A DNA stretch of 64,000 bases, taken from contig CP031585.1 of NCBI GenBank assembly GCA_003217735.2, forward strand, positions 620,001 through 684,000, written 5' to 3'. The notes beneath the pieces are model-generated. The model searched no databases, was not told the origin of the DNA, and saw only the letters and a list, made by a program, of their open reading frames with translations. A program made the translations under genes and the position numbers. Source of the DNA: Marinibacterium anthonyi (GTDB taxonomy: Bacteria; Pseudomonadota; Alphaproteobacteria; Rhodobacterales; Rhodobacteraceae). This document shows, one piece after another, positions 1 to 64,000 of this stretch; position 1 is the stretch's first letter; each line of letters begins with the position of its first letter.

Positions 1-347
1 CCTACATGAATATCGACGCGATGAACAAGCGGGTCGAGATCGGGTCGACCTGGTATCGCAAGGCCGTCCAGCGCACGCCGCTGAATACCGAGTGCAAGCG
101 TATGCTGCTGGGTCATGCCTTCGAGGTGCTGGACTGCATCGCGGTCGAACTGCGGACCCACCGGATGAACACGCAAAGCCGCCGGGCCATCGAACGGCTG
201 GGTGCGCAGCTGGACGGGATCCTGCGTCAGCACCAGGTCATTCCCAACGGGACGATCCGCGACACGGCGGTCTATTCGATCATCGCCGCGGAATGGCCTT
301 CTGTCCGGGCGCATCTGGACTGGCAGCTGGAAAAGCCCCGGAGCTGA
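1..347 (+). CDS. GNAT-family N-acetyltransferase, C-terminal part
   Basis: The gene enters from outside the window; the readable frame starts at base 3 and ends with TGA at 345-347. About 114 residues are visible. The segment NKRVEIGSTWY followed by RTPLNTECKRMLLGHAFE and a conserved Asn-Thr-Ser-Arg stretch resembles the C-terminal half of RimJ/RimL-like GNAT enzymes, which transfer an acetyl group from acetyl-CoA to an amine. The acetyl-CoA binding loop is partly outside, so the substrate cannot be inferred. It converges on the permease gene across a perfect palindrome. Confidence 0.7.
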   Translation, partial: YMNIDAMNKRVEIGSTWYRKAVQRTPLNTECKRMLLGHAFEVLDCIAVELRTHRMNTQSRRAIERLGAQLDGILRQHQVIPNGTIRDTAVYSIIAAEWPSVRAHLDWQLEKPRS

Positions 348-353
348 GCGAAA

Positions 354-381
354 CGGCCCGCGCGCTGCAGCGCGCGGGCCG
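354..381. terminator. Bidirectional terminator-like palindrome
   Basis: A perfect 28-bp inverted repeat (CGGCCCGCGCGC, TGCA centre, then the reverse complement) lies between two convergent genes, directly after the stop of the GNAT gene. It has no T-run. Its position suggests it ends transcription from both sides. Confidence 0.6.
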
Positions 382-437
382 GGCCCAACGGGAGGAGGGC
401 ATCCTTGGATGCCTGATCGACGGGCGGGAGCCCCGGT

Positions 438-1469
438 TCAGACGAGCAGCTGGAACAGAAGGCCTGACAGGATCGCGCCGGTGATGCCCAGGCCAAGGTA
501 GGCGGCGAAGACCTGCGGCTTGACCAGGGACCAGACCGCCGCCATCGCCGGGATGGAACTGACCGCGCCGGCGATCATGAAGGCCATGGCGGACCCCGCG
601 CTCATCCCCTGTTCCATCAGCCCCGCCAGCAGCGGCGGCGCCACGTAGGAATTCAGGTAGGCCGGCATGCCCACGAAGGCCGCGATGGCGATGGGCAGGG
701 GACCTTCGCCGCCGACGACACCGGCGATCATCTCGGCCGGGACGTAGTGGACCAGCAGGGCTTCCAGCACATAGGCCAGGGACAGCCATTTCAGCAGGAA
801 CAGACCATTCGTCACCAGTTCCTGCCGGAACGTCTTGCGCCGGCTGTCTTCCGTCCAGAAGGCCCAGACCGGTTTGCCGTCCAGCTTCGGGCCTCCGCAG
901 CAGCCCGAGGGCTGGTAGACCCGCAGCGGGTTCTGGAACGCGCCCGCACCCATCAGCCCCTTGACGGTGAACCCGCCCAGCAGGCCAAGGCCCACTGCCG
1001 CCACCGCCTTTGCCACCGCAAAGGGCCAGCCAAGTGCACCCGCCGTGATCAGCAGCGTCGGAGGGTCGATCAGCGGCGAGGACAGCCAGAAGGCCATCAC
1101 CGCCGACAAGGGCGCGCCCAGGGCCAGGAGGCCCGCGATGAACGGGATCACCTGGCAGGAACAGAAGGGCGCCAGCCCGCCGAAGATGGCGGCCAGGAAG
1201 ATCATCCGCACCTCGCGCCCCTGGAAGGCCCGAGTCACCATGACATCGGCGCCCGCCGCCTTGAGGTATGCCAGCAGCAGCACCGCCGCCACGATATAGG
1301 GCAGCGTGCCCAGCAGCGCGCGCCAGGCAAAGCCGATGGTAAAGCCGAAATTGCCCGGATCCAGCAGGGCGACGCCCGCCAGGACGATCAGGATGAAGGC
1401 CCAGGGCGTCCTGAGGAACCCGGCGACGTCGCGCCAGTGGACGCCGGGGGTCTGTGTTGTGTCAGACAT
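438..1469 (-). CDS. ArsP/UPF0718-type permease
   Basis: A 343-residue polytopic membrane protein of the DUF318/UPF0718 permease family. Members near arsR export organoarsenicals or are otherwise linked to metal(loid) stress. The motif APFCSCQVIPF lies in the first half and a Cys-Cys pair (SGCCGG) in the central loop, both candidate metal ligands. I start at ATG 1467-1469 (protein begins MSDTTQTP), which follows AAAGGCGG, rather than the upstream ATG at 1493. It overlaps the end of the ArsR gene by 8 bp, so the two are co-transcribed. The real substrate is not visible from sequence. Confidence 0.75.
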   Translation of the reverse strand: MSDTTQTPGVHWRDVAGFLRTPWAFILIVLAGVALLDPGNFGFTIGFAWRALLGTLPYIVAAVLLLAYLKAAGADVMVTRAFQGREVRMIFLAAIFGGLAPFCSCQVIPFIAGLLALGAPLSAVMAFWLSSPLIDPPTLLITAGALGWPFAVAKAVAAVGLGLLGGFTVKGLMGAGAFQNPLRVYQPSGCCGGPKLDGKPVWAFWTEDSRRKTFRQELVTNGLFLLKWLSLAYVLEALLVHYVPAEMIAGVVGGEGPLPIAIAAFVGMPAYLNSYVAPPLLAGLMEQGMSAGSAMAFMIAGAVSSIPAMAAVWSLVKPQVFAAYLGLGITGAILSGLLFQLLV

Positions 1470-1773
1470 CGTTGGCCGCCTTTCTTGGCGCATCGGCGCA
1501 GCATTCGTTCAGGATGAAGCCGGCCAGACGTCTCAGGGTGTCGAAACTCGCCCGGTTGATCGTGGTGCGCCCGGATTTCTCCTGGGCGACCACGCCACCG
1601 GCCGACAGGAATTTCAGGTGATGGGCCAGGGTCGACGGCGCCATGCCGGTCCGATCCTGGATCTCGCTTACACTCAGGCCCGGTTCGCCCGCGCGCACCA
1701 GGCAGCGCAGCACCTGCAGCCGCGCCTCGGACCCCATGGCGGCGAACCCTTGCGCCGCTTCTTCCCAGATCAT
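1462..1773 (-). CDS. ArsR/SmtB-family transcriptional regulator
   Basis: A 103-residue winged-helix repressor. The recognition helix region reads TGMAPSTLAHHLKFL, typical of ArsR proteins. The C-terminus carries adjacent cysteines (LNECCADAP), a possible metal(loid) sensor site; the classic ELCVCDL site is absent. It is the first gene of a two-gene operon with the permease. A perfect palindrome just upstream is the likely operator, so autoregulated control of the permease is inferred. Confidence 0.85.
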   Translation of the reverse strand: MIWEEAAQGFAAMGSEARLQVLRCLVRAGEPGLSVSEIQDRTGMAPSTLAHHLKFLSAGGVVAQEKSGRTTINRASFDTLRRLAGFILNECCADAPRKAANDV

Positions 1774-1793
1774 GCGATTCGCTCCCAGATAAA

Positions 1794-1815
1794 ACCATAA
1801 AACTAGTTTTATGGT
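1794..1815. promoter_or_regulatory. Probable ArsR operator palindrome
   Basis: A perfect 22-bp palindrome with half-site ACCATAAAACT followed by its exact reverse complement. It lies 20 bp upstream of the ArsR start, in AT-rich DNA that contrasts with the GC-rich surroundings. The position is right for a self-bound repressor site overlapping the promoter. Confidence 0.75.
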
Positions 1816-1871
1816 GATTCTGGGTGCGACGCAAGCGGCGCGCGCGACGGGGGCAGGGCGGGCTGCCGGCC

Positions 1872-2963
1872 TCAGGCGCTGTGGCGTTCTTTCGTCAGGG
1901 TCAGGGGAACGGCGGGAAAGACGTCGGATTGCCGCGGGTCCGTGCGCGCGCAGAGATAGCCGTTGATGGCGATGGTCATCATGCTCAGCATCGAATTCTG
2001 CGCGCTTCCGGCCGGTTTGCGCCCCGGCGTGACGGCCGAGAATTCCAGCGTGCCGAAGCGCAGCCCGTTGATGACGATGGGCGCGCCGAAAAAGGCCAGC
2101 GGCGGCCGCCCGAACAGATCGCGGCGCAGCGGTTCATTGCCGAAGGACGTGTCGGGCAGCCAGATCTGCCGGTCGCCGGACAGGATCTCGGCGGTATAGC
2201 GTTGGTCGATGTCGGTTTCGGGTCCGTGCTGGTTGCAGGGCGCGTCCTTGCTGGCCGCGATGATCCGGGCGCGGCCGCCGACGATCTGGGTCAGCACCCC
2301 GTAATCCACCTTCAGCGCCGCGCAACCGGCGTTCAGCACCGACCGGAACCTTTGCGCGGGGGCAAGGCTGGGCGTGGCCATGGCCTGGAAAATCGCCTCG
2401 CGCTGGAAATTGTGCAGCCGTTCCCGTTCAAGCCGATGCCGCAGGCTGGCCATTTCATTGGCCTGCTCGGCGACCTGCATCCGCTGGGACATTTCGCGGG
2501 CGACCAGGGTGGCCATGTCCTTCAGCGCCTCGACGTCTTCGTCGGCCCAGGGATGGGGGCGGTGATGGGCCACGCAAAGCGCCCCGATCATGCGCGACTG
2601 GTTGCTCAGCACCGGCACCGCCAGGAACGCCAGGCAGGAACTGGCCTGTACCAGGGGCAGCGCGCCAAGGTCCGACTGCATCCGCAGATCCGACAGGATG
2701 ATCGGGCGCTGGTGACGGTGGATCAGGCTGTGCAACTGGGTGGCGAAGGCGACGCTGTCCTGGGACAGTTCGGGGTTCGGCAGGCCCGCCGTGCTGATCG
2801 ACAGCTGACCGGCGCGCACAAGGTCCGTCAGCACCAGGACGGCCACCGGCGCGCGCAGGTGCCGGGCGATGATCCCGACCATTTCGTCGAACCCCGCGGC
2901 CTGCATGTCGCGGGGACGCGCGCCCCGGCCGTTGGACAGGGGGCTGGGCAGAATCGTGTTCAT
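1872..2963 (-). CDS. Tandem GAF-domain sensor protein
   Basis: A 363-residue soluble protein with two GAF-like modules, roughly residues 20-165 and 195-345, joined by a coiled-coil-like stretch rich in Glu, Arg and Gln. The first module has the GALCVAHHRPHPW signature seen in phytochrome-like and FhlA-type GAF domains. There is no kinase, cyclase or DNA-binding output domain, so it probably modulates a partner. I chose ATG 2961-2963 (MNTILPSP) because GGAG lies nine bases upstream; an ATG five codons earlier overlaps that site. The ligand is unknown. Confidence 0.65.
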   Translation of the reverse strand: MNTILPSPLSNGRGARPRDMQAAGFDEMVGIIARHLRAPVAVLVLTDLVRAGQLSISTAGLPNPELSQDSVAFATQLHSLIHRHQRPIILSDLRMQSDLGALPLVQASSCLAFLAVPVLSNQSRMIGALCVAHHRPHPWADEDVEALKDMATLVAREMSQRMQVAEQANEMASLRHRLERERLHNFQREAIFQAMATPSLAPAQRFRSVLNAGCAALKVDYGVLTQIVGGRARIIAASKDAPCNQHGPETDIDQRYTAEILSGDRQIWLPDTSFGNEPLRRDLFGRPPLAFFGAPIVINGLRFGTLEFSAVTPGRKPAGSAQNSMLSMMTIAINGYLCARTDPRQSDVFPAVPLTLTKERHSA

Positions 2964-3080
2964 CCGATGTCTCCGCATTGGAACGGGCTCGGACTCAAGG
3001 ATTAGGCAGGAATGGTTAGCAAATTATTAATTTGACCGGGGCAGGTTCCGTGCGGCCGGGCCGCCGGACCTGATCCCCGG

Positions 3081-3115
3081 AAACGACAAACCCCCGCGGC
3101 GGATGCCCGGGGGTC
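3081..3115 (-). terminator. Intrinsic terminator of rpsU
   Basis: Read on the minus strand, ACCCCCG, a short loop and CGGGGGT form a hairpin followed by TTTGTCGTTT. It lies 47 bp past the rpsU stop. Confidence 0.75.
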
Positions 3116-3161
3116 GTCAACTTTCAATGTCGGACAATCCGACCTAGCGTCTGAAAACGGC

Positions 3162-3368
3162 TCAGAGAAGCCCTTCGCGCTGCGCCTTCTTGCGCGCGAG
3201 CTTGCGCGCACGGCGGATCGCTTCTGCCTTCTCGCGCGCTTTCTTCTCGGACGGTTTCTCGAAATGTTGCTTGAGCTTCATTTCGCGGAAAACGCCTTCG
3301 CGCTGAAGTTTCTTCTTCAGAGCACGGAGCGCCTGGTCGACATTGTTGTCGCGAACACTGACCTGCAT
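3162..3368 (-). CDS. rpsU: 30S ribosomal protein S21
   Basis: A 68-residue, very basic protein ([20 protein letters not shown] start, Lys/Arg-rich tail) matching S21, a late-assembling protein of the 30S platform that helps mRNA binding. The start at 3366-3368 has an AAAGGTGG ribosome site. A promoter and a terminator bracket it, so it is likely a single-gene unit. It is divergent from a COQ9 gene. Confidence 0.97.
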
Positions 3369-3423
3369 GTGGTTGTCACCACCTTTCTGTGTAAGAGTTG
3401 CAAGGAAATTGCAGGAGGCTGCC

Positions 3424-3452
3424 CTATAGCAAAGGACCGCCGGTCTTGTCCA
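3424..3452 (-). promoter_or_regulatory. rpsU promoter
   Basis: On the minus strand TGGACA (3452-3447) and CTATAG (3429-3424) are separated by 17 bp, a good sigma-70 match, and give a leader of about 50 nt before rpsU. Confidence 0.6.
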
Positions 3453-3573
3453 CCCCCGGGGGCGATATGGCGCCGGGCCGGGCGACATCGGCGCAGGACG
3501 GACTATATTGCCCCCGCAGATACCGGTAAACCCAACGGCATAACCCAGTGAAAGACGCGATCGGAGAGTACGG

Positions 3574-4257
3574 ATGACAACGCCATACGACGATATCAAG
3601 GCGAAGATCCTGGACGCGGCCATGATGCACGTGGCCTTCGACGGCTGGTCCGACGCCACTCTGAAATCCGCCATTGCCGACGCCGGGGTGGACCCGGCCC
3701 TGGCGCGCGCGGTGCTGCCGCGGGGCGCGGTGGACCTGGCGCTGGCCTATCACCAGCAGGGCGACCGGCAGATGCTGGAAAAACTGCGCACCATGGACCT
3801 GTCGCAGATGAAGATGCGGGAAAAGATCGCCACCGCGGTGCGCACGCGGGTTCAACAGGGCGACCGCGAAGCGGTGCGCCGGGGCATGACCCTGCTGGCC
3901 CTGCCGCGGCATGCGGGCGAGGGGGCAAAGGCGCTGTGGACCACGGCCGACCTGATCTGGACCGCCCTGGGCGACACGGCCGAGGACGTGAATTGGTACA
4001 CCAAGCGGGCATCGCTTTCGGCGGTGATCTCGGCCACCGTTCTGTACTGGCTGGGCGACGACAGCGAGGGATCGCAGGCCACCTGGGATTTTCTCGACCG
4101 GCGGATCGACAACGTGATGCAGGTGGAAAAGCTGAAGGCGCAGGTCAACGACAACCGGCTGCTCAGGCCCTTCATGGCCGGGCCGAACTGGCTGGCCAGG
4201 CAGATCCGCGCGCCGATGCGCAAGGCGGGGCCGGATTGGCCGGCGACGGGTGCATGA
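3574..4257 (+). CDS. COQ9-family ubiquinone biosynthesis protein
   Basis: 227 residues. The N-terminus resembles a TetR-like helical fold ([22 protein letters not shown]) and the rest is the COQ9 domain with the conserved stretch [28 protein letters not shown]9 is a lipid-binding accessory protein of ubiquinone synthesis that presents intermediates to the COQ7-type hydroxylase. It sits divergent from rpsU. Confidence 0.9.
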
Positions 4258-4338
4258 CGGCGCCGCACACCTAGGCTGCGTTGCGCTTTCCTGCCGGATC
4301 GGTCCCTGTTATCGCTGGGCCAAACCAGGAGGAACACG

Positions 4339-5325
4339 ATGCCTGACATGATGCGCGCCGTCGAGATATCCGAACCCGGCGGCCCCGAGGTCCTGAAACT
4401 TGCCGACCGGCCCGTGCCGACGCCGGGCCATGGCCAGGTGGTGATCAAGGTCGCCTATGCCGGGGTCAACCGCCCCGACGCGCTGCAGCGCGCGGGTTCC
4501 TACGCGCCGCCTCCGGGCGCCAGCGACCTGCCGGGTCTCGAAGCGTCCGGCGAAGTGGTGGCCATCGGCGCCGGCGTGACGGACCTGACCCCGGGCGACC
4601 TGGTCTGCGCGTTGCTGCCGGGCGGGGGGTATGCGGAATACGTGGCCACACCGGCCGCCCATTGCCTGCCGGTCCCCGACGGTCTGGGCCTGAAGGACGC
4701 CGCCTGCCTGCCCGAGACGTTCTTTACCGTCTGGACCAACGTCTTCCTGCGCGGTGGCCTGCAGGCCGGTGAACGGTTCCTGGTGCATGGCGGATCGTCC
4801 GGCATCGGCACCACGGCGATCCAGCTGGCGAAGCATTTCGGCGCCCGGGTCTTTGCCACCGCCGGATCGGACGACAAGTGTCAGGCCTGTACTGCGCTTG
4901 GCGCCGAACGCGCGATCAACTACCGGGACGAGGATTTCGTGGCGGTGCTCAAGGCCGAGGGTGGCGCGAACCTGATCCTCGACATGGTCGGCGGCGATTA
5001 CCTGCCCCGCAATGTCACGGCGCTGGCCGACGAAGGCCGGCTGGTGCAGATCGCCTTCCTGCAGGGGCCCAAGGTCGAACTGAACTTCGCCCAGGTGATG
5101 ATGCGCCGCCTGACGATCACCGGATCCACGCTGCGCCCGCAAAGCGACCTGGCCAAGGGCCGGATCGCCGAGGACCTGAAGACCCATGTCTGGCCGCTGC
5201 TGGCGTCCGGGCAGATCGCCCCGGTGATGGACAGCGAATTCCCAATGGCCGAAGCCGCGGCCGCCCATGCGCGCATGGAAGGGTCCGGCCATATCGGCAA
5301 GATCGTCCTGAAGGTCGGGGGGTAA
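4339..5325 (+). CDS. NAD(P)H:quinone oxidoreductase, PIG3/TP53I3-like
   Basis: A 328-residue zinc-free medium-chain dehydrogenase. The N-terminal GroES-like part runs to about residue 130. The Rossmann part carries HGGSSGIGTTAIQLAKHFGA (about residues 152-171), the NADPH-binding loop. It lacks the zinc ligands of alcohol dehydrogenases, as expected for quinone oxidoreductases. The ATG follows AGGAGG. The stop codon lies in the loop of a terminator hairpin. It probably reduces quinones or activated alkenes using NADPH. Confidence 0.9.
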   Translation: MPDMMRAVEISEPGGPEVLKLADRPVPTPGHGQVVIKVAYAGVNRPDALQRAGSYAPPPGASDLPGLEASGEVVAIGAGVTDLTPGDLVCALLPGGGYAEYVATPAAHCLPVPDGLGLKDAACLPETFFTVWTNVFLRGGLQAGERFLVHGGSSGIGTTAIQLAKHFGARVFATAGSDDKCQACTALGAERAINYRDEDFVAVLKAEGGANLILDMVGGDYLPRNVTALADEGRLVQIAFLQGPKVELNFAQVMMRRLTITGSTLRPQSDLAKGRIAEDLKTHVWPLLASGQIAPVMDSEFPMAEAAAAHARMEGSGHIGKIVLKVGG

Positions 5326-5333
5326 CCCCCGAC
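5314..5333 (+). terminator. Terminator hairpin containing the stop codon
   Basis: GTCGGGGG, loop GTAA, CCCCCGAC: an 8-bp stem whose loop holds the TAA of the upstream gene. There is no T-run, and the convergent DUF2189 gene ends 19 bp further on, so it may serve both genes. Confidence 0.55.
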
Positions 5334-5351
5334 CCCGGGGCAGGCCCGGCC

Positions 5352-6209
5352 TCAGGTCACCGCCCGGCGATACAGATGCCAGGTCGCGTGGCCCAGTACC
5401 GGCAGGACGATCACCAGGCCCAGCAGGAAGGGCAGGGCGCCCAGCACCAGCGCCACCAGCACGATGCAGCCCCAGCCCAGGATCACGCCGGGGTTCTCGC
5501 GCGTGACCCGGACCGAGGTCACGACCGCCACCGGCAGCCCGACCTTGCGGTCCACCAGCAGCGGGAACGACACCACGCTGACCGCCAGCACCGCCAGCGC
5601 CAGCGCGCCGCCGACGATCGCGCCCAGCACGATCATCTCCCAGCCGCGCAGGGTGGTGAAGGCGTCGCCGACGAAGGCCGCGACCGATGCGGGCGGTTCC
5701 GGCCCCAGCGTCGCGGCATAGATCTCGGCCGCCAGCAGCATCCAGAGCACCATCATCACGCCCAGGTACAGCGCCAGCGCCGCGATCGCCCCGAAGGAGG
5801 GCGAGCGCAATACGGCGAACCCGTCGCTCCAGTGCACGTCCAGCCCGGCCTCGCGCCGCCGGCTCATCTCGTACAGCCCGACCGAGGCGACCGGCCCCAG
5901 CAGGGCGAACCCCGCGATCAGCGGCACGATCATGGGGATCAGCCCGGCCTGAAAGCTCATCGCGATCAGCGTCAGGCCGATCAGCGGATAGATCGCCACC
6001 AGGCACAGGGCATCCGCCCTCAGCGCCTGCATGTCCTCCCACCCGGCGCGCAGCGCAAAGACGATGTCGTCGCGCGTCAGCACCCGCACCTTCGGCGGAT
6101 GCGCGTCGATGCCGCTGCCGATTTCGGTGGCCGTCTCGGCCAGGTGCGCGCCCGTGGCGCCCACCGCCCTGGCGGTCCAGCTCAGCGGATTTCCGATTGT
6201 CTGGGTCAT
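5352..6209 (-). CDS. DUF2189 integral membrane protein
   Basis: 285 residues with a soluble N-terminus (about 65 residues) and about six hydrophobic segments. It contains the family-typical SDGFAVLRSPSF-like loop after the second helix pair and ends in LGHATWHLYRRAVT, a hallmark of DUF2189 proteins. The function of this family is not established; members are common in alphaproteobacteria. The gene lies alone between two quinone oxidoreductase genes and converges on the first. Confidence 0.8.
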   Translation of the reverse strand: MTQTIGNPLSWTARAVGATGAHLAETATEIGSGIDAHPPKVRVLTRDDIVFALRAGWEDMQALRADALCLVAIYPLIGLTLIAMSFQAGLIPMIVPLIAGFALLGPVASVGLYEMSRRREAGLDVHWSDGFAVLRSPSFGAIAALALYLGVMMVLWMLLAAEIYAATLGPEPPASVAAFVGDAFTTLRGWEMIVLGAIVGGALALAVLAVSVVSFPLLVDRKVGLPVAVVTSVRVTRENPGVILGWGCIVLVALVLGALPFLLGLVIVLPVLGHATWHLYRRAVT

Positions 6210-6401
6210 GGTCTCCCCCTTCCCGTCAGACAGGGTGCCGGCACGGGGGCGTCGGTCGCATTGGCCGAACTGCCCGGCGACACATGACCCATCCTAGCAC
6301 GAATTGGGCATCGGCGCTCTCACGCTGTGTTGACAGGGGGTCATGGACACCGCGCCCGATTTGGGCATGATCGGCCTGACCCGGAACCAAGGAGGCCCCC
6401 G

Positions 6402-7376
6402 ATGGCGCTGACCGCAATCATCGAAGAGCATGGCGGCTCGGACAAGTTCAAGCTGGTGGACATCGAGGTGGGCGACCCCGGTCCGGGCGAGATCCGCATC
6501 GACCACAAGGCCTGCGGGCTGAACTTCATCGACGTCTACCAGCGCACGGGCCTTTACCCGATGTCGCTGCCCCATGCTCTTGGTATGGAAGCCGCCGGCG
6601 TTGTCGCCGCCGTGGGCGATGGCGTGACCCACCTGAAGCCGGGCGACCGCGCCGCCTATGCCGCCGCCCCTCCGGGCGCCTACACCCAGGCGCGGGTCAT
6701 GCCCGCCGCGCAGGTCTGCCCGCTGCCCGACGGAATATCCTTCGACGAAGGCGCGGCGATGATGCTGAAGGGCATGACCGTCGAATACCTGTTTCACCGC
6801 ACCACGCCGCTGAAGGCGGGCGACACGGTGCTGTTCCACGCCGCCGCCGGGGGCGTCGGGCTGATCGCCTGCCAATGGGCGAAATCCGAAGGCATCACCC
6901 TGATCGGCACCGCCGGCACGGACGAGAAATGCGCGCTGGCCATGGAAAACGGCGCGACCCACTGCATCAACTACAACACCACCGATTTCACCCCGAAGGT
7001 CCGCGAACTGACCGGCGGCAAGGGCGTCGACGCGGTGATGGATTCCATCGGCAAGGACACGTTCATCGGCTCGCTCGATTGTCTCAAGCCGCTGGGGATG
7101 ATGATCTCGTTCGGCAATGCCTCGGGCCCGGTCGACGCCTTCAACCTCGGCATCCTCGGGCAGAAGGGATCGCTCAAGGTGACGCGGCCGACACTGTTCA
7201 CCCACCTGGCCGATCACGCCACCTGCCAGCAGATGGCGCAGCATCTGTTCTCCAAGGTGCTGTCGGGGGAAGTGAAGATCCACATCGACCAGCGCTTCCC
7301 GCTGGCCGATGTCGCCTTGGCGCATGACGCGCTCGAGGCGCGCAAGACCACCGGATCGACAATTCTCGAACTTTGA
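6402..7376 (+). CDS. NADPH:quinone reductase, QOR/zeta-crystallin family
   Basis: A 324-residue zinc-independent medium-chain dehydrogenase. It has the QOR signature near residue 140 (HAAAGGVGLIACQWAKSEG) for NADPH binding, preceded by the GroES-like domain. The start at 6402 is fixed by AAGGAGG six bases upstream; an upstream in-frame ATG has no such site. It is a second enzyme of the same broad family within 3 kb, but the two differ enough to be paralogues of different subgroups. Confidence 0.9.
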   Translation: MALTAIIEEHGGSDKFKLVDIEVGDPGPGEIRIDHKACGLNFIDVYQRTGLYPMSLPHALGMEAAGVVAAVGDGVTHLKPGDRAAYAAAPPGAYTQARVMPAAQVCPLPDGISFDEGAAMMLKGMTVEYLFHRTTPLKAGDTVLFHAAAGGVGLIACQWAKSEGITLIGTAGTDEKCALAMENGATHCINYNTTDFTPKVRELTGGKGVDAVMDSIGKDTFIGSLDCLKPLGMMISFGNASGPVDAFNLGILGQKGSLKVTRPTLFTHLADHATCQQMAQHLFSKVLSGEVKIHIDQRFPLADVALAHDALEARKTTGSTILEL

Positions 7377-7809
7377 GCTTCGCCGGACGCCCCCGGGCCG
7401 GTGCAACCCGGCCCGGGATGGCGATGTCCGGTGCGACAGGGGCAGGGACAGCAGGCAGGATGGCCATGACGATTTCGGATCAGCCCAGCGGCGCCACCGC
7501 CGCACAGGTCGGCCGGACACTGGCCATCGACCCGCCATCGCGGGCGTTGACCGATGCCTGCGACGGCAACGTCGGGACCGACAATCGCCGCCACGCGTTC
7601 CACTGCGCACGGATCCACCTTCGCGCCCCTCTTCCCGATATCCGCCAGGCCGCCTATATCGCGGATTATCAGCAGGTTCACCTGCACCCCCACGACTTCG
7701 ACCCGCACGGCATCGCCCCCCGTCTTCGCCCCCTGTCTTCGCAAGATCGAAGAACCGGATGCCGTGCTGACCGACTTCGTCTCGTAAACCCGGGCGAGTG
7801 AGACAGACG
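7377..7809. other. Intergenic stretch without a convincing gene
   Basis: Open frames exist on both strands but none has a ribosome site, a recognisable motif or alphaproteobacterial-like composition. The minus-strand frame between about 7400 and 7744 reads somewhat like protein (RDIGGLADIGKRGAKVD) and could be a decayed gene. I see no RNA gene or repeat here. Confidence 0.4.
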
Positions 7810-8838
7810 ATGACAGGCGAACAGACCCTCTACATCCACGTGGGCGCGGGCAAGACCGGCAGCACCTACCTGCAGGCCGTCATGGCCACCGCGCGTCAGT
7901 GGCTTGCGGAACTGGGCATCGACTATCCGATGGATCCCGGGACCGAACGCATGGCCGTGGCCGGCCGGGTGACCTCGGGCAACCTAAGCCCCGCCGCGCC
8001 GCTGCCCGAGACGCTGGCCCGCTATCCCGGCGCCGAAACCAGCCCCCGGCTGCTGTTTTCCAACGAAACCCTGCACCTGACGATGACCCGGCCCGACCTG
8101 CCGGTCGCGGCGTCGATCCGCGAAGCCTTGCCCGAGGCCCGGATCGAGGTGCTGTGCTATATCCGCGATCCGCTGGATCACGCGGTGTCGTCCTATGGTC
8201 AGGTGGTCAAGCGCAACGGCTATGTCGGCGATTGCGCGGCCTACCTGCGCGGCTACAACATGCCCGACCGCCTGCTACTGCTGGATGACGTGGTGCGCGA
8301 GATGGACGGCCGGCTGAGCATCGTGAACTATTCGCGCCACCGCGACGACCTGCTGGCCACGTTCGAAACCTGGCTGGGCCTTGCCCCCGGCACCCTGCCC
8401 GAACCCGTCCTGCCCGAAATCAACCGCTCGCTCACCCGGGCCGAGCTTGAGCTGCAGCGCGCCTTCAACGAACACATGGGCGCCAGTTCGGCGGCGATCA
8501 TCTCGGATGCGCTGTGCGAACGGCTGCCCGACGTGCGTTCCGAAACGCCGCCGCTGGCGCGCGACGACCTGGCCGCCTTTCTCGACCGGATGGAACAAAA
8601 GCTTGCCGATCCCCGGTTCGCCGCGCTGATCCCCGATGCCGAAAGGCCACGGGTCGGCACCATCGACGACCACGCGTCGCGCTTCCCCGATCCCGGCCAG
8701 GCCGACCGCTTCGAATTCTCGCGCGAACAGATCGACCTGCTGGCGCAATCCATGTCCTCGGCGATCAAGCTGAATGCCCGGCAGGTGGCGCTGCGCAAGA
8801 AGCGGCGCGCGCTCAGGAAGGCTAGCGGAGAGGCGTGA
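7810..8838 (+). CDS. Sulfotransferase-family protein
   Basis: 342 residues. The N-terminal P-loop-like HVGAGKTGSTYLQ is the 5'-phosphosulfate binding loop and CYIRDPLDHAVSSYGQ (about residues 115-130) matches the 3'-phosphate site of PAPS-dependent sulfotransferases. The last 20 residues are strongly basic. It would transfer sulfate from PAPS to a glycan or lipid; the acceptor cannot be told. I prefer ATG 7810 over GTG 7798, though both have weak ribosome sites. Its 3' end overlaps the convergent RNase T2 gene by 17 bp. Confidence 0.75.
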   Translation: MTGEQTLYIHVGAGKTGSTYLQAVMATARQWLAELGIDYPMDPGTERMAVAGRVTSGNLSPAAPLPETLARYPGAETSPRLLFSNETLHLTMTRPDLPVAASIREALPEARIEVLCYIRDPLDHAVSSYGQVVKRNGYVGDCAAYLRGYNMPDRLLLLDDVVREMDGRLSIVNYSRHRDDLLATFETWLGLAPGTLPEPVLPEINRSLTRAELELQRAFNEHMGASSAAIISDALCERLPDVRSETPPLARDDLAAFLDRMEQKLADPRFAALIPDAERPRVGTIDDHASRFPDPGQADRFEFSREQIDLLAQSMSSAIKLNARQVALRKKRRALRKASGEA

Positions 8839-9520
8839 ACAGCGCGTCGTCCAGCCCGCAATCGCGCCTTGTGCCGCCGCCGCAGGGCCGCGGTTCCAGC
8901 CCGCGGGTGAAACAGACGCGGACCTCCTGCACGTACCCGTCCTGGCAGGTCACCGTCACCATGTCCGGCGTCAGGTCGGGATTGTCCTTCAGGAACGCCT
9001 CTTCCACGACCGAGGCGGGCAACCGCACAGGATCGTTGAGCTTGCGGAAGACGTCGGGCCGGCGGATCCGGTCATAGGCCACCCGCGACAGCGCGAAATA
9101 ATCGTCCGGTGCCAGGCCCGAACAGGTCCCGTGCTTTTTCCACTGGTGCCAGGCCAGCCCCGAACTGCCCATGATATCCGTCATCCCGGCGGTCATCTTG
9201 CGCGACGGCGCCGGTTCGTGCGTGGTGCAGTAATCCGGCCAGCCCTGTTCGTTCTGCGGCCACAACCCGTGCAGCGTCCAGCCGTAATCCTGGTCGCATT
9301 GCGGCGCCTGGCGGCGGTCGCCTTCCAGCGCGCACCAGTTCGGCGACCAGCTGAGCGACATGATGTAATAGTCGAATTCACCGGGGCTGTCCGCGCGGGC
9401 CGTCGTCCCGCCCAGCACCAGGCCCAGCGTCAGGCCCAGCGTCAGGCCCGGCACCAGGCCCAGCATCAGACCCGGCACCAGGCCCAGCCTGAGGATCAAT
9501 CCCGCCACGCTCTGCCGCAT
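8822..9520 (-). CDS. Ribonuclease T2 family, secreted
   Basis: 232 residues. It has a signal peptide of about 45 residues followed by the T2 core with both catalytic segments: LHGLWPQ (first His) and HQWKKHGTC (second His, Lys). Several Cys pairs suit a periplasmic disulfide-bonded enzyme. It would cleave RNA through 2',3'-cyclic intermediates. The start at 9518-9520 follows GGGAAGAGG. The signal peptide is built from a 12-bp DNA repeat, giving a run of Leu-Gly-Leu units. Confidence 0.92.
   Translation of the reverse strand: MRQSVAGLILRLGLVPGLMLGLVPGLTLGLTLGLVLGGTTARADSPGEFDYYIMSLSWSPNWCALEGDRRQAPQCDQDYGWTLHGLWPQNEQGWPDYCTTHEPAPSRKMTAGMTDIMGSSGLAWHQWKKHGTCSGLAPDDYFALSRVAYDRIRRPDVFRKLNDPVRLPASVVEEAFLKDNPDLTPDMVTVTCQDGYVQEVRVCFTRGLEPRPCGGGTRRDCGLDDALFTPLR
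9419..9490. repeat. 12-bp minisatellite in the RNase T2 signal peptide
   Basis: Six near-identical 12-bp units (CAGGCCCAGCGT and variants such as CAGGCCCGGCAC) in direct tandem, plus a partial unit at the left. Each encodes four hydrophobic-core residues (LGLx or PGLx), so unit changes keep the reading frame. Confidence 0.9.
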
Positions 9521-9657
9521 TCGCCTCTTCCCTTTCCCCGCACTGACCAGTATACAACCCCGAAGTTCCCCGACAACGGAAACCGCCCGCGGCCAAGTCC
9601 CGGGCCGCCTGGTCCGCCAGGCGCCGGGGAAGACGTACGTGTGAAGGAGCATGAAAC

Positions 9658-10419
9658 ATGGCACGACTGATCAATGCGCGCGCCACGGCTGTCTGGCTGG
9701 TGGACAACACCACGATGACGTTCAAGCAGATCGCTGATTTTGTCGGCATGCATGAACTTGAGATCCAGGGCATTGCCGATGGCGACGTCGCGGTTGGCGT
9801 GCGCGGCTTCGACCCGATCGCCAACAACCAGCTGACCCAGGACGAGATCGACAAGGCCGAGGCCAACCCGATCTACAAGCTCAGGGTCAAGCCGAACCCG
9901 GCTGCCGAAGGCGAAGAACAACGCCGCGGCCCGCGCTACACCCCGCTGTCCAAACGCCAGGACCGCCCGGCCTCGATCCTGTGGCTGGTCAAGTTCCATC
10001 CCGAACTGACCGACGCCCAGATCTCGAAGCTGGTGGGCACCACCAAGCCGACGATCCAGGCGATTCGCGAACGGACCCACTGGAACATCGCCAACATCCA
10101 GCCGATCGACCCGGTCGCCCTGGGCCTGTGCAAGCAGTCCGAACTGGACGCCGCCGTGCAAAAGGCCGCCGCCCGCAAGGCCGCCGAGGGCGAGGTCATG
10201 GACGACGACGCCCGTCGCCGCCTGGTCAGCACCGAACAATCGCTGGGCATGGAAACCGAACCGCGCATCCCGACCGCCATCGAAGGGCTCGAGACGTTCT
10301 CGCTGTCCGACGACGACGACGATGAGGAAGACAGCCGCCCGATCGTGGACGCGGACAGCTTCTTCAACCTGCCCTCCGGCGGGGATGACGACGACGAGGA
10401 AGACGATCAGCCCCGCTGA
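9658..10419 (+). CDS. trcR: Cell-cycle transcriptional regulator TrcR (DUF1013)
   Basis: 253 residues. It has helix-turn-helix-like segments near the start (TTMTFKQIADFVGMHELEIQGIAD, in part) and around residues 105-135 (ISKLVGTTKPTIQAIRERTHW). The C-terminal 40 residues are two acidic blocks (DDDDDEED and DDDDEEDD). This matches DUF1013/TrcR, a conserved alphaproteobacterial regulator acting with RNA polymerase in cell-cycle control. Its ribosome site is GAAGGAG. It is divergent from the RNase T2 gene. Confidence 0.88.
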   Translation: MARLINARATAVWLVDNTTMTFKQIADFVGMHELEIQGIADGDVAVGVRGFDPIANNQLTQDEIDKAEANPIYKLRVKPNPAAEGEEQRRGPRYTPLSKRQDRPASILWLVKFHPELTDAQISKLVGTTKPTIQAIRERTHWNIANIQPIDPVALGLCKQSELDAAVQKAAARKAAEGEVMDDDARRRLVSTEQSLGMETEPRIPTAIEGLETFSLSDDDDDEEDSRPIVDADSFFNLPSGGDDDDEEDDQPR

Positions 10420-10437
10420 CCGTCAGCCCCCGTCACG

Positions 10438-10875
10438 TCAAACCTGGGCCTTGCCGAACCCGGCAATGGCCCTGGTCATCAATCGAACCAGATCGGCGCG
10501 CTCGTGCGGGGATAGCCCGGCGAGCGCGTCTTCGTTCACGGCCTCTGCCGCCGCCACCGCCGGGGCGTGCAGGGACCGGCCGCGCTCCGTCAGCCAGGTC
10601 CGCTTGATCCGCCCGTCGTGATCGTCGGGCCGCCGCGCGATCAGCCCGTCGCGTTCCATCCGGTTCAGCGAATTGGCCACCGTCGCCTGTTCGATCCCCA
10701 GCGCATCGACCAGCTCGCGCTGGCTGCGCCCGTCCCTTTCCCAAAGCTGCAGCATGATCGGGAAGGTCCCCGTCGACAGGCCCAGCGGCCGGATCCGGGC
10801 CTGCAGCCCCTGCGCGAACAGCCGCGCCAGGTGGTTCGTCAGGTATCCGGGCGATGTGGTGCGCGTGAAGGTCAT
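10438..10875 (-). CDS. MarR-family transcriptional regulator
   Basis: 145 residues with the MarR winged helix: GIEQATVANSLNRMERDGLIARRPDDHDGR covers recognition helix and wing (given here only in outline; the wing DDHDGR is diagnostic). I start at ATG 10873-10875, where MarR similarity begins; two upstream ATGs would place the operator inside the gene. No clear ribosome site is visible, so translation may be leaderless. It is divergent from a membrane protein gene across three operator-like palindromes. Confidence 0.85.
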   Translation of the reverse strand: MTFTRTTSPGYLTNHLARLFAQGLQARIRPLGLSTGTFPIMLQLWERDGRSQRELVDALGIEQATVANSLNRMERDGLIARRPDDHDGRIKRTWLTERGRSLHAPAVAAAEAVNEDALAGLSPHERADLVRLMTRAIAGFGKAQV

Positions 10876-10893
10876 GGGATGACAGTAATTCAT

Positions 10894-10987
10894 ATAGCAG
10901 GCTATGCAATGGAAGGATAGCATGCTATATCAATGCCGGATCCCCAGTGCCTCTGCCAGATCCGCATTCATATATATAGCAAGCTAT
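10894..10987. promoter_or_regulatory. Three MarR-type operator sites ATAGCNNGCTAT
   Basis: Copies at 10894-10905 (centre AG), 10917-10928 (AT, a perfect palindrome) and 10976-10987 (AA). Centres are 23 and 59 bp apart. The third lies 10 bp before the start codon of the divergent membrane protein and the first lies 18 bp before the MarR start, so the regulator probably represses both directions. Confidence 0.75.
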
Positions 10988-10997
10988 GGAGTAACCC

Positions 10998-11450
10998 GTG
11001 CCAAAGTCCCTTCACCCCGCCGCCGCCAGCCTGTCGCTGCTGATCATCGCGGCCTTCTGGCTGTCGACCCTTTTGACCAAGCTTCTGGGCTCCGACGCCC
11101 AGGTCGTCTGGCTCAAGACCCATCTGCCCTGGGCGTTCCTGCTGCTGATCCCGGCACTGGCCGTCACCGGCGCCACGGGCATCACCCGCGCCGGCCCCCG
11201 GCGCGGGCGGCTGATCGACGCAAAGCGCAGGCGCATGCCCCTGATCGCCGCCAACGGCCTGCTGATCCTGGTGCCCTCGGCCCTGTTCCTGGCCGCGCGG
11301 GCGGGGCAGGGGCGGCTGGACGCCACCTTCCACGCCGTTCAGATCGTCGAACTGGGCTTCGGCGCGGTGAACATCCTGCTGCTGGGTCTTGGCTTTCGCG
11401 ACGGGCTGCGGCTGACCGGCCGCCTGCGCCCGCGTTTGCGGACCAGTTGA
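10998..11450 (+). CDS. Small membrane protein controlled by MarR
   Basis: 150 residues with four predicted membrane helices (about residues 10-30, 43-62, 80-98, 112-132) and a basic tail. It starts at GTG 10998 with GGAG seven bases upstream. I do not recognise a named family. An operator copy sits directly before its start and the divergent MarR gene lies next door, so it is probably the regulator's main target, such as a small transporter or stress membrane protein. Confidence 0.65.
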   Translation: MPKSLHPAAASLSLLIIAAFWLSTLLTKLLGSDAQVVWLKTHLPWAFLLLIPALAVTGATGITRAGPRRGRLIDAKRRRMPLIAANGLLILVPSALFLAARAGQGRLDATFHAVQIVELGFGAVNILLLGLGFRDGLRLTGRLRPRLRTS

Positions 11451-11587
11451 AACAGGGCAGGGCGGCCCCGCACCGCCCATCCGCTGAGCATTCGGTAACC
11501 GTGAAGCGGTAAGCTCGGATCATCGGGTTGACGTTTCTCGATCCGATCAACACTTTAAGCGCATCACCCATCACCGCCGGAGCGCCC

Positions 11588-12337
11588 ATGCCCTCCCTGC
11601 CCACCCGCCGCCCCATAGCCCTGACCGCCGAACACGTCGCGCGCGTCTACCGCGAGATCCCCGATCCCGGTTTGACCTCGCCCACGCACACGCCGATGAC
11701 GGACGAGGAAAAGACCGATTTCGCGAACCGCCTGCTGGCCGAGAACGACGGCAAGCCGTTCTGGGTCTTTGCCTACGGGTCGCTGATCTGGAAACCGGCT
11801 TTCGAATACGACGAACGGCTGCCCTGCCTTCTGCACGGCTGGCACCGGTCCTTCTGCATGGACATGCGCGGCTGGCGCGCCACGCCCGATCAGCCCGGGC
11901 TGATGCTGGCGCTCGACCGGGGCGGGTCCTGTTCCGGCGTCGCCTACCGCATGCCCGAAGATGACCAGCTGGGCCGCATGATCCGCCTGATCGAACGCGA
12001 AGGCGGCTTCCGCCAGATGATCCCCTGGGTGCGCTGGGTCACCCTGCGCGCCGGCGGCGAAAGCTTCCGCGGGCTGGTGTTCTACTGCACCCCCGCCGAT
12101 GCCAAGATGCAGGGCGACGGCGACGGCGAAGGCCGCCTGATCCGCCTGTCCATGCAGGACCAGACCCATCGCATCGCCCGCGCCGTGGGTCACGCGGGCA
12201 GCTGCGCCGAATACCTGTTCAACACGGTCACCCACCTGGAAGACCTGGGCATCCACGACAGCTACATGTGGAAACTGCAGGAACTCGTCGCCGACGAGAT
12301 CGACGCGGTCCACGGCGCGCCCGAAGCCGCCGAATAG
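11588..12337 (+). CDS. Gamma-glutamylcyclotransferase, ChaC type
   Basis: 249 residues. FWVFAYGSLIWKPAF carries the YGSL loop that binds the gamma-glutamyl group, and the catalytic Glu is in the RxxxREGGFR-type segment (IEREGGFRQ, about residue 137). ChaC enzymes degrade glutathione to 5-oxoproline and Cys-Gly in the cytosol. The start at 11588 (MPSLPTRR) follows GGAG; an upstream in-frame ATG at 11528 lacks a ribosome site. Confidence 0.9.
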   Translation: MPSLPTRRPIALTAEHVARVYREIPDPGLTSPTHTPMTDEEKTDFANRLLAENDGKPFWVFAYGSLIWKPAFEYDERLPCLLHGWHRSFCMDMRGWRATPDQPGLMLALDRGGSCSGVAYRMPEDDQLGRMIRLIEREGGFRQMIPWVRWVTLRAGGESFRGLVFYCTPADAKMQGDGDGEGRLIRLSMQDQTHRIARAVGHAGSCAEYLFNTVTHLEDLGIHDSYMWKLQELVADEIDAVHGAPEAAE

Positions 12338-12387
12338 GGCCCTCGGAATATCGGAATAGGGCTGGCGAATTGGGCCGCTACAGGCCC

Positions 12388-13086
12388 TTACAGCCGGATC
12401 TCGCCCCGGCCCATCACATTCCCCGACGGCCCGTCCTGCTGCGATCCGCCCGGGGGTTCTTCGCTGATACCCATGGTAAAGGTGCCCTGAACCCCGCGCA
12501 GCGCCAGCGGCAGGTGAAGCCGCGCGGTATCGCCGTCGCCGAACAGGCCCACCGACACCGCCGGCTGGTCCGGCCCGTGCGCCCAGACCTGCAGCACCCG
12601 GCCCGAGGGCGCATCGCCCGCCACCCGCGTCACCTGCAGCACGCCCGCGCCTTCGTCCAGCACCGCCAGGAACCGGAAACCGCCATCGTCCGACACGATT
12701 TCGGCCGCGCGCAGCGGTTCGGGCGCGGGCCGGTCCGTCACCAGCAGGTAGCCCAGCATCGCCACCGCCAGCACCGCCACGATGCTGATCGCCCGCCAGA
12801 AGGCCAGGGCCGCCAGCACCCGCCGTGGCACCGCCCCGGCCGCGCCCTCGGGCGCCCCGAACAGCCGCGCCTCCAGCGCGGCCTGCGCGCCCCGGGGCAC
12901 CGGTTCGGGCGTCAGTTCGACAGCCATCTCCGACAGCTCGATCTCCCACCGGGTCACCTCTGCGGCAAAGACAGGGTCCTCGGACACACGCCGCTGCGCC
13001 TCGGCAAGCTCTGCTCCCGAGAGAAGGCCAAGCGCGAACTCGGCTGCCAGCATGGTGTCGTCGTCGAACTCCATCTCTTCCTTCAT
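12388..13086 (-). CDS. Anti-sigma factor, RskA-like
   Basis: 232 residues. The N-terminal cytoplasmic domain (about 1-90) has the DDTMLAAEFALGLLSGAELAEA-like helix that grips ECF sigma factors. One membrane helix follows (about 98-118), then a periplasmic RskA-type domain. It overlaps the sigma gene by four bases (ATGA), so the two are translationally coupled. It should hold the sigma factor inactive until a periplasmic signal destroys it. There is no zinc-binding HxxxCxxC motif. Confidence 0.85.
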   Translation of the reverse strand: MKEEMEFDDDTMLAAEFALGLLSGAELAEAQRRVSEDPVFAAEVTRWEIELSEMAVELTPEPVPRGAQAALEARLFGAPEGAAGAVPRRVLAALAFWRAISIVAVLAVAMLGYLLVTDRPAPEPLRAAEIVSDDGGFRFLAVLDEGAGVLQVTRVAGDAPSGRVLQVWAHGPDQPAVSVGLFGDGDTARLHLPLALRGVQGTFTMGISEEPPGGSQQDGPSGNVMGRGEIRL

Positions 13087-13631
13087 CGGGACATGCACTC
13101 CCGCAGCGACATCAACCCGCGCCGCAGCCATGTGCGCACGGTGTTCAGTGGAATGCCGAAGGCATCGGCCAGATCCGCATAGCTGTCGCCGTCCAGATAG
13201 GCACGCTGCACCGCAGCACGCCGATCCTCGGGCAATTCGGCCAGGCAGGCCCTGATCCGCCCGGCCTCGGACGCGGCCACCAGGGCCGCTTCGGGCCCGG
13301 CGCCGGGGCTGGTCAGGTGGTGCGCGTGGTCTGCGATATCCTCCGTCGTCCTGCGCGCCCGCAGCCGGTCGATGGCCGTGTTGCGGGCGATGGTAAACAG
13401 CCAGCTCATCGGGTGATGATCGGTGACCTGGAACCGGTCCGCATGCCGCCAGATCTTGACGAACGTGTCCTGCAGCGCGTCCTGCGCCTCGGCCTGGTCC
13501 TTCAGGACACGCAGGGACAGGGCGAAAAGTTTCGGACCCGAGGTATCGAAAAGCGCGGCAAAGGCCTGCCGATCGCCCAGGGCGATGCGGCCAAGCAGAC
13601 GCTCAAGCTCTTCCCGGTCCCCGGTCTCCAT
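13083..13631 (-). CDS. ECF sigma factor, RpoE/SigK-like
   Basis: 182 residues with region 2 (DALQDTFVKIWRHADRF and PMSWLFTIARNTAIDRLR) and region 4 (YADLADAFGIPLNTVRTWLRRGL). The start at 13629-13631 follows GGGGGAAAG. Its operon partner is the anti-sigma gene. A divergent secreted protein gene lies 238 bp upstream and is a plausible target, as in other RpoE-RskA clusters of Rhodobacteraceae. Confidence 0.93.
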   Translation of the reverse strand: METGDREELERLLGRIALGDRQAFAALFDTSGPKLFALSLRVLKDQAEAQDALQDTFVKIWRHADRFQVTDHHPMSWLFTIARNTAIDRLRARRTTEDIADHAHHLTSPGAGPEAALVAASEAGRIRACLAELPEDRRAAVQRAYLDGDSYADLADAFGIPLNTVRTWLRRGLMSLRECMSR

Positions 13632-13868
13632 CTTTCCCCCGGGCCGTGGCCCCGCAACTGCTGTCACACCATTGGTAGCAGACCGGTCCGGCTTGCGTCC
13701 AGAAAACCTGAAATCCCCCGCGCTGCCATGGATCGTGCGAAAATTACCGAACCTTTCCAGCGTTTTGAAACTTTTTCACCAATCCCGCGAAACTTCCCCG
13801 CCGATGCCTTCGTGCCTTTGACCATAGCAGCGGCACACCGCCCGCCTGCCAGACAGGGAGAAGACCTC

Positions 13869-14282
13869 ATGAAGACCCAAATCCTCGCCGCCGCCGCGAT
13901 CTGCGCCGCCACCTCCGCCTTTGCCGCGTCGCACGCCATGGCGCCCATGGTCGACGCCAAGGACCAGTCCGTCGCCAACGGCATCGTCAGCGCCGACATG
14001 ATCACCGCCGGCGAAAACGGCTGGATGGTCGTGCACCGCACCGACGCCGACATGAAGCCCGGCCCGGTCGTCGGCTACGCCCCCCTGCGCAAGGGCGAAA
14101 ACATCGACGTCGCCGCCATCCTGACCGAAGACGTCATGCCCGGCGACATGCTGATGCTGATGGTGCACGGCGAAACCGGGGGCATGCAGACCGGCGCCTT
14201 CGAATACACGCTGGGCGCCAAGGAAGACGGCCCGATCAAGATCGACGGCAACCTGGTGATGACCGTGATTACGGCGCAATAA
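13869..14282 (+). CDS. Secreted DUF7282-like protein
   Basis: 137 residues with a cleavable signal peptide (AAAAICAATSAFAASH) and a compact beta-rich domain of the DUF7282 type (VDAKDQSVANGIVSADMI, GWMVVHR). Its function is unknown. It is divergent from the ECF sigma/anti-sigma pair; the intervening 237 bp holds two GAAACTT copies about 25 bp apart that could be part of an ECF promoter. The ribosome site is GGGAG. Confidence 0.7.
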   Translation: MKTQILAAAAICAATSAFAASHAMAPMVDAKDQSVANGIVSADMITAGENGWMVVHRTDADMKPGPVVGYAPLRKGENIDVAAILTEDVMPGDMLMLMVHGETGGMQTGAFEYTLGAKEDGPIKIDGNLVMTVITAQ

Positions 14283-14315
14283 GCCGATCCGGTAAAGCGA
14301 ATTTGATCGCGAAAG

Positions 14316-14382
14316 CCGCCGGCCGTTCCCTGCCGGCGGTGCGTACGGCGCATCCTGTCCGTCAAATCCCCGGATGCGCCGT
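14316..14382. terminator. Two hairpins between convergent genes
   Basis: CCGCCGGC (14316-14323) pairs with GCCGGCGG (14332-14339), and ACGGCGCATCC (14345-14355) pairs with GGATGCGCCGT (14372-14382). They separate the DUF7282 gene from the convergent recR end and probably stop transcription from both sides. Confidence 0.6.
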
Positions 14383-14392
14383 GCGCGGTATG

Positions 14393-14986
14393 TCAGATAT
14401 CTTTCCGCGCCCGCAGCGCGGCGGATATCGTGCCATCGTCCAGGTAGTCCAGCTCGCCGCCGATCGGCACGCCCTGCGCCAGCGATGTCAGCCGCACCCG
14501 GCCTTCCAGCTGATCGGCGATGTAATGGGCGGTGGTCTGCCCGTCGACCGTGGCGTTCAGCGCCAGGATGACCTCGGTCACGTTTTCATCCTCGACGCGC
14601 TGCAGCAGCTGCGGAATGCGCAGATCCTCGGGGCCCACGGCGTCCAGCGCCGACAGCGTCCCGCCCAGCACGTGATAGCGTCCCTTGAACGACCCGCCCC
14701 GTTCCATCGCCCACAGGTCGGCGACGTCTTCCACGACACAGATTTCGCCCGTGGCGCGTTTCTCGCTGGCGCAGATGTCGCAAATGTCGGACGTGCCGAC
14801 ATTGCCGCAGCGCAGGCATTCGCGCGCCGTGACGGCGACGGTCTGCATCAGGTCCGCCAGCGGGGTCAGCAACAGCGCCCGCTTGCGGATCAGGTGCAGA
14901 ACCGCACGACGCGCCGACCGGGGGCCAAGCCCGGGCAGCTTGGCCATCATCTCGATCAGCGCATCGATATCGCGTGTCGATGACAT
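14393..14986 (-). CDS. recR: Recombination mediator RecR
   Basis: 197 residues: the N-terminal helix-hairpin-helix ([16 protein letters not shown]), the four-Cys zinc finger ([16 protein letters not shown]) and the Toprim domain ([15 protein letters not shown]). RecR works with RecF/RecO to load RecA on gapped DNA. It lies 20 bp downstream of ybaB, as in the usual dnaX-ybaB-recR order. Confidence 0.97.
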
Positions 14987-15006
14987 TCAGGCGCGGACGC
15001 TGCCGT

Positions 15007-15351
15007 TCAGAACGGCAGCTTCATGTCCTTGGGAATGCCCAGGCTTTCGGTCAGCTTGGCCATTTCGGCCTGGCTTGCCTCTGCCGCCTTTGCCTGCGCG
15101 TCCTTCACGGCGGCCAGGATCAGGTCCTCGACCACTTCCTTGTCGTCACCGCCCAGGATCGACGGATCGATATCCAGCGATTTCAGCTCGCCCTTCAGCG
15201 TCGCCGTCACCTTGACCAGCCCGGCGCCGGATTCCCCGTCGACGGTCATTTCGGCCATCTGTTCCTGCAGCTCGCCCATCTTGGTCTGCATGTCCTGCGC
15301 GGCCTTCATCATCTTGGCCATGTCGCCAAGCCCGCCAAGTCCCTTGAGCAT
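15007..15351 (-). CDS. YbaB/EbfC nucleoid-associated protein
   Basis: 114 residues with the family signature GLVKVTATLKGELKSLDIDPSIL and a Met/Gln-rich N-terminal helix. It is a DNA-binding dimer usually encoded between dnaX and recR. Here recR follows, but dnaX lies 4.3 kb upstream behind inserted genes. The 282 bp between its start and the HxlR gene contains no gene I can support. Confidence 0.93.
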   Translation of the reverse strand: MLKGLGGLGDMAKMMKAAQDMQTKMGELQEQMAEMTVDGESGAGLVKVTATLKGELKSLDIDPSILGGDDKEVVEDLILAAVKDAQAKAAEASQAEMAKLTESLGIPKDMKLPF

Positions 15352-15633
15352 TGTCTGTTCTCCGAAAAACTGTTCCGCAGCCGGACCCGGCCGCGCGTCA
15401 CGCCTGTTTTACGCGATATCCCCTGCGGGATGCCAGCCCGTGCTGCGGGATTTGCGCAGGAGCGGGGGGAAAACCAGGGTCATGGGGGGCCGTGACCCGA
15501 CGCGGGCTTCAGATGGACGTTCCATCATGGTGCCGCGCAGCCTCGGACTGGGCCCCGGGCGGCCGGTCGCAGACCGCGCGTGGCAGCCGGTCCCTTGCAC
15601 AAGGGGCACGTCAGTTCCCGGCGGCTCCCGGCG

Positions 15634-16020
15634 TCAGGCCTTTTCCCGCCGCGATGTCGCCCTGGCCTGCATCTCGTCCAGCGCGTCGGAATTATCGCGT
15701 CCCCAATCATAGACCAGATCGACCAGGCCCACGAAACGGCGCCCAAGCGGGGTAAGGCTGTAGCGCACGGCAGGGGGCACGGTGCTCTCGACATGCCGGT
15801 CGATCAGACCGCTCATCTCCATCTCGCGCAGGGTCTGCACCAGCATCTTCTTGGAAATGCCCGGCAGGCTCCGCTGCAGCACTCCGGTCCGCGCCTCGCC
15901 GTCGTGGCGGGCGTGCAGCGTGTGCAGGATCATGCTGGTCCATTTCGTCGAGAAGATCTCGAGAACCCGCCGCGGGGCGCAATCCTCGCGCCATTCGCTT
16001 TCGTCGCTGCCCGGCTGCAT
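15634..16020 (-). CDS. HxlR-family transcriptional regulator
   Basis: 128 residues with the HxlR winged helix (FSTKWTSMILHTL; GISKKMLVQTLREMEMSGLI; VRYSLTPLGR). The start at 16018-16020 follows AAGAGG. The longer open frame upstream runs through the intergenic region and is not used. It is divergent from an NAD-dependent reductase gene 100 bp away, with a shared repeat in between, so it probably controls that gene. Confidence 0.88.
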   Translation of the reverse strand: MQPGSDESEWREDCAPRRVLEIFSTKWTSMILHTLHARHDGEARTGVLQRSLPGISKKMLVQTLREMEMSGLIDRHVESTVPPAVRYSLTPLGRRFVGLVDLVYDWGRDNSDALDEMQARATSRREKA

Positions 16021-16032
16021 GGTTACCTCTTG

Positions 16033-16087
16033 GTGTCTAGGTCCCAGTTTGGTGCCGTCTAGCGCCCGGGCGCCCCCGTGTCTAGGT
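16033..16087. promoter_or_regulatory. Candidate HxlR operator repeats
   Basis: The 10-mer GTGTCTAGGT occurs at 16033-16042 and again at 16078-16087, with a related GGTGCCGTCTAG between them, inside the divergent promoter region. HxlR proteins bind such direct repeats. This is inferred from position. Confidence 0.45.
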
Positions 16088-16120
16088 AGGGCGTCCCATG
16101 AATGAAACGGAGAGCATGAC

Positions 16121-17188
16121 ATGTCCAAACGCGCATTGGTGGTCGGAGCCACCGGCATCCAGGGCAGCGCCCTGGCGACCAGGCTGATCACGGAAGGCTT
16201 CGAGGTGTTCGGCCTGGCCCGCCACCCCTCGGACCAGCCCGGGGTTACCCCGGTGGCCGCCGACCTGCTGGCGCCGGACTCCCTTGGCCGCGCCCTGGAA
16301 GGGATCAAGCCCACGCATGTCTTTCTGGCCACCTGGGTGCGCAAACAGACCGAAGCCGAGAACATCCGCGTCAACGCGCAGATGCTGCGCAACCTCTTTG
16401 ACGCGCTGCGTCCGGCAGGATCCGTCGCGCATGTGGCGCTGGTCACCGGACTGAAGCACTACCTCGGCCCGTTCGAGGCCTACGGCAAGGGCGCCTTGCC
16501 TCAGACGCCCTTCCGCGAGGACCAGGGCCGGCTCGACGTCGAGAACTTCTACTACGCCCAGGAGGACGAGCTTTTCGCCGCGGCCGCGCGCGACGGCTTC
16601 ACCTGGAGCGTCCATCGCCCGCACACCGTCATCGGCAAGGCCCTGGGCAATGCCATGAACATGGGCCAGACGCTGGCCGTCTACGCCACCATCTGCCGCG
16701 AAACCGGCAGGCCCTTCCGCTTTCCCGGATCGCAGGTGCAATGGGATTCGCTGACCGACATGACCGATGCCCGCCAGCTCGCGGCGCAGGCGGTCTGGGC
16801 GGCGACGAATGCGGCAGGGCGGAACCAGGATTTCAACGTCGTCAACGGCGATGTCTTCCGCTGGAGCTGGATGTGGCACCGGATCGCGGACTGGTTCGGC
16901 ATCGAGGCGGAAGAGTTCGACGGGACGGTGCGCCCGCTGGAACAGCAGATGGCCGGGGACGCCGGGATCTGGGCAGGGATCGCCAAGCGCCACGGGCTTG
17001 TCGAAAGCGACCTGGGCCGCCTTGCCTCGCCCTGGCATACGGATGCCGATCTGGGCCGGCCGATCGAGGTGGTCACCGACATGTCCAAGGCCCGCAAACT
17101 CGGTTTCACCGGCTATGTCCCGACAGATGACGCGTTCCGCACCTTGTTCGAACAGCTTCGCGCGGACCGCATCATCCCGGATTCATGA
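16121..17188 (+). CDS. Atypical SDR reductase, PRISE (progesterone 5-beta-reductase/iridoid synthase-like)
   Basis: 355 residues. It starts with the extended-SDR nucleotide motif VVGATGIQGSAL. It contains the PRISE pattern: a Lys in the LVTGLKHYLGPFE segment and a Tyr in NFYYAQEDELF, followed by WSVHRPHTVIG. PRISE enzymes reduce activated C=C bonds with NADPH. The neighbouring HxlR repressor suggests induction by an electrophile or aromatic compound; the actual substrate is unknown. Confidence 0.82.
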   Translation: MSKRALVVGATGIQGSALATRLITEGFEVFGLARHPSDQPGVTPVAADLLAPDSLGRALEGIKPTHVFLATWVRKQTEAENIRVNAQMLRNLFDALRPAGSVAHVALVTGLKHYLGPFEAYGKGALPQTPFREDQGRLDVENFYYAQEDELFAAAARDGFTWSVHRPHTVIGKALGNAMNMGQTLAVYATICRETGRPFRFPGSQVQWDSLTDMTDARQLAAQAVWAATNAAGRNQDFNVVNGDVFRWSWMWHRIADWFGIEAEEFDGTVRPLEQQMAGDAGIWAGIAKRHGLVESDLGRLASPWHTDADLGRPIEVVTDMSKARKLGFTGYVPTDDAFRTLFEQLRADRIIPDS

Positions 17189-17208
17189 GCCGGCATTCAG
17201 AACCGGGG

Positions 17209-17292
17209 GCCGGTCCGGGCCCCCGCAAAGGCGCTGCCGCAAGGCCGGTCCGGGCCCCCGCAAAGGCGCTGCCGCAAGGCCGGTCCGGGCCC
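17209..17292. repeat. 35-bp tandem repeat, 2.4 copies
   Basis: Two identical 35-bp units (17209-17243, 17244-17278), each beginning GCCGGTCCGGGCCC, then a partial third. It lies just after the reductase stop. GC-rich complementary blocks inside each unit may form terminator-like hairpins. Confidence 0.9.
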
Positions 17293-17415
17293 GGCATGTG
17301 TGATGCCGCGCCCGGCGGCAAAGGCGGCGATCGGGGTGTGACACTGAACCGAAGCCTTGCCTTGGCAGAGCCGATGTTGCGACAGTGCCGCGTCATCACG
17401 CAGAACCCGTAGCCC

Positions 17416-18408
17416 ATGCCCGCAATCCCCCTCCCGTTCGTCGTCTCCGGCATACTTGTCCTCTTCGTTCTGCGCCTGATGACGCGTCGAGGACGAGATC
17501 TCTGGTTCCTGATCTTCGTTGGTGCCTGTGCCCTCCAGACGACGCTGGTTGGCATGCGCTGGAGCCTTGGCCTCGGCGAGGTTCGCTTCATTCAACCGGT
17601 GCTTGCTGCGTTTCTGCCACTGTTTGCCCTTGCGGCGTTCATGTCGCTTCGCAGTGGTGTGGTATCGCGCTGGCACCTCCTTTGGCCCGCCGCCGTGATC
17701 GTGTGCTGGTGGGCGCTGCCCGCCGCGATCGATTGGTTGCTGATCGTCGAGTTCACGGCCTACGCCATCGCGATCCTGGCGTTGCCCTTGCCTGACGAGG
17801 CCATGACGCATGTGCGGATCGGGGATGAATGGGCGGTCCCCTATGCGCGGATCGGAACCGCCGCGCTGCTGCTTCTAAGCGCGTTGTCCGACCTGATCGT
17901 GTCGGTCGCACTGGCAGATGGCGACCACGCGGCCGCGCCGCCCGTCATTGCAGCCATTCTGAGTGTCATCCTGGTGGGACTGGCCGGCGGTCTGCTGGGA
18001 TGGGCGGTGGGCGTCACGCCCGAGGAGACCGATGCGCCCTTGCCAGGTGTCCCGGAAGAGGCCCCGCCGGCGACGGAGGAAGAGCAGGCCATTCTTGTGG
18101 CCGTGGAAGCGGCCTTGGCACAGGGGCTTTACCGCGACCACGATCTGACGCTGGAGCGGCTCGCGCGACGCACGGCGATCCCGGCGCGAAAGATCTCCCG
18201 CGCCGTGAACCGCCTTAGGGAGGGCAGCGTGACCGATATGGTCAACGGGTACCGCGCGCGCGAGGCGATGCGCCTCTTGCGCGAAAGCGATCTGCCCATA
18301 ACCCAGATCATGCTCGACTGTGGATTTCAAACCAAGTCCAACTTCAATCGCGCGTTCAAGGCTATTGCAGGGCAAACGCCAAGTGCTTACCGGCTGTCAG
18401 GAAATTGA
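17416..18408 (+). CDS. AraC-family regulator with a membrane-embedded N-terminus
   Basis: 330 residues. The first about 210 residues hold seven or so hydrophobic segments, and the last about 100 are an AraC HTH domain (LTLERLARRTAIPARKISRAVN; ITQIMLDCGFQTKSNFNRAFKAIAG in outline). Membrane-tethered AraC proteins of this build sense external signals directly. The last 47 bp overlap the 3' end of the convergent hydrolase gene. Codon choice is less GC-biased than that of its neighbours, in keeping with transfer. Confidence 0.85.
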   Translation: MPAIPLPFVVSGILVLFVLRLMTRRGRDLWFLIFVGACALQTTLVGMRWSLGLGEVRFIQPVLAAFLPLFALAAFMSLRSGVVSRWHLLWPAAVIVCWWALPAAIDWLLIVEFTAYAIAILALPLPDEAMTHVRIGDEWAVPYARIGTAALLLLSALSDLIVSVALADGDHAAAPPVIAAILSVILVGLAGGLLGWAVGVTPEETDAPLPGVPEEAPPATEEEQAILVAVEAALAQGLYRDHDLTLERLARRTAIPARKISRAVNRLREGSVTDMVNGYRAREAMRLLRESDLPITQIMLDCGFQTKSNFNRAFKAIAGQTPSAYRLSGN

Positions 18409-19366
18409 TGACTGTCCGGGCTATTTCGGCGTGCAGATCCGTCCGTGGTACGGTTTCCCCGTCGCAGACAAAGGCATCTTCGCCAAGCATCGCCGAAGCT
18501 CCTGGCTTGCAGGTGCTCATGAAGGAGAAATGCGTCGCGCCGACAATCTCTGCATACCGGCTTGTCGCGGGTGGCAGTCGGTTGGCCTGCGTCCGTCCTT
18601 CCCACGCCAGCGGAAGGGCGGGGTCTTCGACCCCTGAGACCAGCGCCAGAACCGGAACCTGAAGCTGGACGAGGCTGTCCGGCGTGAAGGCGCGGATGCC
18701 TTCCATGTCAAGCAGAACCACCGCTGAAACCCGTGGATCGCGGGCAGAGACCGGGGCCGATGTCGCGGTAAGACCGCCCTTGCGATAGAGATTGCAGACG
18801 ATCTTGGCCGTGTCGTTGCCGCAAGCCTTGTCCAACCGGGCCGGGTCGAACACGCCGCCCGCCAGAAACAGCGCCGTCGAGCCGCCAAGCGAGTGGCCGA
18901 TGACCGATATGCGATCGGGGTCGATGTCCGGGCCCAGTTGCGGGTCCGCCAGCACCGCGTCAAGCACGCGCGACACCTGGTACGGGCGTTCGGCAAGATG
19001 CGTGGCCCAGGCCGGATCCATGTCGCCGAAGGTCGTTCCGGGATGGTCCAGCGCGACTGCTATGAACCCGGCCCGGGCCAGCCGCTCGGCCAGCCAGGCC
19101 TGATTGCGCCAAAGCCCGCTGTACCCGTGCGAAAGCAGCGCGACCGGATGCGCGGTTCCCGATATCGGGGCGTCCCTGACCACGGGCACGCCAAAGAACA
19201 CCTTGTTGTCCGCCACCATCGTCACCGGCGCGGATTGATCGGTCGGATACCAGGCGACGGCCTGAATGCCGGGAACGTCGAGCGTGCGGAACCCGACAGG
19301 AACGGGGTCGGCCGCAGCCGCCGCGCCACCCGCCAGGGCAAGAATGAGAAGAACGAAAAAGCGCAT
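18362..19366 (-). CDS. Secreted alpha/beta-hydrolase, dienelactone hydrolase/PAF-acetylhydrolase-like
   Basis: 334 residues with a signal peptide (FFVLLILALAGGAAAAADP). The nucleophile elbow is VIGHSLGGS, with a likely acid in SGVEDPALP and the catalytic His in GATHFSFM. It is an esterase or lipase-like enzyme acting outside the cytoplasm; the substrate is not evident. The start at 19364-19366 has CGGAGGT. It converges on the AraC-type gene with a 47-bp overlap. The roughly 250 bp upstream towards dnaX is featureless. Confidence 0.82.
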   Translation of the reverse strand: MRFFVLLILALAGGAAAAADPVPVGFRTLDVPGIQAVAWYPTDQSAPVTMVADNKVFFGVPVVRDAPISGTAHPVALLSHGYSGLWRNQAWLAERLARAGFIAVALDHPGTTFGDMDPAWATHLAERPYQVSRVLDAVLADPQLGPDIDPDRISVIGHSLGGSTALFLAGGVFDPARLDKACGNDTAKIVCNLYRKGGLTATSAPVSARDPRVSAVVLLDMEGIRAFTPDSLVQLQVPVLALVSGVEDPALPLAWEGRTQANRLPPATSRYAEIVGATHFSFMSTCKPGASAMLGEDAFVCDGETVPRTDLHAEIARTVINFLTAGKHLAFALQ

Positions 19367-19616
19367 GATACCTCCGATGCGATCTGATGCCGCCTGATGG
19401 CACCGGGATTCATCGTGCGAGACCTCGAACGCGATAAAGGACCTGAAAAATACCGAGTGGCTGCGCAAGCCGCCGTTCCCGCCGCGCGCGGCAGCTTCCG
19501 GGCGGCAAGGGACCCCGGAACCCGCCGCCGAAAGACGCGGACCGGCGCAGGGGTCGCCTGTCTTGCTGTCTGGGACCCCGCTGTCGCCCGCTGTCAGCGC
19601 GCCCCGGGCCGCCCGC

Positions 19617-21389
19617 TCACTCGTCCTCGAACGGATCCCATTCTTCGCTCACCTCGGGCAGCGCCTCGGTCTCGACCTGCGCGCTGATCTGCGCCCGGGT
19701 GCGGATCTCCAGGATCCTGGCCTTGGGGAAATGCGCCCTGACCGCCTGCAGCAGCTCGGTCTCCTCGGCCTCGGCCTGCATCGCCAGCTTCTCGGCGTCG
19801 CGCACCTCGGCAAGGGTCGGCGCGCCGCCCTCGTTCGTCACGATCACCGCCCAGCGATTGCCGGTCCAGGTCTGCAGCTTGGCCCCCAGCCGTTGCGCCA
19901 GGTCGGCGGGCGCGGCGGGCGTGGGGCAGAATTCGATCCGCCCCGGCGCATAGGACACCAGCCGCACGCCGGTCTCGACCTCCACCAGCAGCTTCACGTC
20001 GCGGTTCGACCGGATCAGCTCCACCACCCGCTCGAAGCTGGTGTAATGCGCCAGCGCCGCCTCGGCCTTCACGGCCCGTGCGGTCGCCGGGCCGGCCCCG
20101 TAGCCGCCGCCGGCCGACCCCGTGGCCGATCCCGAGGGCACGGCGGGCGGGCGCATCTCGGCCCGGCTTGCCGGGCCGGATGGGGCCACCCCGCCCCCCC
20201 CGGTATTCGGACCGCCCGTCGGCGCCGGCGGCGCATCCTGGATCCGCCGGATCAGCTCCTCGGGCGATGGCAGGTCGGCCACATGCGTCAGCCGGATCAC
20301 CGCCATCTCGGCCGCCATCATCGCATTCGGCGCCGCGGCCACCTCCTCCAGCGCCTTCAGCAGCATCTGCCACATCCGCGTCAGCACCCGCATCGGCAGC
20401 GCCCCGGCCATCGCCTGGCCCCGCGCCCGTTCATCCGGGCCCACCGTCGGATCCTCCGCCGCATCCGGCGTGATCTTCACCACCGACACCCAATGGGTGA
20501 TCTCGGCCAGGTCCCTGAGCACGGCCAGCGGGTCCGCCCCGTCGGCATATTGCTCGCCCAGCTCGGTCAGCGCCCCGGCCGCGTCGCCGCGCAGGATCAT
20601 GTCCATCAGGTCCAGAACCCGCCCCCGGTCGGCCAGCCCCAGCATCGCGCGCACCTGCTCGGCCGTCGTCTCTCCGGCCCCGTGCGAAATCGCCTGGTCC
20701 AGCAGCGACGTCGCATCCCGTGCCGACCCTTCGGCGGCCCGGATGATCAGCCCCAGCGCATCGTCCGCAATCTCCGCCCCCTCGGCCCTGGCGATCTTGC
20801 GCAGCAACCCGCCCATGTCCTCCGGTTCGATCCGGCGCAGGTCGAACCGCTGGCACCGCGACAGCACCGTCACCGGCACCTTGCGGATCTCGGTCGTGGC
20901 AAAGATGAACTTCACATGCGCGGGGGGCTCCTCCAGCGTCTTCAGCAGCGCGTTGAACGCGCTGGTCGACAGCATGTGCACCTCGTCGATGATGTAGATC
21001 TTGTAGCGCGCCGACGCCGCCCGATACCGCACCGAATCGATGATCTCGCGGATGTCGCCCACCCCGGTGCGCGACGCCGCGTCCATCTCCAGCACGTCCA
21101 CGTGACGCCCTTCCATGATCGCCCGGCAATGTTCGCACTGGCCACAGGGCTCCGTCGTCGGCCCCCCGGTCCCGTCCGGCCCGATACAGTTCATCCCCTT
21201 GGCGATGATCCGCGCCGTCGTCGTCTTACCGGTGCCACGAATCCCTGTCATGATGAAGGCCTGGGCGATCCGGTCCGCCTCGAAGGCGTTCTTCAGGGTC
21301 CGCACCATGGCGTCCTGCCCGATCAGATCGGCAAATGTCTCGGGGCGGTACTTCCGGGCAAGCACCTGGTAGACGGGCTGGTCGGTCAT
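19617..21389 (-). CDS. dnaX: DNA polymerase III subunit gamma/tau
   Basis: 590 residues. It has Walker A TGIRGTGKTTTARIIAK, a zinc module (CGQCEHC), DEVHMLS (Walker B) and SRCQRFDLRR (sensor/SRC motif) of the clamp-loader ATPase, then a proline/glycine-rich linker (about 395-445) and a C-terminal tau-like domain ending in acidic residues. It loads the sliding clamp. I see no A-rich slippery site that would make a separate gamma form. The start at 21387-21389 follows GAAGGAAG. Confidence 0.96.
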   Translation of the reverse strand: MTDQPVYQVLARKYRPETFADLIGQDAMVRTLKNAFEADRIAQAFIMTGIRGTGKTTTARIIAKGMNCIGPDGTGGPTTEPCGQCEHCRAIMEGRHVDVLEMDAASRTGVGDIREIIDSVRYRAASARYKIYIIDEVHMLSTSAFNALLKTLEEPPAHVKFIFATTEIRKVPVTVLSRCQRFDLRRIEPEDMGGLLRKIARAEGAEIADDALGLIIRAAEGSARDATSLLDQAISHGAGETTAEQVRAMLGLADRGRVLDLMDMILRGDAAGALTELGEQYADGADPLAVLRDLAEITHWVSVVKITPDAAEDPTVGPDERARGQAMAGALPMRVLTRMWQMLLKALEEVAAAPNAMMAAEMAVIRLTHVADLPSPEELIRRIQDAPPAPTGGPNTGGGGVAPSGPASRAEMRPPAVPSGSATGSAGGGYGAGPATARAVKAEAALAHYTSFERVVELIRSNRDVKLLVEVETGVRLVSYAPGRIEFCPTPAAPADLAQRLGAKLQTWTGNRWAVIVTNEGGAPTLAEVRDAEKLAMQAEAEETELLQAVRAHFPKARILEIRTRAQISAQVETEALPEVSEEWDPFEDE

Positions 21390-21474
21390 GGGACTTCCTT
21401 CGCAGGGACGCGCGCAGGCTACCGGGTCCGCCGGGGGAACCGCAAGGACCCGCAGGGCGTTTCCTGCCATGTTC

Positions 21475-21513
21475 CCGGTCTGGTGCCCCGGTCTGGTGCC
21501 CCGGTCCGGTGCC
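21475..21513. repeat. 13-bp tandem repeat upstream of dnaX
   Basis: Three units of CCGGTCTGGTGCC (third with one change) in the 151-bp divergent region between dnaX and the metallopeptidase gene. It could affect either promoter; no known site is recognised. Confidence 0.85.
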
Positions 21514-21540
21514 CGGGAACAATGTCTGGTGGAGAGTGAC

Positions 21541-22374
21541 ATGCGTTTGAACAGGACCCGCGGCAGCGGCAATATCGAGGACCGGCGCGGCCGCCGGTCC
21601 ATGGGCGGCATCGGGGGGCTGGGCGTCGGCGGCGTGCTGATCGTCCTGGCCATCGGCTATTTCACCGGGCTCGACGTGACGCCCCTGCTGACCGGCGGCC
21701 AGCAGACCACCCAGGACCGCCCCCTGTCCGACGCCGAACAGCAGGCCGGCGACTTCTCGGCCCGGGTGCTGGCCACCACCGAAGACGTCTGGACCGCCAT
21801 CTTCGCCCGCGACTTCAACGCCACCTACCAGCCGCCGACGCTGGTGCTGTTCTCGGGCGTCACCCAAAGCCCCTGCGGCGGGGCCTCCGGCGCCACCGGG
21901 CCGTTCTACTGCGCGCTGGACCAAAAGGCGTATCTCGACACCGAATTCTTCGCCACCCTGCGCAGCCAGCTGGGCGCTTCGGGCGATTTCGCCGCCGCCT
22001 ACGTGATCGCGCACGAGGTCGGCCACCACGTGCAGAACCAGATCGGCATCCTGTCCAAGGTCAACGACGTCCGCGAAAGCGCCAGCCAGGCCCAGGCCAA
22101 CGCCCTGACCGTGCGGCTGGAACTGCAGGCCGATTGCTTTGCCGGGGTCTGGGCCAACGGGGTCGGTGCGCTGATGGAAGACGGCGACCTGGACGAGGCG
22201 CTGAACGCCGCCCGCCAGATCGGCGACGACACGCTGCAGCGCCGGGCCGGGCAGGTGCCCCGGCCGCACACCTTCACCCATGGCACGTCGCAGCAGCGCG
22301 AACGCTGGTTCCAGGCAGGCTATACCGCCGGCGATCCGGCCGCCTGCGACACCTTCGGCAGCCAGCAGATCTAG
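21541..22374 (+). CDS. Neutral zinc metallopeptidase, YpfJ family
   Basis: 277 residues. There is one N-terminal membrane anchor (about residues 22-42) after a Gly/Arg-rich cytoplasmic start. The active-site helix is VIAHEVGHHVQNQ (HExxH) with a downstream ELQADCFAGVWA supplying the third ligand. The family is membrane-tethered with a periplasmic peptidase domain; substrates are unknown. The start at 21541 follows GGAGAG. Confidence 0.92.
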   Translation: MRLNRTRGSGNIEDRRGRRSMGGIGGLGVGGVLIVLAIGYFTGLDVTPLLTGGQQTTQDRPLSDAEQQAGDFSARVLATTEDVWTAIFARDFNATYQPPTLVLFSGVTQSPCGGASGATGPFYCALDQKAYLDTEFFATLRSQLGASGDFAAAYVIAHEVGHHVQNQIGILSKVNDVRESASQAQANALTVRLELQADCFAGVWANGVGALMEDGDLDEALNAARQIGDDTLQRRAGQVPRPHTFTHGTSQQRERWFQAGYTAGDPAACDTFGSQQI

Positions 22375-22547
22375 GCCCCGGGCTTGCCCCGCGCCCGGGA
22401 TCGGAGTATGCCTGATCGCGCCGCACGGGGGCGGCAACCGGGTCCGCGGACAGCCGTATCGGCACCTCCTGAACTGCGGAAGACACCATATCGGTTGATC
22501 TCCAGCCCGGCCGGCGGACCATCGGGCGTACCGCGAGGGATACCGAC

Positions 22548-24089
22548 ATGTCCGACCCCACAGATCCCGCAGGGGATCCCACCCGCCATTTGCGCCGCGC
22601 CGCCAAGACCCTGCGCCGCGCCTTCGCCGACGCCGACCCAGAGGCCCGGTCATTGGCCCGCGCCCGCGTCCACGCCGTCCTGCCCGACGTGCAGGACCTG
22701 CGCCACGCCGACGCCCTTCACGTCATCGCCCGCGAGACCGGTTACGACAGCTGGCCCCGGGCGAAGCACGCCGTCGAGACCGCCGCGCTCGACCGCGCCG
22801 AAAGATCGGCCCGGCTCGCCGCCGCCCTGCACCACGGCCGCGCCGGGGAGATCGACAGGCTTCTGTCCGACACCCCCGACCTTGGCCGCGACACCCTGGC
22901 GCTGGCCTGCGCCACCTTTGACGTGGCCGAAGTCCGCCGCCGCCTGTCCGCCGACCCCGCCGCCGCCACGCGGCAACAGGACAACCCCCGCCCGATCGCG
23001 GCACTGGCCTTCTCGCGCTACCACCAATGCGGCGGGGCCGAAGCCGACATGCTGGCGGTGGCCGATGCGCTGCTGGCGGCGGGCGCGGATGTGAACGACG
23101 CACTCCCCGATCCGCAGGGCCATGCGCGCCTGTCGGTGCTCTACGGCGCGATCGGGCATGGCGACAACATGGCCCTCGCCGAATGGCTGCTGGATCACGG
23201 GGCGAACCCGAACGACAACGAATCGCTCTACCACGCGACGGAACTGGGCCATCGCGGCGGCCTGCGCCTGCTGCTGGCCCATGGCGCGACGCCGGAAGGC
23301 ACCAACGCCCTGCTGCGCGCGCTCGATTTCGACGATGCCGCGGCGGTCTCCCTGCTGCTCGCCGCCAGGTCCATGCCCGACAGCGGCGAACCCCCGCTGC
23401 TGGCCTCTGCGCTGCACCACGCCGCCCGGCGCATGTGTTCGCCCGAATCCGTCCGTCTGCTGCTCGACCACGGCGCCGACCCCTCGGCGCGGGCCTTCGG
23501 CCACACCGCCTACGCGCTGGCCCGGATCCACGGCAATGGCCCCGTGGCGCGGCTGATCGCCGGGGCGGGGGGCGACACCTCCCTCACCCGGACCGAGGCG
23601 CAACTGGCCCGGGCCGCCGACGACCAGGTGGGCGCAAGGGACTGGATCGACATGGAAAAGCTGACGCCCGAAGCCCGGCGCCTGCTCTGCCGCCTGGCCA
23701 GCCGCCCGGGCACCCTGCCGCATGTCCGGCAGCTGGTCGACATGGGGTTCGACCCCAACGTGACGGACGAAGCCGGCCTGCCGCCCCTGCACCTGGCCGG
23801 ATGGGAGGGACTGGCCGACACCTTCGCCTACCTGCTGGAGCGCAGGCCGGACCTGTCCCACGTGAACGGCTTCGGCGGCACGGTGTTCGGTACCATCCTG
23901 CACGGGTCGGAAAATTGCCCCGCCCGGCCCACGCGCGACCACATCGCCTGCATGGCGCATCTGCTCCACCACGGCGCCGCCCTGCCACCCAAGGCGCTCT
24001 CGGCGGCCCATGACCCGGCGATGGCGGCCTTCCTGGCCGACTGGGCCACGCGTCACCCCGGCCAGGTCGTCGACCCGCCCCCGGCCTGA
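22548..24089 (+). CDS. Ankyrin-repeat protein
   Basis: 513 residues with no signal peptide. An N-terminal helical part (about 1-75) has RARVHAVLPDVQDLRHADALH. Degenerate ankyrin repeats follow, for example WLLDHGANPNDNESLYHATELGH, LLLDHGADPSARAFGHTAYALAR and LVDMGFDPNVTDEAGLPPLHLAG (each in outline). Such proteins mediate protein contacts. No partner is suggested by the neighbours (metallopeptidase, SRP RNA). Confidence 0.8.
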   Translation: MSDPTDPAGDPTRHLRRAAKTLRRAFADADPEARSLARARVHAVLPDVQDLRHADALHVIARETGYDSWPRAKHAVETAALDRAERSARLAAALHHGRAGEIDRLLSDTPDLGRDTLALACATFDVAEVRRRLSADPAAATRQQDNPRPIAALAFSRYHQCGGAEADMLAVADALLAAGADVNDALPDPQGHARLSVLYGAIGHGDNMALAEWLLDHGANPNDNESLYHATELGHRGGLRLLLAHGATPEGTNALLRALDFDDAAAVSLLLAARSMPDSGEPPLLASALHHAARRMCSPESVRLLLDHGADPSARAFGHTAYALARIHGNGPVARLIAGAGGDTSLTRTEAQLARAADDQVGARDWIDMEKLTPEARRLLCRLASRPGTLPHVRQLVDMGFDPNVTDEAGLPPLHLAGWEGLADTFAYLLERRPDLSHVNGFGGTVFGTILHGSENCPARPTRDHIACMAHLLHHGAALPPKALSAAHDPAMAAFLADWATRHPGQVVDPPPA

Positions 24090-24175
24090 TCCGGCGCAGG
24101 CGCGGCCAGCGGGCGCCCCGCTGGCCGCGAAACAGACCCCGGACCACCCGCCCGGCGTCACGGTCCCGCACCGCT

Positions 24176-24292
24176 CAAAGGTTAAGGTCCGGTAAATCCG
24201 CCTCTGTAAGCCCTTGAAATCCCACACCACACCACATGTCCCACGCGTGGGACAGGGCGCACCTGCTGCTTCTTTCTCTTGAAAAATACCCC
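24176..24292 (-). repeat. 117-bp interspersed element, copy 1
   Basis: This stretch aligns over its full 117 bp, in opposite orientation, with 36339-36455. Shared blocks are GGTAAATCCGCCTCTGTAA, CCCTTGA, the perfect palindrome TGTCCCACGCGTGGGACA (24237-24254) and a GTATTTT...AAGA.GAAG box at 24264-24292. Read on the minus strand it lies directly 3' of the SRP RNA. Confidence 0.85.
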
Positions 24293-24356
24293 AGCCCCCG
24301 GCCGCCGCTCTCGCGCGGCCCGAAACCTGGAAAACCAAGGGGAAGGGGGGGGAGGT

Positions 24357-24451
24357 GAGAGGCTGGACAACGACCCAAGCGGGGCTCGTTACGGCTGCTT
24401 CCTTCCGGACCTGACCGGGTTGGCGAGGTGCTCGCCCGCGCCAACCTCTCG
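24357..24451 (-). ncRNA. ffs: Small signal recognition particle RNA (4.5S)
   Basis: On the minus strand the universally conserved GGTCAGGTCCGGAAGGAAGC core (domain IV apical and internal loops) is present near 24390-24420. The ends pair: GAGAGGTTGG at the 5' end with CCAGCCTCTC at the 3' end (24357-24366). Length is about 95 nt, as for the small bacterial form. It binds Ffh to target membrane proteins. The ends are estimated from pairing and from the promoter position. Confidence 0.93.
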
Positions 24452-24457
24452 ACGCTC

Positions 24458-24486
24458 TAGATAGGCGGACCCGACAGGGAATGCAA
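24458..24486 (-). promoter_or_regulatory. ffs promoter
   Basis: Minus strand TTGCAT (24486-24481), 17 bp, TATCTA (24463-24458). The expected transcription start, about 7 nt on, coincides with the paired 5' end of the SRP RNA. Confidence 0.75.
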
Positions 24487-24504
24487 CCACCCGGCTTGCA
24501 GATC

Positions 24505-26370
24505 CTAAAGATGCAGCTCCAGGTGCCGGAACCCGTCCGCCCCGATCCCCAGGTCCTCTGGCGCCAGCTCCGCAACCTCGTCCAGCAACGCCCCCGCCGC
24601 CGGCCCGGTCCGCACACGGATGCTGGTGCCCGGCAACGGCTGCAGCCGCCAGGGCGGCGCATATCCCGGCCCGGTGGCGCCGGCCCGGAAATACGCGGCG
24701 ATCGCCTCGCGCAGCTCGACCGGAGAAACAGGAACCATCGCCGCCTCGCTCAGCGCGGCAAAGTTGCCGCCCCCCCCGGCCCGATAGCTGTTGGCCACCG
24801 CCAGCAGCTCCCGCTCCGGGTCCAGCGGCACGCCGTCCAGCCGCAGGTCGACCACCCGCCGCGCGTCAGGGTCCAGGCACCGACCGCGCGCGTCGTAGCG
24901 GGCGGGCTGCGACGGATCGATCCGATAGCTCACCCCGTGCAAAACGTCGAAATTGTAGGCCGCGACCTCGTCGGGGAATAGCGCGTGACCGCGGCTGCCC
25001 CGGGGCACGTGGTTCAAAAGCGACGCCGACATCTCGAGCCAGTCCATCACCTGCGCCCCGGTCAGGCGGATCACCCGCAATTCGTTGCGGTAGACGTGCA
25101 GGTCGGCCACGTGGCGCAGGGTGACGGGCCCGGCGGGCACGTCGGTAAAGGATCGGGGTCCCGCGCGGGACCCGAACTTGCTGGGCGCCACGGCCGAGAC
25201 CAGCGGCAGATGGCTGAGCCCCGCTGCCCGGATCGCCGGTCGCACGGCGGCGGACTGGGCATCGGCGATGACGGCCAGCCCGTGATCGGGCCCGAAAAGC
25301 GTGAAATAGCTGTGCAGCCGCCGGCGGGACCGCCCCACCGGCCGGTTCAGCGCGGCGCGGGTGGCGGCATGCGGCGCCTCCAGGACGCGGGTCAGATCCG
25401 GGTCGGGGGACACCTCGGCGATGGTCCGCAGCTGCACGTGGCTGGCCCCCACCGTCCAGCGTCCGTCCCCGCTGTGGGGATCGCGGCTCAGGTCCAGGTC
25501 GATCACCCCCAGGTGCGACCCGGCCGATCCCGCCATCACCGTCGGCGTGCCATGCACCCGTCCGCCGCAGGGATCGACCCCGCTCAGACCCGCATGGGCC
25601 GGGCCGGGCAGGTGCAGGTGGGTATGGCCCGCGATCACCGCGTCGATCGTGTCGAGCGCGGCGATATGGCCGGCGGCGTTTTCCGCCAGGGGTCCGCCGT
25701 TGCCGTCGCTCAGCCCGGTATGGGCCAGGGCGACCACCAGGTCGCAGCCTTCGGCTTTCAGCCGGGCCGATACCTGGTGCGCGGCCTCGACCATGTCGTT
25801 GATGCGGATGCGGCCGGCCAGGTGATGGGCGTTCCACAGGGCGGTCTGGGGTGGCAGAACGCTGAGCACGCCGACGGTCACGCAGCCGTCGGGGGTGGGA
25901 AACCGCAGCAGGGCCGACCCGTCGATGAAGCACACGCCTTCCAGGTTCGAGCTGATGACCGGAAAGGGCACGTCGCCGACGATTTGTTTCAGCAGGTCGA
26001 TCCCGAAGTCGAAATCGTGGTTGCCCAGCCCCACCGCGTCATAGCCGAGGTGTTCGAAGGCCAGCATCATCGGGTGCGGCCGGATCTGGTCGCTGATGGA
26101 AATGTCGCCCACCGGCGTGCCCTGCAGGAAGTCGCCGTTGTCGACCAGCATCACGGCCCGGCCGGCGGCTTCGGCTTCGGCCCGGGCGGCGCGGATCAGG
26201 GTGGCGGTGCAGACAAGCCCCGATCCCGGATCGGGCGTGTCGTTGTAATAATTGTGGTCCAGCAAATGCATGTGCAGATCGGTCGTCGCCAGAATCCGCA
26301 GCCCGAATGTTGGGATCTTGCGGACCAGTGTGCGAGCCTCAGCGTCTTCGGGCCGGACCATTTGCGGCAT
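24505..26370 (-). CDS. 2',3'-cyclic-nucleotide 2'-phosphodiesterase/3'-nucleotidase-like (CpdB family)
   Basis: About 621 residues. The metallophosphoesterase half has TTDLHMHL, DNGDFLQGTP, GLGNHDFDFG, LAHTG and GHTHLHLPG, the five metal-binding blocks. The C-terminal 5'-nucleotidase domain has a Gly-rich YRAGGGGNFAAL substrate loop. CpdB is normally periplasmic, but I see no signal peptide here: the residues before TTDLHMHL are charged. A start at 26370 (after AAGAGG) is chosen; 26361 is also possible. It is divergent from nudC. Confidence 0.85.
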   Translation of the reverse strand: MPQMVRPEDAEARTLVRKIPTFGLRILATTDLHMHLLDHNYYNDTPDPGSGLVCTATLIRAARAEAEAAGRAVMLVDNGDFLQGTPVGDISISDQIRPHPMMLAFEHLGYDAVGLGNHDFDFGIDLLKQIVGDVPFPVISSNLEGVCFIDGSALLRFPTPDGCVTVGVLSVLPPQTALWNAHHLAGRIRINDMVEAAHQVSARLKAEGCDLVVALAHTGLSDGNGGPLAENAAGHIAALDTIDAVIAGHTHLHLPGPAHAGLSGVDPCGGRVHGTPTVMAGSAGSHLGVIDLDLSRDPHSGDGRWTVGASHVQLRTIAEVSPDPDLTRVLEAPHAATRAALNRPVGRSRRRLHSYFTLFGPDHGLAVIADAQSAAVRPAIRAAGLSHLPLVSAVAPSKFGSRAGPRSFTDVPAGPVTLRHVADLHVYRNELRVIRLTGAQVMDWLEMSASLLNHVPRGSRGHALFPDEVAAYNFDVLHGVSYRIDPSQPARYDARGRCLDPDARRVVDLRLDGVPLDPERELLAVANSYRAGGGGNFAALSEAAMVPVSPVELREAIAAYFRAGATGPGYAPPWRLQPLPGTSIRVRTGPAAGALLDEVAELAPEDLGIGADGFRHLELHL

Positions 26371-26543
26371 TGCCTCTTGGGGAACCGTTGGTCCGCAAAC
26401 GGTACGGACCCTCCGGAATACATCCACTTGCCCCACCTGTGTCAAGCAAGCCCGCGTCGGGACCCCTGTCTTGGGGGGCGATTGAATTGCCGCCCGAGAA
26501 GTGCCATCGACCGGGGGCGAGCAGGCAGCAGGCGAGGCGGATG

Positions 26544-27524
26544 ATGAAACGGGCGGAACAGGTAACCTTCGGAGGCTCGGCGCTGGACCGGGCGGCGCAT
26601 CTGCGCGGCGACGCCACGGCGCTGGCCAAGGCGCGGGCCCATCCCGACGCCGCGTCGATCCTGCTGTGGCGCGGCAAGCCGATGGTTTCGGGACCCGAGG
26701 GCGACAAGCTGGTCTTTGTGACGATGCAGCATCCGGTGCTGGGGGCGGGCCATGACAAGGTGGTCGGCCAGCCGATCCTGCTGGGCCGCGACGATACCGG
26801 GCCGCTGTTCGCCACCGACCTGTCGGGCTGGTCGCCCGAGGCGCTGGACGAGGCCGCGCTGGACCGCTTTGCCGATGACAGCCTGCAGGTCTATCCCGGC
26901 TTTCCCGACGATCACGTCTTTGCCGAGCTGCGCCAGCTGATGACCCGGCTCAGCCCGCGCCACGCGGAACTGGCCGCCACGGCGAAGGCGCTGATCGGCT
27001 GGCACGCAACCCACATGTTCTGTTCGCGCTGCGGGGTGGCGTCGGACACCGTGCAGGCCGGCTGGCAACGCACCTGCCCGGCCTGCGGCGCGCATCACTT
27101 CCCGCGCACCGACCCGGTGGTGATCATGCTGATCACCCATGGCAATTCCGTCCTGATGGGCCGGTCGCCGCAATGGCCCGAGGGCATGTATTCGCTTTTG
27201 GCCGGGTTCATCGAACCGGGCGAGACGCTGGAAGCCGCCGTGCGCCGCGAGGTCTGGGAAGAGGCGGGCGTGAAGGTGGGCGCGGTCGAATACCTGTCCA
27301 GCCAGCCCTGGCCGTTCCCCGCATCGCTGATGTTCGGCTGCCGTGGCGAGGCTGTGACGCGCGAGATCACGATCGACCCGGTCGAGATCGAGGATGCGAT
27401 GTGGGTGACGCGATCCGAGATGATGGATGCCTTCGCGGGCACCCATCCCGTGATCAAACCGGCACGCAAGGGGTCCATTGCACAGTTCCTGATGCAGAAC
27501 TGGCTTGCCGACACGCTGGATTGA
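26544..27524 (+). CDS. nudC: NAD(+) diphosphatase / NADH pyrophosphatase
   Basis: 326 residues. It has an N-terminal domain, a zinc ribbon (CSRCGVASD ... CPACG), a complete Nudix box (GFIEPGETLEAAVRREVWEE onward) and the SQPWPFPASLM motif unique to NADH pyrophosphatases. NudC hydrolyses NAD(H) and removes NAD caps from RNA 5' ends. The start is at 26544 (or 26541) after a GAGG ribosome site. Confidence 0.95.
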   Translation: MKRAEQVTFGGSALDRAAHLRGDATALAKARAHPDAASILLWRGKPMVSGPEGDKLVFVTMQHPVLGAGHDKVVGQPILLGRDDTGPLFATDLSGWSPEALDEAALDRFADDSLQVYPGFPDDHVFAELRQLMTRLSPRHAELAATAKALIGWHATHMFCSRCGVASDTVQAGWQRTCPACGAHHFPRTDPVVIMLITHGNSVLMGRSPQWPEGMYSLLAGFIEPGETLEAAVRREVWEEAGVKVGAVEYLSSQPWPFPASLMFGCRGEAVTREITIDPVEIEDAMWVTRSEMMDAFAGTHPVIKPARKGSIAQFLMQNWLADTLD

Positions 27525-27559
27525 TCCCTTAATTCGGATCGGAAATTAAGCAGGACGCC

Positions 27560-28030
27560 ATGAAATTCTCCAGCAAGGAAGACGTCGAGGCCCCGATCGG
27601 ACTGGTGTTCGACCTTCTGGCCGACTTCGAGACCCACGAACGCCAGGCGATTCGGCGCGGGATCGAGGTTCAGCGCACCCATACGCGGACCGAACCGGGC
27701 GTCGGCATGTCCTGGCATGCGCTGTTCGACCTGCGCGGCAAGAAGCGGGATATCGACGTGGTGGTTTCGGCCTACGATCCGCCCAACAGCATCCATTTCA
27801 CATCCGACACCCAGGGCCTGCACGGGTTCACCACGCTTGAGCTGATCGAACTGTCGCCGCGCCGGACGCGCATGGCGATCGAGGTGGACCTGAAGCCCAA
27901 GACCCTGGCGGCGCGGTTGCTGGTGCAGTCGATGAAACTGGCCAAGAAGACCCTGACCAAGCGGTTCAAGCTGCGGGTGGCCGATTACGCCAAGGCGCTG
28001 GAAGGACGATCCGGGACCCGGGCCAGCTGA
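27560..28030 (+). CDS. SRPBCC-family protein
   Basis: 156 residues with the START/Bet-v1-like pattern: MKFSSKEDVEAPIGLVFDLLADFETHE at the start (a hydrophobic ligand cavity family) and a long C-terminal helix rich in Lys. No catalytic signature is visible, so it is probably a small lipid- or ligand-binding protein. It follows nudC by 35 bp and may be co-transcribed with it. Confidence 0.8.
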   Translation: MKFSSKEDVEAPIGLVFDLLADFETHERQAIRRGIEVQRTHTRTEPGVGMSWHALFDLRGKKRDIDVVVSAYDPPNSIHFTSDTQGLHGFTTLELIELSPRRTRMAIEVDLKPKTLAARLLVQSMKLAKKTLTKRFKLRVADYAKALEGRSGTRAS

Positions 28031-28051
28031 GCGGGGACACCCGGACCGCCG

Positions 28052-28642
28052 TCAAAGGATCAGCATCGCCCCGCCGGTGACCAGCAGCCCGATCAGGCTG
28101 TAGCCCACCAGCGCGAACAGCCCGTCGCCCACCAGCAGCGCCAGCGCCATCATCACCACCGCGAACGCCATCAGCGACGAGGTGAACGGCAACAGTTCCA
28201 TGAACGGCATCACCAGCCCGCACAGCGTGCAGAAAAGATAGATCACCCGGTCGAACGGGGGCGCCGCCAGGAAGGACAGGCGCGGCTTGGTATGGCTGTC
28301 GAACCAGCGCGCCGGGCGCCACAGGCTGCGCGTCGCCCGTTCCAGCCATCTTGACGGAATGCGCCGTTCGGTCAGCCAGCGCGGCAACCACAGCTGTTCG
28401 CGCCCGATCAGCAATTGCGCGCTGACCAGGGCGATGGCCAGACCGGCGACGCTGGAAAAGCCGGGCACGCCCGACAGGGGCGACACCACCGCCAGCGCCG
28501 GAACCATCAGCACCGGGATGAACGACGTCTTGCCCATGGCGTCCAGAAGGTCACCCACATGGGTATCGCCACTTTCTTCGACGGCGTCGTGGATTTCCTC
28601 GATCACCTCCGCCATCGCTTCGGGCTGAATGCAGTCATTCAT
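28052..28642 (-). CDS. ExoD-like exopolysaccharide synthesis protein
   Basis: 196 residues with the ExoD signature (VGDLLDAMGKTSFIPVLMVPALAVVSPLSGVPGFS, in outline) and about four membrane helices. The family is named for a Sinorhizobium gene affecting exopolysaccharide and alkali tolerance; its molecular role is unclear. The start is at 28640-28642, after GAGG. It converges on the SRPBCC gene. Confidence 0.85.
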   Translation of the reverse strand: MNDCIQPEAMAEVIEEIHDAVEESGDTHVGDLLDAMGKTSFIPVLMVPALAVVSPLSGVPGFSSVAGLAIALVSAQLLIGREQLWLPRWLTERRIPSRWLERATRSLWRPARWFDSHTKPRLSFLAAPPFDRVIYLFCTLCGLVMPFMELLPFTSSLMAFAVVMMALALLVGDGLFALVGYSLIGLLVTGGAMLIL

Positions 28643-28738
28643 CGCGCTGTCCTCGATCACCGGGTTGCGGCCACCGGGCGGCAACCTTGTCGATGAAGAA
28701 CGCCGGCCGGGCCGAAGCTGTTCCTTCCGGTTTCGCGG

Positions 28739-29569
28739 CTACTGGCGGCCTGGGTCGGCGGGGTACACGCCCAGGATGTTCAGGTCGGTGGTGAAATAGC
28801 GCAGTTCGTCCAGGGCCAGGGCAACGTTGGGATCGTCGGGATGGCCTTCGATATCGGCGTAGAACTGGGTCGCCGTGAACGACCCGTTGACCATGTAGCT
28901 TTCCAGCTTGGTCATGTTGACGCCATTGGTCGCGAACCCGCCCATCGCCTTGTAAAGCGCGGCGGGAATGTTGCGGACGCGGAAGACGAAGGTGGTGATC
29001 ATGCGGTCCGCCCGGCGGGTCTGGTCGGCTTCGCGGGCCATGATCAGGAAGCGGGTGGTGTTGTGGGCGTGGTCCTCGATGTGGCGGGCCAGGATGTTCA
29101 GCCCGTAGATATCCGCCGCCAGGTCCGAGGCCAGCGCGCCGCGGTCGCGTTGGCCTTCGCGGGCCAGGTCGGCGGCGGCACCGGCGCTGTCCACGGCGAC
29201 CTCGCCGCGGATGCCGTGGCGGGTCAGGAACTCGGCGCATTGCGGCAGCAGGACCACGTGGGCATGCACCGTGCGGATGTCTTCAAGCGGCACGCCCGGC
29301 AGCGCCATGAGCGAGATATGCACCCGCACGAAGGCCTCGTCGGTGATGTGCAGGCCGGATTCGGGCAACATGCGGTGGATGTCGGCAACCCTACCGTAAG
29401 TGGAGTTTTCGACCGGCAGCATGGCCTGCTCGGCTTCGCCCGAACGGACCGCGGCGATGACGTCGTCAAAGGTGCGGCAGGGCAGGGCCTCGAGATCGGG
29501 GCGCGCCTCGCGGCAGGCTTCATGGCTGTAGGCGCCGGGTTCTCCCTGGAAGGCGATGCGACGGGTCAT
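28739..29569 (-). CDS. pheA: Prephenate dehydratase
   Basis: 276 residues, a stand-alone enzyme without a chorismate mutase domain. The catalytic part begins RIAFQGEPGAYSHEAC and includes NSTYGRV and the TTRFLIM motif. The ACT domain that binds phenylalanine follows, with KLESYMVNGSFTATQFYADI. It converts prephenate to phenylpyruvate. The start at 29567-29569 (MTRRIAF) matches the usual family start. It is divergent from a cytochrome c gene. Confidence 0.95.
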   Translation of the reverse strand: MTRRIAFQGEPGAYSHEACREARPDLEALPCRTFDDVIAAVRSGEAEQAMLPVENSTYGRVADIHRMLPESGLHITDEAFVRVHISLMALPGVPLEDIRTVHAHVVLLPQCAEFLTRHGIRGEVAVDSAGAAADLAREGQRDRGALASDLAADIYGLNILARHIEDHAHNTTRFLIMAREADQTRRADRMITTFVFRVRNIPAALYKAMGGFATNGVNMTKLESYMVNGSFTATQFYADIEGHPDDPNVALALDELRYFTTDLNILGVYPADPGRQ

Positions 29570-29682
29570 GGTTGTGGTCCGATCTGGCATTGGTCGTTTG
29601 GTCGCGGTGTCTATACCTTGCGCGATGAAGGGGGAAGCCTTAGACAACTTTGGCGACACCTATCAATGAGGACAGGCGATCC

Positions 29683-30186
29683 ATGGACACGATGACCGTC
29701 ACGAAAGTTGCTTCGTCGCTATGCGGCGCTCTTCTGGTCTTTCTTCTGGTCGGTTGGGCCGCATCGGGGATTTACTCGGTCGGCGGCCACGGTGAAGCGG
29801 CCTATGTGATCGACACGGGCGCAACCGAAGGCGGAGCCGAAGAAGAAGCCGGACCGTCCTTTGACGAAGTGCTGGCATCGGCCGATCCCGAAAAGGGCGC
29901 CAAGGTCTTCAAGAAATGCGCCGCCTGCCACAAGCTGGAAGTGGGCGAAAACGCCACCGGCCCCTACCTGGCCGGCGTGGTCGGCCGCCCTGTCGCTGGG
30001 GTCGACGGGTTCGGGTATTCCGACGCGATGCAGGCGCATGGCGGCGAATGGACGCCAGAGGCGCTGAACGAATTCCTCACCAAGCCCGCCGCGGCCGTGC
30101 CCGGCACCGCGATGGGCTTTGCCGGCCTGCCCAAGATCGGCGACCGCGCCGACCTGGTCGCCTACCTGCAGACCATCGGCGGCTGA
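29683..30186 (+). CDS. Membrane-anchored cytochrome c-552 (cytochrome c-y type)
   Basis: 167 residues. An uncleaved N-terminal helix (about 11-33) is followed by an Ala/Glu-rich linker and a class I cytochrome c domain with CAACH heme attachment and the Met ligand in PGTAMGFAG. Such proteins shuttle electrons from the bc1 complex to terminal oxidases while tethered to the membrane. The ATG at 29683 is preceded by AGGCGATCC. A strong terminator follows. Confidence 0.92.
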
Positions 30187-30212
30187 ACGCCACCATCATC
30201 CGGTTTCCGAAG

Positions 30213-30250
30213 GACCGCCGCGCCCCCGGGCCGGCGGTCTTTTTCTTTTC
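30213..30250 (+). terminator. Intrinsic terminator of cytochrome c gene
   Basis: GACCGCCG (30213-30220), an 11-nt loop, CGGCGGTC (30232-30239), then TTTTTCTTTT. It is the clearest rho-independent terminator in the window. Confidence 0.92.
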
Positions 30251-30484
30251 CGACGGCTGGCGGCCGGGGGCGTGTGACCTTACCCATGGTTAAGGTGCGC
30301 CTGGCTTTCTCTTCTTTGGGTTGAGTTTCGTGCCTGCCCCCGCGGAACCCCGCGCGGGGCGCGCGGCATCGGCGAAGTGGTCGCGTACATTCACGGAATC
30401 TCACTTGAATGTTGGCACCATGGCCTTTTAGCCTATGGTGAAATCCACAATAGTTCGGTTCCGACCCGATAGAGGAAGAGCATC

Positions 30485-32407
30485 ATGCATCGACGTTCCC
30501 CCGGTCTTCGCGCCATCGCTGCCGATCTGCCGCAGACCCTGCGCCTGACCCTGCTGGGCGGGCTCATGGTCGTCGGATCGGCACTGGCGGCCCGGGCCCA
30601 GGACGACGCGAAGGACGACCTGATCGTCAGCCATGGCTATTCCTATTACGGCGACCTGAAATACCCCGCCGACTTCGACCATTTCGACTATGTGAACCCC
30701 GACGCCCCCAAGGGCGGAGAGATCGCGTTCGCGCAGCTGGGCACGTTCGATTCCATGAACCCCTACACCATCAAGGGCCGCGCCGGGGCGCTGAGCTGGA
30801 CGATGTACGAAAGCCTGCTGGGCGACGGCCCGGCCGATGCCTATGGCGAGGAATACGGGCTGCTGGCCGAAAGCCTGGAATACCCCGCCGACAAGTCCTG
30901 GGTCATCTTTCACATGCGCCCCGAGGCGAAGTTTTCCGACGGCACCCCGGTCACCGCCGAGGACGTGGTGTTTTCCCATAACCTGCTGCTGGAACAGGGC
31001 CTGCCGTCCTATGCCGCGGCGGTCAAGAAACGCATCCCCAAGGCCGAGGTGATCGACGAACACACGGTCAAGTTCTACTTTACCGACGGTATTTCCCGGC
31101 GGTCGCTGATCGACCAGGTCGGCGGCGTGCCGGTGTGGTCGAAAAAGTGGTACGAGGAAACCGGCGCGCGGCTGGACGAAAGCCGGCTGGAAACCTCGCC
31201 CGGGTCGGGCCCCTACATGATCGAAAGCGTCGATGTGAACAACCGCATCGTCTACAAGCGCAATCCCGACTACTGGGGCAAGGACCTGCCGATCAACAAG
31301 GGCCGGCACAATTTCGACCGCATCCGCGTGGAATACTTCGCCGATGACGCCCCCGCGTTCGAGGCGTTCAAGGCCGGCGAAGTGACCTTCCGCTCGGAAG
31401 GGGATTCCAAGAAATGGGCCAGCAACTACAACTTCCCCAAGGTGGAAAAGGGCCAGGTCATCAAGGCCGACCTGCCCGACGGCACGCCGCCCACGCCCAC
31501 CGGCTTCGTCTTCAACCTGCGCCGCCCGCTCATGCAGGACAAGCTTATCCGCGAGGCGCTGGCGCTGGGGTACAATTTCGAATGGACCAACGAGTCGCTG
31601 CAATACGGGCTGTTCAAGCAGCGGGCGTCGTTCACCCAGGACACGCCCCTGATGGCCACGGGCATGCCCGAGGGCGACGAACTGGCGCTGCTGAAGGGCC
31701 TGGGCGACATCGTCCCGCCCGAGATGCTGACCGAAGACGCGCGCATGCCGCATACCTCGGATCCCGAACGCCTGACCGACCGGCGCAACCTGCGCCGCGC
31801 GATGAAGCTGCTGGATGACGCGGGCTGGCCGGTTGGATCGGACGGCAAGCGCTACAATGCCGAAGGCGAACCGCTGCGCGTCGTCTTCCTGTTCAACACG
31901 GCGTCCGAGGGCACGCTGGGCGCGGTGGTGGAAAACTACGTCGCCAACCTGAAGACCATGGGCGTCGACGTGGTGCTGGAAAAGGTCGACCCGTCGCAAT
32001 ACACGCTGCGCGAACGCGATTTCGACTATGACATGATCTACGACAGCTACGCGTCCTTCCTGGGCGCCGGCACCGGGTTGATGCAGCGGTTCGGATCGAC
32101 CGACGCGGCGATTTCCACCTTCAATCCCGCCGGCCTGGCCAGCCCGATGGTGGATGCGATCATCGACAAGGCCCTGTTCGCGGAAACCAAGCACGACGAG
32201 GACACCGCCCTGCGCGCGCTGGACCGGGCGCTGCGCTACGAATTCTTCATGGTGCCGGTCTGGTACAACCCCAGCTACTGGGTCGCCTATTACGACGAAT
32301 ACGAACATCCCGATCCGCTGCCGCCGCTTGACCTGGGCTACCTGGATTTCTGGTGGTTCAACGCCGACAAGGCCGCGAAGCTGAAGGCTGAAGGCGCGTT
32401 GAGGTAA
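30485..32407 (+). CDS. yejA: Peptide ABC transporter substrate-binding protein, YejA-like
   Basis: 640 residues with a signal peptide (about 1-39, ending ALAARAQDD) and an SBP family 5 fold: FSDGTPVTAEDVVFSHN, SGPYMIESVD and RNPDYWGKDLP. YejA-type proteins bind oligopeptides and, in enterobacteria, the antibiotic microcin C. It heads a four-gene operon with two permeases and a fused ATPase. Stop to next start is 9 bp. Confidence 0.9.
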   Translation: MHRRSPGLRAIAADLPQTLRLTLLGGLMVVGSALAARAQDDAKDDLIVSHGYSYYGDLKYPADFDHFDYVNPDAPKGGEIAFAQLGTFDSMNPYTIKGRAGALSWTMYESLLGDGPADAYGEEYGLLAESLEYPADKSWVIFHMRPEAKFSDGTPVTAEDVVFSHNLLLEQGLPSYAAAVKKRIPKAEVIDEHTVKFYFTDGISRRSLIDQVGGVPVWSKKWYEETGARLDESRLETSPGSGPYMIESVDVNNRIVYKRNPDYWGKDLPINKGRHNFDRIRVEYFADDAPAFEAFKAGEVTFRSEGDSKKWASNYNFPKVEKGQVIKADLPDGTPPTPTGFVFNLRRPLMQDKLIREALALGYNFEWTNESLQYGLFKQRASFTQDTPLMATGMPEGDELALLKGLGDIVPPEMLTEDARMPHTSDPERLTDRRNLRRAMKLLDDAGWPVGSDGKRYNAEGEPLRVVFLFNTASEGTLGAVVENYVANLKTMGVDVVLEKVDPSQYTLRERDFDYDMIYDSYASFLGAGTGLMQRFGSTDAAISTFNPAGLASPMVDAIIDKALFAETKHDEDTALRALDRALRYEFFMVPVWYNPSYWVAYYDEYEHPDPLPPLDLGYLDFWWFNADKAAKLKAEGALR

Positions 32408-32416
32408 GTCGCGCAC

Positions 32417-33505
32417 ATGGGAGCCTATATTCTAAGGCGGCTGCTGCTGATCATTCCCACGTTGCTGGGCATCATGATCATCAACTTCACGCTGGTTCAA
32501 TTCGTCCCTGGCGGGCCGGTTGAACAGGCCATCGCCCGCGCGCAGGGGCAGGGTGATGTATTCGGCAGCTTTGCCGGCGGTCAGGGCGATACCGAAATGG
32601 CCGGCGCGAATGCGTTCGAGGACCGCTATGTCGGCGCCCGCGGCCTGCCGGAAGAGTTCATCAAGGAACTGGAGAAGGAATACGGCTTTGACAAGCCGCC
32701 CGTGCAGCGGTTCCTGATCATGCTGGGCAATTACGTCCGCTTCGATTTCGGCCAAAGCTATTTCCGGTCGATCGGCGTGACCGACCTGGTGCTGGAAAAG
32801 CTGCCGGTGTCGATATCGCTTGGTTTGTGGTCGACGCTGATCGCCTACCTTGTGTCGATCCCGGTGGGCATCGGCAAGGCGGTCCGCGACGGGTCGAAGT
32901 TCGACACCTGGACCAGCGCCGTGATCATCGTGGCCTATGCGATCCCCGGCTTCCTGTTCGCCGTGCTGCTGCTGGTGCTGTTCGCGGGCGGATCCTACTG
33001 GCAGATCTTCCCGTTGCGCGGCCTGACCTCGGACAACTGGGACCAGCTGAGCCTGCTGGGCAAGATCGGCGACTACTTCTGGCACATCACGCTGCCGGTC
33101 CTGGCCTCGACCATTTCCGCCTTTGCCACGCTGACGCTGCTGACCAAGAACAGCTTCCTGGACGAGATCAAGAAGCAATACGTCATCACCGCCCGCGCCA
33201 AGGGCCTGTCGGAACGGCAGGTGCTGTACGGCCATGTCTTCCGCAACGCGATGCTGATCGTGATCGCGGGTTTCCCGGCGGCCTTCATCGGCATCTTCTT
33301 CGGATCCTCGGTGATCATCGAAACCATCTTCTCGCTCGACGGCCTGGGCCGGCTGGGGTTCGAGGCGGCGGTGGCGCGGGATTACCCGGTGATCTTCGGC
33401 ACGCTGTTCATCTTCGGGCTGATGGGCCTGGTGGTGGGCATCATCTCGGACCTGATGTACGTGCTGGTCGATCCGCGCATCGACTTCGAAAGCCGTCAGG
33501 GATGA
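32417..33505 (+). CDS. yejB: ABC transporter permease, YejB-like
   Basis: 362 residues, six membrane helices in the DppB/OppB pattern. The long periplasmic loop after helix 1 includes the Gly-rich segment [19 protein letters not shown] typical of YejB. The EAA loop for ATPase contact is [21 protein letters not shown]. It overlaps yejE by four bases (ATGA). Confidence 0.92.
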
Positions 33506-34644
33506 GCATGACCGACACCATCCACCCGAAACGCCGCCCCTTCCTGTCGCCGCTGAACCAGCGCCGCTGGCGCAACTTCAAGCGCAACAGGCGGGCCTAT
33601 TGGTCGCTGATCCTGTTCTCGGTGCTGTTCGGGCTGTCGCTGTTCGCGGAATTCATCGCCAACGACAAGCCGATCCTGATCCAGTACCGGGGCGGCTATT
33701 ACATGCCGATCTTCCGGTTCTACCCGGAAACGGCGTTCGGCGGCGATTTCCAGACCGAAGCCATCTACCGCGATCCCGAAGTCGAATGCCTGATCCGGTC
33801 GGGCGGGCTGGACGCCTGTTTCGACGATCCCGAAGACATCATGGAACAGGCCAAAACCGGTGTCGTCGATGGCGAACCGATCGTAAGCGGCTGGACCATC
33901 TGGCCGCCCATTCCCTATTCCTTCAACACTTCGGTCGAACGCCCGGGCGCCGCGCCGCTGCCGCCCAACCGCCAGAACCTGCTGGGCACCGACGACACCA
34001 AGCGCGATGTTCTGGCGCGGGTGATCTATGGCTTCCGGCTGTCGATCCTGTTCACCATCATCGTGACCGGCTGCGCCTCGGCCATCGGGATCCTTGCGGG
34101 CGCGGTACAGGGGTTCTTCGGCGGTTGGCTGGACCTGATCTTTCAGCGCGTGATCGAGATCTGGTCGGCGACGCCGTCGCTTTACATCATCATCATCATG
34201 TTCGCGATCCTGGGGCGAAGTTTCTGGCTGCTGGTCTTCCTGCTGGTGGCGTTTTCCTGGACCTCGCTTGTGGGGGTCGTGCGGGCCGAATTCCTGCGCG
34301 CGCGGAATTTCGAATACGTGCGCGCGGCGCGGGCCCTGGGGGTGTCGAACGGGACGATCATGTTCCGCCACATGCTGCCCAACGCCATGGTCGCCACGGT
34401 CACCATGCTGCCCTTCATCATCACCGGCACCATCGGTTCGCTTGCCTCGCTCGACTTCCTGGGCTTCGGCCTGCCGTCCTCGGCGCCGTCGCTGGGGGAG
34501 CTGACCTTGCAGGCGAAACAGAACCTGCAGGCGCCCTGGCTGGCGTTCACGGCCTTCTTCACCTTCGCCATCATGCTGTCGCTGCTTGTCTTCATTTTCG
34601 AGGGCGTGCGCGATGCCTTCGACCCACGAAAGACCTTCTCATGA
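33502..34644 (+). CDS. yejE: ABC transporter permease, YejE-like
   Basis: 380 residues. One helix near the N-terminus is followed by a large periplasmic loop containing the [19 protein letters not shown] motif, then five more helices. The EAA loop is [20 protein letters not shown]. The start overlaps the yejB stop (ATGAGCATG); the second ATG, at 33508, is equally possible. It overlaps yejF by four bases. Confidence 0.92.
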
Positions 34645-36221
34645 CCGCGCTGCTAGAGGTGAAGGACCTGGTCGTGTCCTTCCGCCAGGACGGTGCGCTG
34701 CACCAGGCGGTCAAGGGCGTGTCGTTTTCGGTCGACCGGGGCGAGACGGTCGCGCTGGTGGGGGAAAGCGGGTCGGGCAAGTCGGTTTCGGCGCTGTCGA
34801 CCGTGTCCTTGCTGGGCGACAACGCGCTGGTCCAGGGATCGGCCCGGTTCAACGGGACAGAACTGATCGGCGCCGACCGCGAGACGCTGCACAAGGTGCG
34901 CGGCAACGAGATCAGCTTCATCTTTCAGGAGCCGATGACCTCTCTGAACCCGCTGCACACGCTCAGGAAACAGCTGGGAGAGGTGCTGGCGCTGCACCAG
35001 AAGCTGACCGGCAAGGCGGCCGACGCGCGGATCATCGACCTGCTGACCAAGGTCGGCATCCGCGATCCGGAAACCCGGCTGGATGCCTATCCGCACCAGC
35101 TGTCGGGCGGGCAAAGGCAGCGGGTGATGATCGCCATGGCACTGGCCAACAAGCCCGGCATCCTGATCGCGGACGAACCCACGACGGCGCTGGACGTGAC
35201 GATCCAGGCGCAGATCCTGGAGCTGCTGGCCGAGCTGAAGAAAGAAGAGGGGATGGGGTTGCTGTTCATCACCCATGACCTTGGGATCGTGCGGCGGTTC
35301 GCCGACCGGGTCTGCGTGATGAAGAACGGCGAGATCGTGGAAACCGGCCCGGCGGAGGAGATATTCGCCAACCCGCAGCATCCCTATACGCAGAAATTGC
35401 TGGGTGCCGAGCCGACGGGGTCGCCCGACCCGGTGGCGGCGGATGCGCCGGAAATCGCGCGGACCGAACATCTGAAGGTCTGGTTCCCCATCCAGCGCGG
35501 TTTCCTGCGCAAGACGGTGGGGTACGTGAAGGCGGTCAACGACGCGACCATCGGGGTGCGGGCCGGTGAAACCCTGGGGATCGTGGGCGAAAGCGGGTCG
35601 GGCAAGACCACGCTGGCGCTGGCGATCATGCGGCTGATCACCTCGGAAGGGCCGATCGTCTTCATGGGGCGCGAGCTGCACGGGATGTCGACGCGCGAAT
35701 TGCGGCGGCTGCGCAAGGACATGCAGATCGTGTTTCAGGATCCGTTCGGGTCGCTGTCGCCGCGCATGACCTGTGCCGAGATCATTGCCGAGGGGCTGAC
35801 CATCCACAAGGTCGACCCGCACCGGTCGCGACGTGAACTGGTGGCCGAGGCAATGGTGGAGACGGGGCTGGATCCGGCGGCGATGGATCGCTATCCGCAT
35901 GAATTTTCCGGCGGGCAGCGGCAGAGGATCGCCATCGCGCGGGCGATGGTGCTGCGGCCGAAATTGCTGGTGCTGGACGAGCCGACCTCGGCGCTGGACA
36001 TGACGGTGCAGGTTCAGATCGTGGAGCTGCTGCGGGGGCTGCAGCGGAAACACGGGCTGGCGTATCTGTTCATCTCGCACGATCTGAAGGTCGTGCGGGC
36101 GATGAGCCATCGGATCCTGGTGATGAAACAGGGCGATATCGTGGAAAGCGGCGCGGCGGAGACGTTGTTCGAGCACCCGAGCCATCCCTATACGATGGAG
36201 CTTCTGTCGGCGGCGGTGTGA
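34641..36221 (+). CDS. yejF: Peptide ABC transporter ATP-binding protein, fused double ATPase (YejF-like)
   Basis: 526 residues with two ABC domains. Domain 1: Walker [10 protein letters not shown], signature LSGGQRQRV, Walker [13 protein letters not shown]. Domain 2 starts near residue 275: [30 protein letters not shown]. All catalytic motifs are intact in both. It powers the YejBE channel. The intergenic stretch after its stop carries repeated elements rather than a classical terminator. Confidence 0.95.
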
Positions 36222-36258
36222 GCGGCCCGGCCGGGGCGGTCGTGGGAGGGTTTGGGGC

Positions 36259-36285
36259 AGGTATTTTTGCCAAGAAGAAGACGGG
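36259..36285 (+). repeat. 3'-box repeat, copy downstream of yejF
   Basis: GGTATTTTTGCCAAGAAGA and following bases: the same box as at 24264-24292 (minus), 36339-36365 and 46939-46966, each 3' of a transcript and in the same sense. It lies 38 bp after the yejF stop. Confidence 0.65.
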
Positions 36286-36338
36286 GCGCGGGCGTGGGTC
36301 CGGCGTTGGCGCGCGCGGTGGGCCGGGGAGCCTCCGGC

Positions 36339-36455
36339 GGGAGTACTTGGGCAAAGATGAAGGAGCGGGCCGGGCATGTCCCACGCGTGGGACACATGTC
36401 GGGGTGTTTGGGATCAAGGGGTTACAGAGGCGGATTTACCGTCTGGCAACCTTTG
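36339..36455 (+). repeat. 117-bp interspersed element, copy 2
   Basis: The inverted counterpart of 24176-24292. It begins with a diverged 3'-box (GAGTACTTGGGCAAAGATG), contains the perfect palindrome TGTCCCACGCGTGGGACA at 36377-36394, and ends TTACAGAGGCGGATTTACC plus a CAACCTTTG tail. It lies downstream of yejF in the same sense as that gene. Confidence 0.85.
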
Positions 36456-36541
36456 TCGATCGGGTTGGAGGCGAATTCGGGGGCGCGTCGGGGACGCGCC
36501 CCTGGTGTTTGCAATGTCATCGGGACATGGGTTTGCGTCAT

Positions 36542-36697
36542 TCACGAGCGGCGGGGCTCTTTCGCGGTCCGTGTCGAGGCGCGCAGCCAGTGGCGGGGGG
36601 CGTTCCAGGCCTTGGGTTCGCGGCGCGGACGTTCCGTCAGGCTGGGCGGGGTCATCCGGGTCGCCGTGTGCAGGCTGCGTGCAAGTATTCCGAACAT
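36542..36697 (-). CDS. Small basic protein of unknown function
   Basis: 51 residues, start at 36695-36697, with a strong ribosome site (AAGGAAGGAAACC). The protein starts MFGILARSLHTATRMTPP and continues Arg/Trp-rich with a net positive charge. I do not recognise it. It is divergent from the LysR gene (98 bp between starts), an arrangement often seen for a LysR target. It could also be a chance frame. Confidence 0.5.
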   Translation of the reverse strand: MFGILARSLHTATRMTPPSLTERPRREPKAWNAPRHWLRASTRTAKEPRRS

Positions 36698-36795
36698 GAT
36701 GGTTTCCTTCCTTGGGTCTGATGCCTTGTGAAATAGGCGCCTCGCGGGCATCGTGCGACTCATGAAATTTCCAATCGGTTAAGCAGGAGTTACAT

Positions 36796-37701
36796 GTGGA
36801 CTGGCGAGACCTGCCTCCGCTGGCGTCGCTGCGCGCCTTTGCCGCCTATGCCGAGACCCGGTCGGTGGAGGCCGCGGGCGCGTCGCTGAACGTGAGCCAC
36901 GCGGCAATCAGCCAGCAATTGCGCAGACTTGAGGAGCACCTGGGCGTGGCGTTGCTGGACCGGTCGGGCCGCAAGCTGGCGCTGACGGCGGAGGGGCTGG
37001 AGCTGGCCGTGGCGCTGGCCGACGGGTTCGAGACCATCGGGCGCGGGGTTGCGGCACTGACGCGCAGGGAGGATGACCGGCCGCTGCAGATCACCAGCAC
37101 CGCGATGTTCGCCGCCGTCTGGCTGGTGCCGCGGTTGCCGCGATTCCGCCAGACCCATCCCGAGATCAGCCTGATGGTGGATCCCGCCGTATCGCTGCGC
37201 GCGCTGGAGCCGGGCGGGTTCGACGCGGCGCTGCGCCATGGCGACGGCAATTGGCCGGGGCTGCAGGCGGAGCTGATCGTCGCGTCGCCCATCGCCATCG
37301 TCGCGGCGCCCGAGCTGGTGGGGGCGGCGGCGATCGAGGGGCCGGAGGACCTGCGCAGCCTGCCCTGGTTGCAGGAGCTGGGCACCAACGAGGCGTCGGT
37401 CTGGCTGCAGAGCTACGGCGGCGACGGGGTGCTGTCGGGGGGCGTGACGTCGCTTCCCGGGAACCTGGTGCTGGAGGCGGCGCGGCAGGGGCAGGGGGTG
37501 GCGATCACCACGCGGATCGCCGTGGTCGAGGATGTGGCGGCGGGACGGCTGCGATTGCTGTTCGAGGAGGACACCCACAAGGGGTATTACCTGGTGACGC
37601 GGCCGGGGGTGCAGCGCGGATCGCTGAGGGCCTTTTCCCAGTGGGTCCGGACGGAGGCGGCCCGGGACAGGCAAAGGGCGGCCCGTGAGGCCGCCCCGTG
37701 A
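36796..37701 (+). CDS. LysR-family transcriptional regulator, GcvA-like
   Basis: 301 residues starting at GTG 36796 (GGAG upstream). The winged helix reads LASLRAFAAYAETRSVEAAGASLNVSHAAISQQLRRLE in outline, the GcvA subgroup pattern, followed by a ligand-binding domain. The target is unknown; the divergent 51-residue gene is the only candidate nearby. Confidence 0.88.
   Translation: MDWRDLPPLASLRAFAAYAETRSVEAAGASLNVSHAAISQQLRRLEEHLGVALLDRSGRKLALTAEGLELAVALADGFETIGRGVAALTRREDDRPLQITSTAMFAAVWLVPRLPRFRQTHPEISLMVDPAVSLRALEPGGFDAALRHGDGNWPGLQAELIVASPIAIVAAPELVGAAAIEGPEDLRSLPWLQELGTNEASVWLQSYGGDGVLSGGVTSLPGNLVLEAARQGQGVAITTRIAVVEDVAAGRLRLLFEEDTHKGYYLVTRPGVQRGSLRAFSQWVRTEAARDRQRAAREAAP
37676..37697 (+). 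terminator. Hairpin at the end of the LysR gene
   Basis: GGGCGGCC, loop CGTGA, GGCCGCCC lies inside the last codons. It is followed closely by GACGTTT but no long T-run. Confidence 0.5.
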
Positions 37702-37736
37702 GACGTTTCATCCGGTTGAGACGTTTCATCCGGTTG
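37701..37736. repeat. 18-bp tandem duplication
   Basis: AGACGTTTCATCCGGTTG occurs twice back to back between the convergent LysR and carboxypeptidase genes. No function is evident. Confidence 0.9.
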
Positions 37737-37747
37737 GCGGGGCGCGC

Positions 37748-39160
37748 CTAGCTGGGCCCCATCATGAAACAGGTGACGTTGCGCGCCTGCAGGCGGCGGC
37801 AGGCCAGGTCGGCCATGTCGCGGGTCATGCCCTGGAAGGTGGCGTCGTAGCCGCGCGCGCTTTTGACGACCTGGCGGTCGACGCCGTCCAGAGTGGCCAT
37901 TTCCGACAGCGCCGTGCTGAGCAGGACCTTTTCGGCCTGGTAGCGGCTGTTGTAGCGGCCGACGTTGATGCCCCAATGCGCGTCGCCCTTGGTGGACAGC
38001 CGGGTCACGACCTCCTGCTCGGGCTCGGGTTCGGCTTCGGGCCGGGCTTCGGGGACCAGCGAGGCCAGCTGGACCGTGGCGTCGTCGCTGGCATCGCCTT
38101 CTTCCAGCGGGGCGGCCGCGCCGGGGCTGGCGGTGGTGGCGACCAGTGAATCGATCTGGTCCTGCAGCGCGCTGGCGGCGGCAGCGGTGACCACGGGCAG
38201 CGGGCGGACCATCGGGCGCAGGCTTTTGGCGACGCCGCCGCTGACGCGGACGGTCTTGCCGGCGGTGCCGGCGGGCGCGCCGACGCTGGCCAGGGCGTTG
38301 CCGGCATAGACCGGCGGCGTGGGCTTGTTCAGGGGCGCATGCGAAGGCGCGCGCTTGAACCCCATGTCCAGCAGTTCCGCCACCTTGGCGTTGCGCGCCG
38401 CCGAGGAGGTGCCGCCGAAGACGGTGACGATGATGCGTTCGTCGCCGCGCTTGGCCGAGGCCACCAGGTTGGAGCCGGAGGCGGAGGTGTAGCCCGTCTT
38501 GATCCCGTCGGCGCCCTGGTAGGAATCGAGCAGACGGCGGTTGGTGTTGGGCACCACGCGGAGGCCCGCATCGGTCGACCGGCGCGAGAACAGGTTGTAA
38601 TATTGGGGGAAATCGTACAGCAGGTGCCGGCCCATCGTGGTCATGTCACGGGCGGTCGACAGGTGGCCTTCGCGGGTCAGGCCATTGGCGTTCTTGAAGG
38701 TGGTCCGGGTCATGCCCAGCTGCTTGGCGGTGGCGTTCATGCGCCGCGCGAAGGCTTCTTCGCTGCCCGATATCGCCTCGCCGATGGCGGTGGCGCAGTC
38801 GTTGGCGGATTTCACCGCCGCGGCCCGGATCAGGTAGCGGAAGGCGATGGTCTGCCCGGCCCTGAGGCCCAGCTTCGACGGCGGTTCCGCCGCCGCGTGG
38901 GCCGAGATGCGGACCTGGTCGTCCAACCCGATCTCGCCGTTCTCGATCGCCTGGAAGGCGATGTAGAGCGTCATCATCTTGGTCAGCGATGCCGGGTGGA
39001 GCCGGGCATCCGCGTTTCTGGAATGCAGCACCTCGCCGGTGCGTGCGTCGATAACCATGGCCGCGTAGGGGGCTGCGATGGCCGGAAGCGCGCTAAGAAG
39101 CGCCACCGCCATGAACAGCACGAACCCCAGACGGGCCGGCGAATGTAGCCGAACCTGCAC
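37748..39160 (-). CDS. D-alanyl-D-alanine carboxypeptidase with SPOR domain
   Basis: 470 residues from GTG 39158-39160, which has AGAGG eight bases upstream and starts exactly at a signal peptide (LGFVLFMAVALLSALPAIAAP). The penicillin-binding triad is complete: ASLTKMM (SxxK), SAND (SxN) and IKTGYT (KTG). A C-terminal SPOR-like domain follows a Pro/Glu linker (GINVGRYNSRYQAEKVL to the end) and would bind denuded peptidoglycan at the septum. The longer in-frame ATG at 39331 would put 57 residues before the signal peptide. Confidence 0.9.
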   Translation of the reverse strand: MQVRLHSPARLGFVLFMAVALLSALPAIAAPYAAMVIDARTGEVLHSRNADARLHPASLTKMMTLYIAFQAIENGEIGLDDQVRISAHAAAEPPSKLGLRAGQTIAFRYLIRAAAVKSANDCATAIGEAISGSEEAFARRMNATAKQLGMTRTTFKNANGLTREGHLSTARDMTTMGRHLLYDFPQYYNLFSRRSTDAGLRVVPNTNRRLLDSYQGADGIKTGYTSASGSNLVASAKRGDERIIVTVFGGTSSAARNAKVAELLDMGFKRAPSHAPLNKPTPPVYAGNALASVGAPAGTAGKTVRVSGGVAKSLRPMVRPLPVVTAAAASALQDQIDSLVATTASPGAAAPLEEGDASDDATVQLASLVPEARPEAEPEPEQEVVTRLSTKGDAHWGINVGRYNSRYQAEKVLLSTALSEMATLDGVDRQVVKSARGYDATFQGMTRDMADLACRRLQARNVTCFMMGPS

Positions 39161-39340
39161 GATATTTGCCTCTGTCTGCCTCGTGGCGCCCGTTTGATCG
39201 GCACCTGTTTGGAATTCTTGCAGCCAAGGTAACACAGTGGAAATTTGAAATAAACCTGTGACTTGCACGCAAGTATTCAGCCGAAAGGTTAACGAATCAA
39301 TATCTAGCGGTGAGATTCGGCGTACCCCCAATGGAGGCGT

Positions 39341-40630
39341 TCAGTCGGTGCGCCCGGTCAGACGCTGTTGTTCGGTTATGATGCGTCTTTGCAGCAGGTC
39401 GATGTGCATGCGGGCCTGAAACGCGGTCTGGCGGAAGGCCGCGGGCAGGCGCAGGTGGGCCAGGTGATCGTCGAGCGCGCGCAGCCGGTCGGCCATGTGG
39501 TCCAGCGTTTCGACATCCGATCCCGATTCGAGTTCATCCTCGATCGCGCGCATCAGCGGGTAGTTCTGCCAGACGCGGTAGTTCTGGGCATAGGCGTAAA
39601 GGCCGGGCAGGGCGCGCACCAGCGGCAGGACCACGAAGAACAGCGGCAGCAGCAGGATCAGCACGCGGTTGAGCTGGGCCGCCATCCAGTAGGGCAGCCA
39701 GTCGTGCCAGGCGGTGGGGCCGTTCACGACAAGCTGGCGGGCGGCGTTGTTGACCGGCAGGACGGTGCCGTTCACCGACGGGAATTCGCCGTCGTTTTCC
39801 AGGATGCTGCGGCCGCCGTGAATGTCCAGCGCAGCCATGGTCAGGCGGTTGACCAGGGCGGGGTGCAGGTGGCCGCGAACGGCCAGGCGGGCCTGCAGGG
39901 CGAGGAATTCGCGGGGGCCGGGCGGCACCGGGGGCGACAGGCTGACGGCGCCGGGCGGAATGCGCACCAGTTCGGCGCCGGGCATGCGGCGGGACAGGGC
40001 TTCGACATAGTCCAGCTGCAGCACGCCGAAGCGGCCGCTGTCGTAGGCGCGGCGCAGGTAGGGGGCGTCGATGGGGGCGACAAAGGCGGCGAGGTCGATG
40101 CGGTTGGCACCAAGCGCCTGGATCGCGTCGCCGTAGCCCAGGCCGGTGAGGCTGTTGGCGTCGGGGGCGAGGCCGGCGGTGGCCAGGAACGAGGTGAAGG
40201 CGGCGCGGGTGCCGGAGCCTTCGGCGCCGGCGTTGATCCGGAGGCCGGACCATGTGGCGGGGTTGGGGCTGACCGGGGTGTCGGTGTTGTACAGGATCAG
40301 GAGCGGTTCGTAGAACAGCGTGCCGATCGCCTCGGCCGTGTCCGATGGCACGGCGATGCCGCCCTGGATCAGCGCGGCGTCGGCGGTGCCGTCCGCCAGA
40401 AGCCGGGCGTTTTCGACCGATCCGGCGGTTTCCAGGATGCGCAGGGCGATGCCGTCGCGGGCCAGGATCGCGCGGTATTTCACGGCGATGCGGTGATAGG
40501 CGCCGTCTTCGGGGCCGGCCGCCATCGTCAGCTGGTTGGGCGGGCGCAGCGCCAGGATCATCAGGGCCACGGCGACCGCGACGGCGGCCACGATCAGAAG
40601 GCTCCAGAGCAGTCGCGTGGGCAATGTCAT
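39341..40630 (-). CDS. TAXI-family TRAP solute-binding protein with a C-terminal membrane anchor
   Basis: 429 residues. There is one N-terminal hydrophobic segment, a TAXI periplasmic binding domain (TMAAGPEDGAYHRIAVKY; LADGTADAALIQGG; GSGTRAAFTSFL), a second hydrophobic segment near residue 320 (NRVLILLLPLFFVVLPLVRA) and a coiled-coil-like cytoplasmic tail of about 85 residues. No TRAP permease lies nearby. The double anchor suggests sensing or partner recruitment rather than free ligand delivery. The ligand is unknown. Confidence 0.75.
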   Translation of the reverse strand: MTLPTRLLWSLLIVAAVAVAVALMILALRPPNQLTMAAGPEDGAYHRIAVKYRAILARDGIALRILETAGSVENARLLADGTADAALIQGGIAVPSDTAEAIGTLFYEPLLILYNTDTPVSPNPATWSGLRINAGAEGSGTRAAFTSFLATAGLAPDANSLTGLGYGDAIQALGANRIDLAAFVAPIDAPYLRRAYDSGRFGVLQLDYVEALSRRMPGAELVRIPPGAVSLSPPVPPGPREFLALQARLAVRGHLHPALVNRLTMAALDIHGGRSILENDGEFPSVNGTVLPVNNAARQLVVNGPTAWHDWLPYWMAAQLNRVLILLLPLFFVVLPLVRALPGLYAYAQNYRVWQNYPLMRAIEDELESGSDVETLDHMADRLRALDDHLAHLRLPAAFRQTAFQARMHIDLLQRRIITEQQRLTGRTD

Positions 40631-40697
40631 CCGAAGGTCCCGACCGGATTCTACCCTGACGGTAGCCGGAGGGGACCAACGGGGCAAGCCTGCAGGG

Positions 40698-41399
40698 TCA
40701 GCCGATGTCGGCGATCAGCGCCGGCAGCGCGCCCAGGTCGGGGATCTGGCGATAGCGCGGCGCATGGGCGGGCGCGTCGGCGTGTTCGATCGCCCACACC
40801 AGCCCGTGCGGGACATGGACTCCCCAGCCGCCGGCCTCGATCGGGGGCACCACGTCCGAGCGCATGGAATTGCCCACCATCATCGCCTGATCGGGCCCCG
40901 TGCCATGCCGGTCGAAGATGCGGCGGTAGATGTCTGGGGTCTTTTCCGACACGATCTCGACCCCGTCGAACAGGTCCCCCAGGCCGGATTGCGCCAGCTT
41001 GCGTTCCTGGTGCAGCAGGTCGCCCTTGGTGATCAGGACGATCTTGTGGGTCCGCGCCGCCGTCTCGACCGCGTCGCGGGCATGGGGCAGCAGGTCGATG
41101 GGATGGTCATGCATGTCGCGCCCGGCGGCCAGCAGTTCGGCGATGACCGTGGCGGGGACGCGGCTGTCGGTGACGTCGATGGCGGTTTCGATCATCGACA
41201 GGGTAAAGCCCTTGATGCCGTATCCATAGCGGCCGATGTTACGGCGTTCGGCCTGCAGCAGGCGGTCCGACAGGTGGTCGGCGTCGGCGTGATCGGCCAG
41301 CAGGGCAAAGAACCGATCCTGGGTCAGGCGGAAGAATCGTTCGTTGTGCCACAGCGTGTCATCGGCATCGAAGCCGATCGTGGTGACCTGTTTACCCAT
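40698..41399 (-). CDS. HAD-superfamily hydrolase
   Basis: 233 residues with HAD motif I at the N-terminus (IGFDADDTLWHNE), motif II in VLITKG and motif IV in GNSMRSDVVP. The build fits small phosphatases of the YjjG/Gph kind; the substrate is not evident. It lies alone, divergent from clpS. Confidence 0.88.
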   Translation of the reverse strand: MGKQVTTIGFDADDTLWHNERFFRLTQDRFFALLADHADADHLSDRLLQAERRNIGRYGYGIKGFTLSMIETAIDVTDSRVPATVIAELLAAGRDMHDHPIDLLPHARDAVETAARTHKIVLITKGDLLHQERKLAQSGLGDLFDGVEIVSEKTPDIYRRIFDRHGTGPDQAMMVGNSMRSDVVPPIEAGGWGVHVPHGLVWAIEHADAPAHAPRYRQIPDLGALPALIADIG

Positions 41400-41485
41400 C
41401 AGGTTAGCTTTCTGTTTTCCATTCCCGCGTATGAGTTATATAACCACGACTACTCCTGTGAAACCGGACCCCGGGTTATTTGCCG

Positions 41486-41827
41486 ATGCTGACCGCGCCA
41501 TTGATGATGTCGGACAAGAAAGATGACGACTCCGATTCCTCGATCCTCGTCGAAACGCGTCCGAAGACCAAGCGCCCGCCGCTGTACAAGGTCCTGTTGC
41601 TGAACGATGATTACACGCCGATGGAATTCGTCGTGCACGTGCTGGAACGCTTTTTCGGCATGAACCATGCCCAGGCGTTCGAGGTCATGCTGACCGTGCA
41701 CAAGAAGGGGGTCGCCGTGGTCGGCGTGTTCAGCCACGAGATCGCCGAGACCAAGGTCGGCCAGGTGATGGATTTCGCCCGCCGCCACCAGCATCCGCTG
41801 CAATGCACGATGGAAAAAGAAGAGTGA
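41486..41827 (+). CDS. clpS: ATP-dependent Clp protease adaptor ClpS
   Basis: 113 residues from the ATG at 41486. The core [22 protein letters not shown] (in outline) and the N-degron pocket residues are present, ending [11 protein letters not shown]. ClpS delivers N-end-rule substrates to ClpAP. No ATG has a good ribosome site; 41504 and 41507 are alternatives that shorten the disordered tail. No clpA is visible nearby. A terminator follows. Confidence 0.93.
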
Positions 41828-41862
41828 CGGGCCGCGACGGGTGAGACCTGAACCGTCCGTGA

Positions 41863-41894
41863 TGACGGGCATTTGCCCGTCACGCCCCGTTTTG
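41863..41894 (+). terminator. Intrinsic terminator of clpS
   Basis: TGACGGGC, loop ATTT, GCCCGTCA, then a few bases on CGTTTTG. It lies 36 bp after the clpS stop. Confidence 0.75.
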
Positions 41895-41947
41895 CCGCAT
41901 GATAGCCCGGATAAGCCGATGCCTGCCTTTCGAACCCGGGGTGTGAC

Positions 41948-42934
41948 ATGTCCCTGCGCCTGAACCTTGCCCTTGAGGCCGGCCAGCTGGAGCTGCCCGG
42001 GGACGGGCGTGTCCTGCTGTTGCATCCGCCGGGCGATCTGGATCTGTCCGAATTGCCGCTGGACCGTTTGCTGGCCGTCCAGCCGTTCCGCCCCGACTGG
42101 GAGGCGCTGGAGCGCAAGGGGGTGGCCCTGGCGACCGAGGTTCCGGGCGATGCGCGGTTCGCGGCCACGGTGGTGTTCCTGCCCCGCGCCAAGGATCTGG
42201 CCCGCGCGTTGATCGCCCGTGCCGCCGAGGTGACGGATGGGCCGGTGGTGTTGGACGGCGCCAAGACCGACGGGATCGAATCGCTGCTGAAGGATCTGCG
42301 CAAGCGGGTGGAGCTGGGTGCCGTGTTGTCCAAGGCGCATGGCAAGATCGGCTGGTTCACGGCCACGCCCGCCTTCGACGACTGGCGGGAGGTCGCCGGC
42401 GATGTCGACGGGTTCCGCACGCTGCCCGGGGTGTTTTCGGCGGACGGGATCGACCCGGCCTCGGCCCTGCTGGCGGCGCATCTGCCGCCCGTGCTGGGGC
42501 GGCACGTGGTCGATCTGGGCGCGGGATGGGGGTATCTTTCGGCGCGCATCCTGCAGGATGCGGCGGTGCGCGAACTGGATGTCGTCGAGGCCGACCGCCG
42601 CGCGCTGAGCTGCGCGGAGGCCAATGTCACCGACCCCCGCGCGCGATTCCACTGGGCGGATGCGCGCAGCTGGAAGGCCGGCAGTGCCGTCGATACGGTG
42701 GTGATGAATCCACCCTTCCACGTGGGCCGCGCGGCCGATCCCGAGCTGGGGCGGGCGTTCATCGCGTCGGCGGCGCGGATGCTGACGGCGTCGGGGCGTC
42801 TGTTCCTGGTGGCCAACCGGCAGCTGCCCTACGAGACGCTGCTGACCGAGGCCTTTGCCCATTGCGAGGAAATCGGAGGCGATGGACGTTTCAAGATCCT
42901 CAAGGCCGAGCGACCCTCTCGCCGCCGCCGCTGA
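41948..42934 (+). CDS. RsmC/RlmG-like rRNA guanine-N2 methyltransferase
   Basis: 328 residues of two domains. The C-terminal half is a class I SAM methyltransferase with VDLGAGWGYLSARIL (SAM loop) and the catalytic VMNPPFHVG. The N-terminal half is a degenerate copy, as in RsmC, which methylates G1207 of 16S rRNA. RsmC versus RlmG cannot be settled here. Confidence 0.85.
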   Translation: MSLRLNLALEAGQLELPGDGRVLLLHPPGDLDLSELPLDRLLAVQPFRPDWEALERKGVALATEVPGDARFAATVVFLPRAKDLARALIARAAEVTDGPVVLDGAKTDGIESLLKDLRKRVELGAVLSKAHGKIGWFTATPAFDDWREVAGDVDGFRTLPGVFSADGIDPASALLAAHLPPVLGRHVVDLGAGWGYLSARILQDAAVRELDVVEADRRALSCAEANVTDPRARFHWADARSWKAGSAVDTVVMNPPFHVGRAADPELGRAFIASAARMLTASGRLFLVANRQLPYETLLTEAFAHCEEIGGDGRFKILKAERPSRRRR

Positions 42935-43010
42935 ACCCCGTTAGATTGAACCGGATGTGATCCGGACCTAAACCTGACCTGAACCTGATCTGGACCAAGG
43001 AGAGCGCCAC

Positions 43011-43811
43011 ATGTCCTTCGCCATCACCGGCAAAACCGCCATCGTGACCGGCGCCGCCAATGGCATCGGGCTCGCCATCGGGCGGTTGTTTCTGGAAAAG
43101 GGGGCGAACGTGATGTTCGCCGACATGGACGAGAAACGCCTGAAGGAAGAGCTGGGCAAGGCGGAGGAGGACGATCACGTCCGCTATTTCGCCGGAGATC
43201 TGCGCGAGAAGCTGACCATCGCCAACCTGTTGTCGGCCACGATCGACGCCTTCGACAAGGTGGATATCCTGGTGAACGGGGCGCGGCAGGTGGTGCCGTC
43301 GGATCCGCTGGACCCGGATGATGACAGCGTGATGGCGTTGCTGAAGCAGAACCTGATGCCGTCGCTGCGCCTGTCGCAGGTGGTGGCGAAACGGATGATC
43401 AAGCAGTCCGAACCCGATGGCACGGGGCCGGCGGGATCGATCATCAACCTGTCGTCGATCGCCGCGCGGCGGACCCATCCGGACCTGATGGCCTATTCGG
43501 TGTCCTCGGCCGCGCTGGACCAGATGACGCGGTCGCTGGCGGTGGCGCTGGCGCCGAACCGGATCCGGGTCAACGCGGTGGCCTTCGGATCGGTGATGAG
43601 CGCGTCGCTGATGTCGACGCTGAAGGACAACCGGGAGTACCGGCGCGATATCGAGGATCATACGCCGCTGTCGCGGATCGCCGCGCCGACCGAGCTGGCC
43701 GAGGCGGTGCAGTTCCTGGCGTCCGACGCGGCGGGGTTCATGACCGGGCAGATCCTGACGCTGGACGGGGGCCGTACGCTGCTGGATCCGGTGGCGGCGC
43801 CGGCGCATTGA
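43011..43811 (+). CDS. SDR-family protein lacking the catalytic lysine
   Basis: 266 residues. The Rossmann motif TGAANGIG and the strand-5 Ser (INLSSIAARR) are present. The YxxxK motif reads Y162-S-V-S-S166: the lysine is replaced by serine (codon 43506-43508). The NNAG motif is also altered (VNGAR). The fold is intact through the C-terminal ILTLDGGRTL. It may use another proton relay, or act as a binding protein. A palindromic element starts 7 bp after its stop. Confidence 0.85.
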   Translation: MSFAITGKTAIVTGAANGIGLAIGRLFLEKGANVMFADMDEKRLKEELGKAEEDDHVRYFAGDLREKLTIANLLSATIDAFDKVDILVNGARQVVPSDPLDPDDDSVMALLKQNLMPSLRLSQVVAKRMIKQSEPDGTGPAGSIINLSSIAARRTHPDLMAYSVSSAALDQMTRSLAVALAPNRIRVNAVAFGSVMSASLMSTLKDNREYRRDIEDHTPLSRIAAPTELAEAVQFLASDAAGFMTGQILTLDGGRTLLDPVAAPAH

Positions 43812-43817
43812 GAGACG

Positions 43818-43839
43818 AGATTTTTCGTCCGAAAAATCT
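43818..43839. repeat. 22-bp palindromic element, copy A
   Basis: AGATTTTTCG, centre TC, CGAAAAATCT, just after the SDR stop. Copy B at 43893-43914 is its exact reverse complement (centre GA). AT-rich arms stand out in the GC-rich context. Confidence 0.9.
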
Positions 43840-43872
43840 GTGCCGCGCGTTGGAAGGGTGGGGAATTTGAAG

Positions 43873-44778
43873 ATGTCATCAGACATGGGGCAAGATTTTT
43901 CGGACGAAAAATCTCGGGCCGCGGGGTGGTTTCGCGCGCTGCGTGACAAGATCGTGGGCGCCTTCGAGGGGCTGGAGGACAGCCATGCCGAGGGGCCCTT
44001 GTCCGAGGCGGATCCCGGCCGGTTCGAGGTGACCCGGACCCGGCGCGCCGCGCCGGATGGCGGCGATGCCGGCGGCGGGCTGATGAGCGTGATGCGCGGC
44101 GGGCGGGTCTTTGAGAAGGTCGGCGTCAACGTCTCGACCGTCTACGGCACGCTGGGCGAACGGGCCCAGGCCGCCATGGCCGCGCGAAAGGGCATCCCCG
44201 GCATGTCCGACGATCCGCGCTTCTGGGCCTCTGGCATCTCGCTTGTGGCGCATATGCAGAACCCGCATGTTCCGGCCGTGCACATGAACACCCGCATGTT
44301 CTGGACCCCCCACGCCTGGTGGTTCGGCGGCGGATCAGACCTGAACCCCTGCATCGAATACGACGAGGACACCGCGCATTTCCACGCCCAGCAGCAGGCG
44401 AAGCTGGATCCGCATGGGGGCGATCTGTACCCGCGGCTCAAGGCCTGGGCGGACGAGTATTTCTACATCCCGCACCGCCAGCGCGCCCGCGGCGTCGGCG
44501 GCATCTTCCTGGACGACCACACTTCCGGCGACTGGGAGGCGGATTTCGCCCTGATCCAGGACATCGGCCGCGCGTTCCTGCCGGCCTTCGTGCCGCTGGT
44601 GGAAAAACGCCGGGTGCAGGATTGGTCGGAGGCCGACAAGGACGCCCAGCTGGTGCATCGCGGGCTTTATGCGGAATACAACCTTGTCTACGACCGGGGC
44701 ACGAAATTCGGGCTGGAGACCGGGCACGATGCCAATGCCGTGCTCATGAGCCTGCCGCCGATGGCGAAATGGGTGTAA
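43873..44778 (+). CDS. hemF: Coproporphyrinogen III oxidase, aerobic
   Basis: 301 residues. The body carries the HemF signatures VSTVYGTLGER, GGGSDLNPCIEY, HFHAQQQAKLD and YFYIPHRQRARGVGGIFLDD (in outline), and it ends NAVLMSLPPMAKWV. It oxidatively decarboxylates coproporphyrinogen III to protoporphyrinogen IX using oxygen. The start at 43873 has GGGGAATTTGAAG upstream. The first 15 codons are unusual because they contain a 22-bp palindromic element. hemE lies 1.1 kb downstream. Confidence 0.96.
   Translation: MSSDMGQDFSDEKSRAAGWFRALRDKIVGAFEGLEDSHAEGPLSEADPGRFEVTRTRRAAPDGGDAGGGLMSVMRGGRVFEKVGVNVSTVYGTLGERAQAAMAARKGIPGMSDDPRFWASGISLVAHMQNPHVPAVHMNTRMFWTPHAWWFGGGSDLNPCIEYDEDTAHFHAQQQAKLDPHGGDLYPRLKAWADEYFYIPHRQRARGVGGIFLDDHTSGDWEADFALIQDIGRAFLPAFVPLVEKRRVQDWSEADKDAQLVHRGLYAEYNLVYDRGTKFGLETGHDANAVLMSLPPMAKWV
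43893..43914. repeat. 22-bp palindromic element, copy B, inside hemF
   Basis: AGATTTTTCG, centre GA, CGAAAAATCT. It lies in frame within codons 7-14 of hemF and encodes DFSDEKS. Confidence 0.9.
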
Positions 44779-44865
44779 ACCGTCGCACAAGACCGTGATG
44801 CCCCGTGACCCGGCCCGTCGGGATCGTTAGCTGTTTGGCAAATTGCTGCAACAGGACTGGGAAAC

Positions 44866-45732
44866 ATGACCGATACCTACACGCCCCCCGCTGTCTGGAC
44901 CTGGGACAAGGCCAGCGGCGGCCGCTTCGCCTCGACCAACCGGCCCATCGCCGGGCCGACCCATGACAAGGAATTGCAGGTCGGCAAGCATCCGTTTCAA
45001 CTGTATTCGCTGGCCACGCCCAACGGGGTCAAGGTCACCGTGCTGTTCGAAGAGCTGCTGGCGGCCGGGGTGAAGGAGGCGGAATACGACGCCTGGCTGA
45101 TCAACATCGGTGACGGCGACCAGTTCGGATCGGGCTTTGTCGCGGTCAATCCGAATTCGAAGATCCCGGCGCTGATGGATCATTCCGGTGAAAAACCGAT
45201 CCGTGTCTTTGAAAGCGGTGCGATCCTTCTGCACCTGGCCGAGAAGTTCGGCATGTTCCTGGGCGCGCCCGAGGACCGGCCCGAAATGCTGTCCTGGCTG
45301 TTCTGGCAGATGGGCTCGGCCCCCTACCTGGGCGGCGGGTTCGGCCATTTCTACGCCTATGCGCCGGAAAAGTGGGAATATCCGATCAACCGTTTCGCGA
45401 TGGAGACCAAGCGCCAGCTGGATGTTCTGGATCGCAACCTGGCCGAGCGCGAGTTCATGACCGGGTCCGATTACACCATCGCCGACATGGCGATCTGGGC
45501 CTGGTACGGCCAGCTGGTGCTGGGCCGTCAGTATGACTCGGCCGAATTCCTCGACGTGAAGAGCTATGCCAACGTGCTGCGCTGGGCCGAGATGATCGAT
45601 GCCCGCCCCGCCGTCCAGCGGGGCCGCATGGTCAACAAGGCGACCGGAGAGCTGTCGATGCAACTGCGCGAACGCCATGACGCGTCCGATTTCGAAACCC
45701 GCACCCAGGACAAGCTGGACGCGGCCGAATGA
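44866..45732 (+). CDS. yghU: Glutathione S-transferase-like disulfide-bond reductase, YghU type
   Basis: 288 residues with the YghU N-terminal extension (YTPPAVWTWDKASGGRFASTNRPIAG, in outline), a thioredoxin-like domain with TPNGVKV and NPNSKIPAL, and a helical GST C-domain. YghU enzymes bind two glutathiones and reduce disulfides or peroxides. The gene is separated from hemE by a terminator. Confidence 0.93.
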   Translation: MTDTYTPPAVWTWDKASGGRFASTNRPIAGPTHDKELQVGKHPFQLYSLATPNGVKVTVLFEELLAAGVKEAEYDAWLINIGDGDQFGSGFVAVNPNSKIPALMDHSGEKPIRVFESGAILLHLAEKFGMFLGAPEDRPEMLSWLFWQMGSAPYLGGGFGHFYAYAPEKWEYPINRFAMETKRQLDVLDRNLAEREFMTGSDYTIADMAIWAWYGQLVLGRQYDSAEFLDVKSYANVLRWAEMIDARPAVQRGRMVNKATGELSMQLRERHDASDFETRTQDKLDAAE

Positions 45733-45738
45733 TCCCTT

Positions 45739-45766
45739 GCGGCCCCGCCCGGTCGGGTGGGGCCGC
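45739..45766 (+). terminator. Terminator after the YghU gene
   Basis: GCGGCCCC and GGGGCCGC enclose a further CCC/GGG stem: a 28-bp hairpin starting 7 bp after the stop. The T-run is short (TTCG). Confidence 0.65.
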
Positions 45767-45865
45767 TTCGGAGCCGCTTCGCTTCGCGTCACTTTGCCCT
45801 GACTTTCGGCCAGTGCTTGACATCGCCCCCGACAAAACGGACCCAAGGGCGATCAGGAGGGGCCG

Positions 45866-46906
45866 ATGAAAGAACACAAGACGATGCTGCGGGCGCTGGC
45901 GGGCGACGTGCTGCCGGTGCCGCCGATCTGGATGATGCGCCAGGCCGGGCGCTACCTGCCCGAATACCGGGCGACGCGGGCGAAGGCCGGCGATTTCCTG
46001 TCGCTGTGCTACACCCCCGACCTCGCGGCCGAGGTCACCCTGCAGCCGATCCGCCGCTATGGCTTTGACGCAGCCATCCTGTTTGCCGACATCCTGCTGC
46101 TGCCCCAGGCTTTGGGCGCCGATCTGTGGTTCGTCACCGGCGAAGGACCGCGGTTGTCGATGATCACCGGCCAGGCCGATTTCGACGCTTTGAAACCGGT
46201 GGAGGCCATCCACGAGACGTTGAACCCGGTCTACGAAACGGTGCGGATCCTGTCGCGGGAGCTGCCCGGGGACACGACGCTGATCGGCTTCGCCGGCGCG
46301 CCCTGGACCGTGGCGACCTACATGATCGCCGGGCGCGGCACGCCCGACCAGGGCCCGGCCCATGCGCTGAAGGATGGCAATCGCGCGTTGTTCCAGGCGC
46401 TGATCGACCGGCTGACGGAGGGGACGATCGAATACCTGTCGGCCCAGGTCGAGGCCGGGGCCGAGGTGGTGAAGATCTTTGACAGCTGGGCCGGATCGCT
46501 GAAGGGCGCCGATTTCCACGACTTCGCGCTTGAACCCTGCCGCAGGATCACAGCCGCGCTGAAGGCCCGCCATCCGGGGGTGCCGGTGATCGGGTTCCCG
46601 CGCGAGGCGGGGGAGGGCTATGTGGGCTTTGCAAGGGCCACCGGCGTGGATTGCGTGGCGCTGGACAATTCGGTGGATGCGAGCTGGGCGGCCAAGCATG
46701 TGCAGGTGGACGGCTGTGTGCAGGGCAACCTGGCGTCGTCGCACATGGTCACCGGGGGGCAGGCGCTGGTGGAGGAGACGCGGCGGATCGTCGAGGCGTT
46801 TTCCAAGGGGCCGCACATCTTCAACCTGGGCCACGGGATCACGCCGGATGCGGATCCCGACAACGTGGCGCTGATGATCGAGACGGTGCGCGAAGGGCGC
46901 GCCTGA
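45866..46906 (+). CDS. hemE: Uroporphyrinogen decarboxylase
   Basis: 346 residues. The N-terminal [17 protein letters not shown] and the [12 protein letters not shown]-type segment (here [13 protein letters not shown]) are the two family signatures; [14 protein letters not shown] and LGHGI follow. It decarboxylates uroporphyrinogen III to coproporphyrinogen III, the substrate of HemF encoded just upstream. A copy of the 3'-box repeat follows. Confidence 0.97.
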
Positions 46907-46938
46907 TCGGCGGCGCGCGGGGCGGTTGGCGCCGGGCC

Positions 46939-46966
46939 GGGTATTTTCGAAGAGAAAGAAGCAGCA
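46939..46966 (+). repeat. 3'-box repeat, copy downstream of hemE
   Basis: GGGTATTTTCGAAGAGAAAG and following bases, 33 bp after hemE. Its closest relative is the box behind the SRP RNA (24264-24292, minus strand), sharing AAGAGAAAGAAGCAGCA. Confidence 0.75.
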
Positions 46967-47043
46967 ATCGGTATGGCTTGCCGGTTGCCGCGAGGTCGGT
47001 CGCGGTCTGGGGGAGGAATTGCCACGAGGGCGATTTTTCCCAC

Positions 47044-47072
47044 TTGACGCCACCCGGTGCATTCCTTACCTC
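47044..47072 (+). promoter_or_regulatory. tRNA promoter
   Basis: TTGACG (47044-47049), 17 bp, TACCTC (47067-47072) directly upstream of the tRNA; the -10 match is weak. Confidence 0.5.
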
Positions 47073-47085
47073 CACGCTCACTTCT

Positions 47086-47162
47086 GGCGGAGTAGCTCAG
47101 TTGGTTAGAGCAGCGGAATCATAATCCGCGTGTCGGGGGTTCAAGTCCCTCCTCCGCTACCA
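47086..47162 (+). tRNA. tRNA-Met (anticodon CAU), probably elongator
   Basis: A 77-nt cloverleaf with encoded CCA. Acceptor stem GGCGGAG/CTCCGCT, D arm GCTC/GAGC, anticodon stem GCGGA/TCCGC with loop ATCATAA (CAT at 34-36) and T arm GGGGG/CCCTC. A CAU anticodon fits elongator Met, initiator Met or lysidine-modified Ile2. G1 paired with U72 argues against an initiator. Its 3' half is the integration target of the downstream island. Confidence 0.9.
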
Positions 47163-47332
47163 AATCTTCCCACCATCAGGATCAAGACCGCAGGCCCGCA
47201 GGGAGCTGCGCGGTTCGTGTTCGTAACTTCTGCCATTTGCGGTCTAGCTGCATGGTGCAAGGGGTGCCCTTGGGTCAGGGGCTCGGCACACCTGTCTGGC
47301 AGGTTTGACCGTAGCCTGTCGCCACATCCCTG

Positions 47333-48247
47333 TTATCTTGCGGTACCCACGACGTCGGCGCGCCTCTTCACCGCCTCGTTCAGGCGTTCCAGAGGATTCG
47401 TGCTGTGCAGTGTCGTGCGGTGCTGGCGGGGAAACGTCATGTCGGCTTGGACGTCGTGCTCGCTGGCCTCCATCAGGTCCGCCAGCTTGGGCCAGCGCGG
47501 GCGCAGCTGCTCTGCCACCTTGCGCCAGCTTTCTCCGGCATGGGCGCGGTCCGGCTGGTCGAAAGCCTGCCGGATGGCGGCGACGACGACGGTGTGCTGG
47601 CCGCGGGACACCTGTGCGAGGGCGTTGCGCATCCAATGAACCCTGCAGCGCTGCCACGTGGCCTCGAATACTCGGGCGATGGCCGCTTTGAGGCCCGTAT
47701 GGGTATCGCTAATCACTAGCTGGACATCACCAAGGCCGCGCGCCTTCAGGGAGCGCAGGAACTCGGTCCAGAAAGTCTCGGCTTCCGTGGGGCCGATGCC
47801 CAAGCCGATGATTTCGCGCCGTTCCCAGGTATTGGCGGCGACGGCGATTATGACCGCGACGGGCACGATGCGCCCGCCTTGGCGGACCTTGAGGTAGGTG
47901 GCGGCGAGCCAGACACAGGGCCATTTTCCGGTGAGCGGGCGGTTCAGGAACTTGCCGCCGCGCGCTTTTATGTCCTTGCAGAGCTTGGACACCGTGCTCT
48001 TGGAGATGCCGCTGAGTCCCAGTGCCTGCACCAGATCGTCGACGCGCCGGGTCGAGGCGCCCCCGATCCACGCTTCCTGGATGACGGCGACCAAGGCTTG
48101 CTCTGACGTCTTCCGGGCCTCGAGGAAGCCCGGGAAATAGCTGCCCTGCGGCAGCTTCGGTACCCGCAGGTTCAATGTGCCAAGACGGGTATCGAGGGCG
48201 CGATCGCGGTAGCCGACAGGATCCTTCCGTTCAGGGGCTTGCGCCAT
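47333..48247 (-). pseudogene. IS256-family transposase remnant
   Basis: About 300 codons of a Mutator/IS256 transposase remain (RDRALDTRLGTLNLRVPK to HSTNPLERLNEAVKRRADVVG). Roughly the first 90 residues and the C-terminal tail are missing. The first catalytic Asp is lost: WLAATYLK replaces the usual WLDATYLK (near 47904). The later DTHTGLK Asp and LERLN Glu persist. Its upstream edge runs into the protease gene, which it truncates. Confidence 0.85.
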
Positions 48248-48813
48248 TTGTCGGGATCCATGTCGAACCGGGGGCCCGTCCAGCCGTTCACCACGACTTC
48301 GGTCTTGCGCGCCGCAGCGTCGTCAAGAGCGTTCGGGTGCAATTCGACCGTGTGGGCCGGGCCGAAGTCGATGTGGCGCTGGTAAGGCATCAGGGACGCC
48401 GCGCAGATCCCGTCGTTCTTTAGAACCTGCGCGGCTTCGTCCAGGAAGGTGCCGCCCGCTTCAACGCCCGCGTCGGGCGGTTTCGTGGGATCGCTGAAGG
48501 TCGGCTCATACTCCAGCCGCATGCGGTTGTAGACGAATTCCTCCGACAGCATATGTGGGCGGCTTTCGCCGGTCTGACGCCAGAGGTACAATTCCTCTGC
48601 CGCGACGACCGCGAAGGCATTGCAAGTGCTGCGGATCTTGCCCTGGTCCCGGATCGGCCAGGCGCCGGGTGCCCCGTTGATCAGGTTGATGTCGGGAAAG
48701 ACCAGAGCCTGGGAGGGCTCCTGCAGGCCGCGCCGGATGTAGTCCAGAAGGCTTCCCGTGGACCAGCCATCGGGGATGGCTCCGCCAAATCCAAAGTCGT
48801 CCGAGTTTGTCAT
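48172..48813 (-). CDS. Papain-like (C1 family) cysteine protease, 3' truncated
   Basis: 213 codons remain. PIRDQGKIRSTCNAFAVVAA holds the oxyanion Gln and the catalytic Cys of C1 peptidases. The His and Asn that should come later are missing because the last about 20 codons read into IS256 sequence (from roughly 48230). There is no signal peptide. GGGGAG precedes the start. It is the third gene of an operon behind a SARP regulator and a PAP2 protein. As it stands it should be inactive. Confidence 0.7.
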   Translation of the reverse strand: MTNSDDFGFGGAIPDGWSTGSLLDYIRRGLQEPSQALVFPDINLINGAPGAWPIRDQGKIRSTCNAFAVVAAEELYLWRQTGESRPHMLSEEFVYNRMRLEYEPTFSDPTKPPDAGVEAGGTFLDEAAQVLKNDGICAASLMPYQRHIDFGPAHTVELHPNALDDAAARKTEVVVNGWTGPRFDMDPDKWRKPLNGRILSATAIAPSIPVLAH

Positions 48814-48837
48814 TTCACTGCTCCCCTCGCCCGGACC

Positions 48838-49734
48838 TCATCCGGTGATACCGTGAACCGAGAGTTGCCCCGGGCCGGCCTTGAGGTGGCTCAATTCGGT
48901 GCGGGCGTCGGGCAACAGGCTGTTGCCCTCGGCATCCGGGGGCAGGGCGGCCAGAGCAGCGACGATTTCGTGCGCCAGGTCCCGTCCGGCCCGGGTGTCG
49001 GACTCATAGTGCACGCCGGCCCGTTCCCTGTTCTTCGCGATACGTGCGGCCATCAGCCTGAGGTACCTGGTCATCGGCTCGTCCGCCCCGCCGTTCGGCA
49101 GGGCCAGCACCAACAATTCGGCCACTGTATGGGCCTGCGTGGAATGGTTGCTGGGGTATGACGGATGCGGAGGGACAGGGATGAACGGCAGCAGGCCGGG
49201 AAACAGCTGGGACGGCCGCGGGCGTTTGAGTTTCAGCTTATAGTGCATTCCAATGATACCGGCGACCTGCGTGCCCAATTCGATCAGGCGCGCGGTCTGT
49301 GGATGTGTGATCGGATTGGTGGAAAGCACTGCGTGGAAGTAGTGGCCGAAGTACCCGGACTGATCCTGGATTTCCGCTCCGTAGTCGTCGATGTTCTTGA
49401 CCCTGTTGGTCAGGATTGCCTTGATTTCGGGGGTCGGGTCGCTGTCCGGCCACACGCCCACGGCCTGCTCGAAGTTGGCGCCGGTCACGTCGATCTGTTG
49501 GAATATCAGAGGAATTTTTGCTGTGACCCAAAGCTTTGGGTCCATCATGCCGATGTCGTACTGACCGGGCCCGATAAAGGACGTCTCCGATGGGGGCAGA
49601 AGTGGCTTCGACGTGGGAACCCCCACGCCGCCACCCGTTCCGTGGCCGACGAAGGACCCGCTGTGGGACCCACTGTGAGACCCGCTATGGGACCCGCTGT
49701 GCGATCCGCTGTGTCCGGACGAAAAAAGAATCAT
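48838..49734 (-). CDS. PAP2/vanadium-haloperoxidase-fold protein with HSGS repeats
   Basis: 298 residues. The three metal/phosphate-binding motifs of the PAP2 superfamily are present: KLKRPRPS (about 167), SYPSNHST (about 191) and NRERAGVHYESD (about 232). The N-terminus is a five-fold SHSG repeat after MILFSSG. The protein has no membrane helices, unlike lipid phosphatases, which suits a vanadium-dependent haloperoxidase or soluble phosphatase. The start is preceded by GGGAG; the protease gene follows by 24 bp. Confidence 0.8.
   Translation of the reverse strand: MILFSSGHSGSHSGSHSGSHSGSHSGSFVGHGTGGGVGVPTSKPLLPPSETSFIGPGQYDIGMMDPKLWVTAKIPLIFQQIDVTGANFEQAVGVWPDSDPTPEIKAILTNRVKNIDDYGAEIQDQSGYFGHYFHAVLSTNPITHPQTARLIELGTQVAGIIGMHYKLKLKRPRPSQLFPGLLPFIPVPPHPSYPSNHSTQAHTVAELLVLALPNGGADEPMTRYLRLMAARIAKNRERAGVHYESDTRAGRDLAHEIVAALAALPPDAEGNSLLPDARTELSHLKAGPGQLSVHGITG
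49655..49714. repeat. 12-bp minisatellite encoding HSGS units
   Basis: Five 12-bp units (GACCCGCTGTGG and one- or two-base variants) in direct tandem, inside the first 28 codons of the PAP2 gene. Each encodes one His-Ser-Gly-Ser unit. Confidence 0.92.
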
Positions 49735-49803
49735 GTGATCACTCCCTTGATGCGCGGCAATTGGGACAAGCCCGCGTCAAAGAAACGTCAGCGCCATTTG
49801 CAG

Positions 49804-51816
49804 CTACGATGGAAGGCCGCCGTTGAGCATGTCCTTCGCCAACGCCGCCCGGTCCTTTGCCGATCGGAAACTTTGCCGTTCGATGTACCGCGCAATGGAA
49901 AAGCCCGGTTCGACTTCCTTGTGGCACGCCACCAGTTCCCCGGCCTCCGCCGCGCGGCCAGACGCGCCGAGCGCGGCGATGGTCACCCTGAGGTTGGCGC
50001 TGTAATTCCGGTTGCGGCGAAAGCAGGACAGGCCAAGATCGACCGCCGCATCGAAATCGCCGGCGGCGTAATGGGCGAGGCTCAGGAAATGTTCGTTGCG
50101 AAACAGGAAAGGATCGAACGGGGACAGGTCCAGCGTCCGTTGCCCGTTGTCGACGGCACGCCGCGCGTTGTCGGTGTAGGCAAGCGTTGGCACGGTCCAC
50201 ACGAGGGTCTCGGCGTCGTTCGGACTGCTGTCCAGGGCCTGTTCGAACAGTCGAAGCGCATCATCGTATTGCCGGCGAAAGATCACGCGACTGTGCCCCA
50301 GCAACGCCATGGCGCGGCCCGTGTTGGGGGACAGCGTGAGGGCCTGCCGGGCATGGCGCTCGATGGCCTCGTAATGGCCGGCGGGATCGTCGCTCCATCC
50401 CTGCCAAACACAGATGCTGTGCCATTCCGCCATGAGGGTATGCCCCTGGGCCAGATGGGGGGACAACCGGAGAGCGCGGTCAAGCAGGCGGCCGGCATCG
50501 AAGAAACTGTCCCGCGCGAGACTGAAGATGGCTTCCTTGGCGCGCAGGACCAGATGGAACGGCTCCAGCGCCTCGACCGGCTCGAACCGGATCCGGCTGA
50601 GTTCGGCGATGTTGACGAAGGGCACCACGGCTTGAGCAATCTCGGCTGCAATCGGGGCATTGAGATCGTACATTTCCTCCTGCCCGCAATGCAGGATCTT
50701 GGACCAGATGACCCTGCCGGTTTCCGTCTCGACCAGTTGCATGGACATGCAGACGTCGTTTCCAGCGGCCCGCACGCTGCCCAACACGGCGTAACTGACG
50801 TTCAATTCGCGCTGCAACGTCGGCAGGGGCGGCGGGTGGTCGAGGTACTGTCGTGTGGTGTTGCTTGAAATGACTGCGGGCGCTTGAAAATTCGCCAGAT
50901 GGCAGGTCAATTGATCGAGCAATCCGAGCAGCACGAAAGAGGGAATGTTCTGCGGACCAAGGTTCTGCAGGGGCAGAACGGCGATCATCACGTCCGGGGT
51001 TCTGACTTGTCTGCTGCGGGCGGGGCCTTGCTTGGGGCTGACGCGGCTGCCCTCGGCAAGCTTGATCTCCACGGCGAGGTTCTGGGTTTCCAGGGACGGC
51101 TCGGTGTCCATTTCGGTTTCGAGGAAGGCGTAGAAATCGCGGTACAGCGCCAGCGCCGCCGGTCGGTTCTGTTTTTCCGCGTGGCAGCGCATCATCGCCC
51201 TGACGGCGCTTTCGTTCAGTTCGTCCAGCCCATAGGCGGCCTGCGCCAGGGAAAACCGGGTTTCAGGCGGGATCGATCCGTCTTCGAAGCGTGTGGCCAG
51301 CGTATCCAAGGTGCGCTGCATGGCCTGCTGGCGGAACCAGAGCAGCCAGTCGTCGAACTCTTAGCTGATGCCGTCGAGGCCCGGCAAGATGTGGCGGACA
51401 TCCGCGATGCGACTGTCGTGGCCAAGGTTCGGCACGTCCGATCGAAGGTTGGCCTGCAGCAGATCGAGGTCGGTGGTGAAAAAAACGGGATCCACGGAAA
51501 TGTCGCTGCGGGATTGCCGCAAGGCAAATGGGGCCTGATCGCCGAATGCCCGATTTATCTGCAAAAGCGCCTGTCGGAGAGACGCGCGGGCCAAACGGGT
51601 ATCGCCCGTTCCCCAGAAGAGACCGGATGTGGCTTCTCTGGAATGTTCCCTGTGGCTTTCAAGGACCAGATAACTCAGCAGGGCGCGCGTCTTTTGGCCC
51701 GGTGGAATAACCTCCTTGTGACCCCAGAATAGCCGGCATTGCGAACAGACCAGAAGCCTGAACTTGGTTTCCTGGCTTTCGGCGTCCTGGTGACTGTCCA
51801 ATCCGGAATAGGGCAT
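49804..51816 (-). pseudogene. SARP-type transcriptional regulator with TPR domain, interrupted by an in-frame stop
   Basis: 671 codons in one frame with a single TAA at 51363-51361. Part one (MPYSGLDSH onward) is a winged-helix DNA-binding domain (KTRALLSYLVLE) ending LPGLDGIS. After the stop the frame continues EFDDWLLWFRQQAMQ, exactly where SARP proteins run from this linker into the BTAD domain. A TolB-like domain (IAVLPLQNLGPQN) and TPR repeats follow. Without readthrough the DNA-binding and sensing halves would be separate. It heads the PAP2/protease operon. Confidence 0.8.
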
Positions 51817-52300
51817 AAATTGGATCTCGGTATCATGGTGTTTCAGATGCCTGGCAAAGACGCTGATCTATTTCTCTTTTTCAACCTTAAAGGCACCGGC
51901 TGACTTTGGTTCGCTTGCGGGACGGGGCGGTGCGTAAAATTTGCTGCGGAAATCTTCATACAGCACAACGGCATTCTTCTAAACACATGCTGAAGGAGAT
52001 TTTATATATTAATTAAATATTGATTTCGAGTGGAATTCGTTCGGAGGATGAAGTGAACGATCCGGTGGAACGATCGCATGTCCGCTTGAGCCGTCCTTGA
52101 AACCTTCCGGGCGGCCATATCCCCCTCCCCGCCACCTTGGACGGCCGCGCCGACCGGCCCGGATGTCGGTGGCGGAACGGCTGTCGCATTCTTTCCCCGG
52201 ACCCCGACGCGGCAAGGACCAATAGACCGGCGCAGTTCCCCGTTGGGGGTTTTCACGTGCGAGGAAGCGCTGCGGGGCCGGCTTGCCGGCGTCGGTGAAT
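51817..52300. other. Long intergenic region, partly AT-rich
   Basis: No open frame here has a ribosome site or recognisable product. Bases 51995-52025 are strongly AT-rich (ATTTTATATATTAATTAAAT). The left end should contain the promoter of the SARP gene. Confidence 0.5.
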
Positions 52301-52321
52301 TAAGCTTGTCTTCCCCTCTAT

Positions 52322-52343
52322 ACCTTCCGGTTACTGGAAGGCT
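52322..52343 (+). promoter_or_regulatory. CueR-type copper operator
   Basis: ACCTTCC, seven bases, GGAAGGCT is the dyad bound by CueR-like MerR regulators in copper-inducible promoters. It lies 40 bp upstream of the start codon of a dead copper-ATPase reading frame. No cueR gene is visible in the window. Confidence 0.75.
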
Positions 52344-52382
52344 TGTGTTCCGAGCCCTAGCCGGACCAGCGAGGAGCAACCC

Positions 52383-52634
52383 ATGCCCTCCCATTACCAT
52401 CACCACCATGCCTCGGAGAGCCGCAGGAGCACTTGCGACCTGGTCTGCGGCATGACCGTCGACCCCTGAGCCGGCAAACCCACGGCCGAGCACGACGGGC
52501 ACCTTTTTCACTTCTGCTCGGAGGGGGGGCGCGCCAAGTTCCTGGCCGATGCGGCGCAGGCGGCGGCCCGCCATCGAGTGACCCACCGGGCCCCGGCAGG
52601 CGGGTTCTGTCGCTTCCGGAACACGGCGTCGTGA
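52383..52634 (+). pseudogene. Remnant of a copper P-type ATPase N-terminus (YHS domain)
   Basis: Starts MPSHYHHHH after GAGGAGC, then DLVCGMTVDP, an in-frame TGA at 52467-52469, and continues HLFHFCSEGGRAKFLAD. This is the His-rich tail plus YHS/TRASH domain that opens many CopA/SilP-like ATPases. The canonical second Cys of the CSDGC motif is changed to Gly. Nothing of the membrane or ATPase part remains. Confidence 0.75.
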
Positions 52635-53100
52635 TATGCGTCAGCCGAAGGTGGACCCGCGCTGATCCTGGATGTTCTGGCCAGACGGAGCCGGTGGGCG
52701 GCAGTGTCTTGTGGCACTCACCGACGGTCTGCCCGGGCTGTCGGGGACTGGTGAGCCGGCACAGGGCCCGATTTCGGCCGGATTCGGCGCGGGGGGCTGG
52801 CCGGACGGTCTTGTGCCCCGGGTTCACGGAGAGGACGGGATCGCAACAGGAGGACAGGCAGTGAACGATGATGCAAGCAAGGGGGGCGTGCATCGGGATG
52901 GGGCGGACGCGGTCCGGTTGCGGCCTGATGCCGCCTTGGACCACGGACGATGCGACATGGCCGGGCGGCTGGAGCCCGAACTCTGGGACAGGCTCAAGGA
53001 GGCGCGCAGCGAGATCCGCACGCTTGGCACGCGCGAGATCCTGCCCGTTGCACCGTGGCAAGGCTCCCTCTCGGGACATTGCTGCGCAAGCCCTGCCGGA

Positions 53101-53560
53101 CAGTGGATGAAGGACATGGGCATTCAGGGCATCATCCGCGGCAAGCCGCACAGAACGACGATCCCCGACAAGAAGGCGCCGTGCCCGCTGCACAAGGTGA
53201 ACCGCGAGTTTCGCGTGCCGGCGCCCAACATGCGCTGGGTCAGCGATTTCACCTACATCGCATCCTGGAAGGGGGTCGTCTGTGTCGCCTTCTTCATCGA
53301 CGCCTCCGCCCCGCGGACCATCGGCAACAGTGCCAAACCGGGGAAATTTCATCCTGCGCATTTGGAGAGATTACGTCCGGCACTCACAGACGCTGGAATG
53401 GGTCGACTGGTTCAACAACCGTCGCCTTCTCGAGCCCATCGGCAATATCCCCCCAGCCGAAGCAGAGGCCAACTTCCATGCGGCGCTGGAAAGTGAAGAG
53501 TTGGCCGCGCAACTATCCGTCACCAGCCTCCGGCAAACCCGGGGGCGGTTCAATGATCAT
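53101..53560 (+). pseudogene. IS3-family transposase (orfB) remnant
   Basis: One frame holds WMKDMGIQGIIRGKPHRTT to WVSDFTYIASWKGVVCVAFFID (first catalytic Asp region). After about 53330 similarity resumes in another frame with LEWVDWFNNRRLLEPIG and PPAEAEANFHAALE, the C-terminus. The middle, with the remaining catalytic Asp and Glu, is deleted. The stretch 52863-53100 upstream may be further debris. It abuts the decayed tRNA repeat. Confidence 0.85.
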
Positions 53561-53613
53561 CATCCGCGTGTCGCGGGGGGCAAATCCATCCTCCGCTACC
53601 AAGTCTTCCCATC
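53556..53613 (+). repeat. Decayed tRNA 3' half (internal att-like site)
   Basis: About 58 bp match the anticodon-loop-to-CCA half of the tRNA at 47086-47162 plus the following CAA.TCTTCCCA.CAT, with a few mismatches and a 2-bp gap. It contains no 5' half, so it cannot be a tRNA gene. Confidence 0.85.
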
Positions 53614-53707
53614 ATATCCATGTTAACGCGCTGCAAGCGCGCGTTCTTGCGCGTAATCCCCTCTGCAACAAACGCGCCGGATGGTGCCTTCGCCCTGTTG
53701 CCCCCGT

Positions 53708-54136
53708 TCAGTGTTCCGGATTTCGGGACCGCTGGCTGGCGGCGATGCGGTCCGGCCAGGTCGAGGCGATCCAGGCGAGGATGTCGAGGATCTGCCTGTC
53801 CGAGAGCTGATCGCCGAACGCGGGCATTCCGCTTGTGAACGATGTGACGCCGGCCCGGGCCAGGGCCGCCTGACCGCCGAGCTTGGTGTAGTCCAGAAGC
53901 ATGGCCGTCGGATGGTGCCAGGTGTGGCCGGTTTCGTCATGGGGCGGCGCGGGGTAGACCCCGTCCGGACCGGGGCTGCGCCAGTCCGGCTGGCCCTCCA
54001 GGGTCACGCCGTGGCAGGCGGCGCAATGCTCCTGGTAGAGCGCTTCGCCCTGCGCCGGATCGGCACCGTCAAACGCGTGCCCGGCGAAGGCGGGGCCGGC
54101 CAGAAGCGCCAGCGCCAGCAAGGGGATCCGGGTCAT
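53708..54136 (-). CDS. Small periplasmic c-type cytochrome
   Basis: 142 residues with signal peptide (IPLLALALLAGPAFAGH), one CAACHG heme site and a likely Met ligand in SGMPAFGDQLS. It is a class I cytochrome. Its start overlaps the multicopper oxidase stop by four bases (ATGA), so the pair is translationally coupled. It probably passes electrons to or from that oxidase. Confidence 0.88.
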   Translation of the reverse strand: MTRIPLLALALLAGPAFAGHAFDGADPAQGEALYQEHCAACHGVTLEGQPDWRSPGPDGVYPAPPHDETGHTWHHPTAMLLDYTKLGGQAALARAGVTSFTSGMPAFGDQLSDRQILDILAWIASTWPDRIAASQRSRNPEH

Positions 54137-55440
54137 GTGACCTCCACCCAGGTCTTCATTCCGGATGCCTGATGACCCAGCATGTGGCAGTGCAGCAGCC
54201 ATTTGCCGGGATTGTCGAAGACACAGAGGATGTCGCGGCTTTCTCCGGCCCCGACCAGGGTGGTGTCGCGCAGATCGCCCGGGGCACCCTCGGGCGTGAC
54301 GTGGTGAAAGTGGTGGCCGTGCAGGTGGATACCGTGCGGAAAGGCCGTGTCGTTGATCAGCCGGATCCGGGCGGTTTCCCCGGGACCGAACCGGGCAAAG
54401 GGGGTGTCGGCCAGGCCGGAGCGGCCATTGAAGGCCCAGATGTCGTCGCCCGCGTGACGCCCGCCCATGGCGCCCCCTTCCATGCGCAGTTCCAGCACGC
54501 GCGGGTCGGGGGCGGGCATGGCGACGCGGTTGGGCGGCAGGGTCGGGACGGGGCCGCCGACAGGGTTGGGATTTTTGCCGTTGGCCGCGATTCGACCCAG
54601 TTCATAGGGGCCGCCGCCGGTCGGGAAATCGAAGACGACCGGCCCCGTGACATCGCCGATGACGTCGATCCGCTGGGCCGGGGCCAGCTGCAGGTTCGCG
54701 AAGGCGCGCGGCACGGGCAGCGGCATGCCGTCCAGCGCGACGATGCGCCCTTCGACACCCTTCAGCGCGACGGGGAAGATCCGGGCCGTTGCCGCATTGA
54801 TCAGGCGCAGGCGGATGCGATCCCCGGCCCGGACCTCATCCACAGAGGGGATCGCCCGGGCAAAGTTGCCAAGCCGTCCGCCATGGGCGAAATCGTGCAT
54901 GTTGGCGAAATCGCCGATCAGCGTGCCATCCTCCTGCAGGCGCCAGTCGTCGATCAGCACGGTGATGTCGTGATCGACCTGCGGCGGATCGCGTTCCTCG
55001 ACGATCAGGGCGCCGTAAAGCCCCTGTTCCACCTGTTCCCACGACCGGTTGTGCGAATGATACCAGTAGGTTCCGGCATCGGGCAGATCGAAGGCATATT
55101 CCATTCCGGCACCGTCGGGGACCGCGTCCTGGGTCAGGCCGGGCACGCCGTCCATGGCATTGTCGATGCGGATCCCGTGCCAGTGCAGCGCCGAGGGCGC
55201 GCCGATCCGGTTCTCGAACCCAAGCGTCAGCCGGTCGCCGTGCCGCAGCCGGATCTCGGGGCCGGGCGTCGCGCCGTTCAGGCCCAGCATGGCGGTCATC
55301 GGGTCGCCTGCGGGCAGGATCCGGGCGGTGACCGGGGCCGCGACAAGCCTCATCGGCTGGGCGCGGGACAGGCCCGGCACGACAAGGGCGGCCGCGCCGG
55401 TGGCCAGGAAGGTGCGGCGGGTGAGAGGCGGGGTTTTCAT
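54133..55440 (-). CDS. Multicopper oxidase, Tat-exported
   Basis: 435 residues. A twin-arginine signal (RRTFLATGAAALVVPG) is followed by three cupredoxin domains. All four copper clusters are visible: LHWHGI (about 86), WYHSHN (about 127), HGIHLHGHHF (about 372) and HCHMLGHQASGM (about 416; the last His and Met belong to the type 1 site). It should oxidise Cu(I) or organic substrates while reducing oxygen. It is coupled to a cytochrome c gene. Confidence 0.92.
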   Translation of the reverse strand: MKTPPLTRRTFLATGAAALVVPGLSRAQPMRLVAAPVTARILPAGDPMTAMLGLNGATPGPEIRLRHGDRLTLGFENRIGAPSALHWHGIRIDNAMDGVPGLTQDAVPDGAGMEYAFDLPDAGTYWYHSHNRSWEQVEQGLYGALIVEERDPPQVDHDITVLIDDWRLQEDGTLIGDFANMHDFAHGGRLGNFARAIPSVDEVRAGDRIRLRLINAATARIFPVALKGVEGRIVALDGMPLPVPRAFANLQLAPAQRIDVIGDVTGPVVFDFPTGGGPYELGRIAANGKNPNPVGGPVPTLPPNRVAMPAPDPRVLELRMEGGAMGGRHAGDDIWAFNGRSGLADTPFARFGPGETARIRLINDTAFPHGIHLHGHHFHHVTPEGAPGDLRDTTLVGAGESRDILCVFDNPGKWLLHCHMLGHQASGMKTWVEVT

Positions 55441-55479
55441 GACGGTCTCCGTGTCGATTGAGGGATGTCGGGTGGGACT

Positions 55480-55797
55480 TCACGCTTTCGGCGGCGGAGG
55501 ATCCAGATCGGGGGATGTGAGCGGGCAACGGGCCGGGTGGGTCACCCCTGACCGATGGGCGAGCGCAGCGATGCACCCGCGAAGCGCGTCCATTTGAACC
55601 GGGATGGCCGCCGAACAGGCCGCGCACCCCGCCGTCATCCCGTCCGGACAGCGGGTCTGGCTGTCGCAACCCGGGCAGGCCGGGACATGGTGCGACGGCT
55701 GCACGGAATGGTCCATGGGCGCGGCGAACGGCGCCGCCGGCCACAGGCAAAGGGCGGCAAGCAACAGGGGCAGGCAGATGGCGCGGATCAGGACCAT
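55480..55797 (-). CDS. Secreted Cys-rich protein of the copper cluster
   Basis: 105 residues with a signal peptide (ICLPLLLAALCLWPAAPFAAP) and a compact Cys-rich stretch (CPGCDSQTRCPDGMTAGCAAC: six Cys) plus HHVP upstream. I do not recognise the family. The spacing of CxxC pairs suggests metal binding. It opens the minus-strand operon with the multicopper oxidase and cytochrome genes. Confidence 0.65.
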   Translation of the reverse strand: MVLIRAICLPLLLAALCLWPAAPFAAPMDHSVQPSHHVPACPGCDSQTRCPDGMTAGCAACSAAIPVQMDALRGCIAALAHRSGVTHPARCPLTSPDLDPPPPKA

Positions 55798-55952
55798 GAC
55801 GGGCAGGATAGTCCGGCGCGGCTGTGGTGCGCACGGGGGCTGCACGGGCTGCACGGGGCTTGCCCGGGGCCCTGCGCCGATCCGCACCATGACTTTGCGG
55901 GGCCTGCGGATCTATGATGGTGCAACGTCGTATGTCATCCCCGGAGGCGGAA

Positions 55953-56501
55953 ATGCTGAAACCCCTGCTCTTGTCCTGCGCCCTGATGGCCCCGCTGGCC
56001 GCTCTGGCGCAATCCTCGCGACATGACCATGCCGCGCATATGGGCGGCGCCCTGATGGCCATGCCGATGGAACCCGGCAATGACGCATTCGGTGCTCTGG
56101 CCGAGATCGTGGCAATCCTGCGCGCGGATCCCGGGACCGACTGGTCGCGCGTCGATATCCCGGGGCTGCGGGCGCATCTGCTGGACATGGAGGCGGTCTT
56201 TGACCTGGAGCACGTGATCCAGGCCGATACCGCGACGGGCGTCGCCCTGACCATTCCGACAGATCAGCCGGGCGGGGACGCCGCTGGCCGCATGGTCCCG
56301 GCCCATGGCCCGGTGCTGGCCGGGGAAACCGGATGGTCATCGCAGGTCGAGGTGAAGGACGGTGTCATCGAATGGGTGGTCGAGGATGCCCGGGACGGCG
56401 ATCAGATCCGGGCGCTGGGGGTCTTCGGTCTGATGGCGGTGGGGAACCATCACCCCGCGCATCACCTGGCGATCGCGTCGGGACAGGGGATGAGCCATTG
56501 A
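55953..56501 (+). CDS. Secreted His/Met-containing protein of unknown function
   Basis: 182 residues, start after GGAGG, with signal peptide (LLLSCALMAPLAALAQ). The mature N-terminus has HDHAAHMGG and the C-terminus GNHHPAHHLAIASG, both candidate copper ligands. No known domain is recognised. It is divergent from the Cys-rich gene across 155 bp, which must hold the promoters of both operons. Confidence 0.65.
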   Translation: MLKPLLLSCALMAPLAALAQSSRHDHAAHMGGALMAMPMEPGNDAFGALAEIVAILRADPGTDWSRVDIPGLRAHLLDMEAVFDLEHVIQADTATGVALTIPTDQPGGDAAGRMVPAHGPVLAGETGWSSQVEVKDGVIEWVVEDARDGDQIRALGVFGLMAVGNHHPAHHLAIASGQGMSH

Positions 56502-56556
56502 CCGCGATTGCCGTGACCCGTTGACAAATGATCCGGGCAAGGCACAACCTTGGGTT

Positions 56557-56892
56557 ATGGTCCACGGGCACCCATGTCTCAATCTGCTGAAAGCGACTTG
56601 TCTCGCGCTCTTGCTGGGGGTGCTGGTCAGTGTTTTCCCTGGCTCGGCAGCGGCCCACGGGGATCTGCAGCACGAGGTCGCCAATTCCTCCAGCATGGCC
56701 GACAGTGACATGATCCCCATGATCGTGGACGCATGCTGCCATCTTGATGGCCTCTGCATCGGAAAGGTCCTGCCCGGGACAGAGGTGCAAGTACCCATCG
56801 GCCATCTCGGGACGAAGGTGTCGAACCGTCTTGGCAGGCAGGTTCCCGATTCCTTGAAACCCGCCGCCGAGCCGCCTCCTCCGCGTCTCTGA
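56557..56892 (+). CDS. Small secreted protein, unknown
   Basis: 111 residues from ATG 56557. It has a signal peptide (CLALLLGVLVSVFPGSAAAH) and a mature part with DACCHLDGLCIG (three Cys, one His) and a proline-rich tail. An upstream TTG at 56521 is in frame, but TTGACA there looks more like a -35 box. The function is unknown; its place in the copper cluster suggests a metal-related role. Confidence 0.55.
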   Translation: MVHGHPCLNLLKATCLALLLGVLVSVFPGSAAAHGDLQHEVANSSSMADSDMIPMIVDACCHLDGLCIGKVLPGTEVQVPIGHLGTKVSNRLGRQVPDSLKPAAEPPPPRL

Positions 56893-56944
56893 CCCGCTCC
56901 GGCCCTTGGGTCGGTCGCAAGGTTCAAGACAATGGAGAGATGAG

Positions 56945-57535
56945 ATGAAGTATCAGCAGATCGTGCCGGGTGGCTTGATGGCTGCCGGGTTTGCAATGTC
57001 CGCGCTGGCGCATTCCGGGGCCACGGGCGTGGTGAAGGAACGCATGGACGCCATGAAGGGCATGCAGGAGGCCGTGAAGACCATCACGCCGATGTTCTCG
57101 GGCCAGGCGAACTACGATGCAGCGGCGGTCCGCAGTGCCGCAGCCGAGATCGCCGGACATGCGGGTGCGGCCATGACTTCGACGTTTCCGGAAGGCACGA
57201 CCGGGCATCCGTCCGAAGCTCGTCCCGAGATCTGGACCGACTGGGATGATTTCCAGGCGCTGGCCAATCAGCTTGCGCTGACCGCGCAGGGCCTTGGTCT
57301 TTCGGCGGAGAACGGGATGCATGGCGCGACTGGAATGATGGGCGGGACCTCCGGCATGATGGGAGGCAATACGTCCGGGATGATGGGCAGTACCTCCGGC
57401 ACGATGGGGGGCACGATGCCCATGGCCGGGACGATGACGGCCGAGCAGATCGGCCAGATGCCGGCGGACGGGGCCTTTGCCATGATGACCCAGACCTGTT
57501 CGGCCTGTCACGACCGGTTCCGGATGGAACACTGA
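56945..57535 (+). CDS. Cytochrome c' (class II) with a Met-rich insert
   Basis: 196 residues. It has a signal peptide and helical-bundle segments (VVKERMDAMKGMQEAVKTI; IWTDWDDFQALANQLA), and the heme site CSACHDRFR sits at residues 185-189, near the C-terminus as in cytochrome c'. Between the third and fourth helices is an extra about 40-residue Gly/Met repeat (SGMMGG, SGMMGS, SGTMGG). Such Met clusters bind Cu(I). The ribosome site is GGAGAG. Confidence 0.85.
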   Translation: MKYQQIVPGGLMAAGFAMSALAHSGATGVVKERMDAMKGMQEAVKTITPMFSGQANYDAAAVRSAAAEIAGHAGAAMTSTFPEGTTGHPSEARPEIWTDWDDFQALANQLALTAQGLGLSAENGMHGATGMMGGTSGMMGGNTSGMMGSTSGTMGGTMPMAGTMTAEQIGQMPADGAFAMMTQTCSACHDRFRMEH

Positions 57536-57538
57536 GGG

Positions 57539-58444
57539 GTGCGCATCCTCGTCAAACCGCTTCTCGCCGCGGCCGGACTGGCCGCGGTGGGGGCCGGCGC
57601 GCTGTTTCTCTGGCCGGTCGGGACACCGGCGGCCATTGCTCCGGTCATCGGCAACGCCGAACGCGGCGCCTACCTGGCCCGGGTGGGCGGCTGCATCGCC
57701 TGCCATTCGGATCCGTCGTCAGGCCGTCCGGCCCTGACCGGGGGTGCGCCCATCGTCTCGCCCTTCGGGACCTTCGTGCCGCCCAACATCACCACCGATC
57801 CCGCAGCAGGGATCGGGGACTGGACGCTGGAGGAGTTTGCTCATGCGGTCCGGCAGGGCGTGTCGCCCGATGGCGCGCCCTATTACCCGGCCTTTCCCTA
57901 TGCCTTCTACGCCGGCCTGACCGACCAGGAGATCGCCGATCTCTGGGCGGCCTTCCGGACGGTGCCCGCCGACCCGGAGCCGGCGGCCGGGCATGATATC
58001 GCCTTCCCGTTCAACCTGCGCTCCGGGCTCAAGCTCTGGCGCGCGGCCTATGCCTGGGCGCCTGCCACGGCGCCGGATCCGGAGCGGTCCGAGGCCCGGA
58101 ACCGCGGGCAATGGCTGGTCAACGGTCCGGGTCATTGCGGCGCCTGCCATACCGACCGGAACCAGCTGGGCGGCCGCATCCCAGCGCGTCACCTTGCCGG
58201 CAGCGACGACCTACCCGCAGGCGGCAAGGCACCGGACATCAGGCCCCTGCGTCTGACGGAGGCGGGCTGGACGGTGGCGTCGCTGAGCTATGCCCTGGGC
58301 TCGGGGGTCACCCCGGACGGTGACACCTTCGGCGGCGGCATGGGCGAGGTCGTGCAGCAGGGGCTGGGCTGGATCTCGGCCGGGGACCGGACGGCCATCG
58401 CGCTTTATCTGCTCGACCGCGATGCGGCGGAGGACGGCTCTTGA
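57539..58444 (+). CDS. Diheme cytochrome c
   Basis: 301 residues beginning with GTG 3 bp after the preceding stop. One N-terminal membrane anchor is followed by two cytochrome domains with CIACHS (52-56) and CGACHT (near 199). The pattern resembles the cytochrome subunit of membrane-bound alcohol/gluconate dehydrogenases. No dehydrogenase subunit is nearby. It probably receives electrons from the preceding cytochrome c' or from the oxidases. Confidence 0.85.
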   Translation: MRILVKPLLAAAGLAAVGAGALFLWPVGTPAAIAPVIGNAERGAYLARVGGCIACHSDPSSGRPALTGGAPIVSPFGTFVPPNITTDPAAGIGDWTLEEFAHAVRQGVSPDGAPYYPAFPYAFYAGLTDQEIADLWAAFRTVPADPEPAAGHDIAFPFNLRSGLKLWRAAYAWAPATAPDPERSEARNRGQWLVNGPGHCGACHTDRNQLGGRIPARHLAGSDDLPAGGKAPDIRPLRLTEAGWTVASLSYALGSGVTPDGDTFGGGMGEVVQQGLGWISAGDRTAIALYLLDRDAAEDGS

Positions 58445-58565
58445 AACAGGAGCGCCAAGGGCAGATCGCTGTGTCCAAGGCATCTGACGGGACCGTGGGC
58501 GGCGGGGCGCTGACGCGTCGTGATTGCGCTTGCCAGCAGTCGCGGGCTGGGGCTCTATTGCTGCC

Positions 58566-58949
58566 ATGACAACGCTTTGGCACAAGCTGGTGACCTTGGC
58601 CGCGATGGTGCTCACCGCGGTATCCCTGCTTGTGTCGGGCGGGGCCGTCATGGCTATGGAGATGGACGGCTGCGACATGCATCCGGCCAATTGGGCCTCG
58701 GCCCATGAAATTTCGGCCCATGGAACTCATGACATGGACATGGCCGGTGATCCGGCGCAGATGGCGGATATGGGGGCGGCTGACCAAGGCATGGCCGATT
58801 GCGGCATGCATGCCTGCGTCTTCGACCTGCCCACTGCCGCCCCGCTGCATCCTTCCCTGCGTCCGTTGTTGCAGGTGCTGGCTCCGACCGAGACGCAAGC
58901 GCTGACGTCGCGTGCGGGTGACGGCATGGGACACCCTCCGAAGATCTGA
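58566..58949 (+). CDS. Small secreted Met/His-rich protein
   Basis: 127 residues from ATG 58566. After a signal peptide (about 30 residues) come MEMDGCDMHP, HGTHDMDMAGDP and MADCGMHAC: many Met, His and Asp and a few Cys. This suits a copper-buffering protein. The ribosome site is weak. No known family is recognised. Confidence 0.6.
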   Translation: MTTLWHKLVTLAAMVLTAVSLLVSGGAVMAMEMDGCDMHPANWASAHEISAHGTHDMDMAGDPAQMADMGAADQGMADCGMHACVFDLPTAAPLHPSLRPLLQVLAPTETQALTSRAGDGMGHPPKI

Positions 58950-59012
58950 TCGATCCCATTCGTGCCGGGCGCCGCGCGTCCGACCCATCAATCATCTTTC
59001 GGACATATCCCC

Positions 59013-59237
59013 ATGAAACCCATCCATGCGGCTTTCCTGCCGCTGCTTGTCGCGGGCTGCGCGCCCGTGGGCGAGCTATCGCGGCCGCCCCAGCTTGTCG
59101 CTGCGGCCGACGCGGTCGCGCCGGTGCCCCCGGTCAACCCCGCGCCCGCGCTGATCTTCACACGGCACGAGATCACCGACCCCGCCGACTGGCGCAGCCT
59201 GAATGACGCCCAGGCGCCGGAAGGATCTGGCCTATGA
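59013..59237 (+). CDS. Small lipoprotein preceding the TolC gene
   Basis: 74 residues with a lipobox (LPLLVAGC) and a proline/alanine-rich body ending in a short charged tail. It overlaps the TolC-family gene by four bases. It probably sits at the outer membrane beside that protein; no known family is recognised. Confidence 0.6.
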   Translation: MKPIHAAFLPLLVAGCAPVGELSRPPQLVAAADAVAPVPPVNPAPALIFTRHEITDPADWRSLNDAQAPEGSGL

Positions 59238-60622
59238 AACCGATCCTTCTGACCCTCGGTACGGCGCTGCTGCTTTCGGCCTGCGATCAGGCGCTGATCC
59301 GGCAGGGGTCTGCCCCGCGCCCCGGTTTCGCGCTGGTGCAGGACAGCACAAGGCACGCCACCGGGCAGGACAGTGTCTGGCACCTGTCGGCGGCTGAACT
59401 CGATGCCAACGCGGCCCGGGTGTCGGCTTTGGTCAACGGCAAGACCATCGGTCCCGACCGGGCCGTGCAGGTGGCGCTGATGAACAACCGGGCATTGCAG
59501 GCCGCTTATGCCGAGCTGGGCCTTTCGGGCGCCGAGTTGTGGGGAACCGCGCTTGGCTCGATCCCCACGCTGAACCTGTCGGTCACCAACCTCGGCGAGG
59601 AAGGGTTTGCCCGCACGCTGGAGGCGACGCTGACGACGTCCCTTCTGGAGCTTGCCACCCTGAAGCCGCGCAAGCGCATGGCCGAGATGGATTTCCGTCA
59701 GGCCCAGCTGGAGGCGACCGGAGCCACGCTGGCGCTGGCCTACGAGACCCGCCGCGCCTGGATCGAGGTGGTCGGGGCCTTCGAGGCGGCGGCGCTGATC
59801 GGCGCGGCGCAGGGCACGGCGGATGCCGGGTCCGAGCTGGCGGCGGAGCTGGGGCGGACCGGGGCGATGAACCGGGCCGACCAGGCGCGCGAACACGTCT
59901 TTACCGCTGAACTGGCCGGGGAACGGGCGCAAAGGAAGCTCGAAGCGCAGCTGGCCAAGGAACGGCTGATCCGGCTGATGGGGCTCTGGGGCAGCGACAT
60001 CAACGTCAACGTGCCCGATCGGCTGCCGGACCTGCCCCACGGCGTGACGGCCCGGCCCGATATCGAACGGCTGGCCTTGACCCACCGGATCGACCTGGCC
60101 GCCGGACGGCTGGAGCTGGAGCGGATCGCCAGCGATTACCGCCTGACACAGGCCACCCGGATGCTGTCGGATATCGAGATCATGGCCGGGGCCGAGATGG
60201 AGCGCGAGGATGGCGCGAACGGCCTCTCTCCGGTGGTGGACATCGAATTCCGGATCCCGGTCTACGATACCGGCAACCTGAACAGGCGCCGGGGCGAGAT
60301 GACCTATATGCGTGCGGCCAACACGCTGGCGCAGGAGGCGGTGAATGCGCGTTCCGAGGCGCGGTCGGCCTATGCCGCCGTGACCGGGTCCTACCGGGTG
60401 GCGCGGCACTGGCAGACCGAGGTCCTGCCGCTGCGCCGCGAAATCGATGCCGAGGCGCTGCGCAGCTACAACGGCATGCTCACCTCGACCTTCGAGCTTC
60501 TGAGCGATGCCCGCGACGGGCTGGAGGCCGAGCTGAGCGCGGCCGAGGCAAAACGGGATTACTGGCTGGCCGAGGCGGATGTGTCCGCCGTGATCTGGGG
60601 CAGCGTGGGAGGTTCGCAATGA
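59234..60622 (+). CDS. TolC-family outer membrane lipoprotein
   Basis: 462 residues. A lipobox (LLLSAC) is followed by two repeats of long alpha helices with the OEP pattern (VQVALMNNRALQAAYAELGLSGAE; ARPDIERLALTHRIDLAAGRLELE in outline). Such proteins form exit channels for efflux pumps. No membrane-fusion or inner-membrane pump gene is nearby. It is coupled by ATGA overlaps to the lipoprotein before it and the multicopper oxidase after it. Confidence 0.88.
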   Translation: MKPILLTLGTALLLSACDQALIRQGSAPRPGFALVQDSTRHATGQDSVWHLSAAELDANAARVSALVNGKTIGPDRAVQVALMNNRALQAAYAELGLSGAELWGTALGSIPTLNLSVTNLGEEGFARTLEATLTTSLLELATLKPRKRMAEMDFRQAQLEATGATLALAYETRRAWIEVVGAFEAAALIGAAQGTADAGSELAAELGRTGAMNRADQAREHVFTAELAGERAQRKLEAQLAKERLIRLMGLWGSDINVNVPDRLPDLPHGVTARPDIERLALTHRIDLAAGRLELERIASDYRLTQATRMLSDIEIMAGAEMEREDGANGLSPVVDIEFRIPVYDTGNLNRRRGEMTYMRAANTLAQEAVNARSEARSAYAAVTGSYRVARHWQTEVLPLRREIDAEALRSYNGMLTSTFELLSDARDGLEAELSAAEAKRDYWLAEADVSAVIWGSVGGSQ

Positions 60623-61974
60623 TCAATCGCAGACAGATGCTGAGTGCCGGTGCCGCCACGATGGTGGCCGCGGGCGCGGCAGCCCAGACCCGGTTTCGCG
60701 ACCTCCCCGAGGCGGCGAGCACCGACAGCCCCATGACCCAGGTGCCGCCCCGGCCCTCCGTCGGCGTCGATTACAACCCGGTGGTCACGCTGAACGGCTG
60801 GTCGCTGCCCTTCCGGATGAACGGCAACGTCAAGGAATTCCACCTGGTCGCCGAGCCGGTGGAGCGCATAATGGCCACCGGCATGATCGCCCGTTTGTGG
60901 GGCTACAACGGCCAGTCCACCGGCCCCACGATCGAGGCGGTGGAGGGCGAAAGGGTTCGGATCTATGTCACCAACCGGCTGCCGGAGCACACTTCGGTGC
61001 ACTGGCACGGGTTGATCCTGCCCTCGGGCATGGACGGGGTGGGCGGGCTGTCTCACCCTGCGATCCCACCCGGCAAGACCTATGTCTACGAGTTCGACCT
61101 GACCAAGTCGGGCACCTTCATGTACCACCCCCACGCGGATGAGATGGTGCAGATGGCGATGGGCATGATGGGGCTTTTCATCGTGCATCCGCGCGATCCG
61201 GCCTTCATGCCGGTGGACCGCGATTTCGCCTTCCTGCTGGCGGCCTACGACATCGACCCGGGCACCTACATCCCGCGCGTGGCCGAGATGACGGACTTCA
61301 ACATGTGGACTTGGAACAGCCGGATCTTCCCGGACATCGATCCGCTGGCGGTGTCGAAAGGTGATCGGGTGCGGGTGCGATGTGGCAACCTGACGATGAC
61401 CAACCACCCGATCCACATGCATGGCTACGATTTCCAGGTCACCTGCACCGATGGCGGCTGGGTCCCGGAAAGCGCGCGCTGGCCGGAGGTGTCGATCGAC
61501 ATCCCCGTGGGCGCGATGCGGGCCTATGAATTCGACGCGGTGCACGAAGGCGACTGGGCGATCCACTGTCACAAGTCGCACCACACGATGAACGCCATGG
61601 GCCATGACCTGCCCACCTTCATCGGCACCGACAAGCGCAAGCTGACGGGCATGATCCGCGAGCGCCAGCCCGGCTACATGCCGATGGGCACGGCCGGCAT
61701 GGCCGACATGGGCATGATGTCGATGGAGCTGCCCGACAACACGGTGCCGATGATGACCGGCTGGGGGCCTTATGGCCCCTTGGAGATGGGCGGCATGTTC
61801 TCGGTGGTGAAGGTCCGCGCGGGCCTGGCCGCCGACGATTACTCCGATCCCGGCTGGTATCAGAACCCGCCCGGCACCCAGGCCTGGGAATGGACGGGCG
61901 AACTGCCCGACCATGCCAGCAACGACAGCCCCGAAACCCGCCTGACCCCGCGGCCCACCCGCGACAACGGCTGA
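60619..61974 (+). CDS. Multicopper oxidase, CopA/CumA-like, Tat-exported
   Basis: 451 residues. The Tat signal is NRRQMLSAGAATM. Copper clusters are SVHWHGL, MYHPHADEM, NHPIHMHGYDF and HCHKSHHTMNAM. The second cluster has HPH rather than the usual HSH, and the last lacks the exact HCHxxxHxxxM spacing but keeps candidate ligands. A Met-rich stretch (MGTAGMADMGMMSMELPD) resembles the Cu(I)-binding segment of CueO/CopA. The ribosome site lies in the end of the TolC gene. Confidence 0.9.
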   Translation: MINRRQMLSAGAATMVAAGAAAQTRFRDLPEAASTDSPMTQVPPRPSVGVDYNPVVTLNGWSLPFRMNGNVKEFHLVAEPVERIMATGMIARLWGYNGQSTGPTIEAVEGERVRIYVTNRLPEHTSVHWHGLILPSGMDGVGGLSHPAIPPGKTYVYEFDLTKSGTFMYHPHADEMVQMAMGMMGLFIVHPRDPAFMPVDRDFAFLLAAYDIDPGTYIPRVAEMTDFNMWTWNSRIFPDIDPLAVSKGDRVRVRCGNLTMTNHPIHMHGYDFQVTCTDGGWVPESARWPEVSIDIPVGAMRAYEFDAVHEGDWAIHCHKSHHTMNAMGHDLPTFIGTDKRKLTGMIRERQPGYMPMGTAGMADMGMMSMELPDNTVPMMTGWGPYGPLEMGGMFSVVKVRAGLAADDYSDPGWYQNPPGTQAWEWTGELPDHASNDSPETRLTPRPTRDNG

Positions 61975-62035
61975 AATGCCCTGCGAAGGGGCGTGGTGCC
62001 TCTTCGTTTTTACCCCTGAATGGAAGATCCCTGAC

Positions 62036-62314
62036 ATGAAATCCCTCATTCTCGCACTGCCCGTCGCCTTGTCCGCCACGGTTGCCCTGGCCGACAGCCA
62101 CTATGTCAACGGCACGGTGACCAAGGTCGACACCCAGTGGAACCGGGTGACGATCGACCACGAGGCGCTGCAGGCGCTCTCGATGCCCGCCATGACCATG
62201 GTGTTTGAACTGGCCGATCCCGCGATGATCGAAGGCCTGTCGGAAGGCCAGAACATCGCGTTCGTTGCCGATCGCGTCCAGGGCAGGCTGACGGTAACCG
62301 AGATCAAGGAATAG
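62036..62314 (+). CDS. CusF-like periplasmic copper-binding protein
   Basis: 92 residues with a signal peptide and a small OB-fold domain with the CusF pattern: VTIDHEALQALSMPAMTMVFEL, where His and two Met (HxnMPAMTM) bind Cu(I) (shown in outline). It would hand copper to the oxidase or efflux channel. It is the last functional gene of the copper operon. Confidence 0.9.
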   Translation: MKSLILALPVALSATVALADSHYVNGTVTKVDTQWNRVTIDHEALQALSMPAMTMVFELADPAMIEGLSEGQNIAFVADRVQGRLTVTEIKE

Positions 62315-62375
62315 GCTGTCGACGGATCAACTGCATCAAGCGTGTGCCCCGGGATGGCCGGGGCACGAGCTGGTC

Positions 62376-62573
62376 TTGGGATTGGCTTGCAGGAGCGATC
62401 ATGCGCCGGCGTCGCTGTTCATCGAGCAGAACTGGCCGCCGAAGAAGATCCAGGCGCTGCTCGGGCGCTCGTCGGTCAACATGACGCTGGACGTGTGCGG
62501 CCACCTCTTCGAGAGCCCCGAAGACGGTATCGGGCTTTTCGCCAAGATGAAGCATGATCTGCTCGCGGCGTAA
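62376..62573 (+). pseudogene. Tyrosine recombinase (integrase) C-terminal remnant
   Basis: About 58 codons match the integrase C-terminus (ASLFIEQNWPPKKIQALLGRSSVNMTLDVCGHLFESPED). Two catalytic residues are lost: LGH has become LGR, and the nucleophilic Tyr of VYGHL is Cys (TGC at 62496-62498). The N-terminal and core parts are gone. It lies 24 bp from the outermost tRNA-like repeat. Confidence 0.85.
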
Positions 62574-62596
62574 GCAAGGCGCTGACTTTAAGGGAC

Positions 62597-62640
62597 AATC
62601 GTAATCCGCGTGCCGGGGGCAAGTCCCTCCTCCGCTGCCA
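62597..62640 (+). repeat. Decayed tRNA 3' half (outer att-like site)
   Basis: About 44 bp match the anticodon-to-CCA part of the tRNA at 47086-47162 (AATCCGCGTG, GGGGG, AAGTCCCTCCTCCGCT) with a 2-bp deletion and two changes. It marks the right end of the island. Confidence 0.85.
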
Positions 62641-62782
62641 TTGGCCTTCCCCTTGGAAGCGAATGCTGCAGGGGGCCAAGAGCATCGTGATGTGTTCTCT
62701 ATGGTCAAGGCAGTCGCGACAGCGAGGCGACCTCGCTCGTGTCAGGCGGGTATTTCGCGTGGCGTGATCTTTGCAGGTCAGA

Positions 62783-63814
62783 TCAGAAGAACGTCCCGTT
62801 CAGCCGTTCGAAGACCCAGAACGTTGCGATCGTTCCGATCCCGTAGGCCGCGGCGATGGGGGCCGTCCGAGGCAGAGCGATCAGGCGGCGCAGCAGGGCC
62901 ACCAGCGTCAGCAGCACGGCGATGAAGGCCAGCTGGCCCAGCTCTACCCCGACATTGAAGAACAGCAGTGCCAGCGGGATGTCTCCTTGCGGCAGGCCGA
63001 TGTCGCCCAGTGCCCCGGCGAAGCCGAAGCCGTGCAGCAGGCCGAAGGCAAAGGCGATCAACCAGGGCCAGCGGGTGGCGAGGCTGGTCCGACCGCGGCG
63101 CAGGTGGATGGCCTCGACGGCGACCAGCACGATGCTGAGCGCGATCAGCGTCTCGACCGGGGGTGGCGGCAGCGAGACGAAGCCGAAGGTCGCGAGCGCC
63201 AGGGTGATGGAATGGGCCAGGGTGAAGGCCGTCACAGTCTTTAGCAGCATGGGCCAGCCGCGCACCACCAGCATCAAGGCCGCGACAAAGGCCAGGTGAT
63301 CGACGCCCTCGAGGATGTGCTGGAAGCCGAGGCGGGTGTAGCTTTGGACCACCGACCAGGTCGAAGGGCTCTGCGGGATCCTGACCGAGGCGTCGCGTGG
63401 GCGCAGGAGGAAGCTGTGATGCGTTCCGTCCAGCAGCGAGACATTGACCAGCGTTTCGATTGTCGTGCGGTCCAGGTTGTCGATGCGCAGGGTGGTGCCT
63501 GGCAGGCCTGTTGCGCCGGTCAGGCCATAGCGGAATATCACGAAGCCGTCGACAAGCGCTTCGCCCGGGCGCTGGGTCAGGGTGAGGGCCGGGTCGAAGG
63601 ATGGGCGGATGTCCTGCACCATTCCGTCTCTGGTCGGGACCTTCCACAGCAGTTCGTATCGATGCGGCGCAAGCTCGTCGATCTGCAGGAAGGCCGGGCG
63701 GATCTCGTGTGCTGTTGCCTGCAGAGCCAGAACGCAGAGGGCCCGAACGCAGAATGCCCGAGCGCAGAATGCCCGAGCGCTGAATGCCCGTGCGGAGAGC
63801 AGGCGCAGGATCAT
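62783..63814 (-). CDS. HupE/UreJ-family membrane protein
   Basis: 343 residues. A signal peptide built from a 15-bp repeat leads into a periplasmic domain (about 35-165) and then six helices with the HupE/UreJ signature GFQHILEGVDHLAFVAALML and LLHGFGFAGALGDIGL. The family is linked to nickel or other metal uptake. It overlaps the upstream gene by four bases (ATGA). Confidence 0.88.
   Translation of the reverse strand: MILRLLSARAFSARAFCARAFCVRALCVLALQATAHEIRPAFLQIDELAPHRYELLWKVPTRDGMVQDIRPSFDPALTLTQRPGEALVDGFVIFRYGLTGATGLPGTTLRIDNLDRTTIETLVNVSLLDGTHHSFLLRPRDASVRIPQSPSTWSVVQSYTRLGFQHILEGVDHLAFVAALMLVVRGWPMLLKTVTAFTLAHSITLALATFGFVSLPPPPVETLIALSIVLVAVEAIHLRRGRTSLATRWPWLIAFAFGLLHGFGFAGALGDIGLPQGDIPLALLFFNVGVELGQLAFIAVLLTLVALLRRLIALPRTAPIAAAYGIGTIATFWVFERLNGTFF
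63735..63794. repeat. 15-bp minisatellite in the HupE signal peptide
   Basis: Four units of CAGAATGCCCGAGCG or close variants (two identical), with a partial unit at the left. They encode the ARAFC repeats at the protein start. Confidence 0.9.
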
Positions 63815-64000
63815 GGCCGGACGTAGTCCTGCAGGATGGAGTCGGGTATGCCGTCGGCCTCGAACCGGATCTCGTAGCGGTCCAGCAAGTCGCGGTACAT
63901 GCGATCCTGGGCGTCGAGCACGGTGTAATATTCGTATTGCCGGGCGACATAATCGCGGATCTCGTCGAAGGAGGCCAGCTGTTCGGGCTGACCTTCGGTG
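63811..64000 (-). CDS. Probable peptidylprolyl isomerase-like (PpiC-type) protein, C-terminal end
   Basis: Only the last 62 codons are in the window: GQPEQLASFDEIRDYVARQY followed by a coiled-coil-like stretch and EIRFEADGIPDSILQDYVRP. This resembles the C-terminus of periplasmic PpiC-like isomerases found next to HupE genes. The assignment is tentative because the catalytic domain is outside. Confidence 0.5.
   Translation of the reverse strand, partial: TEGQPEQLASFDEIRDYVARQYEYYTVLDAQDRMYRDLLDRYEIRFEADGIPDSILQDYVRP

Follow-up and report, generated by a model that had tools for sequence, protein, structure and literature searches.

The DNA downstream of the tRNA-Met(CAT) gene of Marinibacterium anthonyi, in the window that we analysed (the whole stretch of 64,000 nucleotides from contig CP031585.1), is with high confidence a tandem array of genomic islands, targeted to this tRNA and now decayed: one tRNA gene has very probably received foreign DNA at least twice, copper-resistance genes among it, and this DNA has since decayed in place. 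The locus carries displaced repeats of the tRNA and an integrase remnant, the same anatomy is present in relatives, and one sister genome has a nearly empty site.

The intact tRNA-Met(CAT) gene (47086–47162, + strand; ARAGORN and Rfam), which is the integration target in its presumably reconstituted form, was the single tRNA identified by ARAGORN in the whole window and the single RNA identified by Rfam in 44000–64000. It follows the gene named hemE by the sequence-only reading of this DNA (45866–46906, + strand), a conserved left neighbour with matches in 53 of 61 genomes and 89–90% amino acid identity in both congeners. A search of the whole 6.8 Mb genome with window positions 47000–47400 (cut-off E≤0.001) returned seven matches: tRNA-Met itself, 53556–53615, 62597–62640 and four others (E 8e-6 to 7e-4) that were ordinary tRNA genes according to ARAGORN (Met, Asp, Asp and Trp). 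The sole non-tRNA matches in the genome were the inner displaced copy, rep1 (tRNA nt 33–77; 53556–53601, + strand; 87% identity, E 2.7e-12), and the outer displaced copy, rep2 (tRNA nt 32–77; 62597–62640, + strand; 89% identity, E 4.7e-9). Both were found at most 15.5 kb from tRNA-Met, on the same strand and starting at nt 32–33, in agreement with the sequence-only reading, which had described the tRNA 3′ half in three copies at these places; in the whole-genome search, the tRNA-derived portion of rep1 spans 53556–53601. Similarity of the rep1 flank to the 3′ flank of tRNA-Met continued past the CCA end to 53615, and rep2 extended to nt 77 in the whole-genome search and to nt 73 with blastn-short. 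The whole-genome search found no further tRNA copy near the outer edge at ~67.7 kb, and exact 11- and 12-mers of the tRNA end, sought to 72 kb, recovered only rep1 and rep2.

Beside the outer copy lies the C-terminal remnant of a tyrosine integrase (57 amino acids plus stop; 62400–62573, + strand), the last part of a tyrosine recombinase that had already been noted as a dead integrase tail, with 23 bp between its stop and rep2. The remnant showed a 74% match to the tail of a 318-amino acid open frame in genome G292 and reads DVCGHLF and LGRSS at the sites occupied by DVYGHLF and LGHSS in open-frame relatives; we take the Tyr of DVYGHLF, here changed to Cys, and the His of LGHSS to be catalytic residues of the integrase. 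The 57-amino acid tail alone matched no Pfam model, and its 318-amino acid G292 relative matched Pfam Phage_integrase (E 4.6e-28). Searching for relatives of the tail gave 17 matches, spread over 9 of the 295 family genomes, the remnant itself being the single match in its own genome at E≤1e-6. Nucleotides 32 to 72–77 of tRNA-Met were located just downstream in 5 of the 17 matches (our locus, two in G001 and two in G292), and the 23-bp gap between integrase stop and copy recurred in G001 contig C42 and in both G292 cases. Both G292 copies were exact over 46 nt, each following a 318-amino acid open integrase frame that retains the Tyr, and no tRNA was found beside these pairs in the examined stretches of contigs C21 and C73. 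Five of the nine genomes with tail relatives (G088, G093, G114, G133 and G180) had no 32–77 copy within 1.5 kb of that relative, and G100 had the tRNA 5′ half (nt 1–42) by its tail relative in place of this copy.

Family matches for the copper island (53602–62596) agreed with the copper genes previously proposed between the tRNA copies. On the − strand, a cytochrome c ORF (53708–54202; Pfam Cytochrom_C E 1.8e-11) is the first gene of the island, adjoined by a CopA-like multicopper oxidase (54133–55440) with Pfam Cu-oxidase domains and a TIGR01480 match below its cut-off. The + strand encodes a cytochrome c′ ORF (56906–57535; Pfam Cytochrom_C_2 E 5.3e-24), a cytochrome c ORF (57539–58444; Pfam Cytochrom_C E 6.5e-7), a TolC-type outer-membrane efflux protein (59234–60622; Pfam OEP E 3.9e-17), a multicopper oxidase (60619–61974; Pfam Cu-oxidase_3 E 3.5e-40) and a CusF-like periplasmic copper-binding protein (61976–62314; Pfam CusF_Ec E 7.5e-24). 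The genome possesses a second copper locus, with 99.7% identity across 1.76 kb. The idea of a plasmid carrying the island was rejected, since 80% of the query was covered by none of the 166 matching plasmid records in the near search with the whole island and by none of the 506 in the distant search with the copper part; plasmid rows among the matches listed were to copper genes at ~73–84% identity, with two further records in the 90–99% bands. GC content did not delimit the islands (0.58–0.70 inside them, 0.61–0.70 in 40–47 kb).

The inner block (47163–53555), in which no integrase relative was found in this genome, begins with an IS256-family transposase ORF (47333–48247, − strand) in which the N-terminal portion of the family profile is missing (NF033543 E 8.6e-81, positions 21–319 of 338; Pfam Transposase_mut from position 60). 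An operon encoding a SARP regulator, a PAP2 protein and a protease had been suggested here, and the regulator stands as a BTAD/SARP-type pseudogene (49804–51816, − strand; BTAD E 4.6e-8) with a single internal stop on read-through, in frame at codon 152. The PAP2-like ORF (48838–49734, − strand) scored 24.5 bits in Pfam PAP2 against a cut-off of 27.2, and the protease identity gained no support, as that truncated ORF (48172–48813, − strand) had no match in Pfam, NCBIfam or PDB sequences. A further remnant with an in-frame stop (52273–52557, + strand) has homology to a portion of two copper loci elsewhere (76% to G001 contig C42 14931–15193; 78% to the second copper locus of the same genome). 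The IS3 debris reported beside the inner copy was present as IS3-family transposase fragments abutting rep1 (52975–53555, + strand), where 52975–53328 matched NCBIfam transpos_IS3 positions 133–249 (E 1.4e-14) and the C-terminal 27–28 positions matched weakly, at E 0.02–0.04.

Comparison with congeners G001 and G002 showed that DNA upstream of hemE is colinear with that of M. anthonyi in both. In G001, ~23.4 kb separates hemE-tRNA from an integrase remnant accompanied by a 95% copy. A second contig carries an integrase remnant (Pfam Phage_integrase E 5.7e-10) and an 89% copy, after which 1.9 kb of DNA matches the start of our copper island at 82.7% identity, the orthologue of the rep1-copper junction. 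We do not claim that these contigs (C10 and C42) form one array, as the 119 bp by which their ends overlap also terminate C50, which makes the join ambiguous. In another genus (G029), an exact 45-nt copy starts 1,256 bp after the tRNA start, and alike DNA (79% over 221 bp) follows both tRNA and copy. Among the named relatives, 14 of 80 loci had a same-strand tRNA-Met 51–184 bp downstream of hemE; 12 of these had no copy of their own tRNA in the 1.3–9.9 kb covered, including L091, which is G001 with its copy further out, and the remaining two (L101 and L128) had copies of 28–34 nt.

Putative viral contigs from IMG/VR carry the same tRNA segment (nt 33–77), in some stretches with an integrase relative upstream on the same strand. 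The tRNA 5′ half was absent in 59 of the 73 stretches with the exact 45-mer, while 12 were full tRNAs and 2 were too near an end. Integrase relatives (tblastn with the G292 query; 27–41% identity to it) were detected in 10 of the 59, always 64–97 bp upstream of the copy, whereas the spacing in M. anthonyi is 23 bp. These 10 stretches are located on 9 contigs with approximately five flank types and should not be regarded as ten independent cases.

Although the copies are only 87–89% identical to the tRNA, there is a negligible prospect that they match by chance or represent duplicated tRNA genes that have degenerated, given their whole-genome E values, common strand and common start, the integrase remnant beside one of them, and the occurrence of exact copies next to integrases in G292 and the viral contigs. 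It is also improbable that a single tRNA-targeted integration delivered the copper island with rep2, with rep1 and 47163–53555 arising from IS-mediated rearrangement or repeat duplication. Such an origin would accord with the missing integrase beside rep1, the IS3 remnant abutting this copy and the IS256 ORF adjoining the tRNA, but G001 has a separate integrase remnant before the orthologous rep1-copper junction, which gives rep1 an integrase of its own in a relative, and the similarity between rep1 and the tRNA extends into the flank past the CCA end. The integrase and copy pairs of G001, G292 and viral contigs, together with the near-empty G002 site, instead uphold the earlier proposal of two or more successive tRNA-targeted integrations that are now immobile.

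The former right-hand boundary differs from the one first proposed. In the sister genome G002, hemE-tRNA runs not into hupE but into a cheB block, at ~67.7 kb in window numbering, with blastn homology to 67820 onward and colinear protein matches to 77364, so that this one relative with a nearly empty site lacks the islands. From the tRNA-cheB junction it follows that ~20.5 kb is extra in M. anthonyi, including the hupE-DUF3604-Crp segment; some of this difference could be due to loss in G002. The cheB block is common to M. anthonyi and G002, but its G001 homologue is only 53%, and the older state is therefore known from one sister genome. The sequence-only reading had taken hemE-tRNA-hupE as an old junction, which this one sister genome contradicts under the refuting condition set in that reading, whereas the island proposal itself survives; hupE as the conserved right neighbour was rejected in view of the cheB junction and the distant hupE homologues at other places. 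The HupE/UreJ-like gene (62783–63814, − strand; Pfam HupE_UreJ_2 E 2.1e-49) belongs to the further extra segment and is absent at the tRNA in G002. The segment (62641 to ~67.7 kb; hupE, DUF3604 and a Crp-like gene) is either an older insertion that retains no mark or DNA lost in G002. The latter, in which the segment is native and hemE-tRNA-hupE ancestral, is the less likely, though a serious contender: the outer edge has no tRNA copy, but the best hupE homologues in G001 and G002 are just 45–50% identical in amino acids and lie elsewhere, nucleotide matches of 64001–67690 in these genomes are weak (67–85% over 40–542 bp), and ORFs of M. anthonyi of at least 150 amino acids in 46907–78000 were unmatched after the tRNA in 15 relatives besides G002 (tblastn E≤1e-15; 16 loci, two of them G001; 1.3 to 19 kb of downstream DNA).

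Under successive integration, a tyrosine integrase would recombine in the anticodon-loop region of tRNA-Met(CAT), with a probable crossover at ~nt 32–42, and the incoming element would have nt 32–77 just after its integrase gene; the tRNA would therefore be restored on one side and the old 3′ half displaced to the other. A later element would reuse the restored tRNA and push the earlier one outward. The copper island with its integrase remnant and rep2 probably arrived first, and the block of 47163–53555 (IS256, BTAD regulator, PAP2-like ORF and IS3), adjoining the tRNA, later; as the integrases are destroyed, neither island would be able to leave by itself. The hupE-DUF3604-Crp segment may be an older, third insertion whose outer mark was lost. 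We tentatively suggest, at somewhat less than even odds, a three-deep accretion of hupE segment, copper island and IS/BTAD block in that order, G001 having gained different islands ahead of that copper island.

The locus is an ordinary case of decayed tandem tRNA islands, a known type. Among its 3919 islands, Islander counts 2083 sites centred on the anticodon, with 125 tandems holding at least two members and 4 holding at least three, and it requires an integrase and a fragment of its own for each tandem member (PMC4383910). As in those arrays, an intact tRNA, same-orientation downstream 3′ fragments and an anticodon-centred site are present, with a tyrosine integrase represented here by its tail; both fragments here lie downstream of the intact tRNA-Met in its orientation and reach the tRNA end, and the island lengths (~6.4 and 9.0 kb) are within the 2–200 kb range. 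In contrast to them, the fragments here have diverged, and of the two members one has lost its integrase and the other keeps a 57-amino acid tail only. One island would be counted under the tandem rule because 47163–53555 has a fragment but no surviving integrase relative. G001 has two integrase and fragment pairs. Mesorhizobium, also an alphaproteobacterial group with elements using tRNA-Met, carries ICEs and IMEs at this gene, and site-sharing elements are described as likely to integrate in tandem (PMC8627217); unlike these elements, our locus showed no relaxase and no gene for conjugation or mobilisation in the ORFs that were compared with Pfam. Nothing on this locus appeared in the titles and abstract openings covered by a limited literature search.

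In summary, tRNA islands are a well-known route of bacterial gene gain, and no general view of genome evolution is changed. The islands explain why copper-resistance genes lie next to a gene of haem biosynthesis in this lineage, and tRNA-Met nt 32–77 is added as a well-supported attachment site, copies of which occur in three genera of this family as well as in many putative viral contigs. If the three-deep accretion is true, the tRNA would be a long-lived growth point that exchanges genes with the second copper locus, and the older cargo would be passed on by vertical inheritance behind the newer arrivals.

The only tRNA gene of the window is a plus-strand tRNA-Met(CAT) at 47086–47162, whose anticodon also fits tRNA-Ile2, so that the amino acid may differ. 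Its 3' half recurs twice downstream on the same strand in decayed form, as an inner copy at 53556–53601 with similarity continuing to 53615 and as an outer copy at 62597–62640. A search of the whole M. anthonyi genome with 47000–47400 as query (E≤0.001) gave seven matches, namely the tRNA, both displaced copies and four on tRNA genes. Within the inner block (47163–53555) lie an IS256 ORF, a shortened ORF with no family match, a PAP2-like ORF, a BTAD regulator gene interrupted by a stop, a leftover piece of a copper locus and fragments of IS3, and the copper island (53602–62596) encodes cytochromes c, two multicopper oxidases, a TolC-type protein and a CusF-like protein. A cytochrome c and multicopper oxidase pair at 53673–55433 has a second copy (C1:1153587–1155347; 99.66% over 1,761 bp) in a separate copper locus elsewhere on the chromosome, where flanking DNA past the pair is only ~76% alike; this near-identity may reflect recent duplication or gene conversion.

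Beside the outer copy lie the C-terminal 57 aa of a tyrosine recombinase, with the stop at 62573. Relative to open-frame relatives the remnant shows Tyr to Cys and His to Arg changes, at what we take to be catalytic residues. The relatives in G292, another genome of the family, are 318-aa open frames, one of which was run against Pfam and matched Phage_integrase. No second match to the tail was found in the M. anthonyi genome at E≤1e-6, and therefore no helper of that integrase subfamily was seen.

Across 295 family genomes the tail had 17 matches, in nine genomes, and five of these matches (one in M. anthonyi, two each in the congener G001 and in G292) had tRNA nt 32 to 72–77 directly downstream on the same strand. 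The gap from integrase stop to copy was 23 bp in M. anthonyi, on contig C42 of G001 and in both G292 cases, and both G292 copies were exact across 46 nt. A point against the attachment-site reading is that no tRNA gene was found in the stretches retrieved around the two G292 pairs, so that these may or may not sit beside one. Related integrases in a further family genome, G100 (L175, L187 and L189; contigs C6 and C7), lie near the tRNA 5' half (nt 1–42, 88–100%) and not the 3' half. We infer from these sequences a crossover at nt 32–42, as the 3'-half and 5'-half fragments overlap there, in the anticodon-loop region. The remaining nine of the 17 matches showed just 10–20 nt matches, with no half-tRNA copy found within 1.5 kb. 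G029, of another genus, has an exact 45-nt copy downstream of its hemE-linked tRNA, and the stretches that follow the tRNA and the copy resemble each other (79% over 221 bp), as two related elements in tandem would be expected to show. Copies of 28–34 nt of the 3' end of the hemE-linked tRNA, ~80 bp after that tRNA at two Tateyamaria loci (L101 and L128), are perhaps marks of another integrase type.

An exact 45-mer of the tRNA 3' half was also searched in IMG/VR, yielding 73 stretches (L218–L290), of which 59 lacked the 5' half, 12 were full tRNAs and two lay too close to an end. A tblastn relative of the G292 integrase occurred in 10 of the 59 stretches (nine contigs, about five flank types), and in all ten the copy stood 64–97 bp past the integrase stop on the same strand. 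Several integrase types seem to use the 45-nt half, since its left flanks in the 59 stretches are of many different kinds.

Two further genomes of the genus, G001 and G002, were compared, and upstream of the tRNA both are colinear with M. anthonyi. The tRNA-to-cheB distance is ~20.5 kb longer in M. anthonyi than in G002, because the G002 tRNA runs into a block matching window numbering 67820 onward (89.5% across the 1,340 bp tested), and continued by protein matches to 77364; past this point no colinear match was found up to 124 kb. In G001, ~23.4 kb of different DNA separates the tRNA from an integrase remnant that is paired with a 95% copy. A second such remnant, with an 89% copy, lies on another G001 contig, and the DNA after this pair shares 82.7% identity over 1.9 kb with 53553–55434, the copper island start. 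This island thus has a common left edge in two species, each time behind something else. G001 retains an integrase piece at the position of the M. anthonyi IS3 remnant at this edge; the contig join in G001 is ambiguous.

The sequence-only reading of two successive integrations, now immobile, has good support, although no integrase of its own survives in the inner block. Its proposal that they split a former hemE-tRNA-hupE junction is not supported. G002 lacks the hupE-DUF3604-Crp segment, beyond the outer copy to about 67.7 kb, at this position, and neither G001 nor G002 has a close relative of it. This segment may be DNA that the relatives have lost or an older insertion whose outer mark has not survived, and we lean towards the older insertion. 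A second hupE-like gene (46% aa) lies ~43 kb further on, at C1:727138–729616, together with DNA that shows weak similarity to the hupE-DUF3604 segment.

Elements at tRNA-Met are also reported in Mesorhizobium (PMC8627217). The Islander paper (PMC4383910) describes tRNA islands with the same anatomy, as well as anticodon-centred sites and tandem arrays. The M. anthonyi locus is a further case of an already known kind of tRNA-targeted island array.
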